Shown one piece after another: positions 1 to 64,000 of a DNA stretch of 64,000 bases (position 1 is the stretch's first letter; the number at the start of each line of letters is the position of its first letter). The notes under the pieces are model-generated. The model saw only the letters and a program-made list of their open reading frames with translations. It had not been told where the DNA came from and did no database searches. The position numbers were made by a program, and so were the translations under genes. The stretch comes from Kutzneria kofuensis (GTDB lineage: Bacteria; Actinomycetota; Actinomycetes; Mycobacteriales; Pseudonocardiaceae), in contig NZ_JACHIR010000001.1 of NCBI RefSeq assembly GCF_014203355.1, positions 4,094,038 through 4,158,037 of the forward strand, in the 5' to 3' direction.

Positions 1-139
1 GGCCAAGCTCACGGGCGACCGCCCGGCACAGGACCGATGTCTGGGGACGGTCACCTGTGCGGGGCGGGGTCCTGGTGGCTGAGGCGGGCGGCAGGAGCAT
101 GATGGGACGACTGTTGACGAGGAACGAGACGACGCACCG
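1..139 (+). other. Upstream region of pknB, possible 3' end of an upstream gene
   Basis: One plus-strand frame (third) stays open from the window edge to a TGA at 141-143, which overlaps the pknB start as ATGA. In mycobacteria pknA precedes pknB with a similar tight junction, so this could be the tail of an upstream kinase or another gene. The 46 residues visible show no recognisable motif, so this is only a possibility. Confidence 0.3.
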
Positions 140-2164
140 ATGAGCACTCCGCGACTGCTCTCCAACCGTTACGAACTGGGCGAGACCCTCGGCTACGGTG
201 GGATGTCGGAGGTCCACAAAGGCCGCGACGTCCGTCTCGGCCGGGACGTCGCCGTCAAGGTGCTGCGCGCCGACCTCGCCAGGGATCCGCAGTTCCAGGA
301 GCGCTTCCGCCGCGAGGCGCAGAACGCCGCCGCGCTCAACCACCCCGCGATCGTCGCCGTGTACGACACCGGCGAGACCAAGACCGAGTACGGCCCGCTG
401 CCCTACATCGTCATGGAGTACGTGGACGGGCGCACCCTGCGGGACATCATCAAGACCCAGGGGCCGCTGTCCGGCAAGCGGGCCATGGAGGTGATGGCCG
501 ACGTCTGCGCGGCGCTGGACTTCAGCCACCGCCACGGCATCATCCACCGCGACGTCAAGCCGGCCAACGTCATGATCACCAAGACCGGTGCGGTCAAGGT
601 GATGGACTTCGGCATCGCCCGTGCCATCCATGACGGGCAGGCCGCCGTCACGCAGACCGCCGCCGTCATCGGCACCGCGCAGTACCTGTCGCCGGAGCAG
701 GCGCGGGGCGAGGCGGTCGACGCCCGGTCCGACGTCTACGCCGCCGGCTGCGTGCTGTTCGAGCTGATGACCGGCCAGCCGCCGTTCACCGGCGACTCCC
801 CGGTCGCCGTCGCCTACCAGCACGTGCGGGAGGAGCCGCCGGCGCCGTCCTCGGTGAACCCGCAGGTGACGCCCGCGCTGGACTCGATCGTGCTCAAGGC
901 CATGGCCAAGGGCCCGGCCAACCGGTACCAGTCGGCCGCCGAGATGCGCGCCGACCTGGTGCGGGTGCTGTCCGGGCAGCGACCGTCCGCACCGGCCGTG
1001 ATGACCGCCGAGGACCGGACCGCGTTCATGGGCAATGCCGCGGGCGCCCGCACGCAGGTCGTCACCGGCCGGCACCGGCCCGCCCCGCCGGCCGAGGAGC
1101 CCGAGTACGACGCGTACGACTTCGAGGCCGACGAGGAGGCGGAGCGCAAGGCCCGCCGCAAGCGCGCCCTCACCATCGCCGGCGTGGTGCTCATCTGCAT
1201 CGCCGTGCTGGCGCTGGCCGCGTGGCTGACCACGATGTTCCTCGGCGGCAACAACAGCGGCAACGCCAACAACGCCGACGTGCCCAAGGTCGAGGGCATG
1301 CAGCTCAGCGCGGCCCAGGCGGCGCTGCGGGACAAGGGCTTCGCCAGCCCGCAGATCTCCTATGTCGTCTGCGCCCCCAACTCGGACGGCACGCCGGCGC
1401 CGTGCACGACCGACCAGATCGGCAACGTCATCAAGCAGGACCCCCCGGCGGGCTCGAACGTGGCCAAGGCGACCACGATCAAGCTGACGGTCGGCAAGTC
1501 GCCGAACACCTTCGCGCTGCCGGACGAGTCGGGCAAGTCGCAGGAGGACGCGACCAAGGACCTGCAGAGCCGCAAGCTCGTGGTCTCGCCGAACACCACC
1601 ACGGAGACGGTGGACAACCCCGACCTGATCGGGAAGGTCAGCTCGACCAACCCGCCGGTCGGCTCGCAGGTCGCCGAGGGCGCGACCATCACACTGATCA
1701 TCGGCAAGGGCCCGGACCAGGTGAACGTGCCCGACGAGACCGGCCAGCCCTACTCCGTGGCCAAGAGCAACCTGGAAGCCGCGGGCTTCAAGGTCTCGCA
1801 GGCGACCAAGTCCAGTACCCAGACGAAGGACCAGGTGCTCGACCAGAGCCCGAAGGGTGGCAGCAAGGCCGCCCCGAACAGCACCGTCACGCTGACCGTG
1901 TCGCTCGGCGACCAGTTCACGATGCCGAACCTCACCGGCCTGACGGTGTCGACCGCGCGCAGCACCCTGCAGCAGCTCGGCTGGACCGGCCAGTTCAGTC
2001 AGACGGAGGGCGACTTCGACCTGACCAAGGCCGGTCAGATCGAGTCCTTCAGCCCGGACGCCAACCAGGTCGTCGGCAAGAACCAGACGATCCAGATCCA
2101 GGTCTACCGGGGACCGGGTGGGGGCACCACCACAACAACCACCCCACCAGGCGGCGGCCACTGA
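140..2164 (+). CDS. pknB: Serine/threonine protein kinase PknB with four PASTA domains
   Basis: Membrane Ser/Thr kinase that senses peptidoglycan fragments and controls cell-wall growth and division. The 674 residues show an N-lobe glycine loop (GYGGMSEV near 18-25), catalytic K40, H136-R137-D138, D157-F-G and activation-loop Thr171/Thr173 before SPEQAR. One transmembrane helix lies near 345-367. Four extracellular PASTA repeats of about 66-70 residues follow (about 383-450, 456-521, 525-590, 594-660), then a Thr/Pro/Gly tail. The residue numbering of the catalytic Asp and activation threonines matches what is known for M. tuberculosis PknB. ATG start. Its downstream neighbour converges on a shared strong hairpin. 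CwlM and the MurJ-linked pseudokinase, known PknB substrates in mycobacteria, are also encoded in this window. Confidence 0.97.
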   Translation: MSTPRLLSNRYELGETLGYGGMSEVHKGRDVRLGRDVAVKVLRADLARDPQFQERFRREAQNAAALNHPAIVAVYDTGETKTEYGPLPYIVMEYVDGRTLRDIIKTQGPLSGKRAMEVMADVCAALDFSHRHGIIHRDVKPANVMITKTGAVKVMDFGIARAIHDGQAAVTQTAAVIGTAQYLSPEQARGEAVDARSDVYAAGCVLFELMTGQPPFTGDSPVAVAYQHVREEPPAPSSVNPQVTPALDSIVLKAMAKGPANRYQSAAEMRADLVRVLSGQRPSAPAVMTAEDRTAFMGNAAGARTQVVTGRHRPAPPAEEPEYDAYDFEADEEAERKARRKRALTIAGVVLICIAVLALAAWLTTMFLGGNNSGNANNADVPKVEGMQLSAAQAALRDKGFASPQISYVVCAPNSDGTPAPCTTDQIGNVIKQDPPAGSNVAKATTIKLTVGKSPNTFALPDESGKSQEDATKDLQSRKLVVSPNTTTETVDNPDLIGKVSSTNPPVGSQVAEGATITLIIGKGPDQVNVPDETGQPYSVAKSNLEAAGFKVSQATKSSTQTKDQVLDQSPKGGSKAAPNSTVTLTVSLGDQFTMPNLTGLTVSTARSTLQQLGWTGQFSQTEGDFDLTKAGQIESFSPDANQVVGKNQTIQIQVYRGPGGGTTTTTTPPGGGH

Positions 2165-2213
2165 CACAGACGAAGGGCCCGGCACCTCAGGTGCCGGGCC
2201 TTTTCGTCTGTGT
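2164..2213 (+). terminator. Long hairpin terminator after pknB
   Basis: An 11-bp outer stem (ACACAGACGAA with TTCGTCTGTGT) encloses an 11-bp GC stem (GGCCCGGCACC with GGTGCCGGGCC) with a 3-nt loop. A short T run lies within the descending arm. It begins at the pknB stop and lies 4 nt from the end of the converging pabA gene, so it may serve both. Confidence 0.8.
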
Positions 2214-2217
2214 GGGC

Positions 2218-2862
2218 TCAGACGGTCGCGGCCGCCGCGGCGAGGCGGCGCATGCCGGCCTCGAGTTCGTTGACACGCTCGGGGGCGACGGGGAAGCCGG
2301 CGGCGCCCATCCAGTTGGCCAGCATCCGGTGCCCACCGTCGGTGAGCACGGACTCCGGGTGGAACTGCACACCCTCGATGGGCAGCTCCCGGTGCCGCAT
2401 GGCCATCACGATGCCGGTCTCGGTGCGGCCGGTGACCTCCAGTTCGGCCGGCACGGTCTCGGGCAGCACGGTCAGCGAGTGGTACCGGGTCGCCACGAAC
2501 GGCGACGGCACTCCGTCGAGTACGCCGACGCCGGCGTGCTCGACGAGGCTGGTCTTGCCGTGCAGCAGCTCGGGGGCCCGGTCCACGGTGCCGCCGAACA
2601 CGACGCCGATGGCCTGGTGGCCGAGGCAGACGCCGAGCACCGGCACCCGCTTGTCGGCGCAGTACCGGATGACGTCCATGCTGGCGCCGGCCCGCTCGGG
2701 CGTGCTGGGGCCGGGACTGATGAGCACCCCGTCCACGGCGTCGACGTCGGACAGCTGCACGACGTCGTTGCGCCGCACGACGCACTCGGCGCCGAGCTGC
2801 GCCAGGTACTGCACGAGGTTGTAGACGAAGCTGTCGTAGTTGTCGACGACCAGGACGCGCAT
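2218..2862 (-). CDS. pabA: Aminodeoxychorismate/anthranilate synthase glutamine amidotransferase subunit
   Basis: Class I glutamine amidotransferase of 214 residues that hydrolyses glutamine and passes ammonia to a chorismate-using partner, for folate (PabB) or tryptophan (TrpE) synthesis. It begins MRVLVVDNYDSFVYNLVQYL, typical of the TrpG/PabA family. The catalytic triad is visible as C79 in GVCLGHQ and H168/E170 in QFHPES. The mycobacterial orthologue next to pknB is annotated trpG; no chorismate-binding partner is present here to decide between the two roles. ATG start at 2862. The gene is followed on the minus strand by the pknB-facing terminator. Confidence 0.9.
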   Translation of the reverse strand: MRVLVVDNYDSFVYNLVQYLAQLGAECVVRRNDVVQLSDVDAVDGVLISPGPSTPERAGASMDVIRYCADKRVPVLGVCLGHQAIGVVFGGTVDRAPELLHGKTSLVEHAGVGVLDGVPSPFVATRYHSLTVLPETVPAELEVTGRTETGIVMAMRHRELPIEGVQFHPESVLTDGGHRMLANWMGAAGFPVAPERVNELEAGMRRLAAAAATV

Positions 2863-2871
2863 GATGTGAAA

Positions 2872-3027
2872 CTACCCCGTCGTCACCTGGTTGAAGGGCA
2901 GGAGCGGCTCTACCCACGGGAATACGACGAGCATCAGCAGCGCGACTATGCCAAGTACGAGCACTACGGCCTCGGCGACCTTGGCCGCGGTCGGTCCCGG
3001 CAGGTGCCGCCAGATCCAGCCGTACAC
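2872..3027 (-). CDS. Small single-pass membrane protein, 51 residues
   Basis: A 51-residue reading frame starting GTG, one base after the sortase stop codon and ending nine bases before pabA, so it sits in a tight operon. The translation starts MYGWIWRHLPGPTAAKVAEA and continues with a strongly hydrophobic segment (about 20-37, rich in Val and Leu) and a short PWVEPLLPF motif before the end. This layout (amphipathic N-terminus, one transmembrane helix, acidic tail) fits a small conserved actinobacterial envelope protein found beside crgA and sortase genes. Function unknown. Confidence 0.75.
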   Translation of the reverse strand: MYGWIWRHLPGPTAAKVAEAVVLVLGIVALLMLVVFPWVEPLLPFNQVTTG

Positions 3028-3028
3028 G

Positions 3029-4030
3029 TCAGTCGGTCTCCTTGAGCTCCGGCGGGACCTTGTCCGGTTGCTTCGGGTCCTTGGCGTACTGGTTGGTGAG
3101 CACGGCGTGCAGGATCAGCCGGTGTGACGCGGAGAACTTCGGGGTGCAGGTGGTCAGCGTCATCAGCGAGGCCTCCTGCCCGGCCGGCAGCTGCAGGTCC
3201 TGCTTGTGCGGCACGGGGGCGATGACGTCGCCCCGGGACGGCAGCACGGTCTCCTGCCCGACCAGGCCCGCGTACGGGCCGCCGAGCGGCGCCACGCCCT
3301 TGCACTGCGGCTGCGCGCCCTTGCCGGCGGCCCAGCCGGAGACCTCGTCGCTGGTGGGCAGCATCCGGTAGACGAACCAGTCGGTGACCGTCTCCACGAC
3401 GATGGCGTCGCAGGAGCTGATCAGGTCCAGGTCGTTGAACGGCGCGCCCTTGCCGACCCGGTGGCCGGCCACGGCGAAGTCGCCGGGCTGGCCGGGCAGC
3501 GCGCTGCCGATGTAGTGGCCGGGGCCGATGTCCAGGTCGGCGTCGGTCGTGCCCTCGACGATGGTGAAGTGGTAGTCGGCGCCGAGCGCGGGCACGTAGA
3601 GCTTGGCGAAGCCCTGGCCCTCGGCGAGGTCGTAGTGGGTGCCGCGCTGCGGCCCGCCGACCGTGTCCTGGTCCTTCCACTTGGTGTCGAGCGAGGACGT
3701 GGCCTGGTTCTGCTTGCCGGCGGAGATCAGGTCGGTCCAGTACACCTCGTAGACGACGAACAGCAGGATCACCAGGCCGGCGGTGATGAACAGCTCGCCG
3801 AACGACCGGACGACCGTGCGCGCGGTGTCCTTGGGCGGCGGGGGCGACTCCAGCGGTTCGTCATCGATGCGGCCGGTGTCGTCCTCCTCCGGCTCGTGGG
3901 CGAACCGGCCGCCCAGCGGCTCGGTGTCCAGCACATCGATCTTCGGGAGGAACGTGGTGGGCTGTTCGGGGGCAGGCCGGGGACGCCAGCCGGGTGGGCG
4001 TCCCGCTGCCGGCGGCGGGTCGTAGCTCAC
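3029..4030 (-). CDS. Class E sortase
   Basis: Membrane-anchored transpeptidase that would attach LPXTG-like (class E typically LAXTG) proteins to the cell wall. The 333 residues comprise a Pro-rich cytoplasmic N-terminus, one transmembrane segment near 76-97 and an extracellular sortase domain. Catalytic residues are visible: H190 in VAGHRVG, C295 in TLTTCTP and R304 in SHRLIL. Class E enzymes are known from Actinobacteria and often lie near crgA. Start is an ATG. It heads the sortase, 51-aa protein, pabA operon and is divergent from crgA. Confidence 0.92.
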   Translation of the reverse strand: MSYDPPPAAGRPPGWRPRPAPEQPTTFLPKIDVLDTEPLGGRFAHEPEEDDTGRIDDEPLESPPPPKDTARTVVRSFGELFITAGLVILLFVVYEVYWTDLISAGKQNQATSSLDTKWKDQDTVGGPQRGTHYDLAEGQGFAKLYVPALGADYHFTIVEGTTDADLDIGPGHYIGSALPGQPGDFAVAGHRVGKGAPFNDLDLISSCDAIVVETVTDWFVYRMLPTSDEVSGWAAGKGAQPQCKGVAPLGGPYAGLVGQETVLPSRGDVIAPVPHKQDLQLPAGQEASLMTLTTCTPKFSASHRLILHAVLTNQYAKDPKQPDKVPPELKETD

Positions 4031-4162
4031 GTGAACGCCTCCTGTGCCCCTGACCTCAACTAGTGGTTCGCTGGCATCCTCGTTTACGTTAACGTGTTAC
4101 CCCTGGCAGTGGTTGCCCGCGCAGCCACCGATGCCTCAGCGCGCGAGGTCAGGCGAGGAAAG

Positions 4163-4429
4163 ATGCCCAAGTCGAAGGTCCGCAAGAAGACCGTCTACAC
4201 GCCACCGACGGATCGGCGCACGCCGGTCAAGGTGAAGGCGGTCGGCCCCTCCCACCCGGTGTACGTGACGATCATGCTCGGCATGATGGTGCTGGGTCTG
4301 GCCTGGTTGGTGGCCTATTACCTGGTGCCGACCGGCATCCCGGTCATGGAGTCGCTGGGGTCGTGGAACTTCCTGATCGGCTTCGCGCTGATGATCATCG
4401 GGCTGCTGATGACGATGCGGTGGCGCTGA
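4163..4429 (+). CDS. crgA: Cell division protein CrgA
   Basis: Small membrane protein of the divisome that in Mycobacterium and Streptomyces binds FtsZ, FtsI and FtsQ and coordinates septum formation. The 88 residues begin [15 protein letters not shown], then two transmembrane helices (about 31-52 and 62-81) and the C-terminal MRWR. The ATG at 4163 is preferred over the longer in-frame ATG at 4094, because GGCGAGGAAAG lies just upstream and the family normally starts MPKSK. Divergent from the sortase. Confidence 0.95.
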
Positions 4430-4449
4430 CCGCTCACCACCTGTGACCA

Positions 4450-4482
4450 CGACCCGGGCGTGACACGTCCGGGTCGTTGTCT
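4450..4482 (+). terminator. Terminator after crgA
   Basis: An 8-bp stem CGACCCGG (4450-4457) pairs with CCGGGTCG (4469-4476), followed by the T-rich TTGTCTGTT. It lies 20 bases after the crgA stop. Confidence 0.7.
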
Positions 4483-4561
4483 GTTACCCCGTCGTTCAGC
4501 CAGTTCACCGCACGGTCATCGAACGACACGCGTGTAAGTCATCCCCAGTGGGGACAACTCC

Positions 4562-4570
4562 TGTGGACAA
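4562..4570. promoter_or_regulatory. Perfect DnaA-box sequence upstream of the PH-domain gene
   Basis: TGTGGACAA matches the actinobacterial DnaA box exactly. A weaker neighbour (TGGGGACAA) lies about 13 bp before it. It is 37 bp upstream of the PH-domain gene start and about 39 kb from oriC, so it could be a promoter site or a titration site. Confidence 0.4.
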
Positions 4571-4606
4571 CTTTGCGCAAAAAAGCACAAGCGCCGGAGC
4601 ATGCAC

Positions 4607-5041
4607 ATGACCGAGCCCACGACGACCGAACACCGCTGGGCCCCGCAGACGCCGCTGGTCGGCATCGGCTGGGTGCTGACCGCGATCGCCGTCCTGCTGG
4701 TGGTGGTGGTCGGCGAGGACCCGGGCGGCCGGGTGCTGCTGACCATCGCGGCGCTGGGGCTGGCCGTGATCTCGCTGTTCGGCACGGTCGCGCGGCCCCG
4801 GCTGCGCGCCGACGAGCAGGGCGTGACGGTCCGCGGCCTGTTCTCCAGCCGCAGCTGGACCTGGCCCGAGGTGCGGATCCGGCTCGCGCACGGCCGGCGG
4901 CTCGGCCGCGTCACCTCCACGGTCGAGCTGACGGTGCTGCACGACGACGGCCTGATCGTGTTCGGCAAGCTGGACCTCGGTGAGGACCCGGCTGACGTCG
5001 TCGAGCAGCTCCAGGCGCTACGCCCCTGGCCCCAGGGCTGA
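4607..5041 (+). CDS. PH-domain membrane protein (Rv0010c-like position)
   Basis: 144 residues with two adjacent hydrophobic helices near the N-terminus (about 12-33 and 39-61) and a C-terminal beta-rich domain. The latter (RLRADEQGVTVRGLF...WTWPEV) is typical of bacterial PH-like domain proteins. The position next to crgA and ppiA matches mycobacterial Rv0010c. ATG 4607 is chosen because GGAG at 4596-4599 is correctly spaced for it and too close for the ATG at 4601. The 3' end overlaps the convergent rhomboid gene by 24 bp. Function unknown beyond membrane association. Confidence 0.8.
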   Translation: MTEPTTTEHRWAPQTPLVGIGWVLTAIAVLLVVVVGEDPGGRVLLTIAALGLAVISLFGTVARPRLRADEQGVTVRGLFSSRSWTWPEVRIRLAHGRRLGRVTSTVELTVLHDDGLIVFGKLDLGEDPADVVEQLQALRPWPQG

Positions 5042-5896
5042 CGCCAGCTGCGCCACCCTGGTCACGTAGATCAGGACGAGCACCACGAACAGCGCCGCCA
5101 GCACGCCGCCCTGCCACCACGCTCGGTTCTTCTGGGGCGCGTACACGATGGCGGCCATCGCGATCGCACCCACGACCAGGCCACCGAAGTGTCCCTGGAT
5201 GGAGATGCCCGAGATGCTGAACGTGAGGAACACGTTCACCGCGAGGGTGATCAAGATGGGCCGCGGGTCCAGCTTGAGTCGCAGCACGGCGACCAGGTAG
5301 CAGCCCATCAGGCCGTAGAGCGCGGTGGACGCTCCCGCCACCGGGCCGTTCGGGTCGGCGAACAGCATCACGCCGATCGAACCGCCGAACAGCGACAGGA
5401 AGTACACCGCGGCGAACCGGATCTTGCCGAGCACCCGCTCCATGTCCCGGCCCAGCATCCACAGCGACAGCATGTTGACCGCGATGTGGATGAAGCCGAT
5501 GTGCATGAAGCCGGCTGTGAGCACCCGCCACCACTGACCGCCGGCGGCGGCGTTCGGCCACAGCACCCACTCGTCGAACAGCGGCGAGTCGTAGTTGAAG
5601 GCGAAGCTGCCGGCCTGCACCGCGGTGACCGCGTAGAGCAGCACGTTGGCCGCGATCAGCAGGTAGACCAGCACCGGCCGGCGGGCCAGCCGTGCCCCCG
5701 CGACGGTCACCGGGGCACGGGTGGTCCGGTTGCCCTGGTTGACGCACTCGACGCACTGCTGGCCGACGGCCGCGTCGCGCAGGCACTCCGGGCAGGTCGG
5801 CCGGTCACACCGGGTGCAGCGCAGCCCGGTGTGCCGGCCTGGGTGCCGGTAGCACGCGGGCAGCGCGTCGATCGGCTGCCCGTACGGCGCGGTCAT
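5018..5896 (-). CDS. Rhomboid-family intramembrane serine protease with N-terminal zinc ribbon
   Basis: Six-helix membrane protease that cleaves substrates within the lipid bilayer. The 292 residues open with a Cys/His-rich ribbon (C15, C27, C30, C35, C38, C48, C51), then helices starting near 74. Rhomboid signatures are N141 after HIA, the catalytic GASTALYG with S190, and H236 in QGHFGGLVVG. The gene starts one base after the ppiA stop, so the two are probably co-transcribed. It overlaps the convergent PH-domain gene at its 3' end. Confidence 0.93.
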   Translation of the reverse strand: MTAPYGQPIDALPACYRHPGRHTGLRCTRCDRPTCPECLRDAAVGQQCVECVNQGNRTTRAPVTVAGARLARRPVLVYLLIAANVLLYAVTAVQAGSFAFNYDSPLFDEWVLWPNAAAGGQWWRVLTAGFMHIGFIHIAVNMLSLWMLGRDMERVLGKIRFAAVYFLSLFGGSIGVMLFADPNGPVAGASTALYGLMGCYLVAVLRLKLDPRPILITLAVNVFLTFSISGISIQGHFGGLVVGAIAMAAIVYAPQKNRAWWQGGVLAALFVVLVLIYVTRVAQLASALGPGA

Positions 5897-5897
5897 G

Positions 5898-6428
5898 TCA
5901 GCCGCGGTCGATCGTGATCTTCTCGATGGCGATGTCGGTCAACGGCCGGTCGCTGCGGTCGGTGGCCGCGTTGGCGATCGCGTCGACGACCTTGCGGGAC
6001 TCCTCGTCGCGCACCTCGCCGAAGATGGTGTGCCGGCGGTTCAGGTGCGGGGTCGGGCCCACCGTGATGAAGAACTGCGAGCCGTTGGTGCCGGGCCCGG
6101 CGTTGGCCATGGCCAGCAGGTACGGCTTGTTGAACACCAGCTCGGAGTGGAACTCGTCCTCGAACTGGTAGCCCGGGCCGCCGCGGCCGGTCCCGGTCGG
6201 GTCGCCGCCCTGGATCATGAAGCCGGAGATCACGCGGTGGAAGACGGCCCCGTCGTAGAACGGGCCCGACTTCTCGCCGCGGGCGTTCTGGGTCGAGTAG
6301 TCCTTGGTGCCCTCGGCCAGCCCGACGAAGTTGCGGACCGTCTTCGGGGCGTGGTTGGGGAAGAGGTAGAGGCGGATGTCGCCCTGCGTGGTGTGCAGGG
6401 TCGCCCCGACGATGTCGTTGTCAGCCAC
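5898..6428 (-). CDS. ppiA: Peptidyl-prolyl cis-trans isomerase, cyclophilin type
   Basis: Cytoplasmic cyclophilin that speeds proline isomerisation during folding. The 176-residue form begins [18 protein letters not shown] and carries the cyclophilin core: [34 protein letters not shown] and [11 protein letters not shown]. The GTG at 6428 is chosen because conserved sequence starts there; the open frame reaches 6641 but the extension has the biased composition of non-coding sequence. Located as ppiA (Rv0009) is in mycobacteria, near tRNA-Ala and crgA. Confidence 0.93.
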
Positions 6429-6520
6429 GACGCCATCGTGCCATCCACGGCGGGATCGCGGCGGGAGGGGCAGACTGGATCGGTCAGATCGGTACCGATC
6501 GGCAGGGCTTGGAGCAGCAG

Positions 6521-7060
6521 ATGGACGAGGTCGAGACCATGGCCGAGGCCGGCGCGAAGGCTGGCGAGGCGGTCGGCCGGGCGGTGCGCGCCGCTCGTCG
6601 CCGAGCCGCCCGCGCGGGCCAGGCCGGCATCGAGAAGACACACGAACTGGTGGAATTCGCCAACGAGGAGTTCAAGCCGACCCGCAAGGCCGCCCGGAAG
6701 ATGGCCAAGCAGGCGCGCCGGGACCTCAAGCGCACCACGGGCCAGGCGCGCAAGGATCTCAAGCGGACCACCGGCAAGGCGCGGGCCGAGGCCGTGCGCA
6801 ACGCCAACCAGCTCCGCAAGCAGGCCCGCAAGGTCGCCGAGGACCTCGCGAACACCATCGATCCGCGGCCCAAGCGGCGACGGCGCTGGCCGTGGCTGGT
6901 CGGGCTGGTGGTCGCGGGCGGCGCGGCGGCGTTCGTGGTGCTGTCCCGGCGGCCGCGCGAGGTGCGGCTGCAGGACGTGCGCGACGAGTCGCCGGGCGCG
7001 GTGCACGTGCCGGAACCGGCCCGTAACGGCCAGGAGGCCCCGCGGACCGCGGACAAGTGA
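6521..7060 (+). CDS. Basic Lys/Arg/Ala-rich membrane-anchored protein
   Basis: 179 residues. The N-terminal two thirds are helical and histone-like, with repeated Ala/Lys/Arg and a tandem motif [10 protein letters not shown] / [10 protein letters not shown]. One transmembrane helix follows a PKRRRR stop-transfer-like patch (about 124-142), then a short hydrophilic tail. ATG 6521 is preceded by GGAG at 6511-6514; a TTG at 6509 is the alternative. It is divergent from ppiA. Resembles actinobacterial YtxH-like or histone-like repeat proteins in composition only; no function can be assigned. Confidence 0.75.
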
Positions 7061-7223
7061 GCCGGGCGGCGTCCCGCCCCGGCGGGACGCCGTTCGTCGC
7101 GGAAACGACACCGTTCCCGGGCCTGGGCCGGCCCGCTGGTCGCTTATGCCCGATTGTGTGCTGCCTATGTGACCTGCATCTCCTAGGTTGCGGCGGGTAA
7201 CTACCCCCGTCCGGGAGGTTGCC

Positions 7224-7574
7224 GTGGGCACCACCGAAGACTCCGCCGCCGCGCCGACGCCGCCGGCCGCGACCGACTGGAGCGAGGTCCAGGCCAGTCC
7301 TGACTTCGCCGAGCTGCGCCGCCGGCTGCGCGGCTTCGTGTTCCCGATGGCCGGGCTGTTCCTGGCCTGGTATCTGCTCTACGTCCTGCTCGCCGACTAC
7401 GCCCACGGCTTCATGTCGACAAAGCTGTTCGGCAACATCACCGTCGGCCTGCTGTTCGGCCTGCTCCAGTTCGTCTCGACGTTCGTGATCACGGGTCTGT
7501 ACGTCCGGTTCGCCAACCGGGTCGTCGACCCGGCCGCGGAGAAGATCCGGCACGAGATCGAGGGGGAGCAGTGA
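7224..7574 (+). CDS. DUF485 membrane protein, partner of the symporter
   Basis: 116 residues with two transmembrane helices (around 46-69 and 80-105), matching the DUF485/YjcH family always found beside actP-type symporters. The GTG at 7224 follows GGGAGG at a good distance, and the open frame upstream lacks conserved features. Its stop overlaps the actP start by 4 bp (GTGA), implying translational coupling. Confidence 0.9.
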   Translation: MGTTEDSAAAPTPPAATDWSEVQASPDFAELRRRLRGFVFPMAGLFLAWYLLYVLLADYAHGFMSTKLFGNITVGLLFGLLQFVSTFVITGLYVRFANRVVDPAAEKIRHEIEGEQ

Positions 7575-9190
7575 GGACTTCCGTGGTGGCGCAGGGCGTC
7601 GAGGGCAGCAACTCGACGCTGAACATCTCCATCTTCGCCGTGTTCGTGCTGATCACGCTGGTGATCGTGTTCCGGGCCAGCCGGAGCACGAAGACGGCCA
7701 CCGACTTCTACGCGGCCGGCCACGCGTTCACCGGCCCGCAGAACGGCATCGCGCTGTCCGGCGACTACCTGTCGGCCGCGTCGTTCCTCGGCATCGCCGG
7801 CGCGATCGCGATCTACGGCTACGACGGCTTCCTGTACTCGATCGGCTTCCTGGTGGCGTGGCTGGTCGCGCTGCTGCTGGTCGCCGAGCTGCTGCGCAAC
7901 ACCGGCCGGTTCACCATGGCCGACGTGCTCAGCTTCCGGATGAAGCAGGGCCCGGTGCGCACCGCGGCCGCCATCTCCACGCTGGCCGTGTCGTTCTTCT
8001 ACCTGCTGGCGCAGATGAACGGCGCCGGCGGCCTGGTGGCCCTGCTGCTCGGCGTGTCCAGCACGGCCGGCCAGGCGCTGGTGGTCGCCGTCGTCGGCGT
8101 CATCATGATCGTCTACGTGCTGGTCGGCGGCATGCGCGGCACCACATGGGTGCAGATCATCAAGGCGGTCCTGCTGATCGTCGGCGCGTTCGTGATGACC
8201 GTGTGGGTGCTCGGCCGCTACGGCTTCAACCTGTCCGCCCTGCTCGGTGACGCCGTCGCGCACGGCGGCAAGACCGGCGAGGCCCTGCTCGGCCCGGGCA
8301 AGCAGTACGGCGCCACCGGCACCTCGCGGCTGGACTTCCTGTCGCTGGGCATTGCCCTGGTGCTCGGCACCGCCGGCCTGCCGCACGTGCTGATGCGCTT
8401 CTACACCGTGCCGTCGGCCAAGGAGGCCCGGCGCTCCGTGGTGTGGGCGATCGTGCTGATCGGCGTGTTCTACCTGTTCACCCTGGTGCTCGGCTACGGC
8501 GCCGGCGCGCTCGTCGGCCCCGAGAAGATCAACGCCGCCCCCGGCAAGGTCAACTCGGCCGCCCCGCTGCTGGCCCTGGCCCTCGGTGGCCCGGTCCTGC
8601 TCGGCCTGATCGCCGCCGTCGCCTTCGCCACCATCCTCGCCGTCGTCGCCGGCCTCACCATCACCGCGTCGGCGTCGTTCGCCCACGACATCTACGTCAA
8701 CGTCATCAAGAAGGGCGACCGCGAGAGCGCCAAGGCCGAGGTCAAGGTCGCGCGGTGGGCCGCCGTCGTCATCGGCCTACTGGCCATCGTCGGCGGCATC
8801 GCCACCAACGGCCAGAACGTGGCCTTCCTGGTGGCGCTGGCCTTCGCGATCGCCGCCGCCGCCAACCTGCCGACGATCCTCTACTCCCTGTTCTGGAAGC
8901 GTTTCACCACCGCCGGCGCCCTGTGGAGCATCTACGGCGGTGTCGCCATCACCGTCGTGCTGATCGTCTTCTCTCCGGTGGTGTCCGGCGCGAAGACGTC
9001 GATCTTCCCCACCGCCCACTTCGACTGGTTCCCGCTCAGCAACCCCGGCCTGGTCTCCATCCCCCTGTCGTTCCTGCTCGGCTACCTAGGCACCGTCCTG
9101 GGCAAGGACAGGGCCGACACCGGCAAGTACGCCGAGATGGAGGTCCGCGCCCTGACCGGCGCGCACGCCGCCCAGGCCGTCCACCACTGA
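7571..9190 (+). CDS. actP: Cation/acetate symporter ActP (SSS family)
   Basis: Sodium:solute symporter of 539 residues that imports acetate or related short carboxylates with a cation. It has about 13 hydrophobic helices. Family features include the early GYDGFLYSIGF region, the TSRLDFLSLGIALVLGTAGLPHVLMRFYTV segment (in part), and ITASASFAHDIYVN. The GTG start overlaps the DUF485 stop. Substrate is inferred from family membership; other monocarboxylates are possible. Confidence 0.92.
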   Translation: MRTSVVAQGVEGSNSTLNISIFAVFVLITLVIVFRASRSTKTATDFYAAGHAFTGPQNGIALSGDYLSAASFLGIAGAIAIYGYDGFLYSIGFLVAWLVALLLVAELLRNTGRFTMADVLSFRMKQGPVRTAAAISTLAVSFFYLLAQMNGAGGLVALLLGVSSTAGQALVVAVVGVIMIVYVLVGGMRGTTWVQIIKAVLLIVGAFVMTVWVLGRYGFNLSALLGDAVAHGGKTGEALLGPGKQYGATGTSRLDFLSLGIALVLGTAGLPHVLMRFYTVPSAKEARRSVVWAIVLIGVFYLFTLVLGYGAGALVGPEKINAAPGKVNSAAPLLALALGGPVLLGLIAAVAFATILAVVAGLTITASASFAHDIYVNVIKKGDRESAKAEVKVARWAAVVIGLLAIVGGIATNGQNVAFLVALAFAIAAAANLPTILYSLFWKRFTTAGALWSIYGGVAITVVLIVFSPVVSGAKTSIFPTAHFDWFPLSNPGLVSIPLSFLLGYLGTVLGKDRADTGKYAEMEVRALTGAHAAQAVHH

Positions 9191-9207
9191 TCCGGACCCG
9201 GCTACCC

Positions 9208-9240
9208 GATCGCCGCCCTCACAACCCGAGGGCGGCGATC
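9208..9240. terminator. Bidirectional hairpin between actP and the lipoprotein gene
   Basis: A perfect 13-bp stem (GATCGCCGCCCTC at 9208-9220 with GAGGGCGGCGATC at 9228-9240) and a 7-nt loop. It follows the actP stop by 17 bp and overlaps the last codons of the convergent lipoprotein gene. No strong T run, so efficiency is uncertain. Confidence 0.6.
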
Positions 9241-9770
9241 GTCTGCTTCACCACCTGCTTGGCCTTGATCGTCTGCTTCTGGTCCGTCACCGCGACGACC
9301 GCCGTGCCGCCCTTGGACACCGCGTACACCGCCCCCTTGGCCGTCGCCTCCGACCCACCAGCCCATCCCCCGGGCAGTTCCGCCTTGTCCGACGTCTCGA
9401 TCGGCGCCGCCTTGTTCACCAGCGCCGTGGCGGAGCCGGCGTCGCCGACGTAGACCTGCACCGTCAGCTGCTTGTCGTTGCCGAAGCTGTAGAAGAAGCA
9501 CGCCGGATGCGGCTTGTCCGCCGAGATCTGGACCTTCGTGACCTTCTCCCCGTTGGCATCCGCCACGAAGTCCGAGCTCAGATACGGACACTGCCCCGTG
9601 CTGGCCGGCACCGGATCCCCCGGCGCGGTCGCGCTGGTCGAGGTCGGCGCACTACTGGTTGTCGACGACGGTGTTGTCGTGCTGGGGGCCGCCTGCGGCT
9701 GCGGCGACGAGCACCCCCCGAGCACCACACCAGCGGCTAGGACCCCAATGCACAACGCAGCGTTCCTCAT
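9219..9770 (-). CDS. DUF3558-type lipoprotein
   Basis: 183-residue exported lipoprotein. The start at 9770 gives MRNAALCIGVLAAGVVLGGC, a signal peptide ending in a lipobox with lipidation Cys20. It is followed by a Ser/Thr/Pro-rich linker, then a compact domain with two Cys (CPYL and CFFYSF) as in DUF3558 proteins of Actinobacteria. The longer open frame to 9956 crosses a GC-rich intergenic repeat and is rejected. Role unknown. It is the last chromosomal gene before the integrated element. Confidence 0.85.
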   Translation of the reverse strand: MRNAALCIGVLAAGVVLGGCSSPQPQAAPSTTTPSSTTSSAPTSTSATAPGDPVPASTGQCPYLSSDFVADANGEKVTKVQISADKPHPACFFYSFGNDKQLTVQVYVGDAGSATALVNKAAPIETSDKAELPGGWAGGSEATAKGAVYAVSKGGTAVVAVTDQKQTIKAKQVVKQTIAALGL

Positions 9771-9819
9771 AGGGCCGACAGTCAACCAGAGCCCCCACGG
9801 GCACTTGCGACCCGTCCCG

Positions 9820-9903
9820 AGGGCGACGGCGAAGCCGAGCCCGAAGGGGGGTCCAGGGGGGCGAAGCCCCTCCTGGCTTGGGGTCTGGGGCGAGAGCCCC
9901 AGA
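9820..9903 (+). repeat. Intergenic GC-rich palindromic repeat, copy 1
   Basis: Shares an identical 25-nt block (9820-9844) with 33,442-33,466, followed in both copies by diverged GGGGGCG-RAGCCCC-type dyads. Both copies lie downstream of tRNA genes in the same orientation. Probably a dispersed actinobacterial intergenic element or transcript-end structure. Confidence 0.65.
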
Positions 9904-9913
9904 AAGCAGACGA

Positions 9914-9952
9914 GCGAGGTGGCGAGAGCGGGAACCGCTCCGCACACCTCGC
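9914..9952 (-). terminator. Stem-loop flanking attL, probable original tRNA-Ala terminator
   Basis: GCGAGGTG (9914-9921) pairs with CACCTCGC (9945-9952) around an inner AGCGG-GAA-CCGCT hairpin. It lies 10 bp outside attL. Before integration, this would have been immediately 3' of the tRNA-Ala gene, which fits its being the tRNA's original terminator. Confidence 0.5.
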
Positions 9953-9962
9953 CCACTCGCGA

Positions 9963-10007
9963 GTGGAGACAAGGGGAATCGAACCCCTAACCCCCGCCTT
10001 GCAAAGG
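9963..10007. repeat. attL, 45-bp copy of the tRNA-Ala 3' end
   Basis: Identical over 45 bp to 33,094-33,138, covering the T arm, variable loop and part of the anticodon arm of tRNA-Ala (as the complement). Beyond 10,007 the sequence departs from the tRNA, so no functional tRNA is encoded here. Confidence 0.93.
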
Positions 10008-10517
10008 TGCGGTTCCACCACGCATTTCACTGCTCGTGCAGGTCAGAGCGCACCATCCCGTGCCTGTCGTGCATCGGACGGCCTCAAACGAGTGACTTTC
10101 GCAACCATGGTGATTGCCAGCTGGTTCACCGAGGACGACCTGATCGACCACTAAAGATGGTCAGCAAGAGAAGCACGCCGGGCAGTACTACACAGTGGAT
10201 CTTGGGTAACTTGCAAGTCTTCGTTCGGCTAGGGAGTATGGCCCTGCGTCGCCGGCACTGCCCGGCGAGGCGAGGCTGGCTCGATGCTAGGCACCGAGCC
10301 AGCCAGCGCTTATCGACTCAGCACGTCCACGAGCTTCGACGCCAAGCGGACGAGCTGGATCAGCAGGTCGACGGTCCTGGACGGGGCAGAGTGGCTGCTC
10401 TCCCCGCCAGGCCGTTGAGACCTCGATCTGCGTTGCTGGTTGTGCTGCCTGTTAGCACGTTCTGACACTGCTACCTCCCCTTGTGCCGGCTGTTCGCGGA
10501 ACGGGCCAGGCTCGGCA

Positions 10518-10550
10518 CTTGTTCTGACCCGTGCACCCGGTCAGAACAAG
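10518..10550. repeat. 12-bp perfect inverted repeat
   Basis: CTTGTTCTGACC (10,518-10,529) and GGTCAGAACAAG (10,539-10,550) flank a 9-nt centre. No T run follows on either strand, so it looks more like an operator for a dimeric regulator than a terminator. Confidence 0.5.
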
Positions 10551-10796
10551 AGAGGTGAAGCCATCTGTCGTGCGCCTTCTCTGACTGGCTGCCAGAGCTG
10601 ATCGGAGAGTACAGCGCAGGCGCGACAAGGGCGGCGGGCCTAAACGCCCCGACTTGACGACGAGCGACTTACCGCCCGTTAAGACGTCCATAGCGGACCT
10701 GTTTCCGCAGCTCAGACCGTATTTAACAACATTAAGCATGGTCTAAACCATCGATCCGAGTTGCCCACATGCCATCGAGTCGAACCTATGTTCGAG

Positions 10797-10816
10797 TTAT
10801 CCACAGATGTGGATCA
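10797..10816. promoter_or_regulatory. Head-to-head DnaA-box-like dyad
   Basis: TTATCCACA (perfect E. coli-type DnaA box) is followed after two bases by TGTGGATCA, its complement with one mismatch. A TTGTTGACAA dyad containing a TTGACA-like -35 hexamer follows at 10,820-10,829. It is 140 bp upstream of the TcmP start. Confidence 0.45.
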
Positions 10817-10955
10817 ACTTGTTGACAACCGCAGCCTGCGCCGACGCCTCGCGCTACGTTCGTCCGAGCGTGTGCAGGGCGTATCCAATAAGGACGGTCC
10901 GGCCTACGCTGGATCGAGCTTGCGACGGTCGATCCCGCTGCTCGGAGGTGGGCCG

Positions 10956-12191
10956 ATGAATGCGAGTCGGACGTTCTTCCGGGAACGCCGGGCCCAGGCC
11001 GTGTTCAAGCACGGCATCCTCTCCCGGTACCCCGTGGTGTTCGCGGCCAAGACCGGCTGGCGCGGACGCCCGGTGGCCTATCTCGACGGCTACGCAGGCC
11101 GCGGCGAGTACGAAGACGGCTCCCCCGGATCCCCCTTGCTGCTGTCCGAGAAGGCCGAAGGAGTAGCGGCGTTCCGCGATGTGACCGGCATCTACGTGGA
11201 GAGGAACCACGCGGACTTCCTCAACCTGCAGGAGGTCATGGCCCGACGCGGAAGGCCGGGAGACGTCGTCCTTGAGGGAGACCTGCGGGACCTTCTGCCG
11301 GAAATCGTGACCAGGTGCCAGGGGCACGCACTGTTCGCGTTCCTGGACCCCTTTGGCACGGCGCTGGACCGCTCGCAGCTGGTCAACCAACTGCTGAACC
11401 GGCCGGGTCAGGCGCCCACGGAGGTCTTGCTGCACATCAGCGTCACCACCGTGGCCCGTATCGGTGGCCTGCTCCGCAAGCGCCGCGAAGGCGGCCAGCA
11501 ACTCAAACCGGCCGAACAGAAGACCATCGAGCACGCGGACCGGTTCCTGGGCGGCACGTGGTGGCAGCACGACTTCGAGCCCGTCGAAGGCAGTGCTGAC
11601 CGGGGAAACGCAACCGAAGCGGCGCTGCGCGTCGCCGCGACCTACCAGCAGGGCATACGCGCCGCCACTGGCTGCATGTCGGTGAGCATGCCGATCCGCC
11701 ACAAGCCGAACCAGCTGCCGAAGTACCTGCTGGTCCTGTTCACGAGGCACCCTGACGGGTTGTGGTACTTCGCGGACGCGGTGGGTAAGGCTGGTCGGGA
11801 GTGGGAAGCCGCGTGGCGCAACACCGAGTACATGCAGGCAAAGGCACGGGTCAACGAGTCCGAGCAGCAGTCGCTGTTCGGCGCCGACGACTTGCTACCC
11901 GATCCAGAGCCGTTCGACATCGATGCATACGTCCGCATAAACCGGGCGTCGTGGGAACGGATCATTGAACAGAACATCCAGCGGCTGCTGGAGGCCGAGG
12001 GGCCGTTCGTGCTCGCGAAACGCCTCGACGAAGTGTATGCTGGGGTGTTCGGCGCCGCTGATGGCCCGCAGGTACGAGCAGCTGTGAAGTCGCTGCACCG
12101 AAGCGGAGTCATCCAGAACACCGGTGTCGGCGACACCTTCCACCGTCAGACGATCCTCCCGGCCAGGCCGCCCTCGAAAGCTACGGCCTGA
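10956..12191 (+). CDS. tcmP: Three-Cys-motif partner protein TcmP
   Basis: 411 residues. The N-terminus (MNASRTFFRERRAQAVFKHG) and the glycine-rich LDGYAGRGEYEDGSPGSP (43-60), E82 and DPFG (131-134) match the TcmP family. These motifs resemble motif I, the acidic end of strand 2 and motif IV of a Rossmann-type methyltransferase fold, which is an inference. Family knowledge: TcmP genes co-occur with DUF5131 (Gp37/Gp68) genes, as here. ATG 10,956 follows CGGAGGTG; the longer frame from 10,761 lacks family similarity. The 3' end overlaps the convergent DUF5131 gene by 46 bp. Biochemical role not established. Confidence 0.88.
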   Translation: MNASRTFFRERRAQAVFKHGILSRYPVVFAAKTGWRGRPVAYLDGYAGRGEYEDGSPGSPLLLSEKAEGVAAFRDVTGIYVERNHADFLNLQEVMARRGRPGDVVLEGDLRDLLPEIVTRCQGHALFAFLDPFGTALDRSQLVNQLLNRPGQAPTEVLLHISVTTVARIGGLLRKRREGGQQLKPAEQKTIEHADRFLGGTWWQHDFEPVEGSADRGNATEAALRVAATYQQGIRAATGCMSVSMPIRHKPNQLPKYLLVLFTRHPDGLWYFADAVGKAGREWEAAWRNTEYMQAKARVNESEQQSLFGADDLLPDPEPFDIDAYVRINRASWERIIEQNIQRLLEAEGPFVLAKRLDEVYAGVFGAADGPQVRAAVKSLHRSGVIQNTGVGDTFHRQTILPARPPSKATA

Positions 12192-12928
12192 CGAGCCTTG
12201 GGGTACTCGCTCCAGGTGCGGCCGTCGAGCACCCGGCCGCCCGACTTCGCGGTACGGCCGCCCCACTGCTTGAAGAAGAACGGCACGCCAGCCTTAACGG
12301 AGACGTCACGCACCGAGCGGACCCAGCCGGCGTCGACGGGACGCGCGTTGCGGCCGCTTTCCCCGCCGGCGATGACCCAATGGATGTCGGTGAGGTTGAG
12401 CCCGTCCAGCGGGCCCAGCAGCGGCTCGCAGGAAAGGAACCGCACCGCAGCCGGCACAGCACGCAAGTCGTCAACGCGGTCGAGAACCTCGTTGTTCTCC
12501 ACACTGACGCCCATCCACAGATTGGGTGGCCAGTCCAGCTGGTCGGCGAGCCGCCGCAACCGGTGCGCGCGCTTGGTTAGCAGTTGGTAGGTGTGCTGCG
12601 GCGTGTCGGCAATGACAGCGAACACGTCCCGCACGAACGCGAGCGGCACCTTCGCGTGGAACAGGTCGCTCATCGAGTTCACGAAGATCATCCGCGGCGC
12701 TCGCCAGTGTCGAGGCACGTCAAGGGCCGCAGGGTGCAGCGCCAGCCCGAACCCAGCTCCGGAGGTCCGCGGGTCGCCGTCGTGCTGGTACTTGCTAGCG
12801 CCCATCCGCTTCAGCCGACTCGCGAGGGTGAGCGCGTAGCAGTTGTCGCAGCCAGCGGAGACCCGGTCGCAGCCCGTGGTCGGGTTCCACGTGGCCTGCG
12901 TCCACTCGATAGGGGATCGATCTGACAT
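12146..12928 (-). CDS. DUF5131 (phage Gp37/Gp68-like) three-Cys-motif protein
   Basis: 260 residues starting MSDRSPIEWTQATWNPTTGC. The three-Cys motif is C20-x6-C27-x2-C30, followed by NCYA, and the rest includes IFVNSMSDLFH, LLTKRAHRL, WMGVSVEN, RFLSCEPLL and WVIAGGESG, all hallmarks of DUF5131. The layout suggests a metal- or cluster-binding TIM-barrel enzyme related in style to radical-SAM proteins (inference). ATG with AGAGGA upstream. It faces TcmP tail to tail with a 46-bp coding overlap. The pair is the best candidate for cargo with a defence or nucleic-acid-modifying role. Confidence 0.9.
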   Translation of the reverse strand: MSDRSPIEWTQATWNPTTGCDRVSAGCDNCYALTLASRLKRMGASKYQHDGDPRTSGAGFGLALHPAALDVPRHWRAPRMIFVNSMSDLFHAKVPLAFVRDVFAVIADTPQHTYQLLTKRAHRLRRLADQLDWPPNLWMGVSVENNEVLDRVDDLRAVPAAVRFLSCEPLLGPLDGLNLTDIHWVIAGGESGRNARPVDAGWVRSVRDVSVKAGVPFFFKQWGGRTAKSGGRVLDGRTWSEYPKARQAVAFEGGLAGRIV

Positions 12929-13112
12929 CGGGGTTCATCCTCTCGCATCACTGACTGCGGTGCACAGAGCCTGTCTGCCCTCGCCCAAGCGGGTGCACTG
13001 CCGCACACGCAGTGCTCCGTGGCGTTGGGCTGGCCTCCACGTGCCGTGACGCCCCGCCCGGAGGTGTGCCAGGGTCTCCGAGCGGGGCGGCGAAGAATGT
13101 CGTCGTCTGCGG

Positions 13113-13346
13113 CTACCGCTGAGGAAACGGGATGATCTGCGCGGTGCCGTCATCACCGTCCCGCGTGGGCTCGCGGGGTTCCAGTCGACGGGCCATCCGC
13201 AGGGCGACCTCGTAGGCGTCGCGTGCGGCACGCAGCACGGCCTGGTCCTGTTTCTGCCGGTCGCCTATCGTCGCGTCGATCGCGGAAATGATCTCCGTGA
13301 GCTGGGCGCGGTACTCCGGCACCGTCAAGTCGTCCTCGCTGGCCAC
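13113..13346 (-). CDS. Small hypothetical protein, 77 residues
   Basis: Starts at GTG 13,346 (MASEDDLTVPEYRAQLTEII) and runs 77 residues. Predicted mostly helical, with acidic N-terminus, a central amphipathic helix (AARDAYEVALRMARRLEP) and a short C-terminal IIPFPQR. The open frame extends upstream but that part is low-complexity Arg. Part of the minus-strand accessory cluster in the element. No known family recognised. Confidence 0.6.
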   Translation of the reverse strand: MASEDDLTVPEYRAQLTEIISAIDATIGDRQKQDQAVLRAARDAYEVALRMARRLEPREPTRDGDDGTAQIIPFPQR

Positions 13347-13366
13347 CGCACTATCTTGGCGGTGGC

Positions 13367-13549
13367 TCAGCCGACGCCGCCGGCAGCCTGCCGCCAACGC
13401 TCGCGGTGCGCCGCCGCGATCTCGTGGTAACCGCTGCCCTCCGCCCGGTCAATCGCCGTCATCTTGTCGGCCAACGCCTGCACACGGTCGAAATCGCGGT
13501 CGACGATTGCGTCAGCCAACTGCGCCTGCAACTGCTTCTTGGTCGCCAT
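13367..13549 (-). CDS. Small hypothetical helical protein, 60 residues
   Basis: Starts MATKKQLQAQLADAIVDRDF at ATG 13,549 with GAGGAC about 8 bp upstream. It has two helical segments and ends in HRERWRQAAGGVG. Composition is charged and soluble. It lies 22 bp from the next small gene, and all three small genes (13,113-13,727) are probably one transcript. No family recognised. Confidence 0.65.
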   Translation of the reverse strand: MATKKQLQAQLADAIVDRDFDRVQALADKMTAIDRAEGSGYHEIAAAHRERWRQAAGGVG

Positions 13550-13571
13550 GACGTCGTGTCCTCCGGCCTCG

Positions 13572-13727
13572 TCAGTGGCGCCGGCGGGCGCGGTCGCCGT
13601 GGGTGTTGGCGATGGCCTGGCGCTGGTCGTCCGTGCCGTTGACGAACAGGTCGACGAGCTGCTGGGCGGCCTCCTGCTGCCGGTCGATGGGCTCGGGGGT
13701 GTACACGTGGTCAGAACTGGTAGACAT
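13572..13727 (-). CDS. Small hypothetical protein, 51 residues
   Basis: Starts MSTSSDHVYTPEPIDRQQEA at ATG 13,727, preceded by a GCAGGAGCAGA sequence that serves as ribosome-binding site. Contains DRQQEAAQQLVDLFVNGTDD, a single helix with an acidic cap, and a basic C-terminus. No family recognised. Confidence 0.6.
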   Translation of the reverse strand: MSTSSDHVYTPEPIDRQQEAAQQLVDLFVNGTDDQRQAIANTHGDRARRRH

Positions 13728-13853
13728 GGTCTGCTCCTGCTGAGGGAGTGGCCCGGTCGGTGTGCGGTTCTTCGCGGGATTGGCACGCCGGCCGGGTGGC
13801 CCGGATAGGCCCGGCAACCCCCGAAACACCAGGTCTCGGGGATCACCGAGGGC

Positions 13854-14621
13854 TCAGCCGGACGTGTTCAGCTCGCGGACCTTGGCCGCGAGGAACGCGG
13901 CGGGGTCCTGAGCACGCAACGCGAACGCCCGGTCATCGGCATCCAACGCCTGCAGCACCTCCACGGGCGACAGACCAGTAGCTGCGGCACACTCCTGGAT
14001 CCGATAGACCAGCGCCCCGAACGCGTCACTGCCGTGCACCTGCGCGGCGAACTCGGCGGAGAACACTTCCCGCAGGGCGCCCGCTTCGCTCGGGTCGCTG
14101 CTGGTCGGTGTGGGCTCGGTTGCGTCGGTATTCGCGGTGTCACCGTCGATGGCCTGGGGCTGGTCGTCGGGGTCCACGGCGGCGTCGCGCAACAGGTCAC
14201 TAAGGGCGTGACTGCGCAGGTCGGACAGCGCGAAGTCGATCTCCTCGACGGCACGCAACAGCTCGGCGGCTTCCCGGCTCCGCAGCGGCCCGCGGCGGCC
14301 GTAGTGGAAGGTGTCCTCGGTGGCCTGCAACAGGTACACGGCCAGCTGGATGGCGTCGGTGCGGGTGAGCCGCACAGGGTGCTGGCCGGTGCGGGTGGCC
14401 TTGTAGTTGGTGTCGATCTCCACCAGTTCGCGCTCGCCGTGGCTGTCGGCGTAGTAGACGTCCTCGCCGTCGGGCTCCGTGTCGGACGCCTGCACGCTGA
14501 TCGTGCTGACGGTGACGGTGTTCGGCCAGTCGTCGGGGCTGCCGGTGGTCCAGCCCTCCAGCGATGCGGTGAACGGCAGGATCGGTTGAGCAGAGGGCGT
14601 GGTCGGGTCGAACGGGTTCAT
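13854..14621 (-). CDS. Hypothetical protein, 255 residues
   Basis: Begins MNPFDPTTPSAQPILPFTAS. The N-terminal half is beta-rich (WPNTVTVSTISVQASD, DVYYADSHGERELVEIDTNY) and ends in a helix (RTDAIQLAVYLLQATEDTF). The acidic C-terminal half has a helical segment (LREVFSAEFAAQVHGSDAFG) and an Asp/Ala-rich tail. No membrane segment or signal peptide. Such proteins occur in actinobacterial integrative elements, but I cannot name a family. Confidence 0.65.
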   Translation of the reverse strand: MNPFDPTTPSAQPILPFTASLEGWTTGSPDDWPNTVTVSTISVQASDTEPDGEDVYYADSHGERELVEIDTNYKATRTGQHPVRLTRTDAIQLAVYLLQATEDTFHYGRRGPLRSREAAELLRAVEEIDFALSDLRSHALSDLLRDAAVDPDDQPQAIDGDTANTDATEPTPTSSDPSEAGALREVFSAEFAAQVHGSDAFGALVYRIQECAAATGLSPVEVLQALDADDRAFALRAQDPAAFLAAKVRELNTSG

Positions 14622-14678
14622 GACGTGGGCTCCCTTGCGCGACCCTGCGGTCAGGGCTCGCCGTCGGCGGCTGGTCGT

Positions 14679-15068
14679 CTAGCTCGCTGCTGGGTGGTCG
14701 GTCTGCGGGTCGCTGAGGTAGGCGTTGACCCGGCGGAAGTCGGTGTGCAGGGTCCGGGCGATCTCGGCCCTGGTGCTGCCGGTGGCGTGCATGCGGCGGG
14801 CGGTGTCGCGCTTGTCGGCGTCGCGCAGCTGAGCGCGGCTTGGCAGGTTCCGGTCGCGGCGAAGCTTGCGGCGCTCCCGTTCGGACAGTCCTCCCCAGAC
14901 GCCGTGGCGCTCGTCGTGGGACAGGGCGTAGGCCAGGCACTCCGGCTTCACGTCGCAGCCCTGGCAGATCCGCTTGGCGTCGCGGGTGGGTCCGCCCTTG
15001 GCCGGGAAGAACGCCTCGGGATCGGTCTGGGCACACAGCCCGCGGGCCATGAACTCGTCGCCGCTCAT
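14679..15068 (-). CDS. WhiB-family iron-sulfur transcriptional regulator
   Basis: 129 residues. The [4Fe-4S]-ligating cysteines are C12, C35, C38 and C44 (LCAQTD, CQGC, PEC), followed by the GVWGG turn at 56-60 and basic residues ERERRKLRRDR. The C-terminus carries an extra helix-turn-helix-like stretch (STRAEIARTLHTDFRRVNAYL) absent from short WhiB proteins. WhiB proteins act with sigma factors to control transcription, so this one may regulate the element. The start overlaps the stop of the upstream gene as ATGA. Confidence 0.92.
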   Translation of the reverse strand: MSGDEFMARGLCAQTDPEAFFPAKGGPTRDAKRICQGCDVKPECLAYALSHDERHGVWGGLSERERRKLRRDRNLPSRAQLRDADKRDTARRMHATGSTRAEIARTLHTDFRRVNAYLSDPQTDHPAAS

Positions 15069-15418
15069 GGCCGATCCTCGGCGGGTGCGGTGTCCTGCTC
15101 GAACGCGTCCCGGTCAGTCACGCCCCACAGCTCGATGTCCACGCCGTCGACCAGGCCGTGGTAGGTGTCGGTGCCGGCAACCGCCAGCGAGTGGGCGGTG
15201 AGACCAAGCAGGTCGGCCCACGCCTCCAGCGCCTCGGCCGCCTCGTCGTCGGAGTACTCGGCGCCGGCTTGCCCGCTGATGTGCCAGTCCTCCAGTCGGA
15301 TCGACCAGGTCAGCGGGGCGCATCCGGCCGCCTGGCCGAGCTGGTTGAGCTGTGCGGTGATGCCCGCGATCATGCCGGCGTGGATCGCCTCGGTGACGCG
15401 GCTGTGAATCCTGCTCAT
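15065..15418 (-). CDS. Hypothetical protein, 117 residues
   Basis: Starts MSRIHSRVTEAIHAGMIAGI and contains a helical N-terminus and a mixed domain with WSIRLEDWHISGQ and VDGVDIELWGVTD. Its last 4 bp overlap the WhiB start (ATGA), so the two are translationally coupled. Soluble, acidic, no known family. Confidence 0.65.
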   Translation of the reverse strand: MSRIHSRVTEAIHAGMIAGITAQLNQLGQAAGCAPLTWSIRLEDWHISGQAGAEYSDDEAAEALEAWADLLGLTAHSLAVAGTDTYHGLVDGVDIELWGVTDRDAFEQDTAPAEDRP

Positions 15419-15485
15419 GACATGCCTCCCCTGAGGGCCTTGGGCTGGCCGCCCCCGCGCGGGAGGCGGCCGGCCCGGGTGCGGG

Positions 15486-15779
15486 TCAGTACTCGTGGTC
15501 GAAGTCGCGGATGAGCTGGACGGCGAACAGCAGCCCGGCGCGGAAGTCCTCGCTCACACCGTCGGCGGCGAACCGGTCGCGCAGCTGCTGAGCCCGAGGG
15601 TCGGTCGCCGTGGCGAGGTCCTCAACGATGTGCTCGTCGGCGCTGCTGGTCGGGAACCACCCCGACTGCCGGGACTCAGCGAGGTAGTGGGCCTGGATGC
15701 CGTAGGCCAGGTACTCGCGGGTGTCGGTCACGACCTGCGACTCGAACTCGATCAGCGCCTTGTCCTCGATCGTCGCCAC
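15486..15779 (-). CDS. Hypothetical acidic protein, 97 residues
   Basis: Starts MATIEDKALIEFESQVVTDT and is largely helical and acidic, with FAADGVSEDFRAGLLFAVQLI near the end. GGGAGCCGGCACC upstream includes a plausible ribosome-binding site. Encoded in the same direction as the WhiB group. No family recognised. Confidence 0.6.
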   Translation of the reverse strand: MATIEDKALIEFESQVVTDTREYLAYGIQAHYLAESRQSGWFPTSSADEHIVEDLATATDPRAQQLRDRFAADGVSEDFRAGLLFAVQLIRDFDHEY

Positions 15780-15799
15780 GGTGCCGGCTCCCTTCGCGG

Positions 15800-16054
15800 T
15801 CAGTGCCTGCTGGTGGTGTTCGGCTGAACGGTCAGGTGGCCGGCGGTGAACGCGGCAGCGATGGGCATCACGCTCGTGACCTCGACGGCGCGGGGCCGGG
15901 CCGCGGCGAGCACCAGCACACCGTCGGGGGTGTCCAGCGCCTCGGCCACGGCTTGCCTGGCGACGTGCTGGGCGTCGCGTTCGTCCAGTCCTTCAGCGAT
16001 CACGAACACCGTCAGCGCGACCTGGTAGCGGCTGATCTCCTTGTTTTGGGCCAT
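15800..16054 (-). CDS. Small hypothetical protein, 84 residues
   Basis: Starts MAQNKEISRYQVALTVFVIA and has a beta-alpha pattern with a helical ERDAQHVARQAVAEAL stretch and a hydrophobic VTSVMPIAAAFTAG. GGGAGGCACGAG lies upstream of the ATG. It is the first gene of the leftward accessory cluster and follows the 16,055-16,373 intergenic region. No family recognised. Confidence 0.6.
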   Translation of the reverse strand: MAQNKEISRYQVALTVFVIAEGLDERDAQHVARQAVAEALDTPDGVLVLAAARPRAVEVTSVMPIAAAFTAGHLTVQPNTTSRH

Positions 16055-16373
16055 CTCTCGTGCCTCCCGTGTGGACGGTGGTTCCGCCTGGGTCGGGGTG
16101 GTTGTTCGTGGCCCGATAGGCGGGGCGACGGCTGTGCCCGTCGCCCTTAAAGGCGCCGCGCGCGGCCCGAGAGGCTCGCCGTCAAGGGATCAGGCCGAAA
16201 GATCTTGGACGCACGCTTTTCGCGGCCAAGATGTTTTGGACCCCTTGACGGGGAGACGGGCCGTGCTAAGCCGGGCCACGAAAAGAACAGGGCCGACCGA
16301 AGGGAGGCACCTTCATCCCTTCACATGGCCGGCGCGGCCTTGAGCGCGAACCCACCCCCGCGCGTGACGCGAG
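16055..16373. promoter_or_regulatory. Divergent intergenic region with nested inverted repeats
   Basis: CCGTCAAGGG (16,179-16,188) pairs with CCCTTGACGG (16,242-16,251). Inside it, ATCTTGG (16,202-16,208) pairs with CCAAGAT (16,226-16,232). The inner segment is locally AT-rich. It separates the leftward small-gene cluster from the rightward 221-residue gene, so it must hold promoters, and it is a candidate oriT or regulator-binding site. Confidence 0.5.
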
Positions 16374-17039
16374 ATGGCTAGTCCCCGGGCTGATACTCGG
16401 TCGATGACGTCGTGGTGGAAGCCGGTGACACCGGAGTGGGTCAAGCCAACCAAGGCGCAGGTCGACGACCTGCACTGGTTGTCGTACCGCGTGTTCCGTG
16501 AGCAGGACACCCCGGCGACCGCGGGCATCGTCGCCACCCTGGCGTGGGTGCGCGGCGGGCGGCCCGCGCCGATCACCGAGCGGGACACCCAGCCGGTGTC
16601 CGCTGGCGCGGCCCAGTTCGAGCAGTGGGCCGCCGTCGCGGTGATGGATCCCGACGGCCCCTGCCCACCCCTGGAGCTGCTCGCCGCCCAGTCCGGCGTG
16701 CCCTACCTGCCGCCGCAAGCGACCAACCCCAAGTGGGCCCACAGCACGTGGCGGACGCTGCTGTGGCTGGCCGGCGCCACCAACGCCGCATCCCCGATCC
16801 CGGTGCCGCGCCGGCATCCGGACGGCACGGCCCTGACCGAAGACGACTTCCTCCGCGAGTTGCTGGCCGACCCGCGCTGCTCGCTGCCCGAGGCCCGTGC
16901 CCAAGCCCGAATCGACGCGGCCGCCCACGCCCAGCGCAACCGTGGCCTGGTCGCCCTGATCGACCAGACCCAGCGCGAGCTCGGCGCGCAGGCCGGCCCA
17001 ACAGAACAGCTCTACACCTACCGGCCCAACCGGCACTGA
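16374..17039 (+). CDS. Hypothetical protein, 221 residues
   Basis: The only plus-strand gene between the cargo and the regulators. Open from ATG 16,374; an ATG at 16,404 (MTSWWKPVTPEWV) is equally plausible because neither has a clear ribosome-binding site. Soluble, with Trp-rich N-terminus, WAHSTWRTLLWLAG and a helical C-terminus (RIDAAAHAQRNRGLVALIDQ). It converges on the relaxase gene with 34 bp between stops. No family recognised. Confidence 0.6.
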   Translation: MASPRADTRSMTSWWKPVTPEWVKPTKAQVDDLHWLSYRVFREQDTPATAGIVATLAWVRGGRPAPITERDTQPVSAGAAQFEQWAAVAVMDPDGPCPPLELLAAQSGVPYLPPQATNPKWAHSTWRTLLWLAGATNAASPIPVPRRHPDGTALTEDDFLRELLADPRCSLPEARAQARIDAAAHAQRNRGLVALIDQTQRELGAQAGPTEQLYTYRPNRH

Positions 17040-17073
17040 CGTCCACACCGCCCGCTGACGGGCGATCCCCCGG

Positions 17074-20000
17074 CTACCCACGGCGCGCCGCCATGTCCAG
17101 GGTCGGCTCGTCCTCCACCGCCCGCTGCGCCGCGGCGTCCAGCTCGGCGGTCTGGTCGTCGGCGTGCCAGCGGGTGACCTGCTCGGTGTAGGCGTCCTCG
17201 GCGGCACGCTCGTGGTCGTCGGCCTGGCGGGCCGCGATCTCCGCCAGGGCCCGCTGCGCCTGCGTGATCGCGTGCGCGGTCTCCTCCGCGCTGGGCACCC
17301 GGACCGTGTCCTCCTTGATCGGGGCTGGCTCGGTCGCGGCGATCTCCCGCAGGTCCGGCACGCCCGTCTCGGCCGCATCCTCGTTCGGGACCGGCTCGAC
17401 CGCGGCCAGGTCCTCGGCGCGCTCGGCCGTGACGTCGGCCAGGTCGTGCTCGTCGGTGACCTCGCGGTGCGGGTCCTCGGCCGACATCGCCTCGTGGTGG
17501 GCCGCCAGCCACTCCTCAGCCGTCACGAACTCGTCGACGTGCCCGGACTCGGCGTGCCGCGCGGACAGCTCCGCCTGCGCCCGGTCCTTCGCGGCGCGCG
17601 TCTCGGCGGTGTGCGCCAGCCACTGCGCCCGCGCGTAGTCGACCTCGGCCAGCTGCGCGGCGCGCTGCTCCAGCGCCTCGGCCAGTGCCTCCGCCTCGGC
17701 GGCCTCCCGCTCCACCTGCTCGCGCTGCTGCTCGTCCTCGATGCCGGCGGCCTCGGCGTGGCGCAGCGCGGCCTGCTGCCGCTGCTGGGCGATGGCCTGG
17801 CGGGTGCCGGCCAGCTCGTTGGCCACATACCGCGGGGCCCACGCCTCCTCCCGCGCGTGGGCACGGATCCGCAGCCGCAGCTGGCCGTCGCTCATCTCCA
17901 GCTCGTCCCTGTCGGCCTCCGGCCGGCCCAACGCGCGCCAGGCCGCGCGCCACGACGCGTACGCCTCAACCTGGCCCGGCTTGGGTGCCGGGCCCAACGC
18001 GTCGGCCGGGTCGTCGTGCCCGACCAGCTCCCGGTGCGTGGCCACCGTCGCCGCCTTGCTCGTCCACACCGCGCGCTCGCGCGGGTCCTCCGGCAGCGGG
18101 CCGAACGCCTCCACCGCCCACTGCGGCGGCTGCGCAGCAGCCTGGTTGCCCAACTCGACACGGCGGGCGTCGGCCGCGGCGGCGAGGGTGTCCACGTAGC
18201 GCTGCCATTCCGGGTCCTCCACCTTCGGAGCCCAGTCGGCGAACCGATTCCCGCGCGGGTCCAGCGTCACCGCCGCGGTGATCCGGTGGTGGATCACGTG
18301 CGTGAGCTGCCGGGCCCCGTCCAGCGACCGCTCGGTGACCGCGTCGGCCAGCACTCGGCGCGGGTCGTGCCCGGCCAGCTCGGCGCGACGCAGCAGGCGG
18401 CCCAGCGCGGGTCCGCTGTCCTCGGCGGCCAGCCGGGCCCGGTCCTCCTGCGACAGGTGGCCCTCGTCGACCAGCTCGTCCAGCCACCGCACGGTCCGAT
18501 CGGCAGTCGCCAGCTCACTGGCGTAGGCCAGCAACTCCGCCGGTGTCCGAATGTTGCCGGCTTCCCTTGTGGACTCCACAGCGGTGGCCAACGCCGACTG
18601 CTCCGGCGCGGCCGCCTCCAACGTCGCGGCCAACACCGCCTCCGGTGTCCGCCGCACCTCGTCCTTCGCTGAGCCGTCCGCCTCGTCAGCGGGGCGGGTC
18701 ACGGTGGTGACGTGCGCGGTGTTGCCGTGCCGGCCGCGGCTCATCCCCACATACAGCGCGCTCGCGGCCGTGCCCGCGGTGACCACCGTGTGGCAGGTGT
18801 CCACCGTCATGCCCTGCGCCGAGTGCACGGTGGAGGCGTAGCCCAGGGTGAGGTGCTCGGCCACGTAGGAGGCGGGCAGCGTCATCCGGTCGCCGAGTTG
18901 CTCGCCGGCCGGGCCGCGCCCGAGCAGGCGCGCGACGACCATGCTTCCGTCCTCCCGGGTCTCCACCACGCGGTACTGCTCGCGGTTGATCGGGCCGCGC
19001 CGGTTGCCGGCGTAGCCGGCCAGATGCCAGCCGTTGCGGCGGGCCTGCACCAGGTCACCGACCCCGGCGTAGGTGCCTTGGGCGGCCAGCGGCACCCCGG
19101 TTTCGGTGACCTTGCCCAGGCGTACCAGCTCGGCGCGGATGCTCGCCGACAGTCGGGCGGCCTGCTCGTTGCTGTCGACGATCAGCAGCGAGTGGCGGCC
19201 GCCCAAGGTGTCCGCGAGCCACGCGCGGGTCGCGGAGGCTTCGGCGTCCTCGGTGCTGCCGCCATCGATCAGACGGCCCTGCTTGTGGTATCGCTTCAAC
19301 ACGGTGGCGTCCCCGGAGCGCAGCCGCAAAGAAGCGATCCGCTCCCACCCGGCGGAGAACCGGCGGGCCTCTGCCAGCTCGTAGCTCGCGCCGGCTTGCG
19401 CCAACAGTTCCATGCCGCCGGCCGCGCCGACTGCGGCCAACTGCCGGTGGTCTCCGGTGAGCAGCAGCTTCGCGCCGGCGGTGGTGACGTGCCGGTGGAT
19501 CACCGCGAGGTCGGCGGTGTTGGCCATCGCCGACTCGTCGACCACCACCAGGTCCCCGTTGCGCAACTGCCACTCGCGGTCCTGCTCGCTGGCGCGGCCT
19601 TGGCCGATGCGGTGCTGAACGCCCAGCCACTGCGCGATGTTGCGGGCGGAGACTCCTTCCCCAGCCAGCACTTCGCTGGCGACCTGGCTGGACGCCAGGC
19701 CGATCACGCGCCGCTGCTGGCCGTCCCACAACGCGGGGTCCTGCCATGCCTTCGCGAGGGCACCGACCACGAAGGACTTCCCCGTCCCGGCCGGGCCGAC
19801 CAGGCTCTCCACGTTCGCGCCGGACGTGAGCACGCCGCGCACCGCGGCCGCCTGGTCCACGCCGAGCTCGATCCCGGTCTCGGCCAACCCGGTGACGAAC
19901 GCGTCCACCGAGACCGACGACAGCGCCGGCGCGTCCCGCTTCACGGTGGCGGCCAGCAGCGCCCGCTCGCTGCGCACGTGCGCGGCGGTGGCGTACAACT

Positions 20001-21534
20001 GCTGTCCAGGGGCCTGGAACGAGGACTGGCCGTTGGCCAGCCGCAACTCGCGCGGGATCACGTCATCGCCCGGGCGGTCGGCGTCCAACGCCACCGCCGA
20101 CTTCAACGCCTCCATGGTCAGCCCGTCCAACAGCTCCGTGATCTGCCGCCCGGTGAGGGAACCCAGGTGGTCGGGCAGGGCGTCGCTGATCGCGCGGGTC
20201 AGGTCCGGCGCCGTCCAGGCGGCTTTCTTCGACTGCACGTCGGCCAACGCGGTCTCGATCACCGCGTCCCGCGACCAGCGCTGCGGCTCCCGCTGCTGCC
20301 CGGACTGGTTGAGCACCTGGCGGGCGACGCCCGCGAGGCCGCCGGCGACCTCGGCGCGCAACTCCCGGTCCCAGCGCTCCAGGCGCTGCTCGACGGTCTC
20401 CCCGTCGTGCGACTTCGCCTTGCGCGTGGCGAACGTGGCTTGGCGCTGCAACCGGTCCAGCTCCAGCGTGTTCGGGGCGCGCCCGAACTTCGTCTCGAAC
20501 GCCTGCACCAACTCGGCGGTGCGGCGGGTGATCGCGCGGCGGCGGGAGCTGAACAGCTCCATCACCTCCGGCGCCACCCCCACGACCTCGCGGGCCTTGC
20601 CGTCCGGGCGGGTCGCGAACTGCACCCCGAGGGCACGGGTGAGGTGTTCTTCCATCGTCCGCTCGCCCACGGCGGCGGCCGCGCCTCGGAACTTGTGGAT
20701 CCCTTTGGAGTCCAGCGTCCGCCACACCCCGTCCGGGCCTTGGACGCGGTTGAGGATCGCGTTGTGGATGTGCAGCTGCGGGTCGTGCTCGCGGGAGTCG
20801 TGCTGGAAGAACGAGGCCACCACCCAGTCGTGCGCGTCGGCGAACCGGCCCGCGGCTCCGCCGTGGTGCCCGATCCGCACATAGCCGGCGTGCTCGGCCA
20901 GGTAGTCCAGGGCGGCGCGGTTGCCGGCCCAGATCGCGTCCTCGACCGCCTGCTTGTGCGCCGCCCAGGACTGCACGGCCCGCTCGGCGTCAGCGCGGCG
21001 GCGCTGCCACACCTCGGCCTGGTCCGGGTCGGCGTCCGCCAACTCGGCCGCCTGCCGCGCGGCGTTGCCGGCCCGCACCTCCTGGGCCTCGAACGCGGCG
21101 TGCAGCACGGTGACCGACTTCTGGACGCTGAACGTCGCGTCCAAGAACGGGACGTTCCGGCGGGCCCGCTTGGACGCGTCCAACCGGAGCTCGGCGCGGC
21201 GTTCAGCGCTGGCGTTCGGCTCGGCGTCCAACGCCGCGTTGTACAACTCGTCCTCAGACAAGTACTTACGCCCGGTGTGTCCAAGCGTGGACGCCTCCGT
21301 CCACTTGGACGGGTCCTTGAACGCCGGGTCACGCGGGTCGATGAACCGCTCGTACACCGCGGTCATGTCCTGCTCGTCGACCAGCCCGGTCAGGCCCAGC
21401 GCCTCGGCCCCGGCGCCGTGCCAGCGGCCCGGCGGCTCCCCGTCGGCGACCGCGCCCGTGTAGTAGTTCTCCCGCCCGGCGGCGACCTGCTCGGTCAGGT
21501 ACTTCGGCGAGTAGCCGGTGGCGATGCTCAGCAC
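17074..21534 (-). CDS. MobF-type conjugative relaxase-helicase (TraA/TrwC-like)
   Basis: Nicks DNA at oriT, stays bound to the 5' end and unwinds the strand for transfer. 1,486 residues from GTG 21,534 (MLSIATGYSPKYLTEQ, typical for the family). The relaxase domain shows the three-His metal motif within HDSREHDPQLHIHNAIL near 241-257. A RecD/TraI-like helicase follows with Walker A GPAGTGKS near 578-585 and Walker B VVDES near 663-667. The C-terminus is a long Glu/Ala-rich coiled region. Its start overlaps the stop of the upstream 80-residue frame. Longer starts (21,537, 21,543, 21,636) are possible but lie within that upstream frame. Confidence 0.93.
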   Translation of the reverse strand: MLSIATGYSPKYLTEQVAAGRENYYTGAVADGEPPGRWHGAGAEALGLTGLVDEQDMTAVYERFIDPRDPAFKDPSKWTEASTLGHTGRKYLSEDELYNAALDAEPNASAERRAELRLDASKRARRNVPFLDATFSVQKSVTVLHAAFEAQEVRAGNAARQAAELADADPDQAEVWQRRRADAERAVQSWAAHKQAVEDAIWAGNRAALDYLAEHAGYVRIGHHGGAAGRFADAHDWVVASFFQHDSREHDPQLHIHNAILNRVQGPDGVWRTLDSKGIHKFRGAAAAVGERTMEEHLTRALGVQFATRPDGKAREVVGVAPEVMELFSSRRRAITRRTAELVQAFETKFGRAPNTLELDRLQRQATFATRKAKSHDGETVEQRLERWDRELRAEVAGGLAGVARQVLNQSGQQREPQRWSRDAVIETALADVQSKKAAWTAPDLTRAISDALPDHLGSLTGRQITELLDGLTMEALKSAVALDADRPGDDVIPRELRLANGQSSFQAPGQQLYATAAHVRSERALLAATVKRDAPALSSVSVDAFVTGLAETGIELGVDQAAAVRGVLTSGANVESLVGPAGTGKSFVVGALAKAWQDPALWDGQQRRVIGLASSQVASEVLAGEGVSARNIAQWLGVQHRIGQGRASEQDREWQLRNGDLVVVDESAMANTADLAVIHRHVTTAGAKLLLTGDHRQLAAVGAAGGMELLAQAGASYELAEARRFSAGWERIASLRLRSGDATVLKRYHKQGRLIDGGSTEDAEASATRAWLADTLGGRHSLLIVDSNEQAARLSASIRAELVRLGKVTETGVPLAAQGTYAGVGDLVQARRNGWHLAGYAGNRRGPINREQYRVVETREDGSMVVARLLGRGPAGEQLGDRMTLPASYVAEHLTLGYASTVHSAQGMTVDTCHTVVTAGTAASALYVGMSRGRHGNTAHVTTVTRPADEADGSAKDEVRRTPEAVLAATLEAAAPEQSALATAVESTREAGNIRTPAELLAYASELATADRTVRWLDELVDEGHLSQEDRARLAAEDSGPALGRLLRRAELAGHDPRRVLADAVTERSLDGARQLTHVIHHRITAAVTLDPRGNRFADWAPKVEDPEWQRYVDTLAAAADARRVELGNQAAAQPPQWAVEAFGPLPEDPRERAVWTSKAATVATHRELVGHDDPADALGPAPKPGQVEAYASWRAAWRALGRPEADRDELEMSDGQLRLRIRAHAREEAWAPRYVANELAGTRQAIAQQRQQAALRHAEAAGIEDEQQREQVEREAAEAEALAEALEQRAAQLAEVDYARAQWLAHTAETRAAKDRAQAELSARHAESGHVDEFVTAEEWLAAHHEAMSAEDPHREVTDEHDLADVTAERAEDLAAVEPVPNEDAAETGVPDLREIAATEPAPIKEDTVRVPSAEETAHAITQAQRALAEIAARQADDHERAAEDAYTEQVTRWHADDQTAELDAAAQRAVEDEPTLDMAARRG

Positions 21535-21770
21535 CACGACCACCCCACACCCGTGCTCGAAAACGACACCGCGAAGATCAACACCAAGGGCGCGGTGGCC
21601 GCGCCCGGCGTCGCCGGCAACGCCGGCGCGCCACACCTTCGGATCGTGATGCCTAGGTGTGCACGTTCTTTGGTGGTGGGTTCTTGATACTGAGAGTGAT
21701 TGATAGGTGACTGACTGGTGATGGTGACTGGTGAGCTGATGGTGCTGAGATGTGGGGTGGTCGTGATCAT
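21528..21770 (-). CDS. Small hypothetical protein, 80 residues, translationally coupled
   Basis: Fills the gap between the SpdB-like and relaxase genes. Its ATG overlaps the SpdB-like stop as ATGA and its TGA overlaps the relaxase start by 7 bp, the same coupling seen along this operon. The N-terminal half is Ser/Thr-rich (MITTTPHLSTISSPVTITSQ) and encoded by GGTGAC-type DNA repeats. The C-terminal half has a hydrophobic stretch (ATAPLVLIFAVSFSSTGVGW). No homology recognised; the base repeats could alternatively mean the segment is cis-acting DNA such as oriT. Confidence 0.5.
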   Translation of the reverse strand: MITTTPHLSTISSPVTITSQSPINHSQYQEPTTKERAHLGITIRRCGAPALPATPGAATAPLVLIFAVSFSSTGVGWSWC

Positions 21771-23077
21771 GACTGGGTGCTCGCTTGCTCGATGTCGTGC
21801 ACGATCTGGAGCTGACCGGGTTGCTCTCGGAGCTCCTTGAGCGCGTTGCCGGCGGTGCCGCGCGAGGTGCCCGCCAGGGCCATCAGCTCCGAGACGGTGG
21901 GCAGCTGGCCGCCATGGGCGGCGGCATGTCGGCGGGCGGCAGCCCGCGCCCGGTCCTTCGCCAGTGCGCCCGCGTGCGGCGACGCCTCGTGTTCACCGTC
22001 CGTCCCGACCGGCAGCGGCAACCACCGCGCCGACCGCGCGCTCGACGGCATTGGACGGTCACCGCTCGCCGACGGCCCCGACGGCTGAACACCGCCGTGG
22101 ACAACTACCGGCTGAACAGTTGGACGCTGCTCGTCGTTAGACACCGTGGACGCCTCGTCTACTCCCCCGGCCGTACGGAACGCGTCCACTCGCGTTGCCC
22201 CGCGCGCCACGCCGTTCCCCGAGCGCGGTCGAGCGTTGCCGGTAGCCGGCTCCCACGGCGACGGCGGCGTCAGCTTGGTCAACGCGTCCAAGCTCTTCAA
22301 CGCCGCCAGCTCCGCCAACATCCGCTCCCGGGCGTCCTGGTCGTAGGCGACGCCGGCCACCCGCACCGCGCGGGCCAGCCGCTGCTGCCGGAACCGGCCA
22401 CCTTCGGCGGCGGCCAAGCGGGCGGCCCGCACCGCCGCCCGGTGCCGAGTCCTCGTGGCCGCGTCCCGGTCGTCGTTGGCCAGCCCGAACCGCGACAGCA
22501 CGCGCTCGCGCATCTCCTTGACCAGCTGTGCCCACCCGGTCGACGCTGACGGCGAGGCGTGGCGGATTTCCACCCCGAGAGCCAGGTGCAACGCCACGAT
22601 GCCCAGCACCGGGCCGAGCGCCACGCGGGCGATGCCCTCCCAGAAGTCGGACTCCGCGATCGCCATGTACGCCGAGAGCACCGTCAACATCCACGCGACC
22701 GCGCGCGGCGCGCCCGGCTGCCCGTCCGGCTGGCGCACATTGGCGCGCATCCCGTAGGCGCACGCGACGAACGCGGCCTCCAGCACCGCGAACATCACCA
22801 CGCGCTCGGGCACGTCGGTGATGTGCAGCCGCTCCCCGAAAAACCGCCACGACGTGTTCACCGACACCCCGGTCGACATGCAAGCGACCACGTAGAACAG
22901 CGGCGCACCCGACGTCGGGTCCTCACCGCGACGACGCGCAACCGCGGCGGCCAGAGCCCGAACCAGCCGCCGCAGCACCACGACCACGACGACCAGCACG
23001 ACGACGGCCACAGCCGCGCCGGCGGCGGTCACCAGCAGCGGATTGCCCTGCCACAACCTGATCAGCCGATCAAGCAT
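21767..23077 (-). CDS. SpdB/DUF2637-like membrane protein with C-terminal winged-helix
   Basis: 436 residues starting MLDRLIRLWQGNPLLVTAAG at ATG 23,077, with GGGAGG upstream. Hydrophobic helices occupy about 13-35 and several positions to about 160 (FYVVACMSTGVSVNTSWRF, VVMFAVLEAAFVACAYGM, AWMLTVLSAYMAI), the pattern of DUF2637 proteins linked to plasmid spread in Streptomyces. A basic helical middle follows, then a C-terminal helix-turn-helix (LPTVSELMALAGTSRGTAGN). It overlaps the upstream gene by 8 bp. Likely couples membrane location to DNA binding during transfer (inference). Confidence 0.78.
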   Translation of the reverse strand: MLDRLIRLWQGNPLLVTAAGAAVAVVVLVVVVVVLRRLVRALAAAVARRRGEDPTSGAPLFYVVACMSTGVSVNTSWRFFGERLHITDVPERVVMFAVLEAAFVACAYGMRANVRQPDGQPGAPRAVAWMLTVLSAYMAIAESDFWEGIARVALGPVLGIVALHLALGVEIRHASPSASTGWAQLVKEMRERVLSRFGLANDDRDAATRTRHRAAVRAARLAAAEGGRFRQQRLARAVRVAGVAYDQDARERMLAELAALKSLDALTKLTPPSPWEPATGNARPRSGNGVARGATRVDAFRTAGGVDEASTVSNDEQRPTVQPVVVHGGVQPSGPSASGDRPMPSSARSARWLPLPVGTDGEHEASPHAGALAKDRARAAARRHAAAHGGQLPTVSELMALAGTSRGTAGNALKELREQPGQLQIVHDIEQASTQS

Positions 23078-24161
23078 CGCCCAGCACCTCCCCCGCCAGC
23101 ACGCGGTCGGCTTCCCGGAGGGACTCCTCGGCGGCCAGGTCCTCGGCCTGCCACCGGGCCAACTGCTCTGTGCTGGCCTCCTCGGCCACATCGGCCTCCA
23201 CCTGGGCATCGGCCAACTCGTGCAGCTCACGCACGGCCTCGCCGGCACGCTCGACCGCACAGCGCGCGCGCCACCGCGCCTCCCACGCCTGCTCGGCCGC
23301 GTACTCGGCACGCCACTGCTCGGCCTGGAGTTCCGCGCTGGCGTCGGCCAGCCGGGAGAACTGCTCGGGCGTCACCCCGACACGGGCCAGATCGGCATCA
23401 GTGATCATGCCCTCCGGCAGCTGCTCAACACGGGCGCAGATCGCCACGGTCGCATCCGCATCGGCGTCGGCTGTAGACCTGGTGGCGGGCACCGCATGCG
23501 GAGGTCGCCACGGATCAGGCCCCTCGACCGATACAGCCTCGTCGTCGATGTGGCTGGCAGCCCTCACGCGGTGGCCGTCTCCCGACTCCAATTGGTGTGG
23601 CCAGATGACATCTGCCTCGGCTTCGATCACGGCGTCCAACTCGGCCTCAAATTCAGGCCGCATTGCCTCAAGTCGTGCCGACTGCTGCTCCCGCCACTCC
23701 CGCCAGAACGCGGAATCCTGCGACCCGAACGGATCCACCACCGTGTCAGAGTCCGCGTCTGGGCTGGGCATGGTACGGCTGGTTGCGTCGGCCGGTTCTG
23801 CCGCGACCGGCCGCCACGGGTCGGGCCCTTGCCGGTCGATCGTCTCTGTCTGGCCGACGCTGCTCGGTGGAGCCTCGGGAACGACGGGCTCGTAGTACTG
23901 CGCCGACCAATCCGACACGGGTTCGGTCACCGTCAACGTCGCTCCGGTGCGGCGATTGCGTACGACGTCACCGACGTTGAACTCGGCCGCCGCTTCACTA
24001 CGGATACTGGCGGCCTGCCTGCGGAGCAGCTCCCCGCGCAGGCTCCGATCGTGCGGAGCCAAAGCGTCCGCGTCCGCCAGGATCTGGTCGGCCCACACGG
24101 GATCGCGCCTGCGGAGCTCGGCCCACCGCGGGCCGGTCCGCCCCTCGAACTCGCCGTTCAT
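23070..24161 (-). CDS. Hypothetical protein of the transfer operon, 363 residues
   Basis: Soluble and acidic. The N-terminal region has a short beta motif (FNVGDVVRNRRTGATLTVTE). Two copies of GPDPWRP lie about 100 residues apart, within Pro/Asp-rich linkers. The C-terminus is a Glu/Ala-rich coiled coil. ATGA overlap with the upstream gene and 8-bp overlap with the SpdB-like gene tie it to the transfer operon. No known family. Confidence 0.65.
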   Translation of the reverse strand: MNGEFEGRTGPRWAELRRRDPVWADQILADADALAPHDRSLRGELLRRQAASIRSEAAAEFNVGDVVRNRRTGATLTVTEPVSDWSAQYYEPVVPEAPPSSVGQTETIDRQGPDPWRPVAAEPADATSRTMPSPDADSDTVVDPFGSQDSAFWREWREQQSARLEAMRPEFEAELDAVIEAEADVIWPHQLESGDGHRVRAASHIDDEAVSVEGPDPWRPPHAVPATRSTADADADATVAICARVEQLPEGMITDADLARVGVTPEQFSRLADASAELQAEQWRAEYAAEQAWEARWRARCAVERAGEAVRELHELADAQVEADVAEEASTEQLARWQAEDLAAEESLREADRVLAGEVLGDA

Positions 24162-24979
24162 CGCCTGCCACCTCCCCAGCCATGCCGGGTGCTCGCCTGC
24201 TCCAAGTTGCGCTCGCTCGGCTCCGGCGCGGGCTCACCACGACGCATCGCCCACCACGCCGCGATCGGCTCCATCGCCTCGGCCACCGGCACCACCGGCT
24301 GAGACTGCTGCTGGGCGCCGCGCGGCAGGTGGTTCTCCAGGGAGCACGTGCCCACGATCTGCTTGATTCGCCGCACCACACCCGGCCGGTACCGGTCGTG
24401 CCAGTCCCCCGCCCGGTTCACCGTCGCGTCCTCCGCCCGGTAGGCCAGGCACCAGGAGGCCATCAGCCACAGCAGCTCCTCGACCACGTCGGGGTGCCAC
24501 AACCAGCAGTCCGGCAGACCCTTGGCGGCGTCGGCATAGCGCAGGTACACCTCCCCCATCCACTCCGACAGGTCCCGCAACAAGCCGTTGGCAGCGGCGA
24601 AGTCCTGCGGCATGTCCAACCAGGACGGCGCCGGCGTCGGCTTCGGCCGGCGGATCTTGGCCTGCACCTGCTCGGCCAACTCCCCCACCACCCGGGCCAA
24701 GTCCTCGACCTGCGCGGCCAGGCCGTGCATCGGCTGCACGATCCGGCGCAGCGCCTCGACCTCACGGGCCAGGCCGGCCACCGACGCGGCCGTGGCGAAC
24801 TCCTGCTCGGTCGGCTTGGCCTCCTCGGCGGTCTCGCGCTGGCGACGCTCGCAGGCATCCCGGTTCGCGCACTGCACCTCACGCGGCGCATCGGCGGACT
24901 CGTAATAGACGCCCGGCACCGGCTCGAAGTCCCGTACACCTCGGCGTCCACACAGGACGCACGTCATGATCTCGGTCAT
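24158..24979 (-). CDS. Hypothetical protein with N-terminal zinc-ribbon, 273 residues
   Basis: Begins MTEIMTCVLCGRRGVRDFEP; C7, C10, C37 and C43 could form a zinc ribbon. A coiled-coil segment follows (LAREVEALRRIVQPMHGLAA), then a helical region with DCWLWHPDVVEELLWLMASWC. The ATG overlaps the methyltransferase stop (ATGA). The ribbon and coiled coil suggest nucleic-acid or protein binding; function unknown. Confidence 0.65.
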   Translation of the reverse strand: MTEIMTCVLCGRRGVRDFEPVPGVYYESADAPREVQCANRDACERRQRETAEEAKPTEQEFATAASVAGLAREVEALRRIVQPMHGLAAQVEDLARVVGELAEQVQAKIRRPKPTPAPSWLDMPQDFAAANGLLRDLSEWMGEVYLRYADAAKGLPDCWLWHPDVVEELLWLMASWCLAYRAEDATVNRAGDWHDRYRPGVVRRIKQIVGTCSLENHLPRGAQQQSQPVVPVAEAMEPIAAWWAMRRGEPAPEPSERNLEQASTRHGWGGGRR

Positions 24980-26664
24980 GCCGTTCGCACCTCGTCTCCG
25001 GTGATGGCCTCGACCACGGCAGCGATCAGGTCACGCGCGATCGGCGGCGTGACCGCGTTGCCACACATGCGGACCTGTTCCCGCTTGTTGCCCAGCAGCA
25101 CGAACTGCGCAGCGAATCCCATGCCGCGCTTGACCTCGTCCGGCAGCATCATTCGGAACACGCAGTCGTTGATGTCCGGCAGCGCCTGCACCACCGCGTC
25201 GCCGGCCACGGTGGTCTGCGTCGGCAACGGGCCGCGCAGGGACCGGAACATGCCGGTGTCGTAGGCGTAGAGCACGTTCGGGTCCCACAACCGGGTGTCC
25301 GCCTCGGTGCCCTGCCACGGCGTGAGCGAGAGCAGCCCGTGGTGGTTGCCGCCGGCGGCGAAGGTGTCCAGCGGCTCCGTGCTCGACTTCGACCGGTTGT
25401 TGTTGCGCAGTGGCACCAGCACCAGCGCCTCGGACTCACGGGTCGTGCGGGTGCGCATCGGCTCCCACAAGGGCTGGCTGTCGTCGTTCCAGGTGCCGCC
25501 GGCCGGCACGAGCAGTCCGGTCTCGTTGCGGGCGGTCTGCGCTCGGTGCGGCTCCAGCGCGCTGCGGGCCACCTTGCCGTCACGGCCCTCGGCCGGCACG
25601 AGGAACAGGTAGCGTCGCACCGCGCTGCGCAGCGCGTCCACCTGGGACTGCGGGCCGAACTGGTTGAGGGCAGTGGCGATACGGGCCATCGTCTTCGGGA
25701 ACAGCGGCCGCTTGCGGTCCCCGATCCGGGTGCCCGGCGTGCCCAGGTCGATCGCGGAGATCGCCGGCAACGTGTACGGGTGCACGATGCCGTGCCGACA
25801 CGAGACCTGCGGGCAGCGGTAGGTGTACTGCTCCCAGTACGAGCCGTACGGCCGGCGCGGGTCCTTGGGCGCCGTCATCGCGTTGACCGGCCGGTCGCAG
25901 GTCGGGCACCACGCGGTCGGCCTGGTCCACTTGTCGAAGTCCGGGTCCCGGTACTTCTCCAACCAGAACACCACGTACACGCGGTCACGCAACTGTGGAG
26001 CCGGCGCGCCGAGCTTGTGCGCGAACGCCGAGTTCAGCGTCAGCACCTTGTGCCGGTACCCCAGCTTGCGCATCCTCGCGATCCACTTGGGGAAGTACCA
26101 CCACTTCAGCAGTTCCGGGGTGTTCTCCACGATCACGGCCCGGTACCTGTGGTGCTCGGCGAACCGGGGCACGTCGTGCATCAGCGCCCGGGACCGCTGC
26201 TTGGCCTCGGCCGGCAGCGCCTGCTTCTCGTCGTCCTCGTCATCGGTGTTGTCGAGGTCAAACAGGGTCGGCCGGGTGGCCTCCTCGGTGAAGTCCCGCC
26301 GCTCACCACGCGCGCCGGACCAGAACGTGCAGCTGGGCGAGGCCCACAGGAAGTCGGTGCGTGGGTAGCGGCGGGGGTCGACGTCGTGGATGTCGGCCAC
26401 GTCGTGGTCGACGTGCGGCATGTTCGTGTTGTGGGTCTCGACCGCCAACGACCAGTGGTTGCTTGCCATCCGCACGCGGACACCGGGCACGGCCTCGGCA
26501 CCGCTGGAAGAGCCGCCGGCGCCGCAGAACAGATCGGTGACGGTCCAGTCGCCGCCGCCGGGCCGTCCTTGGGCCGCGAACTCCGGGAACTCCAACAGCA
26601 CATAACGGAAGAACTCGTCGTCGACTGCCTGCTGGTTGGGCTGCTCGAACAGGAGCGTGGTCAT
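24976..26664 (-). CDS. DNA (cytosine-5)-methyltransferase with unusual motif IV
   Basis: 562 residues from ATG 26,664. S-adenosylmethionine motif I is DLFCGAGGSSSGAEA (44-58). The catalytic loop reads ASPSCTFWS with C112, in place of the usual PPCQ. VIVENTPE replaces the ENV motif, QLRDRVYVV matches motif VIII and GNAVTPPIARDLI matches motif X. The target-recognition region has a CPTC...CPQVSC zinc-ribbon-like set. No restriction enzyme lies nearby, so it is an orphan methylase that may protect transferred DNA from host restriction. It overlaps both neighbours by 4 bp (ATGA). Confidence 0.87.
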   Translation of the reverse strand: MTTLLFEQPNQQAVDDEFFRYVLLEFPEFAAQGRPGGGDWTVTDLFCGAGGSSSGAEAVPGVRVRMASNHWSLAVETHNTNMPHVDHDVADIHDVDPRRYPRTDFLWASPSCTFWSGARGERRDFTEEATRPTLFDLDNTDDEDDEKQALPAEAKQRSRALMHDVPRFAEHHRYRAVIVENTPELLKWWYFPKWIARMRKLGYRHKVLTLNSAFAHKLGAPAPQLRDRVYVVFWLEKYRDPDFDKWTRPTAWCPTCDRPVNAMTAPKDPRRPYGSYWEQYTYRCPQVSCRHGIVHPYTLPAISAIDLGTPGTRIGDRKRPLFPKTMARIATALNQFGPQSQVDALRSAVRRYLFLVPAEGRDGKVARSALEPHRAQTARNETGLLVPAGGTWNDDSQPLWEPMRTRTTRESEALVLVPLRNNNRSKSSTEPLDTFAAGGNHHGLLSLTPWQGTEADTRLWDPNVLYAYDTGMFRSLRGPLPTQTTVAGDAVVQALPDINDCVFRMMLPDEVKRGMGFAAQFVLLGNKREQVRMCGNAVTPPIARDLIAAVVEAITGDEVRTA

Positions 26665-27044
26665 CGCCGACCACCCGCCTGCGCGATCACCTGCGCCACC
26701 CACGCGCGCAGGTCGGTGCTGGGCAGCCGCCGCGCCTCACGGGTGTACCGCTCGGCGACCGCCATGTACTCCGGGCTCGCCGGCCGCGCGGTGTTGAAGG
26801 TCATGCCGATCAGCCGCTCGGCGACCAGGTCGTAGAGCTCCCAGTGCTCCAGGTCCAGCGTCACCGTCGCACCGGACAGCGCGGTCACGGGGATGGCCGC
26901 GACGCGCGTCTGGCCGTAGAGGTGGAACGGAACGTTCAACGAGACGTGCCGCTCGGCGTCGGACAGGCCCACGGTGACCGCGCTGATGCTCAGGGCGTGT
27001 CCGTTGACCCACCGTTCGTGGCCGATCAGGTTGAGGTGCATCAT
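26661..27044 (-). CDS. Hypothetical protein of the transfer operon, 127 residues
   Basis: Starts MMHLNLIGHERWVNGHALSI at 27,044, overlapping the TraG-like stop (ATGA), and ends overlapping the methyltransferase start. The first two thirds are beta-rich (VTVGLSDAERHVSLNVPFHL, GATVTLDLEHWELYDLV), the rest helical. The open frame upstream of 27,044 lies inside the TraG-like gene and is discarded. No family recognised. Confidence 0.68.
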   Translation of the reverse strand: MMHLNLIGHERWVNGHALSISAVTVGLSDAERHVSLNVPFHLYGQTRVAAIPVTALSGATVTLDLEHWELYDLVAERLIGMTFNTARPASPEYMAVAERYTREARRLPSTDLRAWVAQVIAQAGGRR

Positions 27045-29080
27045 CGCGACCGGCTCCCCTCGTGCTCGTCGACCGGCTGCTCGTTGATCGGCGCGGCCGG
27101 CAGGGCCGGCGGCTGCTCCAGTGCTGTCGCGGCGGCGTCGACCACAGCGGACACGGCGGAGCGCATCGCGGCACGACGGGCCCGAGCCGCGCTCCATCGC
27201 GTGGTCATTCCCGTCACCCACGCGCCCACATGGTCGCTGGCGGTCACCCCGGCCGTGATCCAGGCGTTGAGGCGGGCCGACCAGATCGCGGCCAGCCGGG
27301 CCCGCCACACCTGCCGCTGGTACGCCTTGACGTCGCGGCGCTTCCACGCCATCTGCACCCGCCCGATCGCCGGCGCCATCCCCCGACGGATGATCACCAC
27401 GCGGCCAAACGGCAACTGCGCGATCTGCCCGGCCGACAACACCGGCACCCGACGCGTGGTGTGCGACTGGCGGTCACCGTCCACATCGAACGTGTCGACC
27501 TTCTCGTCCCGGTCCCCCGTCAACGTCGAGTAGGCGCCCAGGTCGTCCGGGTCCCGACTCCCACCGAAGATCATCAGCGTGGCGACGTTGTTCAAGATCG
27601 CGGCCGCGCCGGTGTCGCCCCACCGCTGCCGCAGCTGCGCCCGCGACTGCGCCGCGATGTGGATCGTGACGTTGCGGCCCCCCATGTCGGCGGTCCAGTT
27701 GTCCAACGGGATCGGGCAGATCAACGCCGCTTCGTCCAACGCCAGCGTTAGCGGCGGGTCCAGCCGGCCGCCCGGCATGGTGCCGGCGATCCGCCGGGAC
27801 TCCCGCGCGATGTGCCCGGTCAGCGCGGTGACCAGCGGGGCGACCACGCCGTCCTCGGCGCCCAGCATGTAGACCGTGCCGCGGGTGTCCAGCAGCTGCT
27901 GCACGTCGAAGCCGTCGCCGGTCGCCGACGCGGCCGCAGTCGAGTCGGTCAGCCAGCCCAGGGCGGGCATGATCGTGGCGCAGATCGACGAGCGGGTGCG
28001 GTCGTTGGTGCCCAGGAACTGCTGCGCGTCCGACTCGAACGCCGGCTCCGGCGACCGCCGCAAACAGCGCTGCACGTCGGTGGCAGCCGCCTCCGGGTCG
28101 GCGACCCAGGCCAGCACGTCGCGCATCGTCGCGCCGCCCAACGCGGCGGCGTGCATCAACGCGGCCAACACGCGGCGGGCCTGCCCGGCCCAGAACTCCC
28201 GATCCCCACCCGCCCCTGGGGCGGACACCCCGGACAGCAGGTCGGTGGCCCGGGTGGTGGCGGTGGTGGGGTTGTCGCAGCCAGCCAGCGGGTCGAACGT
28301 GATGGTCGAGGGCAGCCCGCCCATGCCGCTGGGGTTGAACACGTGCACCGGGCCCAGCCGGCGGCGCAGCGGGCCGGTCGTGTTGAGCAGGTCGGTGCGG
28401 GTGCTGGTGGCGATCACCGCGCCCGGGGCGTCCAGGATCCGACCGGCCAGTTCACCGGTCTTCCCGCTACGCGGACCACCGATCCGCAGCGTCACGTCCT
28501 CCACCGGCGACCAGATCCGCAGCATCCCGACCCGGGCCAGCGGGGTGGCCAGCTCCCGGATCGGCACCAGCAGCCGCCGCCACCAGGTCACCTCACGCAG
28601 GCTTGGCCGCAGCACCGACGCCTTGCGGCGGGCGGCGAACCACGACGACGTGCGGAAGATCGACCAGGCCGAGGCCACGCCGTCGTTGCGGCGCCCGCGC
28701 GCGGCCCACCGGTTCACGGTGCCAGCCGAACCGCCCTGGCGGTGCCACCACCGCGCCACCGCCAGCAGCACCAACAGGCCGCCGATAACCAGCGGGTACG
28801 GCCAGTACTCCCGGCCCGGCGTTGTGGTGGGCAGATCACCGGTCGCGAACCACACCGACCAAGCGACCGCACCAGCACCGAGCAGACCGAGACGGGCCAG
28901 GGGCCGCTGCCCGATCGAGGCGATTAGAGCCAGCAGCACGATGACGCCACCGATCGTGATCAGCCAGGGCCACGCCTGCGTCGGGAACTTGCCGGCGGGC
29001 AGGCCACGCAGCAGCCAGCCAGCGGCACCGATCACGACACCCACGAAGGCGACGGACAGAAGGTCTCGCGACTTACTCAT
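27041..29080 (-). CDS. TraG/VirD4-type conjugal transfer ATPase (coupling protein)
   Basis: Hexameric membrane ATPase that brings relaxase-bound DNA to a secretion channel. 679 residues from ATG 29,080 (MSKSRDLLSVAFVGVVIGAA). Hydrophobic helices lie near 8-25, 34-55, 63-80 and 93-107. Walker A is GGPRSGKTGEL near 203-210 and Walker B LTLALDEAALI near 444-450. The arginine-rich AAQSRAQLRQRWG stretch is also typical of the family. The start overlaps the stop of the upstream helix-turn-helix gene. No VirB4 partner is encoded in the element. Confidence 0.9.
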   Translation of the reverse strand: MSKSRDLLSVAFVGVVIGAAGWLLRGLPAGKFPTQAWPWLITIGGVIVLLALIASIGQRPLARLGLLGAGAVAWSVWFATGDLPTTTPGREYWPYPLVIGGLLVLLAVARWWHRQGGSAGTVNRWAARGRRNDGVASAWSIFRTSSWFAARRKASVLRPSLREVTWWRRLLVPIRELATPLARVGMLRIWSPVEDVTLRIGGPRSGKTGELAGRILDAPGAVIATSTRTDLLNTTGPLRRRLGPVHVFNPSGMGGLPSTITFDPLAGCDNPTTATTRATDLLSGVSAPGAGGDREFWAGQARRVLAALMHAAALGGATMRDVLAWVADPEAAATDVQRCLRRSPEPAFESDAQQFLGTNDRTRSSICATIMPALGWLTDSTAAASATGDGFDVQQLLDTRGTVYMLGAEDGVVAPLVTALTGHIARESRRIAGTMPGGRLDPPLTLALDEAALICPIPLDNWTADMGGRNVTIHIAAQSRAQLRQRWGDTGAAAILNNVATLMIFGGSRDPDDLGAYSTLTGDRDEKVDTFDVDGDRQSHTTRRVPVLSAGQIAQLPFGRVVIIRRGMAPAIGRVQMAWKRRDVKAYQRQVWRARLAAIWSARLNAWITAGVTASDHVGAWVTGMTTRWSAARARRAAMRSAVSAVVDAAATALEQPPALPAAPINEQPVDEHEGSRSR

Positions 29081-29436
29081 GCCGCACCTCCAGCGCGCTG
29101 AGCGGTCCACTGCTGGGTCCAGGTCTCGGCGTCGATGCACTCCGCCGTCTCGATCGCGTCGTTGAGCAGCTGCTCAACCGCCTTCGCCGGCACGACGTAC
29201 CGGCCCTGTCGGCCACCGATCCGCAGCTGAACGGCCGGGAATCCACCGGCCTGGATCAGGCGGTAGAGGTACTCCTGCGAGATGCTCAGCAGTACGGCCG
29301 CCTCCGACACCGAGTACGTCGGAACACCAGCCGACCGCTTCTGCAATGCGGTGCGCATCGCGGCAGTACGAACAAGTTCACGGGCGGCGGTGCGCTGCAC
29401 CGGAACGCCGCCAGCGAGATTCGGCCGCTCGGTCAT
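29077..29436 (-). CDS. Excisionase-like helix-turn-helix protein, 119 residues
   Basis: Starts MTERPNLAGGVPVQRTAARE. The DNA-binding part is TYSVSEAAVLLSISQEYLYR followed by LIQAGGFPAVQL and a GRYVVPAKAVEQLL wing, as in MerR-like HTH_17/excisionase proteins. Overlaps its neighbours at both ends by ATGA. Second of two such proteins at the head of the transfer operon; one may be the excisionase and the other a transcriptional regulator. Confidence 0.8.
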   Translation of the reverse strand: MTERPNLAGGVPVQRTAARELVRTAAMRTALQKRSAGVPTYSVSEAAVLLSISQEYLYRLIQAGGFPAVQLRIGGRQGRYVVPAKAVEQLLNDAIETAECIDAETWTQQWTAQRAGGAA

Positions 29437-29660
29437 CGGACACCGCCCGCCGGCTGCGCGGTCTTCGCGCCCGGGGTCTCGCACGCCGCCAGGTACTCCA
29501 GGAACGCGTCGCCCGGGATCCGGACCGCACCCTTGCCCGTTCCCACTCGAACGGCCCGCAGCGCACCGGACTCGACGGCCCGGTAGATCGTCGTCAGCGA
29601 GACATCCAGCGCCTCAGCCAGGAACTTCACCCGATACAGCCGGGTAGGCTCAACCTGCAT
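29433..29660 (-). CDS. Excisionase-family DNA-binding protein, 75 residues
   Basis: First gene of the ten-gene transfer operon. ATG 29,660 follows GGGAGCAACG. The 75 residues hold a complete HTH_17/AlpA-like domain: LYRVKFLAEALDVSLTTIYR, then AVESGALRAVRVG and a wing ending AFLEYLAAC. Excisionases bend attachment-site DNA and direct the integrase towards excision. It is divergent from the GntR gene, with a shared promoter region. Confidence 0.82.
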   Translation of the reverse strand: MQVEPTRLYRVKFLAEALDVSLTTIYRAVESGALRAVRVGTGKGAVRIPGDAFLEYLAACETPGAKTAQPAGGVR

Positions 29661-29777
29661 CGTTGCTCCCAAGTTTTCGATGCGGGCCCCGGCTGGTGTT
29701 GCAGCACCGGTCGGGGCTTCTTGCTGTGCGGCGGTCGCTCCCGCGACGCGGGATCGGAGCGCCAACAAGGACAGCTT

Positions 29778-29785
29778 AGACGTCT
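29778..29785. promoter_or_regulatory. Palindrome in the excisionase/GntR divergent promoter region
   Basis: AGACGTCT forms a perfect 8-bp palindrome inside CTTAGACGTCTTAG, which is symmetrical except for two positions. It lies about 118 bp upstream of the transfer operon and 70 bp upstream of the GntR gene, so it is a plausible GntR operator. Confidence 0.35.
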
Positions 29786-29855
29786 TAGATGCCTCGGGCA
29801 ATGCAGCGAAAGGAGCAAAGACAGCTCGGATGGCCAAGCTCGTATGCTTGTCAAC

Positions 29856-30212
29856 ATGGAACGGCTCGACCTGGACGACTCCAGCCCGTCGTACATGCAG
29901 GTGGCCGCCCGGCTGCGCGCCGCGATCGACGCCGGAACTCTGCAGCCGGGCGAGCAGCTGCCTACGCACAAGGCGCTTGCGGATCAGTACAAGGTGGCTG
30001 TCGAGACCGTGAAGCGGGCGCTTGGCGAGTTGCGAACCGCGGGCCTCATCGTCACCAGGCAGGGAAAAGGCTCCTTCGTCCGCAGCGATAGGCAGCCGGA
30101 GCGCCGCACCCAGTCGACGGATCTCGGACGGCAGGTTGAGGAACTGACCCGCGAGTTGAGCGCGGTCAAGGAACGGCTGGCCGCTGTCGAGGCGCGGTTG
30201 GAGCCGAGGTAG
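29856..30212 (+). CDS. GntR-family transcriptional regulator (KorSA-like position)
   Basis: 118 residues from ATG 29,856 (MERLDLDDSSPSYMQVAARL). The winged helix-turn-helix is typical GntR: QLPTHKALADQYKVAVETVK, RALGELRTAGLIVTRQGKGS, FV. A C-terminal helix (ELTRELSAVKERLAAVEARL) replaces the usual ligand domain and probably dimerises it. An in-frame ATG at 29,844 is an alternative. Divergent from the transfer operon, which small GntR proteins repress in Streptomyces integrative elements (pSAM2 KorSA). Confidence 0.87.
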   Translation: MERLDLDDSSPSYMQVAARLRAAIDAGTLQPGEQLPTHKALADQYKVAVETVKRALGELRTAGLIVTRQGKGSFVRSDRQPERRTQSTDLGRQVEELTRELSAVKERLAAVEARLEPR

Positions 30213-30227
30213 TCGTTCGGCGTTGCA

Positions 30228-30250
30228 AATGGGCGCGGTAGTCGCCCATT
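30228..30250 (+). terminator. Hairpin after the GntR gene
   Basis: AATGGGCG (30,228-30,235) and CGCCCATT (30,243-30,250) form an 8-bp stem with a 7-nt loop, 16 bp after the GntR stop. No clear T run follows. Confidence 0.45.
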
Positions 30251-30326
30251 CGTCTGGTGGTGCTGCGTTTGCTGTCATGTCACCAACGATCGGCTTCGCA
30301 GCATGGTGCTCGGCAGTGTTAGTGCA

Positions 30327-30388
30327 GGTGACAGCGTTGCCGGCCGGTGATGTGACCGGATCACCAGCGCGACACCTCCCGTGTCACC
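30327..30388. promoter_or_regulatory. GGTGAC/GTCACC repeats upstream of the XRE regulator
   Basis: GGTGACA (30,327-30,333) and TGTCACC (30,382-30,388) are inverted around a second dyad, GGTGAT/ATCACC (30,346-30,365). They lie 50-115 bp upstream of the XRE gene, as expected for an autoregulatory operator. Confidence 0.35.
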
Positions 30389-30439
30389 ACCGCGCAGTGG
30401 GAGACTGGAGGAGAGCGAACCAAGGGCGCTGGAGGTGTC

Positions 30440-31675
30440 ATGAGCGACGGAGTGCCGGAGTGGGCGCGGCGCATCAAGGCCCTGCGCGATGCCCGAGGGC
30501 TCTCGCAGACAGCGGCAGTCGCCCGGATGCGGGAGCACAGCGATGACGAACTTCCGGAGTCGGATCACCTCGTTCGCCGCTGGAAGGCGTGGGAGCGTGG
30601 CGACAACAAGCCGAGTCCGGTCTATGCACCGCTGATCGCCGCGGCGCTCGGCACTGTGACGGCTACGATCTTCCCGCCAGAGCAACGCCATGATTCAGCT
30701 GACATTCTTGCTGTTACCGGTATGACGACGTTCGATATCGTGAGTCGGATCGAAGTCTCCGACCTCAACGACGCGGCGTTGACCGGGCTCCGAATGACGG
30801 TCGATCGTTTGTGCTCCGAGTACGCATCACAAGATCCGCTCAATCTGATCGTCGAGGGCCGACAGTGGTTGCGCCGAATGGTCGAAGTTCAGAACGGCCG
30901 GCTCACCTTCGCTCAACGCCGCGAGACGCTTGAGCTCATGGGTTGGCTCGCCCTTCTGGTCGGATGTCTCGAATACGACCTTGGCGACCGACGCGCGGCC
31001 GAGGGAACTCGACAGTCCGCGCTTCGCATCGGACTGGAAGTCGGTAGTCCAGGTATTGTTGGCTGGGCACACGAGATGCGCGCCTGGTTCGCACTCACGT
31101 CCAATGATTACCGAGGCGTCATCGCCGCGGCCGAAACTGGGATCGAAGCAGCACAGCCCCACAGTGTCGCCGTACAACTGCTGGCGCAGCAGGCCAAGGC
31201 TTACGCCCGTATGGGCAGGAAAGACGACATGAACGCCGCGTTGGAGCGCGGCCGACTGTTGCTCGACAGGTTGCCCTATCCCGAAAACGTTGAGAACCAC
31301 TTCGTGGTCGACCCCGCTAAGTACGACTTCTACGCGATGGATTGCTACCGCCACGTCGGCGAAGACAAGTTGGCGCGAGCATTGGCCGACGAGGTGATCC
31401 GGTTCGGCACGGACATACATGGCGAAGAACGCTCGCCCATGCGGATAACCGAGGCGCGTATAACCCTTGGCGTGGCCGCCGCACGCGAAGGCGATCTCGA
31501 AGAGGCACTCAGCCACGGTCAACGTGCAATCGCGTCCGGAAGGCGTTCCATCCCGTCACTGGCGATGGTGTCGCGCGACCTAACGGACGTTCTTACCGAT
31601 CGCTTTCCCCGCGAAGCGGATGCCATCGCCTACGTCGACGAAATCCGCAACATTCAGCGCCCGCCGTTGGCGTGA
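30440..31675 (+). CDS. XRE-family regulator with tetratricopeptide-like domain
   Basis: 411 residues. The N-terminal helix-turn-helix is RIKALRDARGLSQTAAVARM plus LVRRWKAWERGDNKPSPVYA (about 11-66). The rest is all-helical with TPR-like repeats (ERGRLLLDRLPYPENVENHF, EGDLEEALSHGQRAIASGRR), as in peptide-responsive or signal-sensing XRE regulators of Actinobacteria. Start is clear: GGAGGTGTC immediately precedes the ATG. Codon use is less GC-rich than the neighbouring chromosome, consistent with acquisition. It ends 40 bp from the convergent integrase. Confidence 0.85.
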   Translation: MSDGVPEWARRIKALRDARGLSQTAAVARMREHSDDELPESDHLVRRWKAWERGDNKPSPVYAPLIAAALGTVTATIFPPEQRHDSADILAVTGMTTFDIVSRIEVSDLNDAALTGLRMTVDRLCSEYASQDPLNLIVEGRQWLRRMVEVQNGRLTFAQRRETLELMGWLALLVGCLEYDLGDRRAAEGTRQSALRIGLEVGSPGIVGWAHEMRAWFALTSNDYRGVIAAAETGIEAAQPHSVAVQLLAQQAKAYARMGRKDDMNAALERGRLLLDRLPYPENVENHFVVDPAKYDFYAMDCYRHVGEDKLARALADEVIRFGTDIHGEERSPMRITEARITLGVAAAREGDLEEALSHGQRAIASGRRSIPSLAMVSRDLTDVLTDRFPREADAIAYVDEIRNIQRPPLA

Positions 31676-31715
31676 CGGCCGCAGCTGGCTGATGCCGGCC
31701 CCACCGCGCCTGCAC

Positions 31716-33008
31716 TTACTTCGGCCGCTTCAGCCGGTTGCCGAGGATCTCGGCTGCCCGCTTGTCGGCTTGGTCGGTCCAGGCGCTGTATACGCGCAGG
31801 GTGGTGCCCGGCGCGTGGCCAAGCCGACCGCCGACCGTTCGGACATCGACGCCAGCGGTGAGCAGCTGGGTGGCGGAGTAGTGGCGCATAGCGTGCAGGT
31901 GACTGTCGATGCCCAGGCGCTTGCAGAGGCGGGCATACCGGTGGGTGATCCCGCTGCCGTTGCAGGGGCGGTCATGCGTCGGGCTGTAGGAGAACACGTA
32001 GGCGTCCGCGGTCGTGCTGACATCGAGGTCGCGGCACGCCTTCTCGTAGCGCTCATGGTGCTCTGTGAGCAGCTCGACGGTGACCGGGTCGAGGGAGACC
32101 CGACGCATGGTGCCGGTCTTGGTGTCCCAGCAGTAGAGGGCGGAGTCGGTGAGGTCGACGTCCCGCCAGCGCAGGGCGACCAGCTCCCCGCGGCGCAGGC
32201 CGGTGACGTTGACGAGCCACACCAGCGTGCCCCACGCAGGGTCCTCCGCCCAGGCGCCGTCCACGATGCGCGCGGCCTGGTCGACCGTCGGCGGCTTGGG
32301 TTGGGGCTTGGGCTGCTCGGGCTTCTTGGCAACCTCGGCGGGGTTGCGGTCGATCCAGTCCCACCGCACGGCGGCCGACAGCGTGCCGGCGATGATGAAG
32401 TGGATTTTCAGGATCGAGGCGTTGGCCAGGGGCCGGCAGGCGTGCGGCTTGCACTCGGTGACCTGGCAACTCGCAGTGGCGCAGTCGTGATCGGGGTAGC
32501 CGCCAGCTGGCGGCCGACCGGGCGGGTACTTGTGGCGCACCACCCGGCACTCATGGTCGCCCTCGACGCGGTGATCGACTCCTGGCCGTCCGTCGCAGCG
32601 AGCGCGGCAGCGTCGCAGCTCGGCGTAGAGCTTCTCCAGCACCCGGGCCGACACCTTCGACATCGGCTCCTCGCCGAGTCCAGGCTTGCCGTTCACCGTG
32701 GCGTTGATGTACCGGCGGACGTACATCTCGTAGGTCTCGCGGGTCGCCTGCTCCAGTTCCTGGACGCGCAGCCACTCCTCGATCGCGTAGCCGAGGGTGC
32801 CCTTCGTGCGGGCCTGGTTCTGCTTGTCGACTTGGGCCAGCAGGCGGGTGAGGATGCGCTGCGCCTCGGCCTCGTCGGTGGTCGACTCGTCGAGGTAGAC
32901 GCGCTTGCCGGTGACAGGGTCGGTACCGGCGTAGACCAGCACGCGGAAGGAGTTCCCGCGCTTGACGATGGAGCCTCGCTGGCGCCTCTTACGACCGGGT
33001 TGCCGCAC
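31716..33008 (-). CDS. int: Tyrosine site-specific integrase
   Basis: Catalyses insertion into and excision from tRNA-Ala. The 430-residue form (GTG 33,008) has an N-terminal arm-binding part (RKRRQRGSIVKRGNSFRVLV), a core-binding domain and the catalytic domain with R272 (TGLRRGEL), H372-x-x-R375 (HLHAMRHY), H398 (RLGHA) and Tyr407 (LRVYSAW). An insertion at about 135-191 holds 8-9 Cys and several His, suggesting bound zinc. The frame is open to a TTG at 33,050 and neither start has a good ribosome-binding site. The gene lies 86 bp from attR, as usual. Confidence 0.93.
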   Translation of the reverse strand: MRQPGRKRRQRGSIVKRGNSFRVLVYAGTDPVTGKRVYLDESTTDEAEAQRILTRLLAQVDKQNQARTKGTLGYAIEEWLRVQELEQATRETYEMYVRRYINATVNGKPGLGEEPMSKVSARVLEKLYAELRRCRARCDGRPGVDHRVEGDHECRVVRHKYPPGRPPAGGYPDHDCATASCQVTECKPHACRPLANASILKIHFIIAGTLSAAVRWDWIDRNPAEVAKKPEQPKPQPKPPTVDQAARIVDGAWAEDPAWGTLVWLVNVTGLRRGELVALRWRDVDLTDSALYCWDTKTGTMRRVSLDPVTVELLTEHHERYEKACRDLDVSTTADAYVFSYSPTHDRPCNGSGITHRYARLCKRLGIDSHLHAMRHYSATQLLTAGVDVRTVGGRLGHAPGTTLRVYSAWTDQADKRAAEILGNRLKRPK

Positions 33009-33093
33009 GCTCCGAGCGTACTCGCAACCACTCTGACAGCCAGTGATCAACTAATGTGATCATGAAAGCTGGCGTTGTCGCTGGTCAGATACC

Positions 33094-33138
33094 GTGGAGA
33101 CAAGGGGAATCGAACCCCTAACCCCCGCCTTGCAAAGG
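33094..33138. repeat. attR, 45-bp repeat within tRNA-Ala
   Basis: Identical to attL at 9,963-10,007. Covers the 3' half of tRNA-Ala, from one base past the discriminator into the anticodon arm. The integrated element therefore leaves the tRNA intact. Confidence 0.93.
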
Positions 33139-33167
33139 CGGTGCTCTGCCAATTGAGCTATGTCCCC
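33095..33167 (-). tRNA. tRNA-Ala (TGC anticodon)
   Basis: 73 nt on the minus strand with acceptor stem GGGGACA/TGTCTCC (one G-U pair), discriminator A, D arm AGCTCAATTGGCAGAGC, anticodon loop TTTGCAA and T arm GGGGTTCGATTCCCC. CCA is not encoded. Its 3' end is the integration site. Confidence 0.95.
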
Positions 33168-33214
33168 GAGGGGCCGCGACCGTCAGGCCGTCGTACCCCG
33201 GTGTTCGCCCAACC

Positions 33215-33334
33215 TCAGTCGGTCGGAGCCGTCGCCTCGCGCCACAGGTCGGCCTCGGCCTTGGCGGAACGCTGCCGCCGCACGAAAAACAGCACGACCC
33301 CAGCCACAGCCGCGAGCGCGATGAGCTTCTTCAC
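33215..33334 (-). CDS. DLW-39 family protein, 39 residues
   Basis: Tiny conserved actinobacterial protein named for its DLW motif and length. From GTG 33,334 the product begins MKKLIALAAVAGVVLFFVRR and ends EADLWREATAPTD, 39 residues in all. A hydrophobic N-terminal helix (about 4-18) suggests a membrane anchor. AAGGAGG lies 9 bp upstream. It sits between tRNA-Ile and tRNA-Ala near gyrA, its usual location. Function unknown. Confidence 0.93.
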   Translation of the reverse strand: MKKLIALAAVAGVVLFFVRRQRSAKAEADLWREATAPTD

Positions 33335-33441
33335 GTCGAGTCGCCTCCTTGGCGCTTGCCACCCCTACACAGGACAGGTAGTCCCAACATACACGTGCTT
33401 CCCGACCAGGCACCCGGCTCCATCGCACCCCCACGGTCCGA

Positions 33442-33521
33442 AGGGCGACGGCGAAGCCGAGCCCGAGTCGGGGGTTCGAGGGGGCGGAGCCCCCTCTGCG
33501 GGGCGTGGGGCGGAGCCCCAC
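33442..33521 (+). repeat. Intergenic GC-rich palindromic repeat, copy 2
   Basis: Same element as at 9,820-9,903, sharing a 25-nt identical block and then GGGGGCGGAGCCCCC and GGGGCGGAGCCCC dyads. It lies between DLW-39 and the tRNA-Ile terminator. Confidence 0.65.
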
Positions 33522-33541
33522 AAGACACCGGAAACGATAAA

Positions 33542-33566
33542 GGTCTGGAAGCTGCGCTTCCAGACC
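33542..33566 (-). terminator. Terminator after tRNA-Ile
   Basis: Perfect 11-bp stem GGTCTGGAAGC/GCTTCCAGACC with a 3-nt loop. On the minus strand it is followed by the T-rich TTTATCGTTTCC. Lies 22 bp downstream of the tRNA. Confidence 0.75.
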
Positions 33567-33587
33567 CACTACACCCAATCGGTTCCG

Positions 33588-33661
33588 TGGGCCCAGGAGG
33601 ACTTGAACCTCCGACCTCTTCGTTATCAGCGAAGCGCTCTAACCGCCTGAGCTATGGGCCC
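33588..33661 (-). tRNA. tRNA-Ile (GAT anticodon)
   Basis: 74 nt on the minus strand, acceptor stem GGGCCCA paired with TGGGCCC, discriminator A, anticodon loop CTGATAA and T arm GGAGG-TTCAAGT-CCTCC. Standard position between the gyrA operon and tRNA-Ala. Confidence 0.95.
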
Positions 33662-33710
33662 TTACGGGGGAGAAGATTACCGTACTCCTCTCCCCTGATC
33701 CAAACCGGGT

Positions 33711-34577
33711 CTACTCCCGCTCGGAGAGGGTCACTTCGACGCCTCCGGCCAGGTCAGCGGACACGTTGTAGATGAACGCGCTGACGGTGGCCATCGCAGT
33801 GAACAGGATCACGTTCACGAGTCCGACGACGGCGGCGATGCCGAAGACGCGGCCGGCGCTGATGAGGTCGCCGCCGCTGTTGTCGCCGCCTTGCACCAGG
33901 TCGTTGTAGGTGCCGTTGAGCTTGGTCCACACGTTCATGCCGCCGAGCACGCTGTACAGCACGCCGACGGCGACCATCCAGACCAGGAACATGGCGAAGC
34001 CGAGGACGAGCGCCAGCTTGAGCACCGACCAGGGGTCGACGCGCTTGATCTGGAGGCTGGCCCGCCGGGGCCCGCGGCCGGGGCGGCGCAGCGCGGTGGG
34101 CGCGGCGGTGCCCCGGGGCGGGGTGGGCGTGGGCCCGCCGAGGTTGACCGACGTCCGGGTGGACACGGTCGGCGAGTCCAGCGGGGACGCGGCCGGCTCG
34201 GGCGGCGTGACCGGACGGAAGTTGGTCGTGGCCTGCGAGCTGGTGTCGACGGGCTCGTTGTCGTACGCCGTGGACGCGATGGTGCCGGCGTTCGCCGCGG
34301 CGGCGGCCGCGGCGTTGTCGGCGGTGACCCGCTGCCAGGGCGGCGGCGCCGAGGAGGCCGCCGGCTCCGCGGCGGCGGCTTCCCCGGCACTGAACTTGGC
34401 GGTCTCCTGCTCGTGACTGGCGGTGGCGCCGTTGGTCGCCGGCTCGGCCGCGTCCGCCGCCTCTTCCGGCTGCTCCGGCTTGGCGGGAGCCTCCTCGGTC
34501 GCGACGGACTTCTTCTCGACCTCGCCGTCCTGCTCGGTCTTGGCGTCCGGCTGTTCCGGATTCTCCGGAGTTGTCAC
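33711..34577 (-). CDS. DUF3566 transmembrane protein downstream of gyrA
   Basis: 288 residues. The first 165 are disordered and rich in Ala, Glu, Pro and Thr. The C-terminal DUF3566 domain starts RASLQIKRVDPWSVLKLALV and has two transmembrane helices (about 186-210 and 245-275). It lies directly after gyrA in most Actinobacteria (Rv0007 in M. tuberculosis) and is probably co-transcribed. Role unknown; a link with cell-envelope or division proteins is suspected for mycobacteria. Confidence 0.9.
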   Translation of the reverse strand: MTTPENPEQPDAKTEQDGEVEKKSVATEEAPAKPEQPEEAADAAEPATNGATASHEQETAKFSAGEAAAAEPAASSAPPPWQRVTADNAAAAAAANAGTIASTAYDNEPVDTSSQATTNFRPVTPPEPAASPLDSPTVSTRTSVNLGGPTPTPPRGTAAPTALRRPGRGPRRASLQIKRVDPWSVLKLALVLGFAMFLVWMVAVGVLYSVLGGMNVWTKLNGTYNDLVQGGDNSGGDLISAGRVFGIAAVVGLVNVILFTAMATVSAFIYNVSADLAGGVEVTLSERE

Positions 34578-34623
34578 GAGCGGTCCTCAGTCAGCTTGTT
34601 GGTGTGTTCCCTGCCGCGCCTGC

Positions 34624-37137
<2,514 letters not shown>

Positions 37138-37186
37138 GACTAGGAGTTCCTTTCACACAAGGGCGAGGAGGCGGAGGGCCGGGACG

Positions 37187-39244
<2,058 letters not shown>

Positions 39245-39411
39245 TCACATCCTCCCGAAAGTATACCGGGCGACCCCGCCGAAAAGGCGGCTAGGACCCG
39301 CCTGAGAACGTCACAGAAGCCCGGAAGTGAGTGAACGAGGGTCCGCCGGGCTGCGGATGTCACTCGGTCCGGCTACGTTCGTCTCCGTAAGCCGTGATTT
39401 CCCCGCTGCCG

Positions 39412-39427
39412 TGTTTCACATGAAACA
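39412..39427. promoter_or_regulatory. parS-like site upstream of gyrB
   Basis: TGTTTCACATGAAACA differs from the parS palindrome only at its centre (CACATG for CACGTG). It lies between gyrB and dciA, 4 kb from oriC on the dnaN side. Confidence 0.7.
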
Positions 39428-39434
39428 TGGTGTG

Positions 39435-40163
39435 TCAGCCGTAGGTGTCGCGTGGCCCGCGACCTGGGGCATGTAGCGGCCCGAATCGCCAGTTGGGCGC
39501 CGACGGGCCCTGCACCTTGAGGCGCTTGACGACGTTCGGGCCGACGCCCTTGGCGATCTGCTGCAGCAACTGGCGCTGGAGCAGCCGCAGCTGGGTGGCC
39601 CACGCCGTCGACTCGGCCTGCACCACCAGTTCGCCCTCACGCAGCGTCACCGGCTTGGCGTGCTGGGCCACCTCGGCGCCGACCAGCTGCGGCCACTTCG
39701 CGAACACCTGACCGCCGGAGAGCTGCTCGCTCCAGCCGCGGTCCATGGCCATCCGGGACACCAGGCGGCCGAGCGGCTGCGGGTCGCGGTCGTCCGCCCC
39801 CGCGCCCGACCACCGCCGCCGGCGGCCGCGGTTGACCGCGGCGGTGGAGCGCCGCGCCGGCTTGCGCGACTTGGCCGCCTCCCGGGCGGCGGCGAGCGCC
39901 GCGCGGGCGAGGTCGGATCCGGTCAGGCCCTCCGGCAGCCGGTCGATCACTCGTTCGGGTTGTCCACCATCAGGTGACGGATTGGGGGTAGATCCCGCCC
40001 GATTTGCGCCGTTTGCCGCATTATTGGCCGGTTTCGCTGTGGATCGACGCCCCGGAGTCACCGAGTTATCCACATCATCCACAGGTTTATCCCCAGATGT
40101 GGGGTAAGACGGGCCGGAGATGCGTACCCCTTGTGGCGGATTGCCCGCGGGTTCATCGGACAC
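39435..40163 (-). CDS. dciA: DciA-like helicase-loading protein (DUF721)
   Basis: 242 residues. DciA interacts with the replicative helicase DnaB in bacteria lacking DnaC. The C-terminal DUF721 domain is clear: [40 protein letters not shown], then a hydrophobic helix. The first half is disordered and basic. Its start overlaps the recF stop by 11 bp. Position matches Rv0004. Confidence 0.9.
40064..40081. promoter_or_regulatory. DnaA-box-like pair inside dciA
   Basis: TTATCCACA (40,064-40,072) and TCATCCACA (40,073-40,081) stand in tandem inside the coding sequence for residues of the disordered N-terminus. A further TTATCCCCA lies 4 bp after. They could be DnaA sites about 3.4 kb from oriC, or a by-product of codon choice. 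Confidence 0.35.
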
Positions 40164-41289
40164 GGTTCACCTCACCGTCGCGGACCTGGTACCGGGCGCC
40201 GGCCAACTCCTCCGGCACGTCCTCGGCGACGGCCGCGGTCACCAGCACCTGCTCCGCGTTCGCCGCCACCTTCGCCAGCTGCTGCCGGCGCCGGCGGTCC
40301 AACTCGGCGAACACGTCGTCGAGCACGAGCACCGGCTCGGCCCCATCATCGCGCAGCAGGTCGTACGCGCCCAGCCGCAGCGCCAGCGCGAAGGACCATG
40401 ACTCTCCGTGACTCGCGTAGCCCTTGGCCGGGTTGTCACCGAGCGTCAGCTCCAGCTCATCCCGGTGCGGGCCGACCAGGCAGACGCCGCGCTCCACCTC
40501 CTGCGGCCGAACCCGGGCGATCTCCGCGAGCAGCGCCGCCTCCAGCTCCGCGACGTCGGCCCGCTCCCGCCGGGGCAGCGCGTCACCGAGCGTGGACCGG
40601 TACCGGATCGAGACAGGCCGCGATTCGGGGGCGACCCCCGCGTAGTTGGCCGCGACCAGCGGCGCCAGGTCGTCGATCAGGTCGAGCCGGGCGGCGAGCA
40701 GTTGCGCGCCCTGCGCGGCCAGATGGCCGTCCCACACCTCCAACGTGCTCAGATCGCCCCGACCGCCGGCCCGCCTCGCGGCACCCGCCGACTTCAGCAG
40801 GGCGCTGCGCTGCTTGAGCACCCGCTCGTAGTCGGAGCGAATGCCGGCATACCTCGGCGCGCGGGCGACCAGCAGGTCGTCCATGAACTTGCGGCGCTCG
40901 CCTGGGTCGCCCCGCACCAGGGCCAGGTCCTCCGGCGCGAACAACACCGTGCGCAGAATGCCCAGCACCTCGCGCGGGCGAGGCACCGGGCCGCGGTTGA
41001 TCCGTGCCCGGTTGGCCTTGCCCGGCGTGATCTCCAGTTCGACCAGCAGCTCACGGCCGGCGTTGACCACCGCGGCGCGGATCACCGCGCGCGGGCTGCC
41101 GGTGCGGACCAGCGGTGCGTCCGTGGCCACCCGGTGCGAGCCCAGGGTGGCCACGTAGCCGATCGCCTCGACCAGGTTCGTCTTGCCCTGGCCGTTGGAG
41201 CCGACGAACACGCTCACGCCCGGGTCGAAGGCCAGATCGGCCTGCGCCCAGGAGCGGAAGTCGACGACCTGGAGATGCCTGACGTACAC
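40153..41289 (-). CDS. recF: DNA replication and repair protein RecF
   Basis: 378 residues. SMC-like ATPase that loads RecA at gaps and stalled forks with RecOR. Walker A is [16 protein letters not shown] (about 32-47), the signature is [15 protein letters not shown] and Walker B is [15 protein letters not shown] start, 3 bp after gnd stop, and overlapping dciA by 11 bp. Confidence 0.96.
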
Positions 41290-41292
41290 CGG

Positions 41293-42204
41293 TCAGTGCG
41301 TGGAGCCGCCGCCGGACGACGGACCGGCCATGTGCACCGCGTGACCGCCGAACTGGTTGCGCAGCGCGGCGACGGCACGCATCGCGGGCGAGTCGTCCTG
41401 GCGGGAGGCGAACCGGGCGAACAGCGCGGCGGAGATCACCGGCGCCGGCACCGAGTGGTTGATCGCCTCCTCGACGGTCCACCGACCCTCGCCGGAGTCC
41501 TCCACGTAGCCGCGCAGGTCGTCCAGCTCGGGGTCGGAGTCCAGGGCACGGACCAGCAGGTCCAGCAGCCAGGACCGGACCACGGTGCCGCGCTGCCACG
41601 CCTTGATGGTCGCCGGCACGTCCGTGACCAGCTCGGACGCCTCCAGCAGCTCGAAGCCCTCGGCGTAGGCCTGCATCAGGCCGTACTCGATGCCGTTGTG
41701 CACCATCTTCGAGAAGTGGCCGGCGCCGACCGGACCGGCGTGCGCGAAGCCCTCCTCGCGCGGGCCCTCGGGGCGGAGCGCGTCGAAGATCGGCATCGCC
41801 TGCTCGACCCACTTGTGCTCGCCGCCGACCATCAGGCCGTAGCCGACCTCGAGACCCCAGACGCCGCCGGACACGCCGCAGTCGAGGTAGCCGATGCCCT
41901 TCTCGGCCAGCGAGGCCGAGTTGGCCGAGTCGTCGGTGAACCGCGAGTTGCCGCCGTCGATCACGAGGTCGCCCTCGCTGAGCAGCTCGCGCAGTTCCTC
42001 GACGGTCTGCCGGGTCGGGTCACCGGCCGGGACCATGATCCACACCGTCCGCGGCGCCGCCAGCGCGCCGACCAGGTCGGCCAGGCTGGCGACGTCGGTG
42101 ACGTCCGGGTTGCGGTCGTAGCCCACCACCTCGTGGCCGGCCTTGCGCAACCGCTCCCGCATGTTGAAGCCCATCTTGCCCAGGCCGATGAGTCCGAGCT
42201 GCAC
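41293..42204 (-). CDS. gnd: 6-phosphogluconate dehydrogenase, short decarboxylating form
   Basis: 303 residues. Oxidises 6-phosphogluconate to ribulose 5-phosphate. The Rossmann motif is GLIGLGKMGFNM and the cofactor strand ends GYDRNP, whose Asp would favour NAD over NADP (inference). Substrate motifs: DGGNSRFTDD, DCGVSGGVWG and HFSKMVHNGIEYG with the catalytic Lys and Asn. The length is that of the short, actinobacterial-type enzyme. It sits between dnaN and recF as in most Actinobacteria. Confidence 0.93.
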   Translation of the reverse strand: MQLGLIGLGKMGFNMRERLRKAGHEVVGYDRNPDVTDVASLADLVGALAAPRTVWIMVPAGDPTRQTVEELRELLSEGDLVIDGGNSRFTDDSANSASLAEKGIGYLDCGVSGGVWGLEVGYGLMVGGEHKWVEQAMPIFDALRPEGPREEGFAHAGPVGAGHFSKMVHNGIEYGLMQAYAEGFELLEASELVTDVPATIKAWQRGTVVRSWLLDLLVRALDSDPELDDLRGYVEDSGEGRWTVEEAINHSVPAPVISAALFARFASRQDDSPAMRAVAALRNQFGGHAVHMAGPSSGGGSTH

Positions 42205-42241
42205 GATCGCGGTCCTCTCCGTGTTGCAGGCTGCAGGTAGG

Positions 42242-43378
42242 TCAGCCGGGCAGGCGCACCGGCATCAGCAGGTAGAGGTACCCCTCCGCCACGCTTCCAT
42301 CCTCGCCCACCGGCTTGATCAGTGCGGGCCTGCTCGGTGTGGTGAACGACAAGTGGGCACGATCCGTGCGCACCGCCGCCAGGCCGTCGAGCAGATAGCC
42401 GGGGTTGAACGCGATCGTCACCGGGTCGCCGGTGAACTCCACGGGCAGCTCCTCCTCCGCGCTGCCCTCGTCGTCACCGCCCGCGGACAGCCGCAGGCCG
42501 CCGTCGCTGAACTCCAGCCGGACCTGGGTGCCGCGCTCGGCGACCAGCGACACGCGCTTGATCGCGTCCTGCAGCGAGGACACCTCGATGATCGCAGCCG
42601 CGTTGTGCTCGGCGGGGAGAAGTTGCCGGTACTTCGGAAACTCGGCATCCAGAAGTCGGCTGGTGGTCCGCCGCCCGGTGCCGGACAGGCCGAGCAGGCC
42701 GTCGCCGGAGGCCAGGGACAGCTCGACCGTCGAGCCGGCGCCGCCCAGCGTCTTGGCCGCCTCGGCCAGGTTGCGGGCCGGGACCAGGACCGCGGTGTCG
42801 ACCTCGTCGGCCGGCTCCCAGTCGAACTCGCGCATCGCCAGCCGGAACCGGTCGGTGGCGACCAGGGTCAGCTTGCCGCCGTTGAACTCGACCCGGACGC
42901 CGGTCAGCATCGGCAGCGTGTCGTCCTTGCCGGCCGCGACCGCCACCTGGCCGACCGCCTCGGCGAAGACCTCACCGGCGAGCGCGCCGGCCCGCTGCGG
43001 CATCGCCGGCAGCGCCGGGTAGTCCTCGACCGGCATGGTCGGCAGGCTGAACTTGGCGCTGCCGCACGTGATCGAGACGCGGGCCCCGTCGACGGCGATC
43101 TCCACCGGGTGGTTGGGCAGCGCCTTGGTGATGTCCGCGAGCAGTCGGCCGGAGACCAGGGTCTTGCCGCCGGCCGCGATCGTGGCCGGCACGCCGACCT
43201 GGGCCGAGACCTCGTAGTCGAAGCCGGAGACCGTCAGCGCGTCGCCGGTGTCGCCCTCGTCCGAGCCGGCGTCCAGCAGGACACCGCCGAGGACCGGGAC
43301 CGGCGGCCGCGACGGCAGGCTTCGGGCGACCCAGGCCACGGCGTCGGCTAGACCGTCGCGCTCGACGCGGATCTTCAT
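42242..43378 (-). CDS. dnaN: DNA polymerase III beta subunit (sliding clamp)
   Basis: 378 residues. Ring-shaped clamp holding polymerase on DNA. Starts [20 protein letters not shown] at ATG 43,378 after GGAAAGGA, and ends [12 protein letters not shown] as typical for the family. The longer frame to 43,528 has no supporting features. Immediately follows oriC. Three clamp domains are inferred from length. Confidence 0.96.
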
Positions 43379-43542
43379 GAGGGCGTCCTTTCCTTCGGCA
43401 CGACCTTGGTCGTCCCCGTGTCGTCCGGGCTCGGCACACGACCGGGTCCTAGGGGAGCCCAACGGTAGAGCGTGCGGGGCCGCTTCGTCATGTCGGGGCT
43501 TCCCCGGCCGGACCGCCGCTGTCCCCAACTTCGGCCACCCCC

Positions 43543-43590
43543 TGTTTTTCTTCTTTTCATCTCTTCGAAGAGATCCCCAGTAACAGCAGT
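43543..43590. other. AT-rich patch with 16-bp palindrome, possible unwinding element
   Basis: A pyrimidine run of T-rich sequence is followed by the perfect palindrome ATCTCTTCGAAGAGAT (about 43,559-43,574). It is the least GC-rich part of the origin, lies just before the DnaA boxes, and is a candidate DNA-unwinding element. Confidence 0.5.
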
Positions 43591-43605
43591 AAGGGTTGTG
43601 GATTG

Positions 43606-43839
43606 TGTGGACAACCGGGGTTTGCGCTGTTCAGGTGATGGCTGGGGGTGTGGGCAAGTACCCCGGGTGACCGGTGGACAACTTGGGGCCCCCGTGGACA
43701 ACTTCTCGGCTGCTCCGTTCGGTCCACAGATCGGTCGAGTTGTCCACATCCCCATCCCCAGATGTGGGCTGGTTCGTCCCCAGGCGTTGCACAGGGTGAA
43801 AGTGGCCCAGGTCTCCCCGATGTGGGTGACTGTGGACAA
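43606..43839. promoter_or_regulatory. DnaA-box cluster in oriC
   Basis: Exact TTGTCCACA boxes (either strand) at 43,606-43,614, 43,740-43,748 and 43,831-43,839. One-mismatch boxes at 43,649-43,657, 43,673-43,681 and 43,693-43,701. A weaker GGTCCACA lies near 43,720. Five of the six boxes are on the TGTGGACAA strand. Confidence 0.88.
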
Positions 43840-44635
43840 CTTTTCTGGGATCCGGGGCCGATCGGGCACCCCGGGCCGCCAGAAAAGTTCATCCGCCGAG
43901 GGTTGCGGCCGGCGAGTTTTCTGAGGGCGGCCGGCCCGCGACCGGGGTCGGTGGTCAGAAAGATCACGGAGGCCGCGCCCAGGTCGATGGGCGGATCCGG
44001 GCCGCGGGCGGGGCGGGAGCCGCCGGCGCAGAGCTTCTCATCGAGGGGCGGACCGGCCCGCAACCCGGTCAGCGAGTCGGCGACTTTTCCCGGCCGGGGG
44101 TGGGGCGCTCCGGCGGGGGCAGTGAGAAAGGGGTCGGCGGCGGCCGGGGCGGCGGGCCCAAGGGCTGACCGGCGGCCGGGCGGTGAGCTCCGTCGACTGG
44201 TCGGCGGGCGTGGCCGACGCCGGCTTTCTGGCCGAGGTCGATGGCGGCTCCGCGAGGCCGACCAGAAAGGTCGCGCCTCTCTGATCAGAGCCCGGCCGGC
44301 TGGCTCGCGACCGCGCCGCCACCCGCTGCCGATCTGGCCGGCACCGCGTCCGGTCGACCTGGTGTCGGCGGACCGTCAGTCTTTCTGGCTGGGCTCGGCG
44401 CCGGGCGCGCCCCCTCAGTCAGAAAGGTCGCGCCGTGGACCGGCGGCCCCGCGGGCCGAGGTGGTCCGGCGCGTAGATCAGTAAGGTGCGGCACCGCGGA
44501 CGCGGCCGCCATCTTTCTCACTGGCTTGGGTGACCGCGCCGGGCACGTGGTGAGAAAGGTCGGCCAGGGGGCAACCCGGCGGCGGGAAGGTTTCTCACCG
44601 GGGCCGGCGGCGGACCGGGGTGCCTCGTGAGAAAG
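43838..44635. repeat. Array of 46-bp dyads with a constant 30-nt spacer in oriC
   Basis: Arms CTTTCTGG or CTTTCTCA and their complements face each other with exactly 30 nt between. Units: 43,841-43,886 (arms extend to 11 bp), 43,917-43,962, 44,224-44,269, 44,381-44,426, 44,513-44,558 and 44,590-44,635. A degenerate unit lies at 44,085-44,130, and single half-sites at 44,033 and 44,479. The right arm usually continues GGTCG. The AT-rich arms stand out in very GC-rich spacers that are unrelated in sequence. No known origin-binding protein is recognised from the motif. Confidence 0.85.
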
Positions 44636-44716
44636 AAGTCGGCGTCGGGCGGCCAGGGCCGGACAGCCGCGAGCGGCCCACCGGGATGCGGGGGCCGCTC
44701 AGGGACGAAACGGGGG

Positions 44717-46264
44717 TCAGCCGCGGGCGCGCTGCTTGATGCGGGAGGTCAGCTCCTGCACCTGGTCGTAGATCCGCCGGCGCTCCGCCATCTCCTTGCG
44801 GATCTTCTTGTCCGCGTGCATGACGGTGGTGTGGTCGCGGCCGCCGAAGGTCTGGCCGATCTTGGGCAGCGACAGGTCGGTCAGCTCCCGGCACAGATAC
44901 ATGGAGATCTGCCGGGCCTGGGCCAGCGCCTTGGTCTTGCCCGGGCCGCACAGGTCGTCGATGGTCACGCCGAAGAACTCGGCGGTCACGGCCATGATCG
45001 TCGGGGCGGTGATCTCCGGGGCGTGCGAGTCCGGGATCAGGTCCCGCAGCACGATCTCGGCCAGCTGCACGTCGACGGGCTGCCGGTTCAGCGACGCGAA
45101 CGCGGTGACCCGGATCAGCGCACCCTCCAGCTCCCGGATGTTGCGCTCGATCCGGGCGGCGATGAACTCCAGCACCTCCGCCGGCGCGGCCAGCCGGTCC
45201 TGCGCGGCCTTCTTGCGCAGGATGGCGATCCGCGTCTCCAGCTCGGGCGGCTGGATGTCGGTGATCAGGCCCCACTCGAACCGCGTGCGCAGCCGGTCCT
45301 CCAGGGTCTCCAGCCGCTTGGGCGGCCGGTCCGAGGACACCACGATCTGCTTGTTCGAGTTGTGCAGCGTGTTGAAGGTGTGGAAGAACTCCTCCTGCGT
45401 TCCTTCCTTGCCCTCCAGGAACTGGATGTCGTCGACGAGCAGCACGTCGATGTCCCGGTAGCGGCGCTGGAAGGCGATCTTGCGGTCGTCCCGCAGGGAG
45501 TTGATGAAGTCGTTGGTGAACTCCTCGGTGGACACGTACCGCACCCGCATCCCCGGGAACAGCCGCTGCGCGTAGTGCCCGACGGCGTGCAGCAGGTGGG
45601 TCTTGCCCAGACCGGACTCGCCCCAGATGAACAGCGGGTTGTACGCGCGCGCCGGCGCCTCGGCCACCGCCACCGCGGCCGCGTGGGCGAACCGGTTGGA
45701 CGCGCCGATGACAAAGGTGTCGAAGGTGTACTTCTCGTTCAGCCTGGTCTGCGAGTTGGTCTGCTGGCTCGGCTGCGCCGCCGGCGGCCCGCTGAACGTC
45801 GGCCAGATCTCGTGCACGGTGGCCAGCGCCTCGCGCTCCTCGTCCACCTCGTCCTCGGACTCGCCGTCCTCGGACAGGGTGATCGCCGGCATCGGCGCGG
45901 TCTGCTCCGCGGGGGCGACGGCCGGCGGGCGCGGAGCGGGCGTGGTGATCAGCGGCTGCGGGGTGGGCGCGGGCGGCGGGCCGGCGGCGGCGCGCGGCAC
46001 CACGGTGTCGACCTTGACGGCCAGCGACACCGGGCGGCCGAGCCGGCGGGACAGCGCGGCGGTGATCGGATCGCGCAGCGCCCGCTCGATGGCCTCCTTG
46101 GCGAAGTCGCTCGGCGCGCCGAGCAGGACCGTGCCGTCCAGCAGCCCGATCGGCCGGGTCACCCGCATCCAGGCGCGCTGCAAGGAGGACAGGGCCCCTG
46201 CGGCGAGCAGTTCCTGGACGACCTGGTCCCATACCTGACCGAGGTTGGTCTGGTCGTCGGACAC
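44717..46264 (-). CDS. dnaA: Chromosomal replication initiator DnaA
   Basis: 515 residues from GTG 46,264 with GGGGAG upstream. Domain I is about 1-90, a disordered Pro/Glu-rich domain II about 95-170. The AAA+ domain follows with Walker [16 protein letters not shown] near 213-227 and Walker [13 protein letters not shown] near 271-283. The DNA-binding domain IV ends with [15 protein letters not shown]. It binds the TTGTCCACA boxes in oriC and in its own leader. Confidence 0.97.
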
Positions 46265-46352
46265 GCCCTGCTCCCCTCCCCTCGCCTGTTTCGCCGACGC
46301 CGGGTCGGCGTGCGAATGCGCAGCAGCCCCAGAGCGTCACGTCCGGTTGCGC

Positions 46353-46390
46353 TGTGGACACCGGACCGTGTAGTCCACAGGTTGTCCACA
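46353..46390. promoter_or_regulatory. DnaA boxes upstream of dnaA
   Basis: TGTGGACAC (46,353-46,361), TAGTCCACA (46,371-46,379) and an exact TTGTCCACA (46,382-46,390), 90-125 bp upstream of dnaA. CTGTGGAC and GTCCACAG also form an 8-bp inverted repeat. This arrangement indicates autoregulation of dnaA. Confidence 0.75.
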
Positions 46391-46626
46391 ACTGTGCACG
46401 AAGGTACGCCGGGACACATCGGCGCCTCGCACTGGGTCGGCCAGCGGCGGGGTCCGGGTTCCGCGCGGACGGTTCGGCGCCACGTGTGGGGAGCCCCGGG
46501 CCGGGCCCGAGGGCGAAACCGCGGAGGAGCACGCTAACAAGGCGTGGCAGCCGCCACAAGACGAACCGGCCGGTCACTCCCCCACCGTGACCGTCTGTCC
46601 CCTGATGGGGTGGCTGGGCTGCCGAT

Positions 46627-46655
46627 TTGAGAACCGGCGCGTAGCTGCGTACTCT
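46627..46655 (+). promoter_or_regulatory. Candidate sigma-A-type promoter for rpmH operon
   Basis: TTGAGA (46,627-46,632) and TACTCT (46,650-46,655) spaced by 17 bp, about 170 bp upstream of rpmH. Hexamers and spacing suit the housekeeping sigma factor. Confidence 0.45.
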
Positions 46656-46829
46656 CGAATGGTCTCCCGCTGGCAGCGGGCGTCTTCGCGCGCCCGTGCC
46701 AATGAGCGCCGGAACGTGATCCGGCGCCCACGACTCTCGTCCGGTGTGGCCGTGTAGTGCGGTGACCGTGTGAGTGCGGCTGGGGGACACCACCAGACCT
46801 GCTTGCAGTGAGCACCGGGAGACCCAGAA

Positions 46830-46973
46830 GTGAGCAAGGGTAAGCGCACCTTCCAGCCCAACAACCGTCGTCGCGCCAAGACCCACGGGTTCCGGCTGCG
46901 GATGCGTACTCGCGCGGGCCGCGCGATCCTCGCCGCTCGCCGCGGCAAGGGCCGCGCCCGCCTCTCGGCCTGA
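46830..46973 (+). CDS. rpmH: 50S ribosomal protein L34
   Basis: 47 residues from GTG 46,830: [20 protein letters not shown], then [20 protein letters not shown] and a short basic end. All conserved L34 positions are present. First gene of the rpmH-rnpA-yidD-yidC-jag operon, divergent from dnaA. Confidence 0.97.
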
Positions 46974-46985
46974 CCCCGACGCGCC

Positions 46986-47372
46986 GTGCTCCCCGCGGCC
47001 GCCCGGCTGACCAGTAGCCACGACTTCGGCCTGGTCGTCCGCCGGGGTCGCCGAGCCGGCAGACCCCGGCTCGTCATGCACGCCCTGACGAGCCCGGCGG
47101 ACACCACAGCACCGACGTCGCCCACCCGGACCGAGCTCGCTCGGACCAGGGTGGGCTTTGTCGTGAGCAAGGCCGTCGGCAACTCGGTGGTGCGCCATCG
47201 GGTCAGCCGGCGGTTGCGGCACCAGATGGCGCAGCGGCTCGAACAGCTGCCGGCCGGCACGGCGGTCGTGGTGCGGGCGCTGGCGCCCGCCGCCACCGCG
47301 ACCAGCGCCGAGCTCGGCCGGGACCTGGACGCCGCGCTGCGCCGCCTCGGCCTGGCCGGTGGTGCCTCGTGA
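46986..47372 (+). CDS. rnpA: Ribonuclease P protein component
   Basis: 128 residues; assists the RNase P RNA in maturing tRNA 5' ends. GTG start 12 bp after rpmH. The family signature [24 protein letters not shown] is present in pieces at about 53-78, preceded by the [14 protein letters not shown] motif. An Ala/Thr-rich insertion ([18 protein letters not shown]) lies between. The stop overlaps yidD. Confidence 0.95.
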
Positions 47373-47635
47373 CCGTCGCCGCGAAGGTGCTGGTGGCCCC
47401 GATCCGGGGATACCAGAGGTGGATCTCCCCCCTGTTCCCCCCGAGCTGTCGCTTCTACCCGAGTTGCAGTGCATATGCGGTGGAGGCGCTGACCGTCCAT
47501 GGTGCGGTGCGCGGCAGCTGGCTGACGATTCGCCGGCTGCTGCGCTGCGGGCCCTGGCATCCTGGAGGCTTGGACCCGGTGCCGCCACGGCAGCCGCGGA
47601 CCGGCGCCAGTTCCAACACCGCTGCCGAGGAGTAG
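47369..47635 (+). CDS. yidD: Membrane protein insertion efficiency factor YidD
   Basis: 88 residues. The diagnostic [20 protein letters not shown] and GPWHPGG motifs with three Cys are present. GTG start overlaps the rnpA stop by 4 bp; ends 4 bp before yidC. Thought to aid YidC-dependent insertion of membrane proteins. Confidence 0.96.
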
Positions 47636-47639
47636 CTCA

Positions 47640-48731
47640 GTGCTCAACTTCATCTATTACCCCGTGTCGGGGATCTTGTGGGTATGGCACAAGGTCTTCG
47701 GCGCCATCTTCGGTGACGGGGCCTTCGGCGGTGCGGCCAGCTGGGCGCTCTCAGTGGTGTTCCTCGTGTTCACCCTGCGAGTGATTCTGTTCAAGCCGTT
47801 CGTCGCGCAGGTCAAGTCCATGCGCAAGATGGCCGAGTTCCAGCCCGAGATCAAGAAGCTGCAGAAGAAGTACGCCAACGACAAGCAGAAGCTCGCGGCG
47901 GAGATGCAGAAGCTCCAGTCCGAGCACGGCGTGAACCCGCTCGCCGGCTGTCTGCCGATCCTGCTCCAGGCGCCCGTCTTCATCGGCCTTAACCACGTGC
48001 TGCGGTCGTTCAACCGCCCCGGGCTGTCCTACGACCAGAACATAAAGATCGCGAACTACTGGATCCCGACCGAGGACGTGCAGTCGTTCCTCCAGGCCCG
48101 CCTGTTCGGCGCGCCGTTGTCGTCGTACATCGCGATGGCCGACAACGAGCTGAACGCGTTCGTCCCGCACGTGGGTCGGCTGGACGTCATCCTGGTGTCG
48201 ATCCCGTTGATGATCGTGGCCAGCATCGCGACGCACCTGACCGCCCGGCACAACGTGGCCCGGCAGACCGCCGCGGTGACCGCGAACCCGCAGACCGCGA
48301 TGATGAACAAGCTCACCCTGTACTTGTTCCCGCTCGGCGTGCTCGCCTTCGGCGCCTTCCTGCAGATCGGTCTGCTGTTCTACTGGCTGAGCAACAACGC
48401 CTGGACGCTCGGTCAGCAGTACTTCGTCTACCACCGGATCGACCGGGAAGAGGCCGAGGCGAAGGCCAAGAAGGTCGAGCAGCGCAACAACCTCGCGCCC
48501 AAGCCCGGGCAGAAGCCGATGCAGCAGGTGCGCAAGGTCGGCAAGTCGGCCGAGCCGGCGGACACCACTGACGCCGCCGAGACGGCGAGCGCGGAGAGCG
48601 AGTCGACCGGCAACGGGTCGAGCGCGCCGGCCAACGGCAGCGCCGTCAACGGCAGTGGCGACGCGTCCACCAAGATCCCCGGTCTGGCCCCGGACCGAGC
48701 CCGCAAGAAGCAGAGCCGTAAGCGTCGCTGA
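47640..48731 (+). CDS. yidC: Membrane protein insertase YidC
   Basis: 363 residues, inserts proteins into the cytoplasmic membrane with or without SecYEG. N-terminal hydrophobic segment (MLNFIYYPVSGILWVWHKVF), the 60KD-IMP core with the conserved Arg of the hydrophilic groove in FTLRVILFKPF, KKLQKKYANDKQKLAAEMQK, and GCLPILLQAPVFIGL. A C-terminal helix carries the FYWLSNNAWTLGQQ motif. A long Ala/Ser/Glu-rich cytoplasmic tail ends in KKQSRKRR. GTG start. Confidence 0.96.
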   Translation: MLNFIYYPVSGILWVWHKVFGAIFGDGAFGGAASWALSVVFLVFTLRVILFKPFVAQVKSMRKMAEFQPEIKKLQKKYANDKQKLAAEMQKLQSEHGVNPLAGCLPILLQAPVFIGLNHVLRSFNRPGLSYDQNIKIANYWIPTEDVQSFLQARLFGAPLSSYIAMADNELNAFVPHVGRLDVILVSIPLMIVASIATHLTARHNVARQTAAVTANPQTAMMNKLTLYLFPLGVLAFGAFLQIGLLFYWLSNNAWTLGQQYFVYHRIDREEAEAKAKKVEQRNNLAPKPGQKPMQQVRKVGKSAEPADTTDAAETASAESESTGNGSSAPANGSAVNGSGDASTKIPGLAPDRARKKQSRKRR

Positions 48732-48759
48732 CGCCGAGCTGTTCTGGAGAGGAGAGAAC

Positions 48760-49293
48760 GTGTCGGAGACGTTGCAGGCGGCCGATGCCGACCAGGAGAC
48801 GACCGAGGAGCGGTCGTCGTCGAACACCGAGGATCTGCTCGTCCAGGAGGGCGACATCGCCGGTGACTACCTGGAGCAGCTGCTGGACGTGCTCGACTAC
48901 GACGGCGACATCGACCTGGACGTGGAGGCCGGCCGCGCGATCGTGAGCATCGACGGCGGCGAGGAGCTGGAGAAGCTCGTTGGCCCGCGCGGCACCGTGC
49001 TGGAGGCGCTGCAGGAGCTCACCCGGCTCGCCGTGCAGCAGGAAACCGGTGTGCGCAGCCGGCTCATGCTGGACATCGCCCGCTGGCGTGAGGGCCGCCG
49101 CAGCGAGCTCCGCGAGCTCGGCCGCTCCGCCGCCGAGAAGGTGCTGTCCACCGGCGAGAAGGTTCGGCTCCAGCCGATGACCCCCTTCGAGCGCAAGGTC
49201 GTGCACGACGCCGTCGCCGCCGTGAAGGGCACCTACAGCGAGAGCGAGGGCGAGGAGCCTCAGCGCCGCGTGGTGGTCTTCAAGGAGCAGTGA
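48760..49293 (+). CDS. jag: Jag/KhpB family RNA-binding protein (KH-R3H)
   Basis: 177 residues from GTG 48,760 after GGAGAGGAGAG. A short acidic N-terminus is followed by the KH domain (GGEELEKLVGPRGTVLEALQ) and an R3H domain (RLMLDIARWREGRRSELREL, LQPMTPFERKVVHDAV). Binds RNA and affects growth and division in other Gram-positives. The longer frame from 48,655 lies within yidC and is rejected. Confidence 0.94.
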   Translation: MSETLQAADADQETTEERSSSNTEDLLVQEGDIAGDYLEQLLDVLDYDGDIDLDVEAGRAIVSIDGGEELEKLVGPRGTVLEALQELTRLAVQQETGVRSRLMLDIARWREGRRSELRELGRSAAEKVLSTGEKVRLQPMTPFERKVVHDAVAAVKGTYSESEGEEPQRRVVVFKEQ

Positions 49294-49308
49294 TCGAACG
49301 CTCGACCG

Positions 49309-49346
49309 GCGCGGCCCGTTTCACGTGAAACGGGCCGCGCTTTTTT
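49309..49346 (+). terminator. Terminator of the rpmH-jag operon built around a parS site
   Basis: A perfect 32-bp palindrome (49,309-49,340) with GCGCGGCCC arms on either side of GTTTCACGTGAAAC, followed by six T residues. As RNA it would be a long hairpin with the parS palindrome as its upper stem, 15 bp after the jag stop. Confidence 0.8.
49318..49331. promoter_or_regulatory. parS: parS site 1
   Basis: GTTTCACGTGAAAC, an exact core parS palindrome bound by ParB, located within the terminator hairpin downstream of jag. Confidence 0.93.
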
Positions 49347-49419
49347 GTGCCCGGAGTCGGGTAGGCGCGTCCTTCGAACGGGTGCCACACAGCGACGGGA
49401 GGCGTTTGTTGGTCGCTGT

Positions 49420-49433
49420 GTTTCACGTGAAAC
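49420..49433. promoter_or_regulatory. parS: parS site 2
   Basis: GTTTCACGTGAAAC, exact palindrome, in the jag-rsmG intergenic region, 102 bp from site 1. Confidence 0.93.
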
Positions 49434-49463
49434 GGGGTCGTCGGGGAAGATGGGGCGGACACG

Positions 49464-49477
49464 GTTTCACGTGAAAC
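49464..49477. promoter_or_regulatory. parS: parS site 3
   Basis: GTTTCACGTGAAAC, exact palindrome, 44 bp from site 2 and 21 bp upstream of rsmG, so ParB binding could affect rsmG-parAB expression. Confidence 0.93.
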
Positions 49478-49498
49478 GTGCGGACGGATTGGGAGCGT

Positions 49499-50185
49499 AT
49501 GAGCGAGGCGTTGGAGCCGTCGGCGGACCTCGTGGAGCGGGTGTTCGGCGACGGGGCGTCGGGGGCCATCAAGTTCGCCACGCTCTTGGCCGACCATGGA
49601 GTGGAGCGCGGTCTCATCGGCCCGCGTGAGGTCGAACGGCTCTGGGAGCGCCATCTGTTCAACTCGGCCGTACTTGCCGAGTTGGTGCCACAGAATTGTC
49701 GGGCGGTGGACGTAGGCTCGGGGGCGGGACTTCCCGGCATCCCGCTGGCGATCGCCCGACCCGACGTCCGGCTGACCCTGTTGGAACCGATGGCTCGGCG
49801 CGTCGCCTGGCTCCAGGAAGTCGTGGACACCCTCGGCCTCGACGTCGAGGTGATGCGTGGCCGGGCGGAGGAGCCCGAGGTGCGACGCCGGCTCGGTGGC
49901 AGCGACATTGTCACCGCCCGTGCGGTCGCGCCGCTGGAGAAGCTGGCGAAGTGGTGCCTGCCGCTCCTTCGGTCCGGCGGGCAGTTGCTGGCGCTCAAGG
50001 GCGCCAGCGCGGCCGAGGAACTGGAACGCGATGCGGCAGCGGTGGCGAAGGCGGGTGGCCGCCGCCAGTGGGTGGCCACCTGTGGCGCCGAGGTGCTTGA
50101 GGTGCCGACGACCGTCGTCGTGGTGGAACGAGACGAACAGGTGGGGCGTCGTGACGGCGGGCGTCGGAGACGGAAGGATGGGTGA
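49499..50185 (+). CDS. rsmG: 16S rRNA (guanine-N7)-methyltransferase RsmG
   Basis: 228 residues; methylates G527 (E. coli numbering) of 16S rRNA. Its loss gives low-level streptomycin resistance in other bacteria. ATG 49,499 follows GGGAG; the GTG at 49,478 overlaps parS. SAM motif VDVGSGAGLPGIPLAIARPD is clear, with WERHLFNSAVL before it. Ends overlapping parA by 4 bp. Confidence 0.95.
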   Translation: MSEALEPSADLVERVFGDGASGAIKFATLLADHGVERGLIGPREVERLWERHLFNSAVLAELVPQNCRAVDVGSGAGLPGIPLAIARPDVRLTLLEPMARRVAWLQEVVDTLGLDVEVMRGRAEEPEVRRRLGGSDIVTARAVAPLEKLAKWCLPLLRSGGQLLALKGASAAEELERDAAAVAKAGGRRQWVATCGAEVLEVPTTVVVVERDEQVGRRDGGRRRRKDG

Positions 50186-51210
50186 GCGTGTACTCGGATC
50201 CTCAGATCGGAGCACCGCATGTTCCACGTGAAACAGCGCGACTCGCAGAGGCACACGACGGGCCCGTCGGAGCCGGAGAGGTACTACGCCCGATGAATCC
50301 AGGAATGAGCGAGTCGGTCATGGCCGGCGAAGGCGCGACTTGGACTCCGATCGAAGCCGAGGCTCAGCGCGCCGCCAAGGTGCTGCACCCGGATTCGTTG
50401 AAGCTCCCTCGACCGGCGCAGCGCCGCATCATGACCGTGGCCAACCAGAAGGGCGGCGTCGGCAAGACGACCAGCACGGTCAACCTCGCCGCCGCACTCG
50501 CCCTGCACGGGCTGAAGACGCTCGTGATCGACCTCGACCCGCAGGGCAACGCCAGCACCGCTCTCGCCATCGAGCACCGGTCCGGCACACCGTCCGTCTA
50601 CGAGGTGCTGATCGGCGAGATCTCCATCGCCGACGCGGCGGCGGTCAGCGAGCAGTCCCCGAACCTCTACTGCGTGCCGGCCACCATCGACCTCGCCGGC
50701 GCGGAGATCGAACTCGTCTCCATGGTCGCCCGCGAGTCCCGGCTCAAGGAGGCGCTCTCCAGCGAGGCGCTCGACGAGCTCGGCATCGACTACGTCTTCA
50801 TCGACTGCCCGCCCTCGCTCGGTCTGCTGACGGTCAACGCGCTCGTCGCGGCCAAGGAGGTGCTGATCCCGATCCAGTGCGAGTACTACGCCCTGGAGGG
50901 ACTCGGCCAGCTGCTGCGCAACATCGACCTCGTCAAGGCGCACCTGAACCCGGCGCTGGATGTCTCCACCATCCTGCTCACCATGTACGACGGCCGGACC
51001 AAGCTGGCCGACCAGGTGACCAGCGAGGTGCGTGGGCACTTCGGCGACACCTGCCTCCAGACGGTCATCCCCCGCAGCGTGAAGGTCTCGGAGGCGCCCG
51101 GCTACGGCCAGACGGTGCTCGCCTACGACCCGGGTTCGCGCGGCGCGATGAGCTACCTGGACGCCGCTCGTGAGATCGCCGACCGCGGCACGGAAATGGA
51201 GCGCGCATGA
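50182..51210 (+). CDS. parA: Chromosome-partitioning ATPase ParA
   Basis: 342 residues. Deviant Walker A is [20 protein letters not shown] near 84-104, followed by [11 protein letters not shown] and [16 protein letters not shown]. Works with ParB-parS to move newly copied origins. The N-terminal 80 residues are a variable extension. GTG 50,182 overlaps the rsmG stop, with GGAAGGA just upstream. A parS-like sequence lies within its early codons. Confidence 0.95.
50220..50235. promoter_or_regulatory. parS: parS-like site 4 inside parA
   Basis: TGTTCCACGTGAAACA differs from the ideal 16-bp parS by one base. It lies in codons for the variable ParA N-terminus. Confidence 0.8.
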
Positions 51211-52196
51211 CCCCGCCGGAACGCAAGGGTGGCCTGGGCCGCGGCCTCGCGGCGCTCATCCCCCAGGGTCCGCCCCCCGGCGAGACCAACGGCGCCGGCG
51301 TGAAGCTCGGCGCCGCCACGGACGAGGCTCCCCCGGCGGTCGTCGGGGGCAACACGGTGGCCGGCGCGGTGTACCGCGAGGTGCCGATCACCGAGATCAA
51401 GCCGAACCCGAAGCAGCCCCGCCAGGTCTTCGACGAGGACGCACTGGCCGAGCTGGAGCACTCCATCCGCGAGTTCGGCCTGATGCAGCCGATCGTCGTT
51501 CGCGAACTGGGTCGCGGCTCCTACGAGCTCGTGATGGGTGAGCGCCGCTGGCGCGCCTCCCAGCGCGCCGGCCTGGACGCGATCCCCGCCATCGTGCGGC
51601 AGACCGCCGACGACGCCATGCTGCGCGACGCGCTGCTGGAGAACATCCACCGCGCCCAGCTGAACCCGCTCGAAGAGGCGGCCGCGTATCAGCAGCTGCT
51701 CGACGAGTTCGAGGTGACGCACGAGGAGCTCGCCTCCCGCATCGGCCGCAGCCGGCCCGTCATCACCAACACCATCCGGTTGCTCAAGCTCCCGCTCCCC
51801 GTCCAGCGCCGCGTCGCCGCCGGGGTGCTGTCCGCCGGCCACGCCCGGGCGCTGCTCGGTCTGGAGGACTCCGGATCGCAGGAAGACCTCGCCGCGCGGA
51901 TCGTCGCCGAGGGCCTCTCCGTCCGGGCCACCGAGGAAGCCGTGACGCTCGCGAAGAACGAGGCCCCGGCCAAGCCGAAGCCCGCTCCCCGCAAGCCCAT
52001 CCACGCCCCCGGGCTCCAGGACCTCGCCGACCGCCTGTCGGACTCGTTCGACACCCGCGTCAAGGTCGAACTCGGCCGCCGCAAGGGCCGGATCGTCGTC
52101 GAGTTCGGGTCGGTCGACGACCTCGAACGCATCGTCGGCCTCATCGCGCCGGATGCGGCAAATCGGACACAGATCGGGGACATCCCATCACCTTGA
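51207..52196 (+). CDS. parB: Chromosome-partitioning protein ParB
   Basis: 329 residues. N-terminal CTPase motifs NPKQPRQVF and [13 protein letters not shown], central helix-turn-helix ([20 protein letters not shown]), and C-terminal dimerisation domain starting near 285. Binds the parS sites nearby and spreads along the origin. ATG overlaps the parA stop (ATGA). Confidence 0.96.
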
Positions 52197-52203
52197 CCAC
52201 TTA

Positions 52204-52216
52204 CGTCACGGTGACG
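52204..52216. repeat. Short palindrome after parB
   Basis: CGTCAC-G-GTGACG, 8 bp after the parB stop in the 189-bp gap before the convergent ligase gene. Could be a weak terminator or an operator; no other structure is seen in this gap. Confidence 0.35.
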
Positions 52217-52385
52217 AAGGGCTTGGAGCGGCCCCGAGCGGTGTTCTGTGGGCCATGGGAGGACGAGCGGCGACGGTCGCGTTCGGAGACGAAAGCGACC
52301 GCGGCGCCCGGTGTCCCGAGGAGTGGTGAGGCGCGGCTCGGCCGAGCGAGCGGCGGCCGGGAGATCGACCGCGGCGGAGTCGGCG

Positions 52386-53339
52386 CTAGCGGGGACCGCG
52401 GGCGACGGCGCGTTCGATGAGGGCGGCGAAGGTGTCGCCCAGGGACCGGCCGGCGGCTTCGATGGCCATGGGCAGTAGCGACGTCTCCGTGAGGCCCGGG
52501 GACACATTGACCTGGAGGAAATTCACCGTGCCGTCGGGGGCGACGATGGCGGTGGTGCGAGAGACGTCTCGAAGGCCCAGGAGGCGATGGGCGGCGACCG
52601 CGAGCTCGCCGACCTCGGTGGCGACAGAGGGGTCGAGCCGCGCGGGGGTGTGGAAGTCGGTGAGGCCGGCGGTGTACCGGGCGGTGTAGTCGTAGGTGCC
52701 GGTGGTGGGGCTGATCTCGACGGCGGGAAGGGCCTCGGGGCCGGCAGGACCCTCCAGGACGCCGACGGCGACCTCGACGCCGTCGACGAACTGCTCGGCC
52801 AGCACGGTGTCGCCGTAGGCCAAGCAGCCGACCATGGCGGCGGGAAGCTCGGCGGCCTCGCGGACGACCTGGGTGCCGAGGGCGGAGCCGCCCTGGTCGG
52901 GCTTGAGGATCAACGGCAGGCCGATGCGGTCCACGAGGGCGTCCAGGACGGCCTGGGCGCCCAACTCGCGGAAGGTGCTGTGCGGCAGCACAACCCAGTC
53001 GGGGGTGGCCAGACCGACCCGGGCGAGCTCGGCCTTGGCGGTGGGCTTGTCCCACGCCCGCCGGCAGGAACGGGAGTCGGTGCCGACGTAGGGAACGCCG
53101 AACATCTCCAGGATCGACTGGATGGAGCCGTTCTCGCCCTCACCGCCGTGCAGCGCGACGACAACGGCGTCGGGGCGGTTGCTGCGCAGGCGTTCGAGCA
53201 GGCCGGCGTCGGCGTCCCACTCCTCGACGGTCAACCCGACCGAGCGAAGGGCAGCCGACAACCGCCTACCCGAGCGCAGCGACACGTCCCGCTCGTGCGA
53301 CAACCCACCCGACAGCACGGCGACCCAGCGATCCGACAT
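52386..53339 (-). CDS. D-alanine--D-alanine ligase-like ATP-grasp protein
   Basis: 317 residues from ATG 53,339; a GTG at 53,348 is possible. Ddl features: GGLSHERDVSLRSG, ALHGGEGENGSIQSILEMFG, PYVGT, LILKPDQGGSALGTQVV and VNVSPGLTETSLLP. The residue two before the conserved Asn, normally a Mg-binding Glu (E270 of E. coli DdlB), is Gln (LQVNVSP). Activity or substrate may therefore differ from standard Ddl, and the main ligase may be encoded elsewhere. It follows the aminotransferase gene closely. Confidence 0.87.
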   Translation of the reverse strand: MSDRWVAVLSGGLSHERDVSLRSGRRLSAALRSVGLTVEEWDADAGLLERLRSNRPDAVVVALHGGEGENGSIQSILEMFGVPYVGTDSRSCRRAWDKPTAKAELARVGLATPDWVVLPHSTFRELGAQAVLDALVDRIGLPLILKPDQGGSALGTQVVREAAELPAAMVGCLAYGDTVLAEQFVDGVEVAVGVLEGPAGPEALPAVEISPTTGTYDYTARYTAGLTDFHTPARLDPSVATEVGELAVAAHRLLGLRDVSRTTAIVAPDGTVNFLQVNVSPGLTETSLLPMAIEAAGRSLGDTFAALIERAVARGPR

Positions 53340-53360
53340 GGGAGCCACCGTAGATGACGG

Positions 53361-54680
53361 TCAGGCGGTGTCCGGAGTCGGCGTCTGCGCGCCGGACAGC
53401 CGGCGGTGCTGGACGGTGCCGAAGGTGTCGAGCAACTCCAACTCGCCTTCGAGCACGGCGGCCAGGCGCCGAACGCCCTCCCGGATCCGCTCCGGGGTCG
53501 GGTAGCAGTACGACAGCCGCATCTGGCGGCTGCCGAAGCTGTCGGCGTAGAACGCGGTGCCGGGCACGTAGGCCACGCGCTGCGTGACGGCCCGCGGCAG
53601 CATCGCCTTGGTGTCCAGCCCCTCGGGCACGGTCAGCCACACGTAGAAGCCGCCCTCGGGCTTGGTCCACGTGCACCCGGCCGGCAGTTGCTGCTCCATG
53701 GCGGCCAGCGTGGCGTCCCGGCGCTCCCGGTACGCCTCCCGGTAGGTCTTGATCTGGCCCTTCCAGTCGTGCTGCGACAGGTACCGGCTCACCACGGCCT
53801 GGGTGAACGCCGGCGGGCACAGCGTGGCCGACTCGGCGGCCAGGACGAGCTTCTCGCGGACGGCGTGCGGCGCGAGCACCCAGCCGACCCGGAGGCCGGG
53901 GGCGAAGGTCTTGGAGAACGAGCCGAGGTAGACCACGTTGGTCGGGTCGGCGGAGCGCAGCGCCGGGTAGGTCTGGCCGTCGAAACCGAGCAGCCCGTAC
54001 GGGTTGTCCTCGACGACGAGCACGTCGTGCTGGGCGCAGATCTCCAGGATCTCGGCCCGTCGCTGCACCGACAGCGTCACGCCGGCGGGGTTCTGGAAGT
54101 TCGGGATGGTGTAGAGGAACTTCACCCGGCGGCCGCTCGCCGTCACGGCGGCCAGCGCCTGGCGCAGCGCCTCGGGCACCAGGCCGGCGTCGTCCATCTC
54201 GACGTGCACGACCTGAGCCTGGTAGGCGGAGAAGGTGCCCAGCGCGCCGACGTACGACGGGGCCTCGGCCAACACGACGTCACCCGGGTCGCAGAAGACC
54301 CGGGTGACCATGTCGAGCCCCATCTGGGAGCCGACGGTGACCACCACGTCGTCGGGGTGCGCGGTGATGCCCTCGAGCGCCATCACCTCGCAGATCTGCT
54401 CACGCAGCTCGACGGTCCCCTGGGCGGAGCCGTACTGCAGCGCGGTCAGCCCCTCGCTGGCCATCAGCTGGCCGACGTCCGCGGCGAGCGATTCCAGCGG
54501 AAGTGCGGAAAGATAGGGCATGCCACCGGCGAGGGAGACAACCTCGGGGCGGCTCGCCACCGCGAAGAGCGCTCGGATCTCAGATGCCGTCATGCCCGCC
54601 GTGCGCGCCGCGTAGCGGCCGAGGTGCGGGTCGAGGCTGCGTCCGGCCTGGTGCGCCGGCTGAGATCCGGTGTCGCTCAC
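53361..54680 (-). CDS. PLP-dependent aminotransferase, class I/II (MocR/2-aminoadipate type)
   Basis: 439 residues from GTG 54,680, which follows GAGGGAGG. Fold type I aminotransferase with SLAGGMPYLSALPLESL near the N-terminus, LQYGSAQGTVELREQI, YTIPNFQNPAGVTLSVQRR, VVEDNPYG and the PLP lysine in YLGSFSKTFAPGLRVGW. Lacks the GntR domain of true MocR proteins. Substrate unknown. Upstream of the Ddl-like gene by 21 bp, so co-transcription and a link to D-amino acid or cell-wall metabolism is plausible (inference). Confidence 0.92.
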   Translation of the reverse strand: MSDTGSQPAHQAGRSLDPHLGRYAARTAGMTASEIRALFAVASRPEVVSLAGGMPYLSALPLESLAADVGQLMASEGLTALQYGSAQGTVELREQICEVMALEGITAHPDDVVVTVGSQMGLDMVTRVFCDPGDVVLAEAPSYVGALGTFSAYQAQVVHVEMDDAGLVPEALRQALAAVTASGRRVKFLYTIPNFQNPAGVTLSVQRRAEILEICAQHDVLVVEDNPYGLLGFDGQTYPALRSADPTNVVYLGSFSKTFAPGLRVGWVLAPHAVREKLVLAAESATLCPPAFTQAVVSRYLSQHDWKGQIKTYREAYRERRDATLAAMEQQLPAGCTWTKPEGGFYVWLTVPEGLDTKAMLPRAVTQRVAYVPGTAFYADSFGSRQMRLSYCYPTPERIREGVRRLAAVLEGELELLDTFGTVQHRRLSGAQTPTPDTA

Positions 54681-54835
54681 GCCTGCCTCCCTCAACTTGT
54701 GAGGCGTGGTAGATCAGATGAGTGTAACGGGCGTCCCGATCGGGGCTGAGTCCTTCCGACGCTCGTCACACCGGCCTATGCTGGTTCGGTTCCCGTGGGG
54801 TCACGCGGGGTTCAGGTCTGCGCGTGGGAGGTCGG

Positions 54836-55474
54836 GTGTCGCGGCGCGTTGTGGGCGTCACTCTGGACAACCTGGAGCACCTCCCCAAGCGGTGCCGGAA
54901 GTGCGTGTTCTGGGAACTCGCCCCGCACCTGAAGGAGCAGGCCGAGGAGTACGGGCAGACCGACTTCGAGAAGGAGGCCTGGGTCTCCAGCGTGCTGCTG
55001 GAGTGGGGCTCCTGCGGCCGGATCATCTACGTCGACAACGTGCCCGCCGGTTACGCCCTCTACGCGCCGCCGAGCGCGGTGCCCAGGGCCGTCGCCTTCC
55101 CCACCGCCCCGGTGTCGGCCGATGCGGTGCTGCTGACCGCGCTGCGGGTGCTGCCCGAGTTCGAGCGCGGCGGCCTGGGCCGCGTGCTGGTGCAGGCGGT
55201 GGCCAAGGACCTCACCCGCCGCGGCGTGAAGGCGATCGAGGCGTTCAGCGACGCGTCCATCGACGACGAGTCCAGCTGCGTCATCCCGGCCAACTTCCTG
55301 CTCTCCGTCGGCTTCAAGACGGTCCGCCCGCATCCGCGTTGGCCCCGCCTGCGCTTGGAGCTGCGCACGGCGCTGTCGTGGAAGGAAGACGTGGAGGCGG
55401 CGCTGGAGCGGCTGCTCGGCACGGTGACGATCACCGGCGTCGGCAGCGCCGAGCCCAGCCTGCGCCCCGCATGA
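54836..55474 (+). CDS. GNAT-family N-acetyltransferase
   Basis: 212 residues from GTG 54,836 with GGGAGG upstream. The acetyl-CoA motif LPEFERGGLGRVLVQAVAKD is present (about 103-122). The N-terminus carries a CRKC pair (KRCRKCVFWELAPHL), conserved in this actinobacterial subfamily, which might bind metal. Located between the aminotransferase and cwlM as in related genomes. Substrate unknown. Confidence 0.87.
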   Translation: MSRRVVGVTLDNLEHLPKRCRKCVFWELAPHLKEQAEEYGQTDFEKEAWVSSVLLEWGSCGRIIYVDNVPAGYALYAPPSAVPRAVAFPTAPVSADAVLLTALRVLPEFERGGLGRVLVQAVAKDLTRRGVKAIEAFSDASIDDESSCVIPANFLLSVGFKTVRPHPRWPRLRLELRTALSWKEDVEAALERLLGTVTITGVGSAEPSLRPA

Positions 55475-55475
55475 A

Positions 55476-55505
55476 AAATCGCCCCGCTCGCAAGCGGGGC
55501 GATTT
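55476..55505. terminator. Bidirectional terminator between the GNAT gene and cwlM
   Basis: 13-bp stem AAATCGCCCCGCT/AGCGGGGCGATTT with a 4-nt loop, beginning right at the GNAT stop. A-T flanks give T runs on both strands. Confidence 0.85.
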
Positions 55506-55519
55506 GTCGATCTCCTCGC

Positions 55520-56665
55520 CTACTCGGCCTTGGCCAGCTCGTGCCGGATCAGGTCCGCGAAGGTGAAGGTGCCGGTCGGCTGGTCGTTCTCACCCAGCAG
55601 GTAGAGCCGCTTCACCGCGACCAGGATGCCCTCGGCCACGGTGTCCCGGAAGGCCGGATCCGCCAGCTTGGCCCGGTCCGAGACGTTGGTCAGGTAGCCG
55701 ACCTCCACCCGCACCGCCGGGCAGCGCGTCATCCGCAGCATGTCCCAGGTGCGGCCGTGGGTGCGGCAGTCCGGCAGCCCGGTGCGGGCCACCAGCTCGC
55801 GCTGGATGAAGCCGGCCAGCGTCTCCCCGACCGTCGACGTGGTGGTGCCGTTGCCGGTGCCGTAGTGGAACGTGGCGACACCGCTGGCCAGCGGCGAGGC
55901 GTTGGCGTCCGTGTGCAGCGACAGGATCAGGTCCGCGCCCGCCTCGTTGGCGAACCGGGCCCGCTCCCGCTCCGGCGGGCACTGGTCGGGGCCGCGGGAC
56001 AGCAGCGCCTCCATGCCGGTGGCCTGCATCCGGCCCTCCAGCCGGCGCGCCAGGTCCCACACCAGGTCGGCCTCGCTGTGCGTGCCGACGACAACACCGC
56101 GGTCCCGGCCGCCGTGACCCGGGTCGATGACGATGCGCTTGCCGCGCAGCCGCGGCCCGGCCCGGCGGACCTGCTCCTGCTCGCGCAGCAGCACCGGCCG
56201 GCCGCCGCGCACCTTGGGCGTCAGCTGGCGCAGCGCGCGCACGGTCTCCGCGCCGCAGATGCCGTCCACGGTCAGGCCGTACTCGCGCTGGAAGTTGCGC
56301 AGCGCCAGCTCGGTCTGCTGGTCGAACACGCCGGTGTGGCGGCCCGCGTCGAAGCCGAGCTCCAGCAGCCGCTCCTGCAGGGCGGCCACGTCGTCGCCGG
56401 TCATCGGGTGCGAGACCAGGTAGGTCAGGGGTCGGTCGCCGAGCTGGTAGGTGGCGGCACGCAGGGACGCGTAGGTGGCCGAGCCGACCAGACCGTCGGT
56501 GATCAGGCCCCGTTGCTGCTGGAAGGCACGCACCGCGTGCTCGACCTCGGCGTCGAAGACGACGTCGCCGTCCTGCGGGTTACCGGACAGCAGCCCCAGC
56601 GCGATGAGAGTCGACCTGATCTCGGCAACTGCCGGACCGACGTCACCGCGACGGAGAACCTGCAT
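55520..56665 (-). CDS. cwlM: N-acetylmuramoyl-L-alanine amidase-like protein CwlM
   Basis: 381 residues. Two peptidoglycan-binding domains (about 1-70 and 80-150) precede an Amidase_3 domain. Zinc-ligand positions are visible: DPGHGG, HSEAD and SLHTDAN, plus the catalytic Glu in VRVEVGYLTN. No signal peptide, in line with cytoplasmic CwlM of mycobacteria, which when phosphorylated by PknB activates MurA. The same conserved neighbours (trxA, trxB, sigM) follow upstream. Confidence 0.93.
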   Translation of the reverse strand: MQVLRRGDVGPAVAEIRSTLIALGLLSGNPQDGDVVFDAEVEHAVRAFQQQRGLITDGLVGSATYASLRAATYQLGDRPLTYLVSHPMTGDDVAALQERLLELGFDAGRHTGVFDQQTELALRNFQREYGLTVDGICGAETVRALRQLTPKVRGGRPVLLREQEQVRRAGPRLRGKRIVIDPGHGGRDRGVVVGTHSEADLVWDLARRLEGRMQATGMEALLSRGPDQCPPERERARFANEAGADLILSLHTDANASPLASGVATFHYGTGNGTTTSTVGETLAGFIQRELVARTGLPDCRTHGRTWDMLRMTRCPAVRVEVGYLTNVSDRAKLADPAFRDTVAEGILVAVKRLYLLGENDQPTGTFTFADLIRHELAKAE

Positions 56666-56808
56666 ACACCCTCGCTCGTCTAGGGCGCCGGATACTCCGG
56701 CGCGGTGTGTGACGCTTCATTGTGCCCTGTCCGTGACAATGCTCAGAACGGGGCTACACAGAGCGTTCGGCCCACTACGCAACTGGTCCGAACGGCCCAG
56801 ACGAGCGC

Positions 56809-56841
56809 GGCCCGCGCGTCGAAGAGTAAGACGCGCGGGCC
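56809..56841 (-). terminator. Hairpin downstream of trxA
   Basis: 12-bp perfect stem GGCCCGCGCGTC/GACGCGCGGGCC with a 9-nt loop, 26 bp after the trxA stop. No T run, so probably a factor-assisted or weak terminator. Confidence 0.6.
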
Positions 56842-56867
56842 ACACGAAAGGGTTGCCTCTCGGCGTG

Positions 56868-57194
56868 TCACAGCACGCCGGACAGCTCCGCCAGCATCGC
56901 GGCCTTCGGCTTCGCGCCCACGATCTGCTTCACCGGCTCGCCGCCCTGGAACAGCATCATCGTCGGCACCGACATGATCTGGTACTGCCGGGCGATCGCC
57001 GGGTTGGCGTCGATGTCCAGCTTGGCGATGGTCAGCTTGTCCGAGTGCTCGGCCGCGATCTCCTCGAGCACCGGCGCGACCATCTTGCACGGGCCGCACC
57101 AGGTCGCCCAGAAGTCGACCAGCACGGGCTTGTCGCTCTTGAGCACGTCCTGGTCGAAGGACGAGTCCGTGACGGTGACGGTGTTGCCGGCCAT
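56868..57194 (-). CDS. trxA: Thioredoxin
   Basis: 108 residues, active site WCGPC. Reduces disulfides in cytoplasmic proteins with electrons from TrxB. Complete fold with FWATWCGPCK and VPTMMLFQGGE. ATG start. 31 bp after trxB, so one operon. Confidence 0.97.
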   Translation of the reverse strand: MAGNTVTVTDSSFDQDVLKSDKPVLVDFWATWCGPCKMVAPVLEEIAAEHSDKLTIAKLDIDANPAIARQYQIMSVPTMMLFQGGEPVKQIVGAKPKAAMLAELSGVL

Positions 57195-57225
57195 GGTGAT
57201 CTCCTACGTGGGTGGAAGGGGGATG

Positions 57226-58209
57226 TCAGTTGACGGGGACGGCGGTGGCCTCGGGCTCGGGCGCGGCGCCCGCGTGCTCGGCCAGCCAGCGTTCAGCGTC
57301 GATGGCCGCCGCGCAACCGGAGCCGGACGCGGTGATCGCCTGCCGGTAGGTGTGGTCGACCAGGTCGCCGGCGGCGAACACGCCGTCGAGCTTGGTGTAG
57401 GTGGAGGGCGCCAGCACGCGCACGTAGCCGTCCTCGTCCAGGTCGACCTGGTCCTTCACCAGCGCGCTGCGCGGGTCGTGGCCGATCGCCATGAACAGGC
57501 CGGTGACCGCCAGCTCCGACTCCTCGCCGGTGCGCGTGTCGCGAACCTTCACGCCGCTGACCGTCGTGTCGCCGAGCACCTCGAGCACCTCGGTGTTCAG
57601 CTGCCACTTGATCTTCTCGTTGGCCCGGGCGCGCTCCAGCATGATCCGGGAGGCGCGGAACTCCTCGCGCCTATGGATGATCGTCACGCTGCGCGCGAAG
57701 CGGGTGAGGAAGGTGGCCTCCTCCATCGCCGAATCGCCGCCGCCGACCACCGCGATGTCCTGGTCGCGGAAGAAGAAGCCGTCACAGGTCGCACAGGCCG
57801 ACACGCCGCGGCCGAGCAGCTTCTGCTCGCCGGGGATGTTCAGGTAGCGCGCGGCCGCGCCCATCGCGAGGATCACCGCGCGGGCGGTGTAGCGCACGCC
57901 GTTGGCGGTGACGTACTTGACGTCACCAGTCAGCTCGACCTGCTCCACGTCCTCGGTGCGCAGCTCGGCGCCGAAGCGCTCGGCCTGGGCCCGCATCTGC
58001 TCCATCAGCTCGGGGCCCATGATGCCGTCGCGGAAGCCGGGGTAGTTCTCGACCTCGGTTGTGGTCATCAGGGCGCCGCCGAACTGCGTGCCCTCGAACA
58101 CCAGCGGCTTCAACTGCGCCCTGGCCGCGTACACCGCCGCGGTGTAGCCCGCGGGGCCGGACCCGACGATGATCAGGTTCCGGACTTCTGATTCCGCCGC
58201 CACTGACAC
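57226..58209 (-). CDS. trxB: Thioredoxin reductase
   Basis: 327 residues. FAD motif [18 protein letters not shown], redox-active [15 protein letters not shown] motif [12 protein letters not shown], and ATT-terminal [15 protein letters not shown] motif. GTG start. Keeps thioredoxin reduced using NADPH. Confidence 0.97.
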
Positions 58210-58317
58210 GACCTCCGTATCGCGCTCGCCAGACGTTCTGTTGAACGCGATGGTAGGTGTCCGGCATTCCGCACCGGAGAGTGACGGCCGGCACCGGGCC
58301 GGCCGCCTCCTCCCCGG

Positions 58318-59205
58318 TCAGCCGCCGATGGTGGTGTTGGCCAGGGTGGCGGGGTTGCCGGCCGCACAGTCCGTGCCGACCACCAGCAGCTGGTAGTGGA
58401 CGGCCTTGCCGGTCGGCAGCAGCAGCATCACGGCGGGCTTGCCGTCGACGGTGGCCCGCCGGCCGAAGATCGGCTTGGCACCGGCGTCCAGGCCGTTGGC
58501 GACCAGGCAGGCGCGCAGCTTGCCGGCATCGGTGAACGGCCCGTAGTCCTGCGCCCCGATGGCCTTGGCGCCGGCGCCGGGCAGGTCACCGCTGTGCAGC
58601 GTCAGCGGGCCGTTGTTCTGCGGATCGGTCTGGATGCTGGTGTTGGGGATGGCCTGCGGTGTCCCGCCGGTGCTGCCACCCGGCACCGTGACGACCACGA
58701 CGCCGACCGCGACCGCGGCGGCGGTGAGCAGGCCGCCGGCGATGCCGAGCAAACGGTTGCGCCGGCGACGGGCCTCGGCGAGGTCGACGACGGGAGCAAC
58801 CGGCGCGGAGGCGTGCGGCGGGGTCATCGGCCCGGCGGCCGGCCGCAACGGCACGGGCGGCTGTGGCGAGGTCCCCGGCGGCATGGCGCCGGTGGTGGTG
58901 ACCTGCGGGACCACGGGTGGCACGGGGCCGGCCGCGGGTGCAGGGAGCTGGTGCGGTGTCACCGGCGACTGCGTGGCGCTGCGGGCAGCGGCCTCAGCGG
59001 CCAGGGCAGCGTCGATACGGGCGGCGACGTCGTCGGGCATGCGCATCGGCGGCAGCGCGGCCAGCTCGGCCTGGGTGGCGTCGAGGGCGGCCAGCACCGC
59101 GAGAGCGTCGGCGTCGAGGCGCGACCGGTCGCCGCCGTCCGCGTGCAGGTCGGCGAGCAGGTCAACGGACCACGGCTGCCCGCCGTGGGGCGAATCCCCG
59201 TTCAT
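58318..59205 (-). CDS. Anti-sigma-M factor-like membrane protein
   Basis: 295 residues. The N-terminal part is helical and acidic, then a Pro-rich linker, a basic patch (ARRRRNRLLG), one transmembrane helix (about 156-176) and an extracellular domain with two Cys (ACLVANG and TDCAAGN). Overlaps the sigM stop by 4 bp, as RsmA (Rv3912) follows sigM in mycobacteria. Sequesters SigM in that model. Confidence 0.87.
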   Translation of the reverse strand: MNGDSPHGGQPWSVDLLADLHADGGDRSRLDADALAVLAALDATQAELAALPPMRMPDDVAARIDAALAAEAAARSATQSPVTPHQLPAPAAGPVPPVVPQVTTTGAMPPGTSPQPPVPLRPAAGPMTPPHASAPVAPVVDLAEARRRRNRLLGIAGGLLTAAAVAVGVVVVTVPGGSTGGTPQAIPNTSIQTDPQNNGPLTLHSGDLPGAGAKAIGAQDYGPFTDAGKLRACLVANGLDAGAKPIFGRRATVDGKPAVMLLLPTGKAVHYQLLVVGTDCAAGNPATLANTTIGG

Positions 59206-59819
59206 CGGCCCTCCCAGTGGCGTTGCGGATGCGAACCCGGTGCACTACCTGGGACGTTCGCATCTGCACTTGGGTTCCGCAGGTGCCCGAGAAGTTTCGC
59301 CAGCTTCGTCCGGCCCCGTGCGCAGCGGCTCTTCACGGTGCCCTCGGCGATGCCCAGCATCTTGGCGGTCTCCGCCACCGAGTATCCCTCGACGTCGACC
59401 ATCACGATGGGCACGCGCTGCTCGGCGGGCAGCTCGTGCAGCGCGTCCTGGACGACCATCCGGGTCTGCAGCTCCGACACGGCGTCGCGGGGCACGCTGG
59501 GCTCGTGCCCGCCCTCCTCCGGCAGCGGCACGGTGGGACGGGCCTGCCGGCGGCGGATCCGGTCGAGGCAGGCGTTCACCACGATGCGGTGCAGCCAGGT
59601 GGTCACCTGCGACTCGGCGCGGAACGACCCGGCGGCGCGGAACGCCGAGATGAAGGCCTCTTGGAGCGCGTCAGCCGCCTCGTCGGGATCACGCAGGGTG
59701 CGAACGGCCACCGCCCACATCCGGTCCCGATGTCGCCTGACCAACTCCCCGAAAGCATGCGGATCGCCGGCGGCATGAGCCGCTATCAGGTCGGCATCCG
59801 AGCTGGCGGCTGCGGTCAC
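59202..59819 (-). CDS. sigM: ECF sigma factor SigM
   Basis: 205 residues. Region 2 contains FGELVRRHRDRMWAVAVRTL and DEAADALQEAFISAFRAAGS; region 4 contains RVPIVMVDVEGYSVAETAKM and LGIAEGTVKSRCARGRTKLA. ATG start. Directs RNA polymerase to envelope or oxidative stress genes in related bacteria. Coupled to its anti-sigma gene by a 4-bp overlap. Confidence 0.95.
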   Translation of the reverse strand: MTAAASSDADLIAAHAAGDPHAFGELVRRHRDRMWAVAVRTLRDPDEAADALQEAFISAFRAAGSFRAESQVTTWLHRIVVNACLDRIRRRQARPTVPLPEEGGHEPSVPRDAVSELQTRMVVQDALHELPAEQRVPIVMVDVEGYSVAETAKMLGIAEGTVKSRCARGRTKLAKLLGHLRNPSADANVPGSAPGSHPQRHWEGR

Positions 59820-59938
59820 CCGGTGAGGATATCGGTCCTGCGTTCAGGCTCTTTGACGCGGCCGAACGGATGATCACGGACGGGGAGAGAAGAGCAGCGG
59901 CCAGGAGGAGGGACAGGGTGGGACGAAGCACCGGCGGG

Positions 59939-61507
59939 TCACCGCGCGCCGATGAACTTCACCTCGGAGATCTGCGACGCGAACAGCTTGCCGCTCGGGC
60001 TCATGCTGGTGATCCAGACCACGATGCGGTCGCTCGGCGAGGCCATCTTCACCGGGATGGTGGTCTCGCCCGAGGCCAGCGTGCCGCTGCCGACCACCAG
60101 GGTCTGCTGCAGCTGCGGCTGGCCGCTGGCGGCGGTGCGGATCTCCACCTTGGTGCCGGCGCTGGGCGAGGTGATCACGACCTGGGCCAGCTTCACCGGC
60201 TGGCCGAAGGTGGCCATCAGCCCGATGCCGGGCTTGAGCGCGGGGAAGTTGGACAGGTACTTGTCCGTGCGCCACGAGGTGTTGGGGTCGCCGTCGATGG
60301 CCAGCCCGCCCTTGTTCGGGCTGTCCGGGTCGCTGGCCACGTTGAACACGCTGACGCTGGCCGGCTTCACCGGCCCCGAGGTCGGCGTCGGCGCGTTGTT
60401 GACGGACTGCTTGGTGTCGCTGGTCGGCACGACCTGGCTGATCACCAGCGGCGGGCCGCCGTCGCCCTTAGTGTTGGACTCGTTGAAGAAGCCGACCACC
60501 TGCATGGCGATCCAGCCCAGCACCAGCAGCGTGGCCACGGCCAGCGCGCTGACGCCGATGGCGAGCTTGCGGGTCCGCTTCTTGTCCTTGACCGGGCGCT
60601 GCGTCGTCCAGACGACGTCGTCCTCGGGCTCCTCGGCGACCACCGGGATCAGCCCGGTCTCCGCCTCCGCCTCGGCGATCTCGTCGAGCACCTGGAGGAT
60701 CGCGGCGCCGGTGCGGATGCCACCGACGCTGGTGTCCTCCAGGCTGCGCACGGCCACCGTGGACAGCGAGTGCGGGACCATCGGGTGCAGGCTGCGCGGG
60801 GCGACCACGCTGCCGTTGGGGCCGATCGGCGCGACCGGCAGCCCCTCCGGCCCGCCGGGCAGCGCCCACCGGCCGGTCAGCAGCAGGTACAGGATCGCGC
60901 CGAGGCCCTTCACGTCGTCACGGGACGTCGCCTCGGCGCGCGGCCCGGGGAACGCCAGCCGGAGCTGTCCCTCGGGGGTGACGCGAATCCGCTGCGGGTG
61001 CTCGGTGCCCAGCACGAGGCCGGCGTGGTGCGCGCCCTCGACGGCGGCGGCCAGCGGCTCCAGCAGCCGGGACGCGGTGGCGGCCGGCAGCGGCCCGTCG
61101 GCGATGAGGTCGATCAGGTCGGTGCCGTTGGTCCACTCGGCGACGACGATGCCGAGGACCTGCTCCCGCGGCGCGATGCCGTTGCCGGGGCTGAGCACGT
61201 CCAGGATCCGGGACACGCCGGGATGCGCGTAGCTGGCGGCGTGCATGGCCCGTTCGATGGTGCGTCGAACCCTGGCGGCCGCGCGTGCGTCAGCCTGGTT
61301 ACCGAGCAACACGGTGAGGGCGACGTCCCGGCCGAGCTGTCCGTCGCGGGCCCGCCACAGCTGCGCGTTGCAGCGGGCGTCCGTGCCGGAGTAGCTGAGC
61401 AGCCGATAGCGGCCGTCGCCGACCATGCCGCCCGGTAGGAGGGCAGGACTGGGCGGCCCGGCAGTGCCTCTGCCGGGCGGGGCCATCTCGGTCGGCCAGG
61501 TGCTCAC
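59939..61507 (-). CDS. Pseudokinase with C-terminal discoidin-like domain (MurJ partner)
   Basis: 522 residues. The kinase-like domain (about 25-290) lacks catalytic residues: VALTVLL replaces VAVK, and neither HRD nor DFG is present. One transmembrane helix (about 314-336, LAIGVSALAVATLLVLGWIA) and an extracellular domain (about 385-522) like F5/8 type C sugar-binding domains (IDGDPNTSWRT). In mycobacteria the equivalent region is fused to MurJ (Rv3910), is phosphorylated by PknB and recruits FhaA. Here it is a separate gene 70 bp after murJ. Confidence 0.88.
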   Translation of the reverse strand: MSTWPTEMAPPGRGTAGPPSPALLPGGMVGDGRYRLLSYSGTDARCNAQLWRARDGQLGRDVALTVLLGNQADARAAARVRRTIERAMHAASYAHPGVSRILDVLSPGNGIAPREQVLGIVVAEWTNGTDLIDLIADGPLPAATASRLLEPLAAAVEGAHHAGLVLGTEHPQRIRVTPEGQLRLAFPGPRAEATSRDDVKGLGAILYLLLTGRWALPGGPEGLPVAPIGPNGSVVAPRSLHPMVPHSLSTVAVRSLEDTSVGGIRTGAAILQVLDEIAEAEAETGLIPVVAEEPEDDVVWTTQRPVKDKKRTRKLAIGVSALAVATLLVLGWIAMQVVGFFNESNTKGDGGPPLVISQVVPTSDTKQSVNNAPTPTSGPVKPASVSVFNVASDPDSPNKGGLAIDGDPNTSWRTDKYLSNFPALKPGIGLMATFGQPVKLAQVVITSPSAGTKVEIRTAASGQPQLQQTLVVGSGTLASGETTIPVKMASPSDRIVVWITSMSPSGKLFASQISEVKFIGAR

Positions 61508-61577
61508 CGCGTGCTTCTCCCGTCCCGCTCGGGGTCGAGGGTACGTGAAACCGGTCGGTCGGGCCCCGGGTGAACCC

Positions 61578-63236
61578 TCAGGTCCTGCGCACGAATCGGG
61601 TGATTCGGCTCAGCGCCGGCTGAAGTTCGTGCACCCTGAGCAACGTCATCATGCCGAATGCGCACGCGAGACCGAGCAGCCCACCACCGACCAGGGTCAA
61701 CCATGCACCGCCCGCGCGGTGGATACCCCCGGGAATGTAGTGGGTAACCACCAGAGCCACGGCGAGTGCGGCGGCCGCGCCCCAGACGGAGCTGACGCCG
61801 GTCTTGACGTAGGTCTTCACCACGCGGCGGCTGCCGAGCTTGCCGAACCGGCGGCGCAGCCAGAGCTCCCCCATCACCATGCCGACGGTGTAGGTGAGGC
61901 CGTTCACGCAGGCGATGCCGTAGACCACGTCCTGGGCCGGCAGCAGGAACGGGCAGGCGAAGGTCAGCGGGACCTGGAAGATCACCATGAGCAGGCGCAG
62001 CACGGTCGGCGTGCGCGAGTCGTTGAACGCGTAGAACACCCGCAGCTGGAGCAGGGTGACGGCGTAGGGCAGCAGCAGGAAGGCCGACGCCGTCACGCCT
62101 AAGCCGAGCTCGAACGCGCCCGCCGACTCCGAGGACTTGATCGAGAACAGCGCGACGCCCATGGCCGGCCCGAGCACGGTCATCAGCGCGCTGATCGGCA
62201 CCAGCATCACGGCGGTGAGCCGGCTGCCCTGGGACAGGTAGTCCAGCACGCCGGGCACGTCGCCCTCGGCTGCCGCCTGGCTCATCTTCGGCATGATCGC
62301 CGTGAGCAAGGACACGCCGAGCACGCCGTAGGGCACCTGCAGCAGGTTCCACGACTGCAGGTAGATCGACAGCCCGCCGCCGGCCGCGCCGGTGGCGACC
62401 CGGGTGGTCGCCCACACCGTCACCTGGCTGACCAGCACGTAGCCGAAGGCCCAGCCCATCAGCCCGCCGAACTGGCTGATCCGCTTGTCCCAACCCCACC
62501 GCCAGCGCAGCTTGAAGCCGCTGCGCAGCAGCGCCGGCACCAGCACCAGGGCCTGCGCGGCCACGCCCAGCGAGCTGCCGATGCCCAGCACCAGGAACTT
62601 GGCGTCGGTGAAGTGGAACGGGTTCAGGTCCCGGTCCCCCGGCACGATCATGTACGCGGCCAGCGTGCCGAACATGATCACGTTGTTGGCCACCGGCGCC
62701 CAGGCCGGCGCCTTGAAGATGTTCTGGGCGTTGAGGATCGCGCTGAACAGGGCGCTGATGCCGTAGAACAGGATCTCCGGCAGCACCAGGTAGCCGAACG
62801 CGGTGACCACCTCGGGCCGGGACTGGCCGGTCGAGCTGTCCACGAACACCCGGGTCAGCAGCGGCGCGCAGGCCACCGCCAGCAGCGTCACCACGAGGAG
62901 CATGACGGTGCCCATGGTGACCAGGCGCTGGGTGTAGGCGACGCCCTTGTCCTCGTCGTCGTGCCGGGCCTTGATCAGCACCGGGATCATCACGCTGGTC
63001 AGCACGTTCCCGACGAACAGCTCGTAGATCATGTTCGGGAAGTTGTTGGCCGCGTTGTACGCGTCCTGGGTCGCCGTGATGCCCAGCAGCACGGTCAGCG
63101 CCAGCCGCCAGCCGAACCCCGTGACCCGGCTGATCAGGGTGGCGATGGCCATCGAACCGCTCGCCTTGGCCAGCGACGGGGTTTCCTCGGCCTGCAGGTC
63201 GGCCGCTCTGATGACGATCGTCGCCGGCTCGCTCAA
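61578..63236 (-). CDS. murJ: Lipid II flippase MurJ
   Basis: 552 residues, about 14 transmembrane helices, moves lipid II across the membrane. Conserved segments are LISRVTGFGWRLALTVLLG, NNFPNMIYELFVGNVLTSVM, PYGVLGVSLLTAIMPKMS and RVFYAFNDSRTP. The proposed TTG start at 63,236 (MSEPATIVIRAAD) overlaps the upstream stop as TTGA. The open frame extends upstream in the DUF6049 gene and is rejected as noise. Lacks the C-terminal pseudokinase fusion of mycobacteria. Confidence 0.95.
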   Translation of the reverse strand: MSEPATIVIRAADLQAEETPSLAKASGSMAIATLISRVTGFGWRLALTVLLGITATQDAYNAANNFPNMIYELFVGNVLTSVMIPVLIKARHDDEDKGVAYTQRLVTMGTVMLLVVTLLAVACAPLLTRVFVDSSTGQSRPEVVTAFGYLVLPEILFYGISALFSAILNAQNIFKAPAWAPVANNVIMFGTLAAYMIVPGDRDLNPFHFTDAKFLVLGIGSSLGVAAQALVLVPALLRSGFKLRWRWGWDKRISQFGGLMGWAFGYVLVSQVTVWATTRVATGAAGGGLSIYLQSWNLLQVPYGVLGVSLLTAIMPKMSQAAAEGDVPGVLDYLSQGSRLTAVMLVPISALMTVLGPAMGVALFSIKSSESAGAFELGLGVTASAFLLLPYAVTLLQLRVFYAFNDSRTPTVLRLLMVIFQVPLTFACPFLLPAQDVVYGIACVNGLTYTVGMVMGELWLRRRFGKLGSRRVVKTYVKTGVSSVWGAAAALAVALVVTHYIPGGIHRAGGAWLTLVGGGLLGLACAFGMMTLLRVHELQPALSRITRFVRRT

Positions 63237-64000
63237 CTCTCGCTCGACCTCTCGTCGCCGGGCACGCCGGCGGTCAGCTTCTCGGGTACGGGCGCGTGCA
63301 CCGGCTCGGTGGCCTCGGCGGGGGCCTCCGGCGGCTGTGCCCTGCGCTTGCGGGACGCGGTGATCCGGCGGTAGATGCGCCGGCCGGACAGGCCGAACAG
63401 CGCGGCGGCGGCGACGCCGGTGATCACCAGGTTGACGGTGCCGAACGCGGTGGACGCCAGCTCGATACGGGCCGGTCCGCCCAGCGCGGTCCGGCCGGAG
63501 GTGGTGGTCAGCGAGACGGTCACGGTGAACCGGCCGCTGCGGGCCACGGTCGAATTGATCAGCACGTCGCGCGGCAGGCCGGCGGAGATCCACTGGTACG
63601 AGGGCTCGGCGTTGACCCCGCTCAGCGACTGCAGCCGCACCTCGACCTTCACCCGGACCGGCAGGTTGTTGAAGACGCGCACCGGCAACGGGCTGTCCTC
63701 GGACGCCAGCGTGATGGGGCTGTACGGCTGCTGGATGCCGACCTGGCCCTCCATCGCGCCCAACATCCCGGACGGCACCGACAGCGCGGCGGCGGCGCCG
63801 GCGTCGTTGCCGCGCCAGGCCCCGGACCCGGCGCGCAGCAGGGCGTCGAACGTGGGCGACATCACCTGCTCGGGGGTGACCTTCGAGGTCGTTTCCTGCT
63901 CCAGCGAGTCGTAGAGATCCCACGCATGGGTGGTCGCCTCGGCCACGTTCTGGGCGGCGACCGCGGACAGCTCGGCGCCCTGGGCGGAGTACCCGGGGGC
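63233..64000 (-). CDS. DUF6049-like membrane protein, C-terminal part (cut by window edge)
   Basis: The frame is open to the window edge, so only the last 255 residues are seen. An extracellular beta-rich region (SPITLASEDSPLPVRVFNNL, RVKVEVRLQSLSG, SGRFTVTVSLTTTSGRT) ends in one transmembrane helix (FGTVNLVITGVAAAALFGLS) and a basic cytoplasmic tail. This layout and the position before murJ match Rv3909 of mycobacteria. Role unknown. Its stop overlaps the murJ start. Confidence 0.82.
   Translation of the reverse strand, partial: APGYSAQGAELSAVAAQNVAEATTHAWDLYDSLEQETTSKVTPEQVMSPTFDALLRAGSGAWRGNDAGAAAALSVPSGMLGAMEGQVGIQQPYSPITLASEDSPLPVRVFNNLPVRVKVEVRLQSLSGVNAEPSYQWISAGLPRDVLINSTVARSGRFTVTVSLTTTSGRTALGGPARIELASTAFGTVNLVITGVAAAALFGLSGRRIYRRITASRKRRAQPPEAPAEATEPVHAPVPEKLTAGVPGDERSSES

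Follow-up and report, generated by a model that had tools for sequence, protein, structure and literature searches.

What does a set of long-spaced inverted repeats do in a chromosomal replication origin? The question is raised by the window studied here, a stretch of 64,000 nucleotides (4.09–4.16 Mb of the 10.44-Mb Kutzneria kofuensis genome), in which six pairs of TTTCT-type arms and their complements are gathered beside dnaA. The dyads are a real, conserved origin element, and their position, exclusivity and conservation suggest a role in origin control.

Organization of the dyad array

oriC usually sits between dnaA and dnaN. In the window, dnaA and the gene that we take to be dnaN lie on the minus strand and are separated by 1,338 bp, in which the dyad array (43,841–44,635), a cluster of DnaA boxes and an AT-rich stretch, probably the unwinding element, follow one another from dnaA to dnaN (Table 1). 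The array comprises six exact TTTCT-N34-AGAAA dyads packed within 793 bp and a degenerate seventh. All six pairs reported in the preliminary description were recovered in place with 30 nt between their 8-nt arms, which equals 34 nt between TTTCT and AGAAA. Seven TTTCT and seven AGAAA words occur at 43,378–44,720, and the convergent pairs up to 100 nt apart all have the N34 spacing (6/6). An extra weak pair in the AT-rich stretch scored 12.2, below the cut-off of 16, and was left out of the counts.

Table 1. Positions of the origin features and of the parS sites within the window.
Feature	Position	Strand	Remarks
dnaN	42242..43378	-	Start taken as the methionine of MKIRVERDG
AT-rich stretch	43530..43600		48% GC
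DnaA-box cluster	43606..43839		Exact TTGTCCACA at 43606(-), 43740(+), 43831(-); one mismatch at 43649, 43673, 43693
Dyad 1 (dnaN-proximal)	43841..43886		TTTTCTGG-N30-CCAGAAAA; DnaA box 43831-43839 abuts
Dyad 2	43917..43962		TTTCT-N34-AGAAA; 76 bp from dyad 1
Degenerate dyad	44085..44130		TTTCC / AGAAA; N34 spacing as in the exact dyads; one core mismatch
Dyad 3	44224..44269		TTTCT-N34-AGAAA
Dyad 4	44381..44426		TTTCT-N34-AGAAA
Dyad 5	44513..44558		TTTCT-N34-AGAAA
Dyad 6 (dnaA-proximal)	44590..44635		TTTCT-N34-AGAAA; 77 bp from dyad 5
dnaA	44717..46264	-	
parS sites	49318..49477		Three perfect sites within 160 bp, separate from the array

Other details of the preliminary description were borne out in part. 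The degenerate pair keeps the common spacing, but it lacks an aligned counterpart in other members of the genus (identity of 0.03 and 0.0 at the arms) and may therefore be decayed or strain-specific. Two lone half-sites proposed at 44,033 and 44,479 are each one base off the five-letter core and belong to no scored pair, and the pitch of 77 bp claimed for both ends of the array applies to the dnaA-proximal end, the other end having 76 bp. Neighboring dyads in the genus are often 65–77 bp apart, with 76 bp recurring, and the data are no more than suggestive of helical phasing from unit to unit (p 0.052).

The half-site consensus, R-A-n-Y-TTTCT-S, is found on both sides of the dyad. The spacers had been described as GC-rich and unrelated to one another. 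They are indeed GC-rich (84.8% in the seven units vs. 78.5% between units) and mostly free in sequence, but not wholly unrelated, as they carry a weak central GNYC/GRNC pattern and show an identity of 0.49 in the genus alignment, higher than the 0.35 of the rest of the array region; the arms reach 0.66 and the DnaA-box part 0.63.

The array fills the dnaA-proximal half of the region, as originally noted, but DnaA boxes are not absent from the origin: three exact and three one-mismatch copies of the consensus TTGTCCACA stand on the dnaN side. In the whole window, the search returned 32 such sites, exact or with one mismatch. Between 43300 and 44800, all TTNTCCACA-type 9-mers with up to one mismatch fall into this cluster, and none lies within a dyad. 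The array is thus located outside the initiator's core sites, farther towards dnaA than the DnaA boxes. A DnaA box, CAGAAAAGTTGTCCACA or, in one genome, GAGAAAAG, abuts the last dyad on the dnaN side in five of six genus members, the sequence stretch of the sixth (G002) having ended before dnaN. TTGTCCG, a sequence related to the DnaA box, occupies the same place in two of the three members of genus g22.

The dyad is nearly confined to oriC; a random frequency of the motif across the genome, which the preliminary description had named as counting against it, was not what was seen. Seven exact N34 dyads exist in the 10.4-Mb genome, six of them in the array, and a reversed-pattern control gave none; the arms of the sole outside copy (C1:823,135) stop at the core. 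When spacings of 28–40 nt were admitted, nine places were found genome-wide, of which six are in the array, compared with one for the control. When up to two mismatches were allowed, N34 sites in the 64-kb window numbered seven, none of them outside the array; over 100 shuffles, the mean was 1.9 and the maximum 6. Matches of CTTTCTS...SAGAAAG with 0–29 nt between the arms are absent from this genome and amount to seven isolated cases in seven other genomes, against six for the control. A mobile repeat of the REP or MITE kind and a scattered regulon were rejected, since six of the seven exact N34 sites are in oriC. One extended-arm match among viral contigs, in DNA of 30% GC, was taken as chance.

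At 24161–33050, a phage-type integrase, a TraG/TraD-like coupling protein and a C5 cytosine methylase adjoin a gene that we presume to be gyrA, and this segment is probably an integrative conjugative element near the origin.

Distribution of the dyads in Pseudonocardiaceae

The dnaA–dnaN region was scored in 100 Pseudonocardiaceae genomes of 37 genera, picked across genera from 200. Dyads were called from a half-site score at spacings N33–36, which gave three dyads in 860 shuffled regions. At least one dyad lies between dnaA and dnaN in 42 of the 100 genomes, the other 58 having none by this score, and at least six of the 100 stretches ended before dnaN. Two or more dyads are present in 27 genomes of 10 genera (g1, g2, g11, g13, g17, g18, g22, g27, g29, and g68), leaving 73 without a pair. 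Six further genera have one dyad, which is weaker evidence than that of the 10 genera with two or more; for the single dyad of g19 (G024), a dyad also arose in one of that genome's 20 shuffles. Five of six additional genomes of the window's own genus carry dyads beside dnaA, and in the sixth (G003) dnaA was not found. Close relatives lacking the spaced arms, the second outcome that would have spoken against the preliminary description, were thus not what was seen, as same-genus and family genomes keep the dyads.

Outside the family, no dyads were detected in 61 named origin regions, a set that includes one row labeled Pseudonocardiales (L049). Of a set of 80 loci, 69 were used, two contig ends and nine Firmicutes being left out, and five of the 69 were dropped because they lacked dnaN. 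One stretch (L138) is a contig end of 41 bases, and G108 and G099 were left out for lack of dnaN. Among 198 genomes from the order's other families, none had more than three hits by the complete per-genome counts, and the matches listed, which leave out the two hits of G058, showed no cluster. A different type of repeat was observed in Nocardia (L015, L017, L019, L070) and Rhodococcus (L004, L006), whose dnaA–dnaN regions hold 6–13 CTCGAG palindromes each (0.2–0.3 expected), which in Nocardia aurea sit within GGATTCCTCGAGGAATCC repeats. These sets are another lineage-specific origin palindrome array.

The preliminary description held that the spacing itself is conserved, and the family data agree with it. 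Among 126 convergent TTTCT/AGAAA pairs at 0–80 nt in 101 regions, 92 have spacings of N33–36 (10, 55, 22, and 5, respectively), two of the 92 being counted twice (Saccharopolyspora HNM0986 is G075 and Amycolatopsis regifaucium is G021) and near-identical genomes, such as those in g17, being counted separately. No such pair has 37–58 nt, and the other orientations of the two words give only smaller peaks that fit the pitch of about 76 bp. Scored pairs at N34 number 61, compared with a mean of 0.17 per spacing after shuffling of all regions. When each genus contributes one region, TTTCT surpasses the rest of the 1,024 five-letter words in peak-to-background ratio (29 pairs vs. 0.77, in 12 of 37 genera), the runner-up, TTCTG, being the same motif. 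The DnaA-box word TGTGG forms more pairs (32), but over a higher background.

On a dnaA plus dnaN tree of 43 rows, built by a quick method with 19 of 40 forks left open and long outgroup branches flagged, arrays are spread over the family and are missing from an 11-genus clade (support 100) with Amycolatopsis-type genera. The presence of two or more dyads requires eight changes on this tree vs. 9.9 after shuffling, with 44 of 500 shuffles as low, and is thus patchy; the array-less state requires seven vs. 14.6 (0/500). From this pattern, we infer common descent of the arrays with losses. A de novo search of the array-less clade for spaced dyads with other arms did not exceed the best of five shuffles in seven of 11 rows, and gave one pair above the best shuffle in the other four (G078, G020, G025, G070). 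The dnaA–dnaN distance is long, 2.3–3.1 kb, in G012, G014, G065, G078, G070, and G025.

A sister class of units was found in the family. The genomes of g67, g9, and g30 examined have no N33–36 dyad reaching the score; their units read TTATTG-N5-GKGGA ... TCCMC-N5-CA[GA][AT]AA, the outer six-letter cores being 26 nt apart. In genus g27, N34 dyads occur together with dyads whose six-letter cores are separated by 28 and 26 nt, and seven of its eight genomes carry the dnaN-side element TTTCTG-GGGC-TGTGGA-N6-TCCACA-GCCC-CAGAAA, with varying outer cores. In both groups, the inner words resemble DnaA-box cores. In G160 (L159, L201) and other g67 members, the N26 class includes near-perfect 17-bp palindromes around a 4-nt centre as well as units whose arms are clearly non-complementary.

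Base pairing or protein recognition of the arms

The preliminary description offered two readings of the arms, a protein that bridges or loops DNA and a set of cruciforms. In the latter, recognition would depend on a structure formed by pairing of the arms, either in RNA or in DNA that is single-stranded or supercoiled. Each unit is an inverted repeat, and single-strand folding of the seven window units yields z values of -0.8 to -4.2 relative to shuffles, as inverted repeats tend to. If pairing were required, a change outside the core in one arm should be accompanied by a change in the other. However, over 109 N33–36 units, 404 of 1,090 comparisons of letters outside the core match vs. 402.3 expected (p 0.455), and genus g27 alone shows no covariation either (p 0.776). 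Three of 29 positions in a per-position test of 132 units do point the other way, with z > 2 (-6, -1, and +3). Apart from the central position (z 2.2), the interior of N34 units is about as symmetric as chance predicts, arms that are not complementary occur in several genomes, and just eight of 23 units of the N26 class have complementary outer cores. Pairing alone also leaves the fixed arm sequence and the fixed gap of 33–36 nt unexplained.

The main point against recognition of half-sites by a protein comes from the window's own genus, in which arm complementarity (p 0.012) and stem extension (p 0.001) exceed permutation, in a test that counts orthologous copies several times; for the window genome by itself, arm complementarity has a p value of 0.11. 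Pairing also exceeds the permutation prediction in the N27–31 class, where extended stems stand above all permutations (0/1,000), and at one orthologous dyad of g27 the arms stay matched across a C/G vs. T/A difference in six of seven genomes. Nevertheless, because covariation is missing overall, two half-sites read by a symmetric protein are preferred over a hairpin, which we consider unlikely. For the N34 class, bridging or looping by a protein is accordingly the better of the two original readings and cruciforms the poorer one, the window's own genus being the exception.

A putative origin-control platform

The array probably represents six to seven putative binding sites for one sequence-specific, symmetric, origin-dedicated DNA-binding protein that would gate origin opening by DnaA. 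The binder would be a dimer or a dimer of dimers, each site consisting of two inverted half-sites RAnYTTTCTS, 33–36 bp apart, so that one complex would grip about 44–52 bp and would have to bend, loop or span the GC-rich centre. A row of such complexes, in contact with the outermost DnaA box of the adjoining cluster, may form a nucleoprotein platform that sets the time or the frequency at which DnaA can open the AT-rich stretch beyond that cluster. Such a platform would most likely act as a brake or handcuffing element, although its sign, brake rather than helper, is a guess. The sites, their spacing, their near restriction to oriC, their occurrence in several genera, the overall lack of covariation between arms and the placement relative to the DnaA boxes are observed, whereas the protein nature of the binder, its symmetry and its effect on initiation are inferred.

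Three alternatives place the sites in other systems. Spaced dyads are common for transcription regulators, and the array is flanked by two genes of the same strand, so that it could be the operator cluster of a regulator of dnaN or dnaA with no direct part in origin firing. This seems rather improbable, since the array is 3' of dnaA and its dnaN-side end is about 460 bp before dnaN, past the DnaA boxes. The genome, moreover, has a single other exact N34 dyad, and six or seven repeats over 0.8 kb are unusual for one promoter.

The arms could also be atypical DnaA sites, both half-sites of a dyad being bound by a DnaA pair held together by domain I. The array is within oriC, in the same intergenic region as the actinobacterial DnaA-box clusters, and touches a DnaA box, and the N26–28 class nests DnaA-box-like cores (GKGGA/TCCMC, or TGTGGA-N6-TCCACA in g27) between the arms. 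On the other hand, TTTCTG does not match the consensus TTGTCCACA, most of the listed N33–36 spacers have no DnaA box, and the arm sequence and the fixed inverted spacing of about 39 bp differ from those of DnaA-box clusters, which are separately present. A conserved domain I dimer is described for actinomycete DnaA in the relevant part of one report (PMC13270200) and would fit such a pair. Compared with that of the window, the DNA-binding end of DnaA is 88–93% similar in the array-less clade and 91–92% in g27 and g68, among the matches listed; being about as similar in that clade as in these array-bearing genera, it leaves the loss of the sites unexplained, and we regard this alternative as improbable.

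A centromere-like or nucleoid-anchoring element of the ParABS type, suggested by the origin-proximal location and multiple copies of these inverted repeats, is very improbable, as the arms are not parS, three perfect parS sites stand separately (Table 1), and the genes for ParA- and ParB-type proteins occupy 50,182–52,196. parS is a compact palindrome of 14–16 bp, and GTTTCACGTGAAAC has five matches within two mismatches elsewhere in the window and none in the array. The three perfect sites are located just before a gene that we take to be rsmG, followed by parA and parB.

The putative binder would most likely work like the 39-mer sites of RctB at ori2 of Vibrio cholerae, with no claim of relatedness. 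According to passages of a study of that system, these are long origin sites distinct from the iterons, the 39-mers occupy a regulatory part beside the replicative part, the 29-mer is a 39-mer lacking 10 nt in its centre, and the sites brake initiation through titration and handcuffing (PMC6090056). The array shares with them the origin location, the long sites, the variable length of the centre and the position of a putative regulatory part next to a replicative part. In contrast, RctB is the own initiator of a secondary chromosome, with two 39-mers and one 29-mer rather than six to seven sites. A Pfam scan of 20 of the 53 called window proteins, run without an RctB-specific model and leaving four of the 20 without a match, detected no origin-type regulator or replication-initiator family; one protein is an ECF-type sigma factor. 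A binder encoded beside the origin therefore has no candidate among these 20 proteins. Against Rfam, 43350–44730 gave a single match of 18.1 bits (gathering threshold 40), outside the array.

It is possible, though tentative, that a dedicated origin-binding protein of the family, unrelated to DnaA, SeqA, IHF or RctB, recognizes half-sites in pairs separated by about 39 bp and forms an array complex on the dnaA side that gates initiation, and that this system is ancestral in the family, disappeared from the Amycolatopsis-type clade and includes a variant gripping DnaA-box cores between the arms.

No description of the dyads was found in the literature on actinobacterial oriC, in a coverage mostly outside subscription papers, so that their absence in print is not established. 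The passages of two papers concerned (PMC4210621; PMC3469384) do not mention them, and the former describes the oriC of Kutzneria albida as lacking classic DnaA boxes. The dyads of the present array suggest that a conserved component can be overlooked when origins are mapped by their DnaA boxes only. To our knowledge, little is known about the timing of replication initiation in actinobacteria other than the model genera. With its conservation, its rigid geometry and its near restriction to the origin, the array offers a direct bait for the missing regulator, for which the array-less sister clade provides a natural control.
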